Positions 1-26,224 of a stretch of 26,224 bases of DNA are shown in pieces. The notes under the pieces were generated by a model. It was not told the DNA's origin. It saw nothing but the letters and a program-made list of their open reading frames with translations, and ran no database searches. This stretch comes from a virus, in the IMG/VR virus record IMGVR_UViG_3300035070_002017, positions 1 to 26,224 of that record. One strand, given 5' to 3'. The translations under genes and the position numbers were made by a program. Position 1 is the first letter of the stretch. Each line of letters begins with the position of its first letter.

Positions 1-2
1 TT

Positions 3-83
3 GAAAAGGTTATGATGGCAGTTGTATTAGCATATTTTGGTGGCAGAACTACAGAAAAAGCAACTAGCATATTTAAGAAATAA
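3..83 (+). CDS. C-terminal fragment of a possible phage holin (partial)
   Basis: Only the last 26 codons lie in the window; the frame is open from the left edge to a TAA at 81-83. The peptide has a hydrophobic stretch (VMMAVVLAYFGG) followed by a polar, basic end (RTTEKATSIFKK). This 'YFGGRxxEK' ending is what I remember from three-helix phage holins, small membrane proteins that release endolysin at the end of infection. The family call rests on this short tail and on the phage context. It could equally be the end of another small membrane protein. The next gene starts 2 nt after the stop, so both are probably in one operon. Confidence 0.35.
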   Translation, partial: EKVMMAVVLAYFGGRTTEKATSIFKK

Positions 84-85
84 AT

Positions 86-814
86 TTGACAGAAATTAGA
101 CCTAGACTAAAAGGTAATAAACTCATAGCCTTTAAAAACATTACTAAAAAAGAATCTCGCATTCTTGTCATCGGTGATTTACATGAACCTTTTTGTTTAG
201 ACTCTTATTTAGAACATTGTCAGTATATATATGCAAAGCATAATTGTAACAAAGTAATATTTATAGGAGACTTAATAGATAATCATTTTTCTTCTTATCA
301 TGAAACTGATCCAGATGGTATGTCTGGTGGCGATGAACTAGAGTTTGCTATACAAAGAATAGCAAGATGGTATAAATCATTTCCTAAAGCAGATGTTATA
401 ATTGGAAACCATGATAGATTAATTAGAAGAAAAGCTTTTTCTGGAAATATACCTAAAGCCTGGATTAAGTCTTATAAAGAAGTTTTAAAAACTCCAAAGT
501 GGAAATTTAAGGATAGAGTAGTATATGACAATGTACAGTATGTTCATGGAGAAGCTGGAACTGCTAGAACTAAATGTAGAGCAGATTTACAGTCTACAGT
601 ACAAGGTCACTTACACACTCAAGCTTATACTGAATATTATGTAGGATCACAATTTAAAATATTTGGCTGTCAAGTAGGCTGTGGAATAAATTTCGATCAA
701 TATAGCTTTGCTTATGCTAAGAGAGGTAAAAAACCAGCTATCGGATGTGCTGTAGTTTTTGGTGGCAAGACTTGTATTAACGAATTAATGGAACTTGGCA
801 AAAATGAAATGTAA
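86..814 (+). CDS. Calcineurin-like metallophosphoesterase
   Basis: The 242-aa product carries the full metallophosphoesterase motif set: GDLHEPF (D31, H33), GDLID (D62), GNHD (N108, H109), VHGE (H154) and GHLH (H175, H177). These residues bind two metal ions in enzymes that hydrolyse phosphomono- or phosphodiesters, so the fold and catalytic competence are well supported. The substrate cannot be read from sequence; phage relatives have been linked to nucleic acid or cyclic nucleotide hydrolysis. No signal peptide is visible, so it is probably cytoplasmic. The chosen start is a TTG 2 nt after the upstream stop; there is no in-frame ATG before codon 79, which lies inside the conserved domain. 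Its position between lysis genes and attP suits an accessory ('moron') gene. Confidence 0.85.
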   Translation: MTEIRPRLKGNKLIAFKNITKKESRILVIGDLHEPFCLDSYLEHCQYIYAKHNCNKVIFIGDLIDNHFSSYHETDPDGMSGGDELEFAIQRIARWYKSFPKADVIIGNHDRLIRRKAFSGNIPKAWIKSYKEVLKTPKWKFKDRVVYDNVQYVHGEAGTARTKCRADLQSTVQGHLHTQAYTEYYVGSQFKIFGCQVGCGINFDQYSFAYAKRGKKPAIGCAVVFGGKTCINELMELGKNEM

Positions 815-908
815 AAAATGTGATAGCAAAATGGTAGAAATAGGATCAGCACAGAATGGTTTTATGTGGCTATGCAGAAAATGTAATTTCTTAAAATATT
901 CTCGCTAA
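804..908 (+). CDS. Micro zinc-ribbon protein (34 aa)
   Basis: This short gene overlaps the end of the phosphoesterase gene by 11 nt (ATG at 804, TAA at 906-908). The 34-aa product begins MKCKKC and ends with LCRKCNF, so two CxxC knuckles about 20 residues apart fill most of its length. That is the pattern of a single zinc ribbon, a fold used for nucleic acid or protein contacts. The tight overlap suggests translational coupling with the phosphoesterase. No specific function can be assigned. It is the last gene before the attachment site. Confidence 0.6.
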   Translation: MKCKKCDSKMVEIGSAQNGFMWLCRKCNFLKYSR

Positions 909-918
909 TTATTAATAA

Positions 919-941
919 ACTTGCACCTATTCTTGCACCTA
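919..941. repeat. Left integrase arm-type repeat pair (attP)
   Basis: Two copies of TTGCACCT at 921-928 and 933-940, spaced exactly 12 bp start to start. The whole 23-bp block is identical to 1115-1137. Paired short direct repeats on both sides of a tRNA-derived core are the usual form of arm-type binding sites for the N-terminal domain of tyrosine integrases. Assignment to integrase binding is inference from position. Confidence 0.65.
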
Positions 942-983
942 AAAAAATAAAACCCCTGTAAATCAATGACTTACAAGGATTTT
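941..983 (-). terminator. Rho-independent terminator belonging to the tRNA 3' fragment
   Basis: The arms 949-961 and 971-983 form a hairpin with a 9-nt loop. Read on the minus strand, all 13 positions pair if two G-U pairs are allowed, and the stem is followed by a T-rich tract (complement of 941-952). On the plus strand the same arms have two mismatches, so the signal is oriented with the tRNA remnant. It would be the host tRNA terminator carried with the attachment core. Confidence 0.65.
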
Positions 984-1006
984 AGTCGGGGTGGCAGGAG
1001 TTGAAC
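983..1006 (-). other. attP: attP core: 3' end of a tRNA gene, probably tRNA-Pro
   Basis: On the minus strand this reads a T-loop (TTCAACT after G53), the 3' half of the T stem (CCTGC), an acceptor strand CACCCCG and a discriminator A. The loop fits the universal TTCRANY-C rule. The matching 5' acceptor strand would be CGGGGTG; a C1-G72 pair is typical of bacterial tRNA-Pro. The expected 5' T-stem half (GCAGG) is absent beyond 1006, so this is not a complete tRNA gene. A tRNA 3' end next to an integrase gene is the classic phage attachment core. The exact crossover points cannot be fixed without the host sequence; the terminator may be part of the identity block. Confidence 0.7.
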
Positions 1007-1090
1007 ATATTATCAGCAAATATCACTTTTTTTTATATCTACTCATAAATTCCTTCTTGCCAAATATTTTTATATAACTAATTATTAGTA

Positions 1091-1110
1091 TTAATTATAT
1101 TTAATTATAT
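1091..1110. repeat. Perfect tandem 10-bp AT repeat upstream of integrase
   Basis: TTAATTATAT occurs twice in tandem between the att core and the right arm repeats. The surrounding 1020-1114 is very AT-rich and has no ORF. It may hold the integrase promoter, a bend, or a host-factor site; none of these is shown by sequence alone. Confidence 0.45.
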
Positions 1111-1114
1111 ATTT

Positions 1115-1137
1115 ACTTGCACCTATTCTTGCACCTA
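1115..1137. repeat. Right integrase arm-type repeat pair (attP)
   Basis: Second copy of the 23-bp block at 919-941: TTGCACCT at 1117-1124 and 1129-1136, again with a 12-bp period. It ends on the first base of the integrase ATG. Binding of integrase here would cover its own start region, which suggests autoregulation (inference). Confidence 0.65.
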
Positions 1138-2327
1138 TGCATTATTATTTAAAAGAACCTAACACAGATAAAGATAGTTTAATTTTTATAAAATACTTTG
1201 TCAGCAATGAAAATAAAAACTTTGTTTATAGTACTAAATTAAAGATAAATCCAAAAGACTGGTCAAAAGAAAATAGACTACCTAGACTAAAAAGGGGAGG
1301 AGATAGTTATAAAAACAGAAGAATTACAGAATCTCTTTTGGAACTAAATGATAAACTACATCAAGCTATTGACAAGCATGGAAGAGAATTGACTATTGGT
1401 CATTTAAAAGAGCATTTTAGCACAAAGAAAATAAATCTAATATATGTTGTTGATTTTTGGAAAGCATTTATAAAAGAAAGAGAAGATATGCAAGAGGTTG
1501 GTGTCAAGATGCTTATAAAATATAGGGCTATGCTTAATAAAACTTTAGATTTTCAAAAACACAATAAAAAAAAATATAAGCTTACTGATTTAAACGATAG
1601 TTTTTATGCAGAATTTATAACCTTCATGCGAAAAACATATAATCTAAATGACAACACTTTGCACAGATACATGAGTATTTATAAAACCATGCTGTCTTGG
1701 TGTATAAAAAAAGGCTATAAAGTTTTAGACGATTATAATAATATTAAAATAAAGAAATACGAAACTAATGATGTGCATTTAACAGAAGAAGAATTAAATC
1801 TACTGGAAAAAGCCGAGCTAACTGGATCAGAAGAAAGAGCTAGAGACTTATTTCTAATTGGTGCATATACAGGTCAAAGGTTTTCAGATTATAGTATGTT
1901 TGAAAAAGCAGATGTAAGAGATCAAGTTATAGTTAAGAAAGCAAAGAAAACTAAAATCACCTCCTTTATTCCTTTACATACTAAATTAAAAACCCTCTTA
2001 GATAAATACGAGTGGAAATTACCAAAAATATCTTCACAAAAATTTAATGTTAAAATACAAGAAGTCTGTAGGGCATTAAATATAAATGATCCTATAAAAA
2101 AGGTTTCTTATATGGGTAAAAATAAAAAAGAAGAAATATACCCTAAATGGAAACTAATAGGTAGCCATACTGCTAGAAGAACTTTTATAACTCTTATGAG
2201 TGAAAGAGGTATGCCAGATCACCAGCTTATGCAAGTTGCAGGAATAAAAGATGTAAAGACGTTACTAAAATATAAAAAGTTTAATTTAAATACACTTATA
2301 AAAACTAGCAATAAACTTTGGGATTAA
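1137..2327 (+). CDS. int: Tyrosine recombinase (phage integrase)
   Basis: The 396-aa protein has the two-part layout of Bacteroidetes phage and mobile-element integrases: an N-terminal arm-binding region (about 1-95), a SAM-like core-binding domain (about 100-205) and a C-terminal catalytic domain. Catalytic residues are visible: R248 in TGQRFSD, K271 in the beta-hairpin KKAKKTK, H344 and R347 in HTAR, and nucleophile Y379 in LLKYKK. The second histidine of the family (usually GH) is replaced: the sequence reads AGIKD, with I370 at that place, a substitution that may be tolerated but should be checked. It integrates and excises the phage at the tRNA-derived core at 983-1006. The ATG directly abuts the right arm repeats, and no Shine-Dalgarno is visible. 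Confidence 0.93.
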   Translation: MHYYLKEPNTDKDSLIFIKYFVSNENKNFVYSTKLKINPKDWSKENRLPRLKRGGDSYKNRRITESLLELNDKLHQAIDKHGRELTIGHLKEHFSTKKINLIYVVDFWKAFIKEREDMQEVGVKMLIKYRAMLNKTLDFQKHNKKKYKLTDLNDSFYAEFITFMRKTYNLNDNTLHRYMSIYKTMLSWCIKKGYKVLDDYNNIKIKKYETNDVHLTEEELNLLEKAELTGSEERARDLFLIGAYTGQRFSDYSMFEKADVRDQVIVKKAKKTKITSFIPLHTKLKTLLDKYEWKLPKISSQKFNVKIQEVCRALNINDPIKKVSYMGKNKKEEIYPKWKLIGSHTARRTFITLMSERGMPDHQLMQVAGIKDVKTLLKYKKFNLNTLIKTSNKLWD

Positions 2328-2329
2328 CT

Positions 2330-2497
2330 TTATTTTTTTACTTTTTTAAAATTATATTTATGTTTTAAATAACTATGATGCTCCTTTTGCCATTCTTCAT
2401 AAATTTCTGATTTTTCTTGATTCGTATAATTTTTTAAATCATTTAATTTTTTAGTGAAATTTTGAAACGATTTTGAGGGCATTTTTTTAATTGACAT
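2330..2497 (-). CDS. Small basic protein downstream of the repressor (55 aa)
   Basis: A minus-strand ORF starts 31 nt after the repressor stop codon and ends 2 nt from the convergent integrase stop. The 55-aa product is highly charged, with many lysines and a probable long helix (residues about 15-50, including EIYEEWQKEHHSYL). I do not recognise the family. Its place as the second gene of the lysogeny operon suggests a role in lysogeny control, immunity or host modification. It is short, but it has an ordinary ATG and protein-like amino acid content and fills the gap between int and the repressor. Confidence 0.55.
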   Translation of the reverse strand: MSIKKMPSKSFQNFTKKLNDLKNYTNQEKSEIYEEWQKEHHSYLKHKYNFKKVKK

Positions 2498-2528
2498 ATA
2501 TAATTATTTTATAAGGAGCTTCGTTATA

Positions 2529-3095
2529 TTATTTTGTGTTTTTAATAAAGCTTGATATTTTTTCTTTTTCTATTAAATTGTGTTTTTCAATAGTTTCAAT
2601 AAGTATATCTAGTTTTGCTATTTTTTTATTCATTTGTAACGTTTTTTCCTTTAAAGCTTTTACTACGTCTAGCGTTTGCTCGTGATGTTTAAAAAACTTA
2701 GCATTTTCTTTCTTAGCTTTTTCCTTTATAGTTTTTATTTCATCAAATATTTTACCAAATTTACTTTCTAAATAATATTCTGCTACATCAGTTTTAATAA
2801 AGTTTATTATTTGTTTAGAAGTAACTGTAAGGTCATCTTCATTAACATTAACAGAAGCTTCTTTGCTGCTCTTTAACATTTCTCCTTCACCATTGACTAA
2901 CCAGTCATAATTTATTTCAGAAAAGGCATTGATAATTCTTCCTATAGTTTTTGAGGAAGGTTTACGATTTTGATTAATAATTTTTGAAATAGTCACTCCA
3001 TTTACTAATCCAATCTTTCTGCTAAAACTAGAAATTGTAAGCTGTTTTAGGCTAATAATTTGTTTAATTCTTGCATTAACTGTTGTTGTCTCCAC
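2529..3095 (-). CDS. XRE/CI-like transcriptional repressor with coiled-coil tail
   Basis: The 188-aa protein starts with a lambda-repressor-type helix-turn-helix domain (about residues 8-62), followed by the segment YDWLVNGEGEML (63-74), which is typical of Bacteroidetes phage CI-like repressors. The rest (about 110-175) is a heptad-rich coiled coil, probably for dimerisation. There is no S24 LexA-type peptidase domain, so induction is unlikely to be by RecA-stimulated self-cleavage. It is divergent from the rightward early operon and shares a 142-bp control region with it, the usual layout of a lysis-lysogeny switch. The DNA-binding call is strong; the role as master repressor is inferred from position. 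Confidence 0.8.
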   Translation of the reverse strand: METTTVNARIKQIISLKQLTISSFSRKIGLVNGVTISKIINQNRKPSSKTIGRIINAFSEINYDWLVNGEGEMLKSSKEASVNVNEDDLTVTSKQIINFIKTDVAEYYLESKFGKIFDEIKTIKEKAKKENAKFFKHHEQTLDVVKALKEKTLQMNKKIAKLDILIETIEKHNLIEKEKISSFIKNTK

Positions 3096-3153
3096 TTTTT
3101 TTTGTTTAGTATTATATCTGTTAGGTTATAAAAGTTTGCAATCTTTTTTAATG

Positions 3154-3167
3154 TTTATTTAAATAAA
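3154..3167. promoter_or_regulatory. Candidate operator palindrome in the switch region
   Basis: A perfect 14-bp palindrome, TTTATTTAAATAAA, lies between the divergent repressor and early genes and 25 bp before the early -7 box. It is a plausible repressor site. AT-rich palindromes also arise by chance in such DNA, so confidence is modest. Confidence 0.35.
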
Positions 3168-3191
3168 TTAGTTTATTTGTATCCAATTGTA

Positions 3192-3199
3192 TATCTTTG
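3192..3199 (+). promoter_or_regulatory. Candidate early promoter -7 box (TAnnTTTG type)
   Basis: TATCTTTG matches the Bacteroidetes -7 consensus TAnnTTTG. A TTTG at 3176-3179 could serve as the -33 box, but the gap of 12 bp is shorter than usual. Transcription would begin near 3206 and the first convincing start codon is at 3238. The leader contains a run of ATA triplets (3204-3220). Confidence 0.4.
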
Positions 3200-3237
3200 T
3201 TTGTATAATAATAATAATAAACGTTAAAAAAGTATCA

Positions 3238-3546
3238 ATGAATAGCATACAATTTACAAAAATTATAGAAGAAATACAACCTATTTGCCTTCCTTTTTAT
3301 TTAGATGAATACAGTTCTAGGGATTACGATTTAGACAATGTAGAAATGAAATCTGGAGATCATATTATTCTTCTTAGTGGTAATTGTACTTATAATAAAT
3401 ATACAGCTTCATTTCAAATGACAGCAGATATTATTGACTCTGATGGTCAATTTTTAGAACTAACACTTCAACAGCAAAAAAACTTAAAAACAACCTTAAT
3501 TAATAATATAATTTATAATGAACGAAAACATTCAGCAGTTGTTTAG
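3238..3546 (+). CDS. Hypothetical early protein (102 aa)
   Basis: First gene of the rightward early operon. I start it at the ATG at 3238 rather than at an in-frame ATG at 3187, because the latter would place the coding region across the -7 box and add an implausible run of isoleucines. The product begins MNSIQFTKIIEEIQP and looks like a small soluble alpha/beta protein with two cysteines. No family is recognised. Its end overlaps the next gene by 29 nt. First genes behind a CI-type switch often encode Cro-like or host-control proteins, but no HTH is evident here. Confidence 0.55.
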   Translation: MNSIQFTKIIEEIQPICLPFYLDEYSSRDYDLDNVEMKSGDHIILLSGNCTYNKYTASFQMTADIIDSDGQFLELTLQQQKNLKTTLINNIIYNERKHSAVV

Positions 3547-3733
3547 TCTTTTAGACAGCAATCAACAAAAAGTCTTAGTAAAAGTATTAGCCGAGAATTA
3601 CGACAAAAAACCTTTGTCTATTAGAAATAATTGGTTTTCTGGTTACAAGCAAATACCAAATAAATACCAGGGCGAAGTATTAAGAATATTACAAAGAAGA
3701 ATAGAATTATTTAACCTAACACCACAATCCTAA
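3518..3733 (+). CDS. Small early protein, possibly Cro-like DNA-binding (71 aa)
   Basis: The 71-aa product is helical. Its middle part (KKPLSIRNNWFSGYKQIP, about residues 27-44, then YQGEVLRILQRRIE) recalls small phage regulators in which a tryptophan-containing turn precedes a recognition helix. This resemblance is weak. The gene starts 29 nt inside the preceding one and its stop (TAA, 3731-3733) overlaps the next ATG, so translation is probably coupled. Cro function is only a suggestion from position. Confidence 0.5.
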   Translation: MNENIQQLFSLLDSNQQKVLVKVLAENYDKKPLSIRNNWFSGYKQIPNKYQGEVLRILQRRIELFNLTPQS

Positions 3734-3924
3734 TGTCTAAACCATACATAGCAAATAAAGAGCATATACTTAAAAGAGAAAAACTTGCCAACAAATGTTT
3801 TGATTTATGTATCAAAAAATCATTTACATCTAAAAACAATCCTAAAGATTCTTTCCTAAGACAAGCTTTAAGGTTTAGCAACTTTTCTATGTACTATAGT
3901 CCAATTTTTAATATTAGAAAATAA
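3733..3924 (+). CDS. Hypothetical early protein (63 aa)
   Basis: A small basic protein (rich in K and R, with two cysteines near residues 22-26) in a stop-start overlap with both neighbours (TAATG at each junction). It has no recognised motif. Overlaps on both sides argue that it is a real, co-translated gene. Confidence 0.5.
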   Translation: MSKPYIANKEHILKREKLANKCFDLCIKKSFTSKNNPKDSFLRQALRFSNFSMYYSPIFNIRK

Positions 3925-4112
3925 TGACAGTATACGAACAAATTATAAAAGCTACTTCATTAGATAAGCAGATGACTATTTCGGAAACTGCTAACTATTT
4001 AAACTTAAGTACACAAACTGTAAGAAAACAAATTAAAGCTGGTAGAATAAAAGCTACTCTTTACAATAAACAATTTAGAATACAAAAAGCACAATTTCAT
4101 GAATCAAACTAA
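3924..4112 (+). CDS. Excisionase-like helix-turn-helix protein (62 aa)
   Basis: Residues about 17-50 (MTISETANYLNLSTQTVRKQ, then IKAGRIKATLYNKQFRI) match the MerR/excisionase-type winged HTH (HTH_17) seen in Xis-like and other small DNA-binding proteins. Such a protein can bend DNA to favour excision by the integrase, or act as an early regulator. It is separated from int by the repressor and sits in the early operon, so it would be made only on induction, which suits an excisionase. The DNA-binding fold is more certain than the role. Confidence 0.7.
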   Translation: MTVYEQIIKATSLDKQMTISETANYLNLSTQTVRKQIKAGRIKATLYNKQFRIQKAQFHESN

Positions 4113-4362
4113 AACTAGACCAAATCTTAAGCTTCTCTATACTGACAAGGTTAGAAGCATATACCCAAGAGGCAAATCAAAACATGGTAACTATTATTTT
4201 GAAGTGTACTTCAATGATCGTTTTGGAGAGCCTGTTAGATGGGGTTTGTATTTCAATAAGAACAACACCATACCTTGTAAGGTTGGAGACGAAATAACGT
4301 ATGAACACATAACATACGGACTAAACTATATAATAAATTTTCATAACCTAAACTTAAAATAA
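4099..4362 (+). CDS. Hypothetical early protein (87 aa)
   Basis: The gene overlaps the HTH gene by 14 nt. The product begins MNQTKTRPNLKLLYTDKVRS and has a run of aromatic, beta-prone segments (YYFEVYFNDRFGEPVRWGLYF), consistent with a small beta-barrel or OB-like fold. No family is recognised. It stands directly before the single-strand-binding-type gene, so a DNA replication or recombination role is possible but unproven. Confidence 0.5.
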   Translation: MNQTKTRPNLKLLYTDKVRSIYPRGKSKHGNYYFEVYFNDRFGEPVRWGLYFNKNNTIPCKVGDEITYEHITYGLNYIINFHNLNLK

Positions 4363-4364
4363 AC

Positions 4365-5006
4365 ATGATACTATCAAATTCAAATTCTCAAAAGAGAGAC
4401 ATTATTCCCTCAGGAAGTTATCCTGCAAGATGTATTTCAATGATCGACATTGGAACAATTCCTACTGAATATTTAGGAGAAAAGAAAAGCCGAACAGTCA
4501 TTAGACTTGTTTTTGAGCTACCTACTTTAACTAAAGTATTTAATCCAGACAAAGGTGAGCAGCCTTATGTTATACATAGAGAGTTCACTAAGTCTTTACA
4601 CGAAAAATCTGCTTTACTTCCTTTTTTAAACAATTGGAGAGGTAAGGCTCTAACTCCTGAAGACTGTATGGGTTTTGATTTAAGTAAGCTTTTAGGAGCT
4701 GAATGTCTTTTATCTATAGTTCACAATCCTGTAGGAGATAGAACTTATGCAAATATTGGAGGCATCTCTACATTACCTAAAGGCTTAGTATGTCCAGCTC
4801 AATTTAATCACAGTTTAATATGGGATTACCAAGATAATTTTAATCAAGAGTTGGTAAGCGAAGAAAACGATATAATTCCAAATTGGCTTAGAGAAAAAAT
4901 ACAAACATCTTCTGAATGGAAATTAAAAACAAACACTCTTAATGAGTCAAATATGATTTCAGACGATAATTTAAATAATGATGAACCTAACGATTTACCC
5001 TTTTAA
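4365..5006 (+). CDS. Phage single-strand-DNA-binding-type protein with SSB-like tail
   Basis: The N-terminal block IIPSGSYPARCISMIDIGT (13-31) and the following FELP matches a phage family that I remember as NGO0469-like, found in replication and recombination modules and thought to bind ssDNA. The last residues, rich in D and N and ending in EPNDLPF (207-213), imitate the acidic tip of bacterial SSB (DDDxPF), which recruits helicases, nucleases and polymerase subunits. Together these support a phage SSB that can recruit host repair and replication partners. Length 213 aa, ATG 2 nt after the preceding stop. The family call is moderately sure; the functional tip is visible directly. Confidence 0.65.
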   Translation: MILSNSNSQKRDIIPSGSYPARCISMIDIGTIPTEYLGEKKSRTVIRLVFELPTLTKVFNPDKGEQPYVIHREFTKSLHEKSALLPFLNNWRGKALTPEDCMGFDLSKLLGAECLLSIVHNPVGDRTYANIGGISTLPKGLVCPAQFNHSLIWDYQDNFNQELVSEENDIIPNWLREKIQTSSEWKLKTNTLNESNMISDDNLNNDEPNDLPF

Positions 5007-5008
5007 TT

Positions 5009-5437
5009 ATGGAAACTATAATAAATAGAAATACCTCATACAAAACACAATTACCAATAATTAAAGATCACAGAAAATATGTCTGGGAATCTTTAAGAGA
5101 TAATCCAAACGGATTAACAGCTCAAAACATTACCGATCAAAGTCATAAAAGAGTCAGTTTAATTTCTGTTAGATCAAGACTAAATGAATTATTAAACGAC
5201 TGTCTTATCAGAATCAAAGGCTCTGCTAGAAATTTTAACACAGGTAAAGTAAACACCACTTATTGCCTCGTATCTAAAGCAGAAACTAAAGTAATGATAG
5301 AAAATAAATTAACAACTCTTGTAGCTGAACGTGATCTTTTACTAGAAAACTATTTTAAATATACTCTAATAGACGAAAGATTAAAGTCAATTGAAAAAGA
5401 AATAAACAGGTTAGAAGAAAAAAAACAATTACTATAA
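5009..5437 (+). CDS. Winged-helix protein with C-terminal coiled coil (142 aa)
   Basis: Residues about 20-85 fit a winged helix: a start helix (HRKYVWESLRDNP), a helix-turn-helix (GLTAQNITDQSHKRVSLISV, then RSRLNELL), and a wing strand ending NTTYCLV. The C-terminal third (about 95-142) is a charged amphipathic helix suited to a coiled coil. Such proteins occur in phage replication modules as DNA-binding accessory factors. The gene lies 2 nt after the SSB-type gene and its stop overlaps the next ATG (TAATG), so the three are co-expressed. Confidence 0.55.
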   Translation: METIINRNTSYKTQLPIIKDHRKYVWESLRDNPNGLTAQNITDQSHKRVSLISVRSRLNELLNDCLIRIKGSARNFNTGKVNTTYCLVSKAETKVMIENKLTTLVAERDLLLENYFKYTLIDERLKSIEKEINRLEEKKQLL

Positions 5438-5865
5438 TGCATGATTTAATTCAAATAAAAGCTGTAGTCGAAGATGCTTATAATGGGATAGATATATCTA
5501 CTAAAACTAGAAAAATACCTCATCCAGATGCAGTTAAAATCTATTCCTACATAGCTACAGGGCTTACTGAATATGGCACTACTGAAATATCTCGTTTTAT
5601 AAATAGATCACATTCTACTATTTCTGTAGCTGTAAAAACCTGTGAAGATATTATGGAGGTTGACAAAAGCTTTAGAGAAAAGGTTAGATACTGTACTCAA
5701 ATATGTGCGAACATTTTAAACTTAAATACAGCTACACATAAAGAAAGAATAGATATAATTTTTACAAGACTTAGTAGCTCACAGCAAGAAGAATTGTACA
5801 TGAAGGCACAGGATATGTTTGCTCTAAATAATGGATTTAAAAAAGAAATACACTATGTCAATTAA
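5437..5865 (+). CDS. DnaA domain-IV-like DNA-binding protein
   Basis: The segment TEISRFINRSHSTISVAV (49-66) closely follows the signature of the DnaA C-terminal domain (IS..F..R.HSTV..A), which reads DnaA boxes. The protein is 142 aa and has no Walker motifs, so it is the DNA-binding domain without the AAA+ ATPase. In a replication module such a protein could mark the phage origin or capture the host DnaA-box machinery. Both are inference. It overlaps the next gene by 11 nt if that gene starts at 5855. Confidence 0.6.
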   Translation: MHDLIQIKAVVEDAYNGIDISTKTRKIPHPDAVKIYSYIATGLTEYGTTEISRFINRSHSTISVAVKTCEDIMEVDKSFREKVRYCTQICANILNLNTATHKERIDIIFTRLSSSQQEELYMKAQDMFALNNGFKKEIHYVN

Positions 5866-6526
5866 AGACCCTGCATTTTTATTTTACAGCTCTGATTTTC
5901 TTACAGGAACTATGTTTTTGACAGATGAACAAGTAGGCAAGTTTATTAGACTATTATGCCTTCAACATCAAAAAGGTCATCTGAGGAAAAAAGATATGTT
6001 AAAGATATGTAAATCATATGATGAAGATGTTTTTGAGATGTTTAAAATAGATGAAGAAGGTATGTACTTTAATGAGAGACTTGAGTACGAAGCCAATAAG
6101 AGAAAAGCCTATAGTGAATCTAGGAGAAATAATAGAAAAAATCCTAACAAGTCCTCTGTTAAAAACATATCTAAAACATATGTTCAACATATGGAAAATG
6201 AAAATGAAAATGAAAATAGAAATATAAATAGAAATAAAAGTAAGATACCTTCCGAACAAGAATTTTTAGAATATGGTAACACAATCTATAAACAACTAGG
6301 AAAAGATACTGAACCTTATAAGTTTGGTTTACTAGCTAAGTATAAGTCCTGGTTAGATAATGGCTGGAAGAATGGTCATGGTAAACCAATAAAGAATTGG
6401 AAGAACACTTTAAATAATACACTGCCGCATATAAAAGGTATTTATAATGGAAAACAAAATAATAAAAATGGACTCAGCTATTCAGCAGAGTTCCAAGAAG
6501 AACTTGCTAGAAAAATACAGTCCTAA
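5855..6526 (+). CDS. DUF1376-like phage replication initiation protein
   Basis: The N-terminus (AFLFYSSDFLTGTMFLTDEQ, then VGKFIRLLCLQHQKGHL) is the winged-helix pattern of DUF1376/replisome-organiser proteins. The C-terminus (KYKSWLDNGWKNG, then KPIKNWKNTLNNTLP) is a second conserved block of Bacteroidetes phage replication proteins. A low-complexity linker of alternating N, E and R (113-130) joins them. I start at 5855 (MSIKDPAF) because the conserved domain begins there; an in-frame start at 5831 would add eight residues and lengthen the overlap. The role is probably origin binding and helicase recruitment, together with the next gene. Confidence 0.65.
   Translation: MSIKDPAFLFYSSDFLTGTMFLTDEQVGKFIRLLCLQHQKGHLRKKDMLKICKSYDEDVFEMFKIDEEGMYFNERLEYEANKRKAYSESRRNNRKNPNKSSVKNISKTYVQHMENENENENRNINRNKSKIPSEQEFLEYGNTIYKQLGKDTEPYKFGLLAKYKSWLDNGWKNGHGKPIKNWKNTLNNTLPHIKGIYNGKQNNKNGLSYSAEFQEELARKIQS
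6194..6217 (+). repeat. GAAAAT hexanucleotide repeat, four copies, in a coding linker
   Basis: Four exact tandem GAAAAT units encode alternating Glu-Asn in the linker of the replication protein, followed by related AGAAAT/ATAAAT units. Gain or loss of a 6-bp unit keeps the frame, so the linker length can drift without breaking the gene. Confidence 0.8.
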
Positions 6527-6941
6527 GAATTGTATGCTGCATGCAGGCAAAGTAAAGACTATAGAAGAAGCTATGAATAGTAAAGCTCCAAGTATTGGTA
6601 GATTCCAAAATGAACATGGATCACAGTTTACTGAAGGACTTATGACATTCTGGTTATTGTACTTAAATAAAATATTAAATCTAAATAAACCAATGAGTGA
6701 AGATCAAATAAACCTTTGTTCTTCTATGATAGTAGAGGAGTTTTATATGCTTAAAATATCAGACTTAACTCTATTGTTTAAAAAAATAATCTCTGGTCAA
6801 TATGGTGAGTTCTATGAAAGATTATCTATAGACAAAGTGTTGACTTTTTTTAGAGAATATTTAGATGAAAGATTAAACCTAGCAGCAGACAATTCAATTA
6901 GAAACCATTCAGACGAAATTTATAAATCAAAAAACATATAA
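6447..6941 (+). CDS. Putative helicase-loader-like replication protein (164 aa)
   Basis: The C-terminal half contains ISDLTLLFKKIISGQYGEFY (about 103-122) followed by a helix ending FFREYLDERLNLA. I associate this with Bacteroidetes proteins (DUF6633-like) that follow DUF1376-type initiators and may load the helicase; the link is from memory and not certain. The ATG at 6447 has AAAAGG nine bases upstream but overlaps the preceding gene by 80 nt; a shorter start at 6534 would avoid the overlap. I keep the longer form because the extra residues look protein-like. Confidence 0.5.
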   Translation: MENKIIKMDSAIQQSSKKNLLEKYSPKNCMLHAGKVKTIEEAMNSKAPSIGRFQNEHGSQFTEGLMTFWLLYLNKILNLNKPMSEDQINLCSSMIVEEFYMLKISDLTLLFKKIISGQYGEFYERLSIDKVLTFFREYLDERLNLAADNSIRNHSDEIYKSKNI

Positions 6942-6942
6942 T

Positions 6943-7401
6943 ATGCCACTACCAAAACCAAAAGCTGGAGAATCAAGGAAAGACTTTATGCAAAAATGCA
7001 TGAGTGACTCAAAGGCTACAAGCGAATTTCCAAATACTGATCAAAGACTAGCTGTCTGTTCAACACAATACAGAGACAAATATGAAAAGGTAGACTTAGA
7101 ATCTTATAACGATTATCCTCAGTCAGCAGTAAACAATGCTAAGAGAGCTTTAAAGTGGACTGAAGAAAACGGATGGGGTTCTTGCGGTGAGGCTACTGGA
7201 AAAAAAAGAGCATCACAAATTGCATCAAAATCAAAACTAAGTAGAGATACTATAGCACGCATGGCATCTTTTAAAAGACACCAGCAACACAAAGACGTTC
7301 CATATTCAGAAGGATGTGGTGGTCTTATGTGGGATGCTTGGGGTGGTTCTTCAGGAATCAACTGGGCTATAAATAAATTAAAACAAATAGATAAAAAATA
7401 A
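6943..7401 (+). CDS. Conserved phage protein with two motifs usually tied to head genes
   Basis: The 152-aa protein has two parts. The N-terminus (MPLPKPKAGESRKDFMQKCM, then EFPNTDQRLAVCSTQ; C19 and C39) is a short motif I know from phage portal or prohead-protease-linked proteins. The C-terminal part (AKRALKWTEENGWGSCGE, ARMASFKRHQQHKD, and GLMWDAWGGSSGINWA at about 127-142) is a conserved domain of unknown function, also often attached to structural proteins. Here it stands alone in the early region, far from the capsid genes. The function is unknown. Confidence 0.6.
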   Translation: MPLPKPKAGESRKDFMQKCMSDSKATSEFPNTDQRLAVCSTQYRDKYEKVDLESYNDYPQSAVNNAKRALKWTEENGWGSCGEATGKKRASQIASKSKLSRDTIARMASFKRHQQHKDVPYSEGCGGLMWDAWGGSSGINWAINKLKQIDKK

Positions 7402-7405
7402 AATT

Positions 7406-7540
7406 ATGCCAATTAGCAATCAAATTTTCGAAGCTTTTAGAAAACATAAAAAGGAAATCGACAAAGCTGTAGACTTTTTACATGAAGAAAACTATACTAT
7501 CTACGACGATAGAGGGAAAAAAATAATTAAAAAGAAATAG
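7406..7540 (+). CDS. Small hypothetical protein (44 aa)
   Basis: An ATG at 7406 opens a 44-aa frame ending with TAG at 7538-7540. The product is basic and helical (MPISNQIFEAFRKHKKEIDK, then AVDFLHEENY). It fills the gap between two convincing genes with 4 nt and 1 nt spacing, which supports a real gene. No function is known. Confidence 0.5.
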   Translation: MPISNQIFEAFRKHKKEIDKAVDFLHEENYTIYDDRGKKIIKKK

Positions 7541-7541
7541 T

Positions 7542-7730
7542 ATGAATAAATTAAAAAGATTAATGCTACTGCCTCCAATGAGACAATTTGGAGAGTATGT
7601 AAAAAACTACTTTACTAGAGACATTGGTATTCTACCTTTTACAAGAAAAGTAAAATCTATAAAAGAAAAAGCACAAATTATGAATGCTGCTTGGGATGCA
7701 ATGAATAGAGATATACAAGTAGAAGAATGA
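7542..7730 (+). CDS. Small hypothetical protein (62 aa)
   Basis: The 62-aa basic product (MNKLKRLMLLPPMRQFGEYV...) starts 1 nt after the preceding stop and overlaps the next ATG by 4 nt (ATGA). It has no recognised motif. The spacing indicates translational coupling within the early operon. Confidence 0.5.
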   Translation: MNKLKRLMLLPPMRQFGEYVKNYFTRDIGILPFTRKVKSIKEKAQIMNAAWDAMNRDIQVEE

Positions 7731-7894
7731 CTGAACTGATTAAACACGCATTAGGATTCTGTGGAGAACATTGGCATCCTAATCTTTTTACTTTACTAGC
7801 AGGAGGCTTTGGATTAAGCACAATTATTTCCTGCCTGTATTTAAATTTAAGATGTAAAATTAATCGGTTTATAAAAAGTATAAAAAAGTATTGA
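7727..7894 (+). CDS. Small single-pass membrane protein (55 aa)
   Basis: The product has one clear transmembrane segment (FTLLAGGFGLSTIISCLYL, about 21-39) followed by a basic tail, suggesting N-out/C-in topology by the positive-inside rule. The start GFCGEHWHPNLFT is a motif I have seen in small flavobacterial phage proteins of unknown role. It could be a holin-like, superinfection or membrane-anchoring protein. The ATG overlaps the upstream stop (ATGA). Confidence 0.5.
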   Translation: MTELIKHALGFCGEHWHPNLFTLLAGGFGLSTIISCLYLNLRCKINRFIKSIKKY

Positions 7895-7931
7895 TTTGTA
7901 TGCATAATTTTTGTATAATGTATCGCTTAGT

Positions 7932-8282
7932 ATGTACACTAAGAAATACCAAAACAGAAATAAATACAAAGCTGTAAAGCAGAAATTTAATGGTCGAACC
8001 TACCATAGTAAAAAAGAAGCTGCTTATGCTGCCGAACTAGAATGGAGATTAAAGGCAGGAGAAATAGTTGAGTACATACCTCAACATCCATTAAGACTGT
8101 ATGTAAATGAAAAGAAAATATGTAATTACTTTATTGACTTTAAAGTAATTTATCCAGATGGCTCTATAGAGCTAGTTGAAGTTAAAGGTTTTGAGACAGA
8201 TGTCTGGAGACTAAAATGGAAACTAACCGAAGCACTACTTGATGAACTAGAACCTAATGCAACTTTAGTTTTAGTTAAATGA
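7932..8282 (+). CDS. DUF1064-type phage nuclease (PD-(D/E)xK fold)
   Basis: The 116-aa protein fits DUF1064: YHSKKEAAYAAEL (25-37) with E29, the IPQHPL segment, then FIDF (D69) and VEVKG (E83, K85), which is the D...ExK metal-dependent nuclease signature. Proteins of this family are regarded as endonucleases or Holliday-junction resolvase-like enzymes that prepare phage DNA for packaging or recombination. I start at ATG 7932; an upstream in-frame TTG at 7911 adds only non-conserved residues. A TATAAT at 7914-7919 lies just before the gene and might be a local promoter, but it has no clear partner box. Confidence 0.75.
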   Translation: MYTKKYQNRNKYKAVKQKFNGRTYHSKKEAAYAAELEWRLKAGEIVEYIPQHPLRLYVNEKKICNYFIDFKVIYPDGSIELVEVKGFETDVWRLKWKLTEALLDELEPNATLVLVK

Positions 8283-8812
8283 CCAAGAATCAAGTAATAC
8301 AAGACATAGCTAAATACCATGTAGAGTGGGTAAGGTTTGTATATAAAAACTCTTTAAACCTAAATCAGAAACGCAATGCTGAAGATTATGTACAAGATGC
8401 CTATATAAAGATTTTAAAATATTCTTCGTTTGATCCTGTTAAGTTTTATCAAAGTGACGGTAAAATAAACAAGAAGTATTTTTTCAGAACACTTAAAAGC
8501 ATTTTGATTGATGACAATAAAAAGAAAGAAATAAGAACTGTAAGCCTAAATGAAAAATTAAATCTACCAGACATTACAGAAATAAAACAAAACCTGGAGG
8601 TAGTATTTAATAAAATAGAAAAGACAATAAACAATATGTACTGGTATGATAAAAAGATGTTAAATCTCTATGTCTACCATATTCCTAGTATTAGGAAAAT
8701 CTCTACAGCAACTACAATAAGTAGTAAGTCTGTATTTAAAACACTTAAAAGGTGTAAACTCACAATAAAAAAAGAAGTAGCAAAAGAATATTATTATGGC
8801 AAAACAGGCTAA
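8279..8812 (+). CDS. Phage sigma-factor-like protein (sigma-70 family, ECF-like layout)
   Basis: The 177-aa protein has a region-2-like N-terminal half (residues about 8-80), with AEDYVQDAYIKILKY (34-48) matching the core-binding helix motif (DxxQd.f.k..). The C-terminal half carries a region-4-like HTH (about 125-165: IPSIRKISTATTISSKSVFK, then TLKRCKLTIKK). Two domains within about 180 aa is the ECF sigma layout. It overlaps its upstream neighbour by 4 nt and lies just before the terminase genes, so it would be made at the end of the early programme. Three repeated GGAAC/CGTA-like elements before late genes are obvious candidate targets. Fold call fairly good; target is inference. Confidence 0.7.
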   Translation: MTKNQVIQDIAKYHVEWVRFVYKNSLNLNQKRNAEDYVQDAYIKILKYSSFDPVKFYQSDGKINKKYFFRTLKSILIDDNKKKEIRTVSLNEKLNLPDITEIKQNLEVVFNKIEKTINNMYWYDKKMLNLYVYHIPSIRKISTATTISSKSVFKTLKRCKLTIKKEVAKEYYYGKTG

Positions 8813-9209
8813 AAAATCACCAAGAAAATCAACTAGAAAAAAAGCAGCTCCTAAATCAAAAGGGCTAGGAGATAGTATTGAGAAGTTCACAAAGAAAACT
8901 GGAATTAAAAAAGTAGTGGAGAAAGTATCTGAAGTTACAGGAATTGACTGTGGCTGTGATGAAAGAAAAAATCTTCTTAATAAGATGTTTCCTTATAGAA
9001 ATACAGAATGCCTTACAGAAGATGAGTTTAATTGGTTAGATGTTTTCTACAAGAGTAGAAAGTCAACTCTAACACACCAGGAGCAAACTAAAATGGTAGC
9101 AATACACAATAGAGTTTTAGCAGCTCGTAGAGAAGTCAGTTCATGTGGCTCTTGCGTAAGAGACATGGTAAACATAATGAAAAGATTATACCTAGAATAC
9201 AAGAAGTGA
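8796..9209 (+). CDS. Conserved phage protein: basic tail plus cysteine-rich core
   Basis: The first 23 residues are a lysine/arginine/proline tail (KKSPRKSTRKKAAPKSKG), like histone-H1-type or nucleic-acid-binding tails. Next comes the block GLGDSIEKFTKKTGIKKVVE, then DCGCDERKNLLNKMFPY, which I have met in Bacteroidetes phages ahead of the terminase; function unknown. Two more cysteines occur in SSCGSCV, so a CxC plus CxxC metal site is possible. The gene overlaps the sigma gene by 17 nt. It could bind DNA or RNA during the switch to packaging. Confidence 0.6.
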   Translation: MAKQAKKSPRKSTRKKAAPKSKGLGDSIEKFTKKTGIKKVVEKVSEVTGIDCGCDERKNLLNKMFPYRNTECLTEDEFNWLDVFYKSRKSTLTHQEQTKMVAIHNRVLAARREVSSCGSCVRDMVNIMKRLYLEYKK

Positions 9210-9223
9210 AAAGCATAGCTATC

Positions 9224-9637
9224 ATGTCAAAGGTCTTCGGTGGAAAGCTAGTGAGAAATAAAGGCATGGTAGCAAATGCGATAAAACATTTTGAAGGAAA
9301 ACAAGTGGAGATAATTATAAAAGAAAAAAAGAAATATAGAACCTCTCCGCAAAACGCATACTACTTTGGAGTAATAATTCCTCTAACAGTAAATGCAATA
9401 TATAACGAATGGGGAGAAGTATGGTCTAAAGAGAAAGCTCATGAGTTCTTTAAAAGTAGATTTCTATTTGAAGAAAGAGTAAATGAGCAGACAGCAGAGA
9501 TAATACAGATTCCTAAATCTACAACTGACAATACTACTTTAGAACAAGAGGAGTATCATAATAAGTGCGTAGAGTTTTTAAAGGAGTGGTTTAATGTAGA
9601 AGTGCCACTACCAAATGAGAACATTAGAATTGATTAA
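9224..9637 (+). CDS. NinB-like recombination protein
   Basis: From ATG 9224 the product is 137 aa. It has the NinB/Orf hallmarks: RTSPQNAYYFGVIIPL (39-54), a central helix with KAHEFFKSRF, the KSTTDNTTL turn, and the end WFNVEVPLPNE. NinB (lambda Orf) binds ssDNA and assists recombination in place of RecFOR. A longer in-frame start at 9143 would run through the preceding gene and adds non-conserved residues, so I reject it. It is the last gene before the terminase and may cooperate with the SSB-type protein. Confidence 0.7.
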   Translation: MSKVFGGKLVRNKGMVANAIKHFEGKQVEIIIKEKKKYRTSPQNAYYFGVIIPLTVNAIYNEWGEVWSKEKAHEFFKSRFLFEERVNEQTAEIIQIPKSTTDNTTLEQEEYHNKCVEFLKEWFNVEVPLPNENIRID

Positions 9638-9654
9638 TCAAGTTTTTTCAAGTT

Positions 9655-9888
9655 ATGAGTAAACATGGAGGTAAAAGAGAAGGTTCAGGCAGAAAGGCTA
9701 AAATAGAGGAGCTAGAGTTAATAGAAAAGTTAAAGCCATTAGAGCCATTAGCTTATGAAGCATTAAAGCAAGGTCTTGCAGATCAGGATTACAGATTTGT
9801 ACAACTCTACTTAAACTATTACTATGGTAAGCCTAAAGAGACTAAGGACATAACTATAAATGAAGATCAACCTTTGTTTATAGATTAG
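9655..9888 (+). CDS. terS: Terminase small subunit-like protein (77 aa)
   Basis: The product starts MSKHGGKREGSGRKAKIEEL. The GG.REGSGRK start is typical of small terminase or terminase-adjacent proteins in Bacteroidetes phages. Two helices follow (PLAYEALKQGLADQDYRFVQ, then LYLNYYYGKP). At 77 aa it is short for TerS. It lies immediately before terL (stop abuts the ATG), where TerS belongs; it would recognise phage DNA and start packaging. Confidence 0.65.
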   Translation: MSKHGGKREGSGRKAKIEELELIEKLKPLEPLAYEALKQGLADQDYRFVQLYLNYYYGKPKETKDITINEDQPLFID

Positions 9889-11058
9889 ATGCAAGTCAAA
9901 AAAACCTTAGCCTTAGACAAACTAAGAAACCTAAACAGTAGAACTAAAATTATAAGAGGAGGATCGTCAGCAGGTAAAACAATAGCGATCTTATTAATTC
10001 TTATAGATTATGCCATTAGAAATAAAGGTAAGGAGATTAGTGTTGTATCTGAATCTATTCCTCATTTGCGTAGAGGAGCTTTAAAGGACTTTCTAAGTAT
10101 ACTTAAAGGTCTGAACAGGTACTATGAAAAGAAGTTTAATAGAAGTACTTTAAAATATGAATTTAGCAATGGTTCTTATATTGAGTTTTTCTCTACAGAC
10201 CAGCCTGACAAATTAAGAGGAGCAAGAAGAACTGATCTTTACATTAACGAATGCAATAATGTGCCTTTTGATGCTTACCAACAACTAGCAGTTAGAACAA
10301 GTGGAGACATATGGCTTGACTACAATCCTGCTAATTTATTTTGGGTAGACAAAGAACTAATAGGTCAAAGTGATACTGACTTTGTTACATTAACTTACAA
10401 AGACAATGACAGCCTGCCAGAATCAATAGTAAAAGAAATAGAGAAAGCAAGAGACAAAGCTAAGACATCAACATACTGGGCAAACTGGTGGAAAGTATAT
10501 GGCTTAGGAGAAATAGGTAGTTTAGAAGGAGTATGTATACCAGACTGGAAAGAGATTGATAAGATACCAGAAGATGCAAGATTACTTTGTGGAGGCATGG
10601 ACTTTGGTTATTCTGTTGATCCTTCAACTTATATAAGGCTATACAAGTGGAATAATGCTTACATATTTGATGAAATGCTTTATAGAAAAGGAATGCACAA
10701 TAGAGACATTAGTTTATTTCTTACAAGCCAACACATTAAAGAAAACATATATGCAGATTCAGCAGAACCTAAATCAATAGCTGAACTTAAGAACTATGGT
10801 CATGCAGTTTATCCTGTAACTAAAGGTAGAGATTCAATAATCTATGGAATTAACCTTATGAATCAAAATGAAATCTATGTTACTAGAAAAAGCAAGAATC
10901 TAATCAAAGAACTACAAGGTTACATTTGGGCTAAAGACAAAGAAGGTAATGACTTGCAAAAACCAACAGGAACACATCCAGACTGCATTGATGCTGCCAG
11001 GTATGCACTTATGATGCAACTAGAAAATCCTAACAGAGGTCAATATCATTTTTATTAA
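9889..11058 (+). CDS. terL: Terminase large subunit
   Basis: The 389-aa protein has a Walker A motif GGSSAGKT (24-31), a Walker B-like DLYINE with catalytic E121, and an RNase-H-like nuclease domain with acidic residues D238 (GGMDFGYSVD), D290 (YADSAEP) and D365/D368 (HPDCIDAA). It is the motor that drives DNA into the prohead and cuts concatemers, and it acts on the portal. It is slightly shorter than typical TerL (about 420-550 aa) but all motifs are present. It follows terS without a gap. Confidence 0.95.
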   Translation: MQVKKTLALDKLRNLNSRTKIIRGGSSAGKTIAILLILIDYAIRNKGKEISVVSESIPHLRRGALKDFLSILKGLNRYYEKKFNRSTLKYEFSNGSYIEFFSTDQPDKLRGARRTDLYINECNNVPFDAYQQLAVRTSGDIWLDYNPANLFWVDKELIGQSDTDFVTLTYKDNDSLPESIVKEIEKARDKAKTSTYWANWWKVYGLGEIGSLEGVCIPDWKEIDKIPEDARLLCGGMDFGYSVDPSTYIRLYKWNNAYIFDEMLYRKGMHNRDISLFLTSQHIKENIYADSAEPKSIAELKNYGHAVYPVTKGRDSIIYGINLMNQNEIYVTRKSKNLIKELQGYIWAKDKEGNDLQKPTGTHPDCIDAARYALMMQLENPNRGQYHFY

Positions 11059-11059
11059 A

Positions 11060-11080
11060 GTGTGCATATGTACTGCACAC
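11060..11080. promoter_or_regulatory. Inverted repeat directly behind terL
   Basis: GTGTGCA (11060-11066) and TGCACAC (11074-11080) are perfect 7-bp inverted arms around a 7-nt loop, starting 2 nt after the terL stop. No T-tract follows, so it is a poor terminator. It may be an operator for the promoter box at 11089 or an RNA stem protecting the terL message. Confidence 0.45.
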
Positions 11081-11088
11081 ATACTTTA

Positions 11089-11096
11089 TATGTTTG
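11089..11096 (+). promoter_or_regulatory. Candidate promoter -7 box (TAnnTTTG type)
   Basis: TATGTTTG fits the Bacteroidetes -7 consensus. It lies 36 bp before the gene at 11133 and just after an inverted repeat. No good TTTG -33 box is seen at the normal distance. It could drive the small gene and the non-coding region behind it. Confidence 0.35.
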
Positions 11097-11132
11097 TAGT
11101 GTAAAAAATGTATAACCTTTAATTTTTAATTT

Positions 11133-11402
11133 ATGACTTTTAAAATAAACTCAAGTAACACTTTTAAGGATGATCTAAAAGAAAATCCTAAAGCTGCAAT
11201 GTATATGCTTAAATCTTTTATTTATGTTTTAAACACTAAACGTAATGACAAGTATTTAGATTTATGTAGAAAATACTTTGCATTTAAAAAAGATGAACTT
11301 GCTGACAATATGCTTACTCTTATAGGGTTTCAGCAAAGGTTATTTGAACCAATATTATCAGAAATGATAAAACTTAAAGACAGTAAGCGTCAAGTTGAGT
11401 AG
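11133..11402 (+). CDS. Hypothetical protein between terL and the non-coding RNA (89 aa)
   Basis: The 89-aa product is helical and lysine-rich (begins MTFKINSSNTFKDDLKENPK; central LDLCRKYFAFKKDELADNML). No family is recognised. Unlike its neighbours it is not overlapped by another gene: 74 nt separate it from terL, with an inverted repeat and a -7-like box, and more than 300 nt of non-coding DNA follow. It may therefore be an independently expressed unit. Confidence 0.5.
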   Translation: MTFKINSSNTFKDDLKENPKAAMYMLKSFIYVLNTKRNDKYLDLCRKYFAFKKDELADNMLTLIGFQQRLFEPILSEMIKLKDSKRQVE

Positions 11403-11644
11403 ACTCGAACATCTATAAAACTTGTAACCTTACAAACGTATAATCGGATAAAATTAAAACCAATTCGAGAAAGCGTAAAGAGTTGAAGTGATATAAACGC
11501 TGTTATAGTTGTGGGGGAAATAGATGGAGTGTTAGTAACAAAAAATGTTTTATAGCATAATTTAGTAAAGTCTAGCTAAATAAGTAAACATAATGAGGTT
11601 ACTGGGCAACTAAATAGGTAAGACGAAAGTTTTACGACTCTTAT
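11403..11644 (+). ncRNA. Candidate structured non-coding RNA behind terL
   Basis: About 240 nt without any plausible gene, unlike the tightly packed DNA on both sides, and closed by a strong terminator. Helices that I can pair by eye: 11404-11409 with 11464-11469 (CTCGAA/TTCGAG) around a small hairpin at 11422-11435; 11472-11476 with 11497-11501 (AGCGT/ACGCT); a nested set 11532-11539/11598-11605, 11545-11550/11586-11591 and 11561-11565/11576-11580; and a 7-bp stem with a GAAA tetraloop at 11618-11635. It matches no RNA class that I can name. It could be a trans-acting RNA, a packaging RNA, or a cis leader. The 5' end is unknown. Confidence 0.5.
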
Positions 11645-11677
11645 AAACCAGTCTTGTCGAGAGGGCTGGTTTTTTTT
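11645..11677 (+). terminator. Strong rho-independent terminator
   Basis: AAACCAG (11645-11651) pairs with CTGGTTT (11666-11672), extended inward by T-G and C-G pairs, and runs into eight T at 11670-11677. It ends the non-coding transcript just 11 bp before late promoter element 1, insulating the tail module from upstream transcription. Confidence 0.85.
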
Positions 11678-11687
11678 ATTAGTAGTG

Positions 11688-11720
11688 GAGTACAGTTTAT
11701 GATTTTATCGTACATATAGT
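11688..11720 (+). promoter_or_regulatory. Late promoter element 1 (before the tail module)
   Basis: First of three gap-free matching elements (others at 19153 and 19927). Box A reads GAGTACAGTTT (11688-11698), box B TCGTACATATAGT (11708-11720), directly followed by the ATG at 11721. Invariant in all three: TTT at 11696-11698, ATTT at 11702-11705 and TCGTACATATA. CGTA at 11709-11712 lies 15 nt behind the box-A TAC, like ECF promoters (GGAAC, about 16 nt, CGTA/C). If CGTA is the -10 element, transcription starts at or very near the ATG. Confidence 0.6.
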
Positions 11721-12392
11721 ATGAAAGTCAAAATATTAGTACCTGAATCATTAGCAGAAATTACATTAGAGCAATACCAAAAGTTTCTAAAGATTTCTGA
11801 AGAAAATGAGAACAGTTTATTTCTACAACAAAAAATGATAGAGATATTCTGTAACATAGAGTTAAAGCAGGTATTAAATATAAAATACAATTCAATAGTT
11901 AAAATAACTAATCATTTAAACAAGCTGTTTGAGCAGAAGCCTGAATTTACACCAACATTTAAAAGACAAAACTTAGAGTTTGGATTTATCCCTAAACTAG
12001 ATGACATGACCTTTGGAGAATTTGTAGACTTAGATACTACAATAGCAGACTGGGAGAATATACATAAAGCTATGGGAGTTTTATACAGACCAGTAACTCT
12101 AAGCAAAAACAAAAAGTATCAAATAGAATCTTATGAGTCTTTTGATAAATATGACATGCAAAAAATGCCATTAGATGTAGTTCTTGGAGCTTTGTTTTTT
12201 TTTTGGAATTTAAGCAAAGAATTAACGATACATATACCGAACTTTTTCAGGGAGGAGTTACAGAATCTGACCTCTCAGCAAAAGCAAACTTTGGAAGAAA
12301 GTGGGGTTGGTATTCAAGCCTATATGGACTCAGTAATGGAGATGTACTTAAACTTAACAAAGTTACAAGACAGCCATTACACCAATGCTTAA
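11721..12392 (+). CDS. Putative tail assembly chaperone-like protein (G-like frame)
   Basis: The 223-aa protein is the first gene of the tail module. Residues about 1-160 (MKVKILVPESLAEITLEQYQ ... FIPKLDDMTFGEFVDLDT ... VLYRPVT) form a conserved block that I associate with flavobacterial phage tail regions. At 12195-12204 a run of ten T occurs in codons 159-162 (FFFW). From there a second frame (-1) is open to 12460 and looks equally protein-like. This resembles the G/GT arrangement of tail chaperones, in which a minor -1 shift fuses a C-terminal extension: here 161 + 85 = 246 aa. In the zero frame the protein ends 62 codons later. The chaperone role is inferred from this architecture. Confidence 0.55.
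   Translation: MKVKILVPESLAEITLEQYQKFLKISEENENSLFLQQKMIEIFCNIELKQVLNIKYNSIVKITNHLNKLFEQKPEFTPTFKRQNLEFGFIPKLDDMTFGEFVDLDTTIADWENIHKAMGVLYRPVTLSKNKKYQIESYESFDKYDMQKMPLDVVLGALFFFWNLSKELTIHIPNFFREELQNLTSQQKQTLEESGVGIQAYMDSVMEMYLNLTKLQDSHYTNA
12195..12204 (+). promoter_or_regulatory. T10 slippery run, candidate -1 frameshift or slippage site
   Basis: Ten consecutive T (codons TTT TTT TTT T) sit exactly where the -1 frame that encodes the downstream protein begins (TTG at 12203). The run permits ribosomal -1 slippage on T TTT TTT and also polymerase slippage adding a U. It is also a spot where a sequencing error could create a false frame change. Confidence 0.5.
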
Positions 12393-12460
12393 TGTTTTTG
12401 TCTTTTGAAAAGGATAAAAATGAAACTGAAACTAGAATATTAAAACAAAAAATAAAGTAG
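12203..12460 (+). CDS. -1 frame extension / overlapping tail protein (T-like, 85 aa)
   Basis: This frame overlaps the previous gene by 190 nt. The segment FGRKWGWYSSLYGLSNGDVL, then KVTRQPLHQCLMFLSFEKDK, is strongly protein-like and recalls conserved small proteins of Bacteroidetes phage tail regions. The only start-like codon at its beginning is a TTG inside the T10 run, so it is more likely made as a -1 extension of the upstream protein than alone. No ATG occurs until near its end. Its stop overlaps the next start (GTG at 12460). Confidence 0.6.
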   Translation: MEFKQRINDTYTELFQGGVTESDLSAKANFGRKWGWYSSLYGLSNGDVLKLNKVTRQPLHQCLMFLSFEKDKNETETRILKQKIK

Positions 12461-12747
12461 TGAAAGAATTTTTAGTAGAGGAGCTTTATGAAAGAGGGTT
12501 TATACCTTATGATGAAACTATTGTACTAGCAGAAGGTTTTGAAGATGCTATGATAGGAGTAAGTACAACAAATCCTAAAAGAGCTGTTTACAGCTATTGG
12601 AAATGCCTAGACTGTCTAATTAAGACTAAAGTAAATAATCAAGTATTTGACTTTGATGCAGCTTTAGAATGGTTAGACGATTATATAGAAGAAACTAATA
12701 ATAGTGATATAAACTCATTCACTCCAATATTTATTAAAACATTATGA
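12460..12747 (+). CDS. Hypothetical tail-region protein (95 aa)
   Basis: A GTG start shares its G with the upstream stop (TAGTG) and the stop overlaps the next ATG (ATGA). The 95-aa acidic protein contains LAEGFEDAMIGVSTTNPKRA, then VYSYWKCLDCLI and a C-terminal acidic helix. The motif 'A..GV......aVYs...C' recurs in phage small proteins in my memory, but I cannot name a function. Strict coupling makes it part of the tail operon. Confidence 0.55.
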   Translation: MKEFLVEELYERGFIPYDETIVLAEGFEDAMIGVSTTNPKRAVYSYWKCLDCLIKTKVNNQVFDFDAALEWLDDYIEETNNSDINSFTPIFIKTL

Positions 12748-13199
12748 CATCTTATTATAAAATAATCGATACACTTAAAACTGCTTTAGAAGCAGAGCCA
12801 TTTGTTAATACTGTAAGCTATGGTAACATCTATGATGTAGATTTATCTAAGCAAACAATATTTCCTCTGTCTCACATTATGGTCAATCAAGCTACAATTG
12901 CAGCACCAATTATAACGTTCAATGTAACAATAATGTGTATGGATATTGTAGACGATCCTAAGACAGAAAGCACCTCTACATTCTTAGGAAATAATAATGA
13001 ACAAGATATACTGAATACTCAGCTTAATGTAGCTGACAGAATAGTAAGTAAACTAATGAGAGGAGATTTATTTAGTGACTTATTTCAATTAGATGGTACA
13101 GCAACCTGTGAGCCATTTAATGAAAGATTTGAAAACAGCTTAACAGGATGGGCTGTAACATTTGACATAACAGTTCCTAACCCAATGACTATTTGCTAA
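12744..13199 (+). CDS. Putative tail terminator / tail completion protein
   Basis: The 151-aa protein (begins MTSYYKIIDTLKTALEAEPF) has a central block ITFNVTIMCMDIVDDPKTES and an end FENSLTGWAVTFDITVPNPM. It fits a conserved Bacteroidetes siphophage family located between connector and tail genes. The length, alpha/beta composition and place upstream of the HK97-gp10-like and tape measure genes match tail terminators, which cap the tube and join it to the head. Direct motif evidence for the function is lacking. Confidence 0.5.
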   Translation: MTSYYKIIDTLKTALEAEPFVNTVSYGNIYDVDLSKQTIFPLSHIMVNQATIAAPIITFNVTIMCMDIVDDPKTESTSTFLGNNNEQDILNTQLNVADRIVSKLMRGDLFSDLFQLDGTATCEPFNERFENSLTGWAVTFDITVPNPMTIC

Positions 13200-13729
13200 T
13201 GGAAAATAAAAGATTATACAATGAACTAAATAAGTTTGGAAAGTATGTAGTACAACAATCAAGAAGCAATTTAACTAAAGAAAAGCATAATGCTACAAAA
13301 GAACTTTACAATTCAATAGGATATTTCTTAGATCAAACTGCAAGAGGCTATAAATTAAGTTTTGAAATGGAAGATTATGGGATGTTCCAAGACAGAGGGG
13401 TAAGAGGTGTAAAGTCATATTATGCAGACAGAGCTACAGCAAGTTCTCCATTCAAATACAAACAAAGCAGTAAGCTTATAGGTTTAGAATACCATACAGG
13501 AGTTTTTTCAAAGTTTGCTAAAAGAATGGGTTTACAACCTAGAAATAAAAAAGGTCAATTTGGATCATATAAAACAATGGGATATATACTAGCTAATAGT
13601 ATAAAAGACAAAGGAATTAAAGCAAGTATGTTTTTTACAAAACCATTCGAACAAGCTTTTAAAAGGCTTCCAGAGGACATTGAAAAATCTTTAATTGCTG
13701 ATTTAACAGAAAATATATATCAAAAATGA
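13199..13729 (+). CDS. HK97 gp10-like head-tail/tail completion protein
   Basis: From ATG 13199 (TAATG overlap with the upstream stop) the product is 176 aa. The segment YGMFQDRGVRG (60-70) matches the 'YG.FvdkGvrG' signature of gp10-like proteins that complete tails or connectors. The protein is basic. An in-frame TTG at 13193 is possible but unnecessary. The stop overlaps the next ATG (ATGA). Confidence 0.6.
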   Translation: MENKRLYNELNKFGKYVVQQSRSNLTKEKHNATKELYNSIGYFLDQTARGYKLSFEMEDYGMFQDRGVRGVKSYYADRATASSPFKYKQSSKLIGLEYHTGVFSKFAKRMGLQPRNKKGQFGSYKTMGYILANSIKDKGIKASMFFTKPFEQAFKRLPEDIEKSLIADLTENIYQK

Positions 13730-15093
13730 GTACAATAATAAATGCAAGAAGTCCATATTACGTTAAAATAAGTCCTGCTGCAAATACATTGACTACAGTA
13801 ACAATGAGTCTTTATATTTATTCAGGAGTGTTTACTACAGCAAAACCAGCTTCTGCTCAATACACAATAACTAAAACACCAATAGGCACTAATAATTATG
13901 TAGTGTTTGAGATAAGTCAATTAGTAAAAGATTATCTAGATACAGAATATGGAAACTTCTCCACAGATGCAGTTTGGGTTGAAGCAGATGTGGCATTGAC
14001 AACAAATGTAGGATCAGAAAGTCAAACATTAGATTATTTAAGCTTTGAAGGTTTTGGCTATTTTGAAAATGGAGTAAATCCAAGACAATCTACTAATCCT
14101 ATAAATACTTTAGTTACAGGTACTACAGACGGAGTAACAGTAGCTTATAAACTACAAGACTCCACACAAAACTTTTTAAATACAGTTAGTCTAGGTGATA
14201 CAGTAAATAATACAAGTGAGGGAGGTTCTACAACCATTACAGCAATTGAAAGCAATACATCCTTAGCTCTTAAAGATGACATCATGGTTTCAACACCTGA
14301 TAATTATACTATTGTAGCTCAACCTAATTACACACCAGCTTTATTACAAAGCAATACTAAAATCTATTTTAAACAAGGAACTGATATTGTATTCCCTGTA
14401 TTTGCTGAAGCTGAACCCACTATTACATTTACAAGTGGAGGAGGAGCAAACATTAAGTGGGAAAGAACAGATGAATTTTGGAACTTGTATCAAAACTACT
14501 GGGGAAATATATTAAGTCCAATTGTAGTTCCTGACAGTACAGACTCACTTGAAAAAATAGTTTACATAAGAGTTACTCCAACACTTACTTTACAAACAGG
14601 AGATACAATAACTGTAGTCTCCACTAAGTCTGGTTATGCTCAATCTTTTACGATTACACTTGAAGCTGTATGTGAGCCTAAGTATGAACAATTACAAATT
14701 ATATTCTACAATAAGTTTGGTGCAATGCAGATTATGCCATTCTTCAAAAAATCTGTTACGTCTATAAATGTAACAAGTAATGAATTTAAAAGAAACATCA
14801 TGGAGTTTGACAACGATCCAAACTATGATATATCAAAACATGATATTGCAACTCTTGGTGTAAACGGTAACGAGAGGATAAGTATTAACTCAGGATTTAT
14901 AGATGAAAGCTTTAATGAGATCATAAAAGAACTTATGCTAAGTGAACAAGTCTGGGTAGATAATGGTAGTTCAGTATTACCTATAAACCTAAACTCTAAA
15001 TCACTAACATTTAAAAAATCTGTGAACGATAAGCTTATAAATTATACAATGGACTTTAGCTATGCGTTTGATACTATAAATAACATTAGATAA
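13726..15093 (+). CDS. Minor tail structural protein (455 aa)
   Basis: The protein starts MSTIINARSPYYVKISPAAN and is rich in T, S, N and V with many predicted strands, as in beta-sandwich tail tip proteins. The central section (about 125-205), with repeated T/V segments such as VTGTTDGVTVAYKLQD, resembles an inserted immunoglobulin-like domain. I recognise the N-terminal start from flavobacterial phage tail clusters but know of no assigned function. It is translationally coupled on both sides (ATGA; TAATG). Confidence 0.6.
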   Translation: MSTIINARSPYYVKISPAANTLTTVTMSLYIYSGVFTTAKPASAQYTITKTPIGTNNYVVFEISQLVKDYLDTEYGNFSTDAVWVEADVALTTNVGSESQTLDYLSFEGFGYFENGVNPRQSTNPINTLVTGTTDGVTVAYKLQDSTQNFLNTVSLGDTVNNTSEGGSTTITAIESNTSLALKDDIMVSTPDNYTIVAQPNYTPALLQSNTKIYFKQGTDIVFPVFAEAEPTITFTSGGGANIKWERTDEFWNLYQNYWGNILSPIVVPDSTDSLEKIVYIRVTPTLTLQTGDTITVVSTKSGYAQSFTITLEAVCEPKYEQLQIIFYNKFGAMQIMPFFKKSVTSINVTSNEFKRNIMEFDNDPNYDISKHDIATLGVNGNERISINSGFIDESFNEIIKELMLSEQVWVDNGSSVLPINLNSKSLTFKKSVNDKLINYTMDFSYAFDTINNIR

Positions 15094-17168
15094 TGCAAAA
15101 CATTCAATTATTTATTGGAAATACATTAGTAGACTTATTTGATGACGAATCAGTTTCTTTAACCAATACTATACAAGAAATTAAAGATATTGCTAAGGTG
15201 TTTACAAGCTTTTCACAAAGTTTTGTAGTTCCAGCTTCAAAAGTAAATAATCAACTGTTTAAACATTACTATAATTTTAACATAGATAATGGATTTGATG
15301 CTAGACTTAAAGTGGATGCTACAATTGAATTAAATTATCTTCCTTTTCAAAAAGGTAAAATAAAACTTGAAGGAACTGAACTAAAAAACAATGAAATTTA
15401 TGGTTACAATATTACTTTCTTTGGTAATACTGTAGAGCTGAAAGATTTAATTGGTGAAGATACTTTAGATGCATTAGTAGGAGACTCAAACTGGATAGAT
15501 GGGTTTTCAATTCCTTATAGTTCCTCAGCAATACTTTCTGGATTAAGAAATGGTTACGATATAACAAATGACGGAGTGTCTTATTCTAATGCAATTATAA
15601 CTCCACTTATTACACATACAACTAGACTATTCTATGATACTGCAAGTGATACAGCAGACGATGGAAATTTAGCTCCTAATGGAAATGGCGAAAGTGCTGC
15701 TATGAATCATGGAGTGTACTGGAAAGATTTAAAGTATGCTATTAGAGTTGATCTTATAATTAAAGCTATTGAGAAAACGTATGGCATAACTTTCTCTACA
15801 GATTTCTTTAATTCTAGTAATGCTCCTTACTACAATCTATATATGTGGATGCATAGAAAAAAAGGTAATGTTGACGATCCTAATGCTCCAGCTACTTTTC
15901 CGCAATTAGTAAATTTTGGCTTAGATAGTACTATGACTAATGTTTTAGCAGCAGGTCAAACAGTAACGGTCAGTAATCAAACAGGAAATAATAAAATAAC
16001 TTCTACTTTAACTGTAACTCCTAACTCAGCAGAAAATACTGTCTATACTGTTAACGTAATAAAAGACGGTGTTATACAAGATAGTTTTTCACAAACTGCA
16101 CCGAGTGCTATAAGTGAATCAGTAGATTTAACAGACGGAAATTATCAAGTACAAATAGTAGTAAGAGAAGAATTTACAATAGATTCTATTTCTTGGGATT
16201 TAGCTGATTTACAAGTTCCAGAATCGCATACTATTAATTTAAGTGCTTTTACTATACAAGCAATAACACAGTTTGTTCCTTCAGCGCAGTTACCACCTCA
16301 AAAGGTGTTAGAATTTCTTACAGGTATCTTCAAGTTATTTAATCTTACAGCTTTTGTTTTAGATAACGGTACTATAAAAGTGCAAACACTAGATAGTTTC
16401 TATAATAATCAAAGTACAGGATCACCATTCGACATAAGCAGCTTTGTAGACATAAGTAAAAGTCAAGTTAATCTTGCTTTGCCTTATAGAGAAATTATAT
16501 TTCAATACAAAGGGTTAGGCACGAAGCTTGCTATGCAGCACGAACAGCTTACAACAGGTGGAGTAGGATGGGGAACAACTGAATATATGGGAGATGCAAA
16601 GTATGATGGTGGTGTATATAAAGTTGAAGCACCTTTTGAACACATGAAATACGAAAGGTTAATAAACATAGCTAATGGTAATAATACTACAGCTCAAGTA
16701 GGTTGGTGTGTAAATGATAATGATGAACCGTATTTGGGAGAACCTATTTTATTTTATCCTGTATACCAACAAAATCAAGATCAAATTAGATTTTTAAATG
16801 ACAGACCTTATCTAAATGCAAGTTCTAATATTGACATAGACGATTATTTTATTCCTAGCAATAGTGTAGCAATAGATGCTGCAACTTCAACTGCTAATAT
16901 TAACTACAATCAAGAAAATAACGAGTACGATATAACAGGAAATTTTACAGGTACACTATTTCAAACCTACTATGCAAATTATATAACTCAAATGTTCAAT
17001 AGTAAAAGAAGGCTAAATAAATTTACAGCTTATCTCCCTACAAACATTTTACTTAATTATGAATTGTCAGACCGATTTATAATAAACAATATTAGTTATA
17101 AAATAAACTCTGTAAATACTAATCTAAAAACTGGTTTAAGCACCTTAGAATTATTAAATGAAGTATAA
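15093..17168 (+). CDS. Tail tip / baseplate-type structural protein (691 aa)
   Basis: The N-terminal segment (VDLFDDESVSLTNTIQEIKD, then KVFTSFSQSFVVPAS) is conserved in Bacteroidetes siphophages and is followed by a beta-rich domain with YGYNITFFGNTVELKDL (about 106-122). A second half contains Ig-like stretches and a long beta region ending TGLSTLELLNEV. Size, composition and location between minor tail proteins and tape measure point to a distal tail or hub protein (Dit/Tal-like). I cannot show enzymatic motifs. Confidence 0.6.
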   Translation: MQNIQLFIGNTLVDLFDDESVSLTNTIQEIKDIAKVFTSFSQSFVVPASKVNNQLFKHYYNFNIDNGFDARLKVDATIELNYLPFQKGKIKLEGTELKNNEIYGYNITFFGNTVELKDLIGEDTLDALVGDSNWIDGFSIPYSSSAILSGLRNGYDITNDGVSYSNAIITPLITHTTRLFYDTASDTADDGNLAPNGNGESAAMNHGVYWKDLKYAIRVDLIIKAIEKTYGITFSTDFFNSSNAPYYNLYMWMHRKKGNVDDPNAPATFPQLVNFGLDSTMTNVLAAGQTVTVSNQTGNNKITSTLTVTPNSAENTVYTVNVIKDGVIQDSFSQTAPSAISESVDLTDGNYQVQIVVREEFTIDSISWDLADLQVPESHTINLSAFTIQAITQFVPSAQLPPQKVLEFLTGIFKLFNLTAFVLDNGTIKVQTLDSFYNNQSTGSPFDISSFVDISKSQVNLALPYREIIFQYKGLGTKLAMQHEQLTTGGVGWGTTEYMGDAKYDGGVYKVEAPFEHMKYERLINIANGNNTTAQVGWCVNDNDEPYLGEPILFYPVYQQNQDQIRFLNDRPYLNASSNIDIDDYFIPSNSVAIDAATSTANINYNQENNEYDITGNFTGTLFQTYYANYITQMFNSKRRLNKFTAYLPTNILLNYELSDRFIINNISYKINSVNTNLKTGLSTLELLNEV

Positions 17169-17308
17169 TGATAGGATCGATATTAGAACTTATAAAAATA
17201 ACTAATTGCAAAGGTAAATTTACTGAAATAGCAAAAGGCAAAAACAAATTACCTGAAACTTTTAAAGAAGCATATAATCAATTTAAAAAAGAATTAAGAA
17301 ATGGCTAA
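17168..17308 (+). CDS. Small tail-region protein (46 aa)
   Basis: A 46-aa frame starts at the stop of the preceding gene (TAATG) and overlaps the tape measure start by 8 nt (ATGGCTAA). The product (MIGSILELIKITNCKGKFTE, then IAKGKNKLPETFKEAYNQFK) is basic and helical. No family is recognised. The double overlap is strong support for a genuine, coupled gene. Confidence 0.55.
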   Translation: MIGSILELIKITNCKGKFTEIAKGKNKLPETFKEAYNQFKKELRNG

Positions 17309-19157
17309 AGAAATTATTATAGATATTAATGTAAGAGATGCTGAAAAAGCTCTACAAGAAATTAATGAAACTTTAAGAGTACAAAAAGAAATTATTGCAG
17401 ATTTAGAAGTTGCTAATACTAAACTTGAAAGTCAATTAGAAAAAACTTCAAAAAAAGATTTAAATAGACGTAGAGATATTACAAAACAAATATCAAAAAA
17501 CAAACAGCTTATAAAAGAAGAGAAAGCAGGTATAAAAGCTAATACAGCCGAAAGGGATAAGGCAAATGAAGCTTTAAAAGTTGCAAAAGAAAACACAGCC
17601 GATCTTAGTGGAGCTATGAATATCTTAGATAGTCAGACAGGAGGTCTTGCTTCTAGTCTTACAACATTTAGCTCAGGTGGTCTAAAGAAAACAATCAAAG
17701 GCTTTATGACCTTAAAAACATTAGCTATGGCTAGTGTATTTGGTTTAATAATTGGTGCTATAACTGCTTTAAAAACAGCTTTCACTTCATCTGAAGAAGG
17801 TCAAAACAAATTTTTAAGTATTATGACTCAAATTGGAGTTGTAGTAGGTAACGTTACTGATATAGTCGCTGATTTAGGAATGGGCATATTTAATGCAGGT
17901 AAAGCTTTAGTTAAATTAACGACAGGAGATTTTGCAGGAGCTACAGCAGCTTTTGCAGAAATGACTACTAATGTAAAATCTGCAACTAACAGTATAGTCA
18001 ATTTTGGTGAAGAAACTAGAAAGGAAATAAAACTTGCTAAAGAATTATCACAGCAAAGAGCTAAAGCAGACAAAGCTGAAAGGAAATTAATAGTTGAAAG
18101 AGCAGAAGCAAATAGAAAGGTTGCAGAGCTTAGAGAAAAAGCAGCAGACAAAGAAAATGTTAGTGTACAAGAAAGAATAGAAGCTATAAAAGAAGCAGGT
18201 AAAATTGAAGAAGAAATAACTGCTAAAGAAATAGAAGCTGCAAGGTTAAGGTTTGAAGCTAAGAAAACAGAGAACTCACTTAGCAAATCTACTAAAGAAG
18301 ATTTAGATGAAGAAGCACAATTACAGGCTACATTAATTGATTTAGAAACTGCAAGACTAAGAAAACAAAAGGCACTTACTGCTGAAATTACTACAGCACT
18401 AAGAGAAGAAGAAGCAGAAAGAAATAGAATTATAGCTGAAAGAAAAGCTAAAGAAGCTCAAGATAAAAAAGACAAAGAAGCACAAAAGAAAATTGACGAT
18501 GAAAATAAAGCAAAACAAGCTAAGTTAGATAAAGAAGCAGCAGATAAATTAGAAGCAGAAACTAAAGAAAGAAATCAAAGAGTTGCTGCTTCAGAAATAG
18601 AAATAGAACAAAGGAGATTAAATGCTAAAAAAGCATCAACAGATGGGATAATAAGTTTATTTGGTGCTGAATCTACAGCAGGCAGGGCAGCAGCAGCACT
18701 TAGAGGTGTACTAGCGGCTCAAGAAATGATCGCTGAAGCAAAAAAAAGTATAACCTTTTCTAGTTTAGCAGCAGCTAACTCAGCTACAGCAGTTGCAGAA
18801 GGTACTGCACAAACAGCTAAAGTTGGTTTTCCTCAGAATATACCTATGCTTATTGCTTATGCTATACAAGCAGCAGGTATTATATCTTCAATTACAGGAG
18901 CAGTAAGTAAATCAAAATCTATAGCCTCACAATTAGGAGGTGGTGGAGGCGGTGGTTCAAGTGTTAGTTTTCAAGCTGCACCAACTCCGTCAGTTCCTCC
19001 AGCTTTTAATGTAGTAGGAGCAAGTGCAACTAATCAATTAGCAGGAGCTATAGGCTCACAATCACAGAAACCTGTACAAGCTTTTGTAGTTTCTAATGAT
19101 GTGACTACAGCACAGAGTTTAGAAAGAAATATTATACAAGGAGCTAGTATAGGGTAA
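17301..19157 (+). CDS. Tape measure protein
   Basis: The 618-aa protein has the layout of a tape measure: a long N-terminal coiled coil (about 12-100), a hydrophobic region (LAMASVFGLIIGAITAL, 141-157, and 172-206), a very long Ala/Glu/Lys coiled coil (about 237-445), a second apolar region (about 455-545), a glycine run and a flexible end. Tape measures set tail length, roughly 0.15 nm per residue, so a tail near 90 nm would be expected (inference). The absence of a lysozyme or peptidase domain is normal for a short version. The stop codon overlaps box A of late promoter element 2. Confidence 0.85.
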   Translation: MAKEIIIDINVRDAEKALQEINETLRVQKEIIADLEVANTKLESQLEKTSKKDLNRRRDITKQISKNKQLIKEEKAGIKANTAERDKANEALKVAKENTADLSGAMNILDSQTGGLASSLTTFSSGGLKKTIKGFMTLKTLAMASVFGLIIGAITALKTAFTSSEEGQNKFLSIMTQIGVVVGNVTDIVADLGMGIFNAGKALVKLTTGDFAGATAAFAEMTTNVKSATNSIVNFGEETRKEIKLAKELSQQRAKADKAERKLIVERAEANRKVAELREKAADKENVSVQERIEAIKEAGKIEEEITAKEIEAARLRFEAKKTENSLSKSTKEDLDEEAQLQATLIDLETARLRKQKALTAEITTALREEEAERNRIIAERKAKEAQDKKDKEAQKKIDDENKAKQAKLDKEAADKLEAETKERNQRVAASEIEIEQRRLNAKKASTDGIISLFGAESTAGRAAAALRGVLAAQEMIAEAKKSITFSSLAAANSATAVAEGTAQTAKVGFPQNIPMLIAYAIQAAGIISSITGAVSKSKSIASQLGGGGGGGSSVSFQAAPTPSVPPAFNVVGASATNQLAGAIGSQSQKPVQAFVVSNDVTTAQSLERNIIQGASIG

Positions 19158-19185
19158 CACTTTACAATTTAATCGTACATATAAT
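19153..19185 (+). promoter_or_regulatory. Late promoter element 2 (before the prohead protease)
   Basis: Box A GGTAACACTTT (19153-19163) overlaps the tape measure stop; box B TCGTACATATAAT (19173-19185) runs directly into the ATG at 19186. The distance from CGTA to the ATG is the same as in element 1 (nine bases from the A of CGTA to the A of ATG), arguing that the start codon position is part of the design. Confidence 0.6.
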
Positions 19186-19791
19186 ATGGATATTATAGAA
19201 TTATTTTTAGACGAAGAAAACGAGCATTCAGGAATAGAAGCTATTTCTGTTGTTGAATCTCCTGCAATAGAATCAGATTTTATTGCACTTAAAAACCAAG
19301 AAATTAAAATGGCAGAAGTAGATAAGGAAAAAAGAATCCTTATGGGAGCTGCCTTAATACCAAATAAGCCTATTTATAGAAAGAATGAAATGGGAGAGGG
19401 TTATTATGTCTTTTTCTCATCTAATACTGTAAAAAAAGCTTCTGAAATGTTTTTTATTAGAGGCAACCAGTCTAAAGCTACTTTAGAACACCAAATGTCT
19501 GTTCAAAACTTGACTGTTGTAGAATCATGGCTAGTAGACAATCCTAAAATGGATAAATCAGTCAATTATGGCTTAGATGTTCCTAAAGGCACTTGGATGG
19601 TTTCTATGAAAGTTAATAATGATGAAATCTGGAACGATTATGTTAAAACAGGTAAAGTTAAAGGGTTTTCTATTGAAGGCTTCTTTTCAGATCAAGCTAA
19701 CAGACCAAAAGAGCAGATAGAAGAAGAGTTAGAAGCTAACAGCCTAATTAATAAAATAAAAGACATAATAAATGAAAATAAAACCATTTAA
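19186..19791 (+). CDS. Prohead protease (XkdF / peptidase S78_2-like)
   Basis: The 201-aa protein contains LMGAALIPNKPIYR (52-65), a histidine in LEHQ (H102), and VESWLVDNPKMDKS, then GKVKGFSIEGFF with S162. The pattern matches the XkdF-type serine proteases that mature proheads by cleaving scaffold and capsid precursors. H102 and S162 are the likely catalytic pair. It begins immediately after late promoter element 2, with no room for a ribosome binding site. Its C-terminal region overlaps a small cysteine-rich gene. Confidence 0.75.
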   Translation: MDIIELFLDEENEHSGIEAISVVESPAIESDFIALKNQEIKMAEVDKEKRILMGAALIPNKPIYRKNEMGEGYYVFFSSNTVKKASEMFFIRGNQSKATLEHQMSVQNLTVVESWLVDNPKMDKSVNYGLDVPKGTWMVSMKVNNDEIWNDYVKTGKVKGFSIEGFFSDQANRPKEQIEEELEANSLINKIKDIINENKTI

Positions 19792-19918
19792 AAACCTAGC
19801 ACATTCCTCTCCAAGAAATAGCAAACGTGGTTGTTTATGTAAAGACAATACTTACAGTTCTAAATGCTGTAATGGTGGTTTACATGAGCAAGGCATTGGA
19901 AAAACTAGAGCTAGTTAA
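19772..19918 (+). CDS. Small cysteine-motif protein (48 aa)
   Basis: The gene overlaps the protease gene by 20 nt. The product holds the motif RGCLCKDNTYSSKCCNGGLH, followed by EQGIG, which I have seen repeatedly in Bacteroidetes phage head modules, alone or appended to other proteins. Four cysteines (CxC and CC) could bind a metal or form a small knot. Its function is unknown; position between protease and scaffold suggests a head assembly role. Confidence 0.6.
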   Translation: MKIKPFKNLAHSSPRNSKRGCLCKDNTYSSKCCNGGLHEQGIGKTRAS

Positions 19919-19926
19919 AAATAAGT

Positions 19927-19960
19927 GGGAACACTTTTAGATTTTGTCGTACATATAATA
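19927..19960 (+). promoter_or_regulatory. Late promoter element 3 (before scaffold and capsid)
   Basis: The best match to an ECF promoter of the three: GGGAACACTTT (19927-19937), then TCGTACATATAATA (19947-19960), with 15 nt between GGAAC and CGTA. Unlike elements 1 and 2, the start codon follows 29 bases behind the A of CGTA (ATG 19980), so this message would have a leader of about 20 nt. It would drive the scaffold and the most abundant protein, the capsid. Confidence 0.65.
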
Positions 19961-19979
19961 AGGAAATTAAATTAATAAA

Positions 19980-20624
19980 ATGAAAGCATCAGAAATAGTT
20001 GAATCAATCAAAGAAGTTCTAGGGATGGAACTTTCAGAAGTTAAAGTAGAACTTGAAGAAAGAAAATTAGAAAACGGAACTAGAATAGAAGCTGAGTCTT
20101 TTGAAAAAGGAAAATCAGTATTCATTTTGACAGATGACGAAAAAGTAGCAATGCCAGTTGGAGAATATTTATTCGAGGACGGTACTTTACTTCTTGTAGA
20201 AGAAGAAGGAGTAATTGCAGATGTTAGAGAAGATGTAGACGATGAAGTTCCACAAAAAGAAGAAGCAGGAGAAGAAAAAGAAGAAATGAAAGAAGAAGAA
20301 GAATATGATGAAGAAGCAGATGTAGCTGACTGGAAAGGAATGGAAAAAAGAATTAAAAACTTAGAAGATGCTATTGCTGATTTAAAATCTGACAAAGAAA
20401 ACAAAAACTCTAAAGAAGTTGAAGCTTCTGAAGAAGTTAAAGAAGAAGAAGTAGTAGAGGAAAAAGTAGAAGCATCTAAAGTTGAATTAAACAAAGTAGA
20501 AGCTGCTGAACCAATATCTCACAATCCTGAAAAGGTAGAGAAAAAAGAAAGAGTACACTTAGCTAAAAATAGAGCTAAAAGCACTTTAGATAGAGTATTA
20601 GAAAAATTAAACAATCACAAATAA
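19980..20624 (+). CDS. Head scaffolding protein
   Basis: The 214-aa protein is extremely acidic, with a glutamate-rich centre (about 85-120) and a coiled-coil stretch (WKGMEKRIKNLEDAIADLKS), and has a basic C-terminal end (ERVHLAKNRAKSTLDRVLEK). Acidic coiled body plus basic C-terminal capsid-binding end, immediately before the capsid gene and behind the protease, is the usual scaffold pattern. It would guide capsid assembly and then be cut by the protease. No family name is recognised with certainty. Confidence 0.7.
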   Translation: MKASEIVESIKEVLGMELSEVKVELEERKLENGTRIEAESFEKGKSVFILTDDEKVAMPVGEYLFEDGTLLLVEEEGVIADVREDVDDEVPQKEEAGEEKEEMKEEEEYDEEADVADWKGMEKRIKNLEDAIADLKSDKENKNSKEVEASEEVKEEEVVEEKVEASKVELNKVEAAEPISHNPEKVEKKERVHLAKNRAKSTLDRVLEKLNNHK

Positions 20625-20641
20625 CAATTAAATTTTAAAAC

Positions 20642-21589
20642 ATGAGCAATCACAAAGTAGACCTAGCAACTACGGTCAACATTACAACGACTTATGCAGG
20701 TCAATGGGCATCTAAATATGTGTCTATTGCTTTGCTAAGTGGAAAAACTTTAGACAATGGCGGTGTAACAATTATGCCAAACATTGACTACAAATATGTC
20801 ATCCAAAAAGGAGCATTCGACTCTAACTTCATTAAAAACGCAAGCTGTGACTTTACAGATACAGGTGCAGTAACTTTAACTGAAAGAGTCCTTACATTAG
20901 AGGAGTTCCAAATCAACTCTGAGTTTTGTAAAAAAGACTTTTCACAAACTTGGCAAGCTGCTGAGATGGGATATTCGGTACTGAACTCTGATTTACCATC
21001 TTCATTTCAAGAGTTTATTGTTACAAATTTTGCTGCTAAAATAGCTGACAAATATGAGCAAACAATCTGGAATGGTTCTAATGCTAACGAAGGAGAATTT
21101 GACGGATTTACAGTTCTATTTGCTGCTGACGGAGACGTAAATGATGTTACTGCTGTAGTAGGAGGTATCAATGCTGGAAATGTAATTGCTGAATTACAAA
21201 AAATCGTTGCTGCAATTCCTGCAACTGTTTACGAAAAAGAAGATATGCACGTTTACATAGGAACTGACATCTTAAGATTCTACATTCAAGCTTTAGGCTT
21301 AGTAGGAGCTGGTTCAGGTATTGATAATAAAGGAACACTTTGGTACAATGGAGTTCCATTAACTATAGACGGAGTAAAATTATTTCACTCACCAGGTATG
21401 CCTGCTAATAAAGCAGTAGCTGCTCAATCTTCTAATTTATACTTTGGTACTGGATTACTTTCAGACATGAACGAAATTAGAATTATTGACATGCAAGACA
21501 TCGATGGATCACAAAATGTAAGATTCATTATGCGTTGGAAAGCTGGAATTGAGTACGGAATAGGAAGCGAAGTAGTATTATACGCTTAA
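20642..21589 (+). CDS. Major capsid protein
   Basis: The 315-aa protein has the size and composition of an HK97-fold capsid: an N-terminal arm, an E-loop region (YVIQKGAFDSNFIKNASC), a P-domain (SSFQEFIVTNFAAKIADKYE, then QTIWNG) and an A-domain with VYIGTDILRFYI and a conserved end (RFIMRWKAGIEYGIGSEVV). It sits 17 nt after the scaffold. Codons look somewhat less AT-biased than in the neighbours, as expected for a highly expressed gene. Confidence 0.8.
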   Translation: MSNHKVDLATTVNITTTYAGQWASKYVSIALLSGKTLDNGGVTIMPNIDYKYVIQKGAFDSNFIKNASCDFTDTGAVTLTERVLTLEEFQINSEFCKKDFSQTWQAAEMGYSVLNSDLPSSFQEFIVTNFAAKIADKYEQTIWNGSNANEGEFDGFTVLFAADGDVNDVTAVVGGINAGNVIAELQKIVAAIPATVYEKEDMHVYIGTDILRFYIQALGLVGAGSGIDNKGTLWYNGVPLTIDGVKLFHSPGMPANKAVAAQSSNLYFGTGLLSDMNEIRIIDMQDIDGSQNVRFIMRWKAGIEYGIGSEVVLYA

Positions 21590-21629
21590 TAGTAAGAAAA
21601 TAAAGTTTAACCTTTTAAAATAAATAAAT

Positions 21630-22178
21630 ATGGCATGTAATTTAAGCGCAGGTAGAGCAGTCCCTTGTAAAGATGTAGTAGGGGGAATACAAAAGGTTTT
21701 CTTTGTTGACTTTGGAGGACTGGGTAATATCACATATACAGCAGATGAAATAACTGATGCAGATGGAACATTCTCAGCTTACGAGTACGATCTTAAAGGA
21801 GGTAGTAGTTTAGAACAAACTATTACAAGTTCAAGAGAATCTGGAACAACTTTCTTTGAGCAAGTACTTACTTTAAATCTTACCAAATTAAGTAAAGAAG
21901 ATAATGTACAAATAAAGCTATTAGCTTATGGTAGACCTCAAGTAGCAGTCGTTGACAACAACGGTAATGCATTCTTAATGGGTGTTGATCATGGAGCTGA
22001 AGTGACTGGAGGAACAGTTGCAACAGGAACAGCAATGGGTGATCTTAGTGGTTACACACTAACTCTAACTGCTCAAGAAAAACTTCCTGCTAACTTTATT
22101 TCAGGTGCAACCCTAGCTAATCCTTTTATTGGATTATCAAGCGCAACTGAGACAATAGTGACAGGTACTAATAGCTAA
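21630..22178 (+). CDS. Major structural protein, probably tail tube
   Basis: The 182-aa protein begins MACNLSAGRAVPCKDVVGGI and contains TTFFEQVLTLNLTKLSKEDN and the end GYTLTLTAQEKLPANF. I recognise it as a widely conserved Bacteroidetes phage protein that follows the capsid and is probably the tail tube or a related beta-barrel. Placement before a strong terminator suggests that scaffold, capsid and this protein form one abundant transcript from late promoter element 3. Confidence 0.6.
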   Translation: MACNLSAGRAVPCKDVVGGIQKVFFVDFGGLGNITYTADEITDADGTFSAYEYDLKGGSSLEQTITSSRESGTTFFEQVLTLNLTKLSKEDNVQIKLLAYGRPQVAVVDNNGNAFLMGVDHGAEVTGGTVATGTAMGDLSGYTLTLTAQEKLPANFISGATLANPFIGLSSATETIVTGTNS

Positions 22179-22220
22179 AAAACGATAGGTTTCTTTTCAT
22201 TAAGTTTTGTTTAGGTTAGG

Positions 22221-22256
22221 AGGGGGTGCTTTAACGAGTAACCCCCTTTTATTTTT
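22221..22256 (+). terminator. Rho-independent terminator after the capsid cluster
   Basis: AGGGGGT (22221-22227) and ACCCCCT (22241-22247) form a 7-bp GC-rich stem around a 13-nt loop, followed by TTTATTTTT (22248-22256). It ends the scaffold-capsid-tube transcript. Some readthrough must occur, or a promoter that I do not see must exist, for the portal gene downstream. Confidence 0.85.
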
Positions 22257-22267
22257 AAAAAGGTGTT

Positions 22268-22624
22268 ATGATAATATTGCAAGAGACAAATAATAATCAA
22301 ATAGTAAAAGTAATTCCTAGAGAATATACAGCTACTACAACATATACTGTAAGCATTACAAGCGATAGTGAAAACAAAAGCGTTTATACTAATAATTTTA
22401 CAAATGAATTTACTTCTGATAGGTATTGGTATCAATTTACAGATGCTTTTCCAAATTTAGAACAAGATAATTTTTATACCCTGAGAATATCAGATGCGGC
22501 TTCAAACAATGTGTTTAGAGGACGTATTTTCTGTACTAACCAAACAATAAGTAGTTATAGTGTTAACTCAGGTCAATACACTACAACTACATCAACTAAT
22601 GAATTTATATTCTATGAAGCATAA
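22268..22624 (+). CDS. Small beta-rich structural protein (118 aa)
   Basis: The 118-aa product (MIILQETNNNQIVKVIPREY...) is rich in T, S, N and Y with alternating strands, consistent with a head decoration or neck protein. It has a Shine-Dalgarno-like AGG seven bases before the ATG, unusual in this window. It overlaps the portal gene by 11 nt. The family is familiar from Bacteroidetes phages but unnamed. Confidence 0.55.
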   Translation: MIILQETNNNQIVKVIPREYTATTTYTVSITSDSENKSVYTNNFTNEFTSDRYWYQFTDAFPNLEQDNFYTLRISDAASNNVFRGRIFCTNQTISSYSVNSGQYTTTTSTNEFIFYEA

Positions 22625-24653
22625 AAGTAACATTCATATTTTAGAGCTAAATGCCTATACAGCTCCTAGAGTTTATGAAGAAAGAAATAAAGATTTTGTC
22701 TCTATTGGAGAAGACAATAATTATTACCAATATATTATTGACAGGTATATAGGATCAACTACAAACCATGCTATTTTAAATGGCGTGACCAACTTTGTAT
22801 ACGGTCATGGTATTGATGCTACAGATTCTAGTAAAAAACCAGAGCAGTATGCTCAAATGAGGTCATTATTAAAGAATAAAGACTTATTTAGAGTAGTCCA
22901 AGACTTTGTTATACTAGGAGAAGGAGCATTTCAAGTAACTTACAATAGTGAAAGAAAGATAGATAAGCTTACCTACTTCCCAAGACAGACTTTAAGAGCT
23001 GAAAAATGTAATGATAAGGGCGAAATAGAGGCTTATTACTATCACCCTGACTGGAAAGAATACAAAAGAAATGATGTTTTAAAGAGAATACCAGTATTTG
23101 GTACATCAAATGAGCAAAATGAAATCTTTATTGTCAAGAAATATGTGGTAGGATTCCACTATTATAGCTTACCAAGTTACTGTGCGTCCTTACCTTACGC
23201 GCTGCTAGAAGAAGAAATCTCTGCTTATTTAATAAATGAAACGCAAAATGGATTTTCAGGTACTAAAGTAGTAAACTTTAACAACGGAGTTCCTGACAAA
23301 GAGAAGCAAATACAGATTAAAAATGACATTTTAGGCAAATTAACAGGCTCTATTGGAGACAAAGTTATTGTAGCGTTTAATTCTAATCAAGAATCTGCAA
23401 CTACAGTAGACGATATTTCTTTAAACAATGCTCCTGAACACTATGCATATCTGTCTGAAGAATGTGTAAAAAAATTAATGGTAGGTCATAGAATAACTTC
23501 GCCACTTCTTTTAGGGATAAGAGAATCTGGAGGAGGACTAGGTAATAATGCGGATGAAATACAAACGGCTACAGATTTATTTGACAATATAGTTATAAGA
23601 CCAGCTCAGGACATTGTTATAGATGCCTTAGACGATCTTTTAGCTACAAATGACATTGCACTTAATCTTTACTTTAAAACTCTTAAACCATTAGATTTTA
23701 TGGATGAAGATACTGATTTGACAGACGATCAAATTGAGGAAGAAACAGGTGTTAAGCAAGAAGATATTGACGAACAAAAAGTAGAAGTTGATTTGCATAA
23801 GATTGACGGTATTTTAGTTTTTGAAACTAAAGAAGAAGCAGAGGAACAAGCTGAAAAATTAGGATGTAAAGGGTATCACGAACATGAAGAAGACGGAAAG
23901 ATTTGGTATATGCCATGCGAGTCACATGACGATTATCCTACTGCAATTAATTTATCTGAAAATGAATTAAGCGAAGATGAAACTAAAAATGTTTTAGGAA
24001 TACTTACAGATAGAGGTCAAAAAATGAGTGATGACTATGTGTTTGTTGATGAAATTGATAATGATAATGATATTGACAATGAAGACTGGGCTAATTATTT
24101 AATTAAAGAAAAACAAACTACTCTTTCTAAAATTAAAGGATTATTAGGTTTTAAAGATGAAATAGATTCAAGAAAAAAAGGAAATGTATTTAGTGTGCTA
24201 GATTCTCCTAATGGTGTATATAAAATAAGATACACTTACGCTGTTGGTTCTACAAAAAAAATGAAAAAAAATAAAGAGACTGGTAAACTAAATGAGTCAA
24301 GAGATTTTTGTAGAAATATGATGAACATGGCGAGATCTGGTATTGTATGGACTATTGAAGATATTGACGATGCTTCAAGAGAAGGTGTAAATAAAGAGTT
24401 AGGTCATAAAGGGAGAAAATACGATTTGTTCAAATTTAAAGGTGGAGTTTATTGTAGACATAAATGGGTAAGAAAGTTATATAGATTAAGAGCTAATACA
24501 GAAGAATCAAACAATTTAGAAGATTATAAAGCGACTAGAACAATTCCCAAAAGATATGACAGAAATCCACCTGGTTCAAAACAAGCTGTTAAAGCTCCAG
24601 AAAATATGAAAAATAACGGTCATTATCCAGGCTGGAAACCTAAAAAAAAATAA
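22614..24653 (+). CDS. Portal protein fused to a MuF-like domain
   Basis: From ATG 22614 the protein is 679 aa. Residues about 1-365 are a portal: AILNGVTNFVYG, FRVVQDFVILGEGAFQ, and the stem/crown stretch VGHRITSPLLLG with GLGNNADEIQTATDLF. Next is a separate unit (about 393-445) with IDGILVFETKEEAEEQAEKL, then GYHEHEEDGKIWYMPC. The last part (about 522-625) has SRDFCRNMM (562-570) and CRHKWVR (614-620), a Cys...CxH spacing like MuF minor head proteins, which are normally encoded by the gene after the portal. The end is basic and proline-rich. A longer in-frame start at 22560 runs through the preceding gene and is rejected. Confidence 0.75.
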   Translation: MKHKSNIHILELNAYTAPRVYEERNKDFVSIGEDNNYYQYIIDRYIGSTTNHAILNGVTNFVYGHGIDATDSSKKPEQYAQMRSLLKNKDLFRVVQDFVILGEGAFQVTYNSERKIDKLTYFPRQTLRAEKCNDKGEIEAYYYHPDWKEYKRNDVLKRIPVFGTSNEQNEIFIVKKYVVGFHYYSLPSYCASLPYALLEEEISAYLINETQNGFSGTKVVNFNNGVPDKEKQIQIKNDILGKLTGSIGDKVIVAFNSNQESATTVDDISLNNAPEHYAYLSEECVKKLMVGHRITSPLLLGIRESGGGLGNNADEIQTATDLFDNIVIRPAQDIVIDALDDLLATNDIALNLYFKTLKPLDFMDEDTDLTDDQIEEETGVKQEDIDEQKVEVDLHKIDGILVFETKEEAEEQAEKLGCKGYHEHEEDGKIWYMPCESHDDYPTAINLSENELSEDETKNVLGILTDRGQKMSDDYVFVDEIDNDNDIDNEDWANYLIKEKQTTLSKIKGLLGFKDEIDSRKKGNVFSVLDSPNGVYKIRYTYAVGSTKKMKKNKETGKLNESRDFCRNMMNMARSGIVWTIEDIDDASREGVNKELGHKGRKYDLFKFKGGVYCRHKWVRKLYRLRANTEESNNLEDYKATRTIPKRYDRNPPGSKQAVKAPENMKNNGHYPGWKPKKK

Positions 24654-24662
24654 AATTAAACT

Positions 24663-25169
24663 ATGGCACAGGTATTATTTATAAATAGAGACGATCTTGT
24701 AAGATTCACATCAGCTAACGGTAATATTGATACTGATAAATTTATTCAATATATTTTTATAGCTCAGGAAATACAAATACAAAGATTTTTAGGTACAGAA
24801 TTATATAATCAGTTAGAGACTAAAATTGCTAACAATAATTTAGCAGGTCATTATTTGACTTTAGTTACAGATTACATAAAGCCTAGTTTATGTCATTGGG
24901 CTATGGTAGAATACCTTCCTTTTGCTGCATATTCAATTTCTAATAATGGAATATATAAACACACTTCAGAAAATGCAGTCAATGCAGATAAAAATGAAGT
25001 AGACTTTTTAATAGAAAAAGAAAGAACAACAGCTCAATATTTTTCAAATAGACTTATTGATTATTTACAGGATCAGGCGGCAGCTAATTTTCCTGAATAT
25101 TATTCAAATAGCTACCCTGACATATACCCAGACGACACAGCAAATTTTGGTGGATGGCAGTTAAGTTAG
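24663..25169 (+). CDS. Head-tail connector-like protein (DUF6712-like)
   Basis: The 168-aa helical protein has the pattern DTDKFIQYIFIAQEIQIQRF, then LGTELYNQL (about 23-51), typical of DUF6712/gp6-like connector proteins that attach under the portal. It follows the portal by 9 nt, the normal place for a connector. The end contains several Tyr/Pro/Asp residues. Good fit for family; exact role inferred. Confidence 0.7.
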   Translation: MAQVLFINRDDLVRFTSANGNIDTDKFIQYIFIAQEIQIQRFLGTELYNQLETKIANNNLAGHYLTLVTDYIKPSLCHWAMVEYLPFAAYSISNNGIYKHTSENAVNADKNEVDFLIEKERTTAQYFSNRLIDYLQDQAAANFPEYYSNSYPDIYPDDTANFGGWQLS

Positions 25170-25279
25170 ACAAAACTAATGAGCAAGAAAAGAATGAAGT
25201 ATTGCTTAAAAAATATTTAAAAAAGAAAGTAGAATCATTAAAAAATAAAACAAATTGGCAACATTTACAGGACAACTAA
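25154..25279 (+). CDS. Small charged protein before the tail fibre (41 aa)
   Basis: A 41-aa frame starts 16 nt inside the end of the connector gene (ATG 25154) and ends at 25279, overlapping the fibre start by 25 nt. It is a lysine-rich helix (DKTNEQEKNEVLLKKYLKKK). No family is recognised. The double overlap supports it, but it is short. Confidence 0.45.
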   Translation: MAVKLDKTNEQEKNEVLLKKYLKKKVESLKNKTNWQHLQDN

Positions 25280-26224
25280 TTTCAGCTACATACGATGCAA
25301 TATTAAAAACAGTCGATAATGATGCTATAGGTTCTACAGCAAAGCAAATTACAGACGGTTTAGGTAATTCTACTCCTTTATATATATCAACTACTCAAAT
25401 AGGTATTGGTATAACTCCAACAGAGGCTTTCCACGTTTCAGGAAATGCTTTAATTACTGGGAACATAACTGTTAATACAGATGCTACTATTACAGGAAAT
25501 TTATCATGGGGTTCTTTAACAGATTTAGGTGAAAGCATAACTATTACAAAGTTTGTAGATGCAGCAGATGGTATAGCAAACAACAACAACGATACTACTA
25601 TCCCTACTTCAGCAGCAGTAAAAAGCTTTGTAGATTCAAGTATTACAGCTCAAGATTTAGATTTTTTAACAGACTCAGGAACAGGTCAAGTAGATTTAGA
25701 TTCACAAAGTCTTATTGTTTTAGGAACAACTAACCAGATTGAAACTATTGGATCAAATCAAACTATTACTCTTAGTTTACCTACAACTATACATAGAAAT
25801 TTACAAGGTAATGTAACTGGAAATGTTACAGGTAATGTTACAGGAAACGTTACAGGCAATTTAACTGGTGATTTGACTGGTAATGTTACAGCCACTTCTA
25901 TTTTAGTGGACGGAGTAACTGCAACTACACAATTATCTAGTGATGACTCTACTAAAGTAGCTACAACAGCCTATGTAAAAAGTTTAAACAATGCAAGTGA
26001 TTTAGATTTTACAACTGACTCAGGTAGTGGTACTGTAATTTTAAATACACAAACATTTAGTGTTGTAGGTACTGCTAATGAAATAGAAACTACTGGATCA
26101 AATCAACAATTACAAATTGGTTTGCCAAGTACTATAACTGTCAATGTTACTGGAAATCTAACAGGTAATGTAACTGGGGATTTAACAGGTAATGTAACTG
26201 GGGATTTAACAGGTAATGTAACTG
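25255..26224 (+). CDS. Tail fibre protein, N-terminal part (runs off the window)
   Basis: The frame is open from a TTG at 25255 to the right edge (323 codons, no stop). There is no in-frame ATG at all, so TTG is the likely start (ATFTGQLISATYDAILKTVD). The N-terminus (AKQITDGLGNSTPLYISTTQ, then IGIGITPTEAFHVSGNALIT) is the tail-attachment module common in marine phage fibres. Then come two related units (DLDF.TDSG...IET.GSNQ...; starts at 25654 and 25999, 115 codons apart), each followed by runs of four-residue TGNV-like repeats, and a VATTAYVKS motif between them. Such fibres recognise host surface glycans. Confidence 0.8.
   Translation, partial: MATFTGQLISATYDAILKTVDNDAIGSTAKQITDGLGNSTPLYISTTQIGIGITPTEAFHVSGNALITGNITVNTDATITGNLSWGSLTDLGESITITKFVDAADGIANNNNDTTIPTSAAVKSFVDSSITAQDLDFLTDSGTGQVDLDSQSLIVLGTTNQIETIGSNQTITLSLPTTIHRNLQGNVTGNVTGNVTGNVTGNLTGDLTGNVTATSILVDGVTATTQLSSDDSTKVATTAYVKSLNNASDLDFTTDSGSGTVILNTQTFSVVGTANEIETTGSNQQLQIGLPSTITVNVTGNLTGNVTGDLTGNVTGDLTGNVT
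25807..25890 (+). repeat. Tandem 12-bp coding repeat in tail fibre (seven units)
   Basis: Seven consecutive units of the form GGN AAY GTN ACN encode GNVT four times, then GNLT, GDLT and GNVT. Third-base differences among units show that the protein pattern is kept although the DNA has diverged. A four-residue period suggests an extended beta-structured shaft. Confidence 0.85.
26140..26224 (+). repeat. Second TGNV repeat run with exact 24-bp tandem repeats, cut by window edge
   Basis: From 26164 a 24-bp unit (encoding GNVT-GDLT) is repeated without any difference at 26164, 26188 and 26212 until the sequence ends. Lack of silent differences indicates recent expansion, unlike the older run at 25807. 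Confidence 0.85.

Follow-up and report, generated by a model that had tools for sequence, protein, structure and literature searches.

An ECF-type sigma factor encoded by the phage, together with three matching elements ahead of its tail, protease and scaffold/capsid genes, very probably constitutes the late-gene on-switch of the phage. The window, meaning the whole stretch of DNA analysed, is a viral record of 26,224 bases with the following features.

1137-2327, integrase-like gene, assigned from sequence
2529-3095, minus strand, divergent HTH repressor-like gene (Pfam HTH_19/HTH_3, below cutoff)
8279-8812, plus strand, predicted phage ECF-type sigma factor gene (177 aa; PHROG 1740, AF2, Foldseek)
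11645-11672, plus strand, intrinsic-terminator-like hairpin, after the terminase-side operon and ahead of late promoter 1
11688-11718, plus strand, predicted late promoter 1 (tail operon): -35-like TAC at 11691-11693, N15, -10 box CGTACATATA from 11709; ATG at 11721
11721-19157, plus strand, late unit 1, tail genes through the tape measure (open reading frames; position, length, PHROG of unknown function)
19153-19183, plus strand, predicted late promoter 2 (protease): AAC at 19156-19158, N15, CGTACATATA from 19174; ATG at 19186
19186-19791, plus strand, late unit 2, head maturation protease (Peptidase_S78_2, Pfam E 1.2e-14)
19927-19957, plus strand, predicted late promoter 3 (scaffold/capsid): GGAAC at 19928-19932, N15, CGTACATATA from 19948; ATG at 19980
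19980-25169, plus strand, late unit 3, scaffold-like, capsid, portal and later genes (PHROG capsid-type and portal matches)

The HTH repressor-like gene and the integrase point to a temperate phage, judging from their sequences. A run of small early genes follows the HTH gene and leads to a VRR-NUC-like gene at 7911 and the sigma gene. The first-pass annotation had the sigma gene ending the early block; this did not hold, as the genes at 8796 and 9143, terS and terL come after it and before the first element, with the terminase genes extending to 11058. T-tracts or hairpins occupy the place of the 11645-11672 hairpin in several relatives, and an Rfam scan returned nothing relevant. The region at 11133-11700 contains an 89-aa open reading frame with no Pfam or PHROG match, followed by a block of about 200-290 nt ending in a terminator. 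The 5' 131 nt are 88-93% identical in the distant phages G047, L199 and L189 and also in L005; other close relatives have different cassettes or none at this place. A 32-nt core of the block recurs in 15 viral stretches and is not in Rfam. The region looks like a mobile cassette with an RNA that is conserved and may be structured.

Promoter-like elements ahead of the late units

Exactly three copies of TCGTACATATA are present in the window, at 11708, 19173 and 19947, always on the plus strand, and the reversed control gave none. A weight matrix built from the relatives and the window scored the three sites at 42-50 bits, compared with 2.6 for the next-best match in the window and 8.6 for the best of 20 shuffles. 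An unbiased ranking of the best-matching pairs of upstream regions also placed the three element pairs on top (40.7, 40.2 and 39.1; next 26.1). The exact count, the matrix and the pair search confirmed the earlier observation of three matching elements, each ahead of a late unit, and its reading of promoter 3 as GGAAC-N15-CGTA is correct (19928-19951). The AAC-N15-CGTA layout, with an ECF-type AAC -35 box and CGT -10 box, has fixed spacing at every site of the window clade. All three predicted promoters are kept at equivalent places in relatives, and the near-full window-clade contigs G002, G004 and G008 also carry exactly three. Promoter 2 overlaps the 3' end of the tape-measure reading frame.

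Upstream of the tail and protease genes the element ends 2 nt short of the ATG, as translation-initiation or RNA signals near start codons might. However, the third site carries the same sequence 22 nt from the scaffold ATG, conservation extends 35 nt upstream of the ATGs, and both boxes are conserved across the sites with a constant spacer. We regard an RNA signal as the least probable of the readings weighed here. If the elements are promoters, their geometry relative to the start codons is informative. In 45 of 64 sites, 12-13 nt separate the first base of the -10 box from the A of the start codon; the background expectation is about 1%. In ECF numbering the first -10 base is position -11 (PMC6411747), and with the 12-13-nt geometry the predicted start falls 0-2 nt from the ATG, so that many late mRNAs would be leaderless. 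In Flavobacterium psychrophilum, leaderless mRNAs account for only 5.5% (PMC9723704).

The predicted late promoters lack TAnnTTTG, the Bacteroidetes housekeeping -7 box, which goes with a TTTG about 20 nt upstream. This host-type signal had been reported for the early region, but its eight strict matches, against six in the reversed control, were not clearly above chance; the most plausible one by position lies near 3192. E. coli-type sigma70 promoters were also sought in the window and did not exceed shuffles.

The sigma gene and its predicted product

The product of 8279-8812 is very likely an ECF-type sigma factor and a predicted late-gene regulator, on the basis of profile matches and a structure model. 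Pfam Sigma70_r2 matched it weakly (E 0.015, below cutoff), and PHROG 1740, 'RNA polymerase sigma factor', matched with E 1.8e-6. A profile of the sigma family retrieved Mtb SigE from the PDB (E 0.003), and the family member of phage P12024S scored above the Pfam cutoff for the sigma-70 region profile. The AF2 model had a mean pLDDT of 81, with sigma2 (about residues 1-86) and sigma4 (103-170) each at about 90 in the ECF arrangement and a disordered linker (87-102) between them; there was no sigma1.1 or sigma3 domain. The best Foldseek matches were ECF sigmas with probability 1.00, including Mtb SigE (9m9e), SigL (6dv9) and SigH (6kop/5zx2), AlgU, SigW and E. coli sigmaE. Their global TM was low, 0.3-0.4, as expected if the orientation of sigma2 and sigma4 is free. 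The PHROG match, the two-domain model and the ECF matches bear out the reality of the sigma-like reading frame. ECF sigma genes usually have a cognate anti-sigma gene beside them. No anti-sigma gene was recognised among the open reading frames adjoining the sigma gene, many of which have no assignment.

The bacterial sigma factor SigW likewise consists of sigma2 and sigma4 and reads AAC -35 and CGT -10 boxes. In Flavobacterium, a CGT -10 box has been interpreted as marking promoters of one ECF class, SM6 (PMC9723704). The window system has the same architecture and boxes as these bacterial ECF sigmas with a CGT -10 box. It differs in its spacer, N15 against about N16-17 (1-2 nt shorter), and in that a phage sigma would have the late-switch role.

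Distribution and concerted change among relatives

Two scans of IMG/VR with the sigma factor and the capsid gave 102 loci, and a third scan with a sigma alignment gave at least 207 candidate relatives. The pattern ACASTTTN9TYGTACATATA was searched in 2.9 million viral contigs (the whole of IMG/VR) and was present in 38 stretches, of which 35 have the structural genes of the window. In those 35, the element precedes the start codon of the tail or protease gene by 2 nt, or that of the scaffold gene by 22-23 nt. Two further matches lie in coding DNA and look like chance. The remaining stretch has an extra site in a relative that shares the integrase: in L249, a fourth window-type element (5255-5281, minus strand) precedes a lysis-like module with an M15-like peptidase. 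This site suggests that an additional late promoter may be present in full-length phages.

An iterated profile found the sigma gene in nearly every relative complete enough to judge; many loci, being fragments that stop short of the sigma gene, are uninformative on its presence. The high-GC relative G015 has neither the sigma gene nor the elements. No clear element was found in the sigma-bearing fragments G048 and G050, and the elements of G017/G018 are weak, their matches on the coding strand being no more numerous than those on the opposite strand or in the reversed control. Overall, the co-occurrence of element and sigma among the relatives scanned was favourable to their connection. The only isolates found with this sigma family are the Nonlabens phages P12024S and P12024L, reached via portal and synteny; tblastn with the window sigma or a distant member as query found no isolate-phage relative. 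A search of 84,980 species genomes for prophage relatives gave none that was convincing, only two weak matches in Bacillota/Clostridiales MAGs. Two relatives showed peculiarities of their own. In G022 (L121), two adjoining open reading frames at 5595-6650 both match the sigma profile, and this phage may carry two sigma genes. In G038 (L209), pairs of near-identical upstream segments within 3978-11072 are 3,789 bases apart, a spacing that indicates a long direct duplication, possibly an assembly artefact.

The core of the element had been described as invariant. This is true within the window phage, but in close relatives the core varies in concert at all three places. G002 and G008 have TTGTACATATA at all three sites, and G007/G012 have TTGTATTATATA at all three. 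More distant sigma-bearing phages carry clade-specific versions (CGTTATATA, CGATATATA, TTGTATTATATA, ACGTTATATA, TCGTTTTATA, TAGTTATTATAG and others), with CGTTAATATA in P12024S. Across clades a genome has 2-6 core sites, for the most part confined to the coding strand, against 0-1 in the reversed control in most clades. In a permutation test (n=29), the protease element matched the scaffold element of its own genome at 10.72 of 14 positions and those of other genomes at 9.23 (p<1e-4). Within-genome likeness was also found between protease and tail (p<1e-4) and between tail and scaffold (p=1e-4), while flanking control DNA showed none in the same test (p=0.85 and 0.41). Concerted change among sites, none of which is a copy of another, points to one trans-acting reader. 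A Mantel test of sigma against element distance was positive, but flanking DNA correlated equally, reflecting shared ancestry, and we set it aside. The sigma of G009 (L133/L134) is divergent, with an insertion in the promoter-reading region of sigma2, and its element lacks CGT (TCTATTATATAGTATG).

Among 35 sigmas with known elements, residue 78 was the best of all sigma columns in predicting the first base of the -10 box, being correct in 34. Asp accompanied C in 22 of 22 cases, Asn accompanied T or A in 9 of 9 and Gln accompanied T in 2 of 2; Ser gave one each, and the single exception is G011, which has Ser with C. For distant clades, the -10 bases were assigned by visual inspection of the sites. 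Within the window clade, residue 78 was the sole perfect separator of C and T among 101 variable columns, and G004 appears to have changed recently to Asp and C within the Asn/T group. A tree test with independent pairs found 4-5 supported pairs and none opposite, which is too few for significance, the floor of the sign test being 0.125. Predictions for the remaining sigma-bearing fragments were mostly consistent where a site was found, with a loose pattern that is not independent. A crystal structure containing Mtb SigH, RNA polymerase and promoter DNA shows the SigH residue N92 in contact with the base pair that immediately precedes the two flipped-out bases (PMC6411747); this pair is the one at the first -10 base. 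Residue 78 would be the homologue of N92, from the residue spacing (R70/I77/D78 = R84/I91/N92) and an ungapped alignment with SigE over the helix.

These results bear on who reads the elements. They could be real promoters read by a host ECF sigma, with the phage sigma serving another role; F. psychrophilum has seven ECF sigmas, and one of its predicted promoter classes, SM6, has a -10 box of the CGT type (PMC9723704). Against this, the elements vary by clade and in concert, and the -10 base tracks a residue of the phage sigma, which is unexpected for a host factor. The absence of the element from the sigma-less G015 argues in the same direction, and we judge a host reader very unlikely. It is slightly less likely still that the elements are sites of another phage activator, repressor or antitermination factor and that the sigma gene is coincidental. 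Conserved bipartite boxes could serve as operators, and there are other early proteins of unknown role, but the fixed ATG geometry, the ECF-like layout of -35 and -10 boxes and the coupling to the promoter-reading helix of sigma2 (from a column analysis on the sigma alone) speak against this reading.

Proposed late switch and its place among known systems

In the mechanism we propose, the host holoenzyme would read the early promoters and make the sigma from the early operon. The sigma would then bind host core RNA polymerase and direct it to three bipartite late promoters with the consensus GGRWWACASTTT-N9-T(C/T)GTACATATA, that is, (A/T)AC-N15-CGTA. Sigma4 would recognise the -35 box (ACA/AAC) and sigma2 the -10 box (CGTA), whose first base would be set by residue 78 (Asp with C, Asn with T or A). 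Transcripts would begin at the tail and protease ATGs or 0-2 nt upstream of them, and the scaffold transcript would have a leader of about 20 nt. Since the promoters are nested and co-directional, the capsid genes, downstream of all three, would receive the highest dose. The idea of a self-contained late switch gains from the co-occurrence, the concerted change and the residue-base coupling, but 'self-contained' is too strong because the sigma would still need host core RNA polymerase.

The closest characterised parallel is the Kuravirus group, in which, as proposed here, an ECF-type sigma of the phage (phiEco32 gp36, phage 7-11 sigma) redirects host RNA polymerase to a few middle or late promoters. 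The promoters of gp36 have been mapped, and their motif is given as tAATGTATAtA, 6-8 nt before the start (PMC4281155); the phage 7-11 motif was discovered via pairwise comparison of intergenic regions (PMC4331800). The phiEco32-type promoters are a handful before middle and late genes with none elsewhere, similar to the three in the window. gp36 and the window sigma both match PHROG 1740, but a direct profile comparison with gp36 was not significant. Unlike the window phage, phiEco32 and 7-11 are enterobacterial podoviruses, unrelated to it, and the reported motif is -10-like, whereas an AAC -35 box is conserved here. The passages of these papers that were consulted describe no leaderless geometry and no coupled specificity residue. 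Common phage-sigma ancestry with gp36 is possible, and by analogy the working mode may be like that of gp36.

In P12024S and P12024L, gp33 ('containing Sigma-70 region 2') is syntenic, between the VRR-NUC gene and terminase, and was caught by the iterated sigma profile; the portal, capsid and protease homologues are common to these phages and the window. They have about seven elements of their own, AAAACA-N15/16-CGTTA, just ahead of genes. Their sigma is very divergent from that of the window, their -10 consensus is CGTTAATATA, and their record has the gene as hypothetical and gives no promoter. The window phage is marine, and from this relationship its host is probably a member of the Bacteroidetes. 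Our searches of the open-access literature turned up no account of a late promoter for any Bacteroidetes phage.

On a wider scale, we lean modestly towards the view that marine Bacteroidetes phages share an ECF-sigma late system, co-diversified by the residue 78 code and with mostly leaderless late mRNAs. If true, these phages form a natural series of matched sigma-promoter pairs, many of them for bacteria in which genetic tools are scarce. How marine Bacteroidetes phages time their genes seems to be little understood, and the sigma family and its elements would allow direct recognition of late operons in uncultured phages, across the IMG/VR candidates described above. The residue-base rule is specific and testable for ECF sigma factors, and the leaderless geometry makes it possible to test directly whether Bacteroidetes translate leaderless mRNAs.
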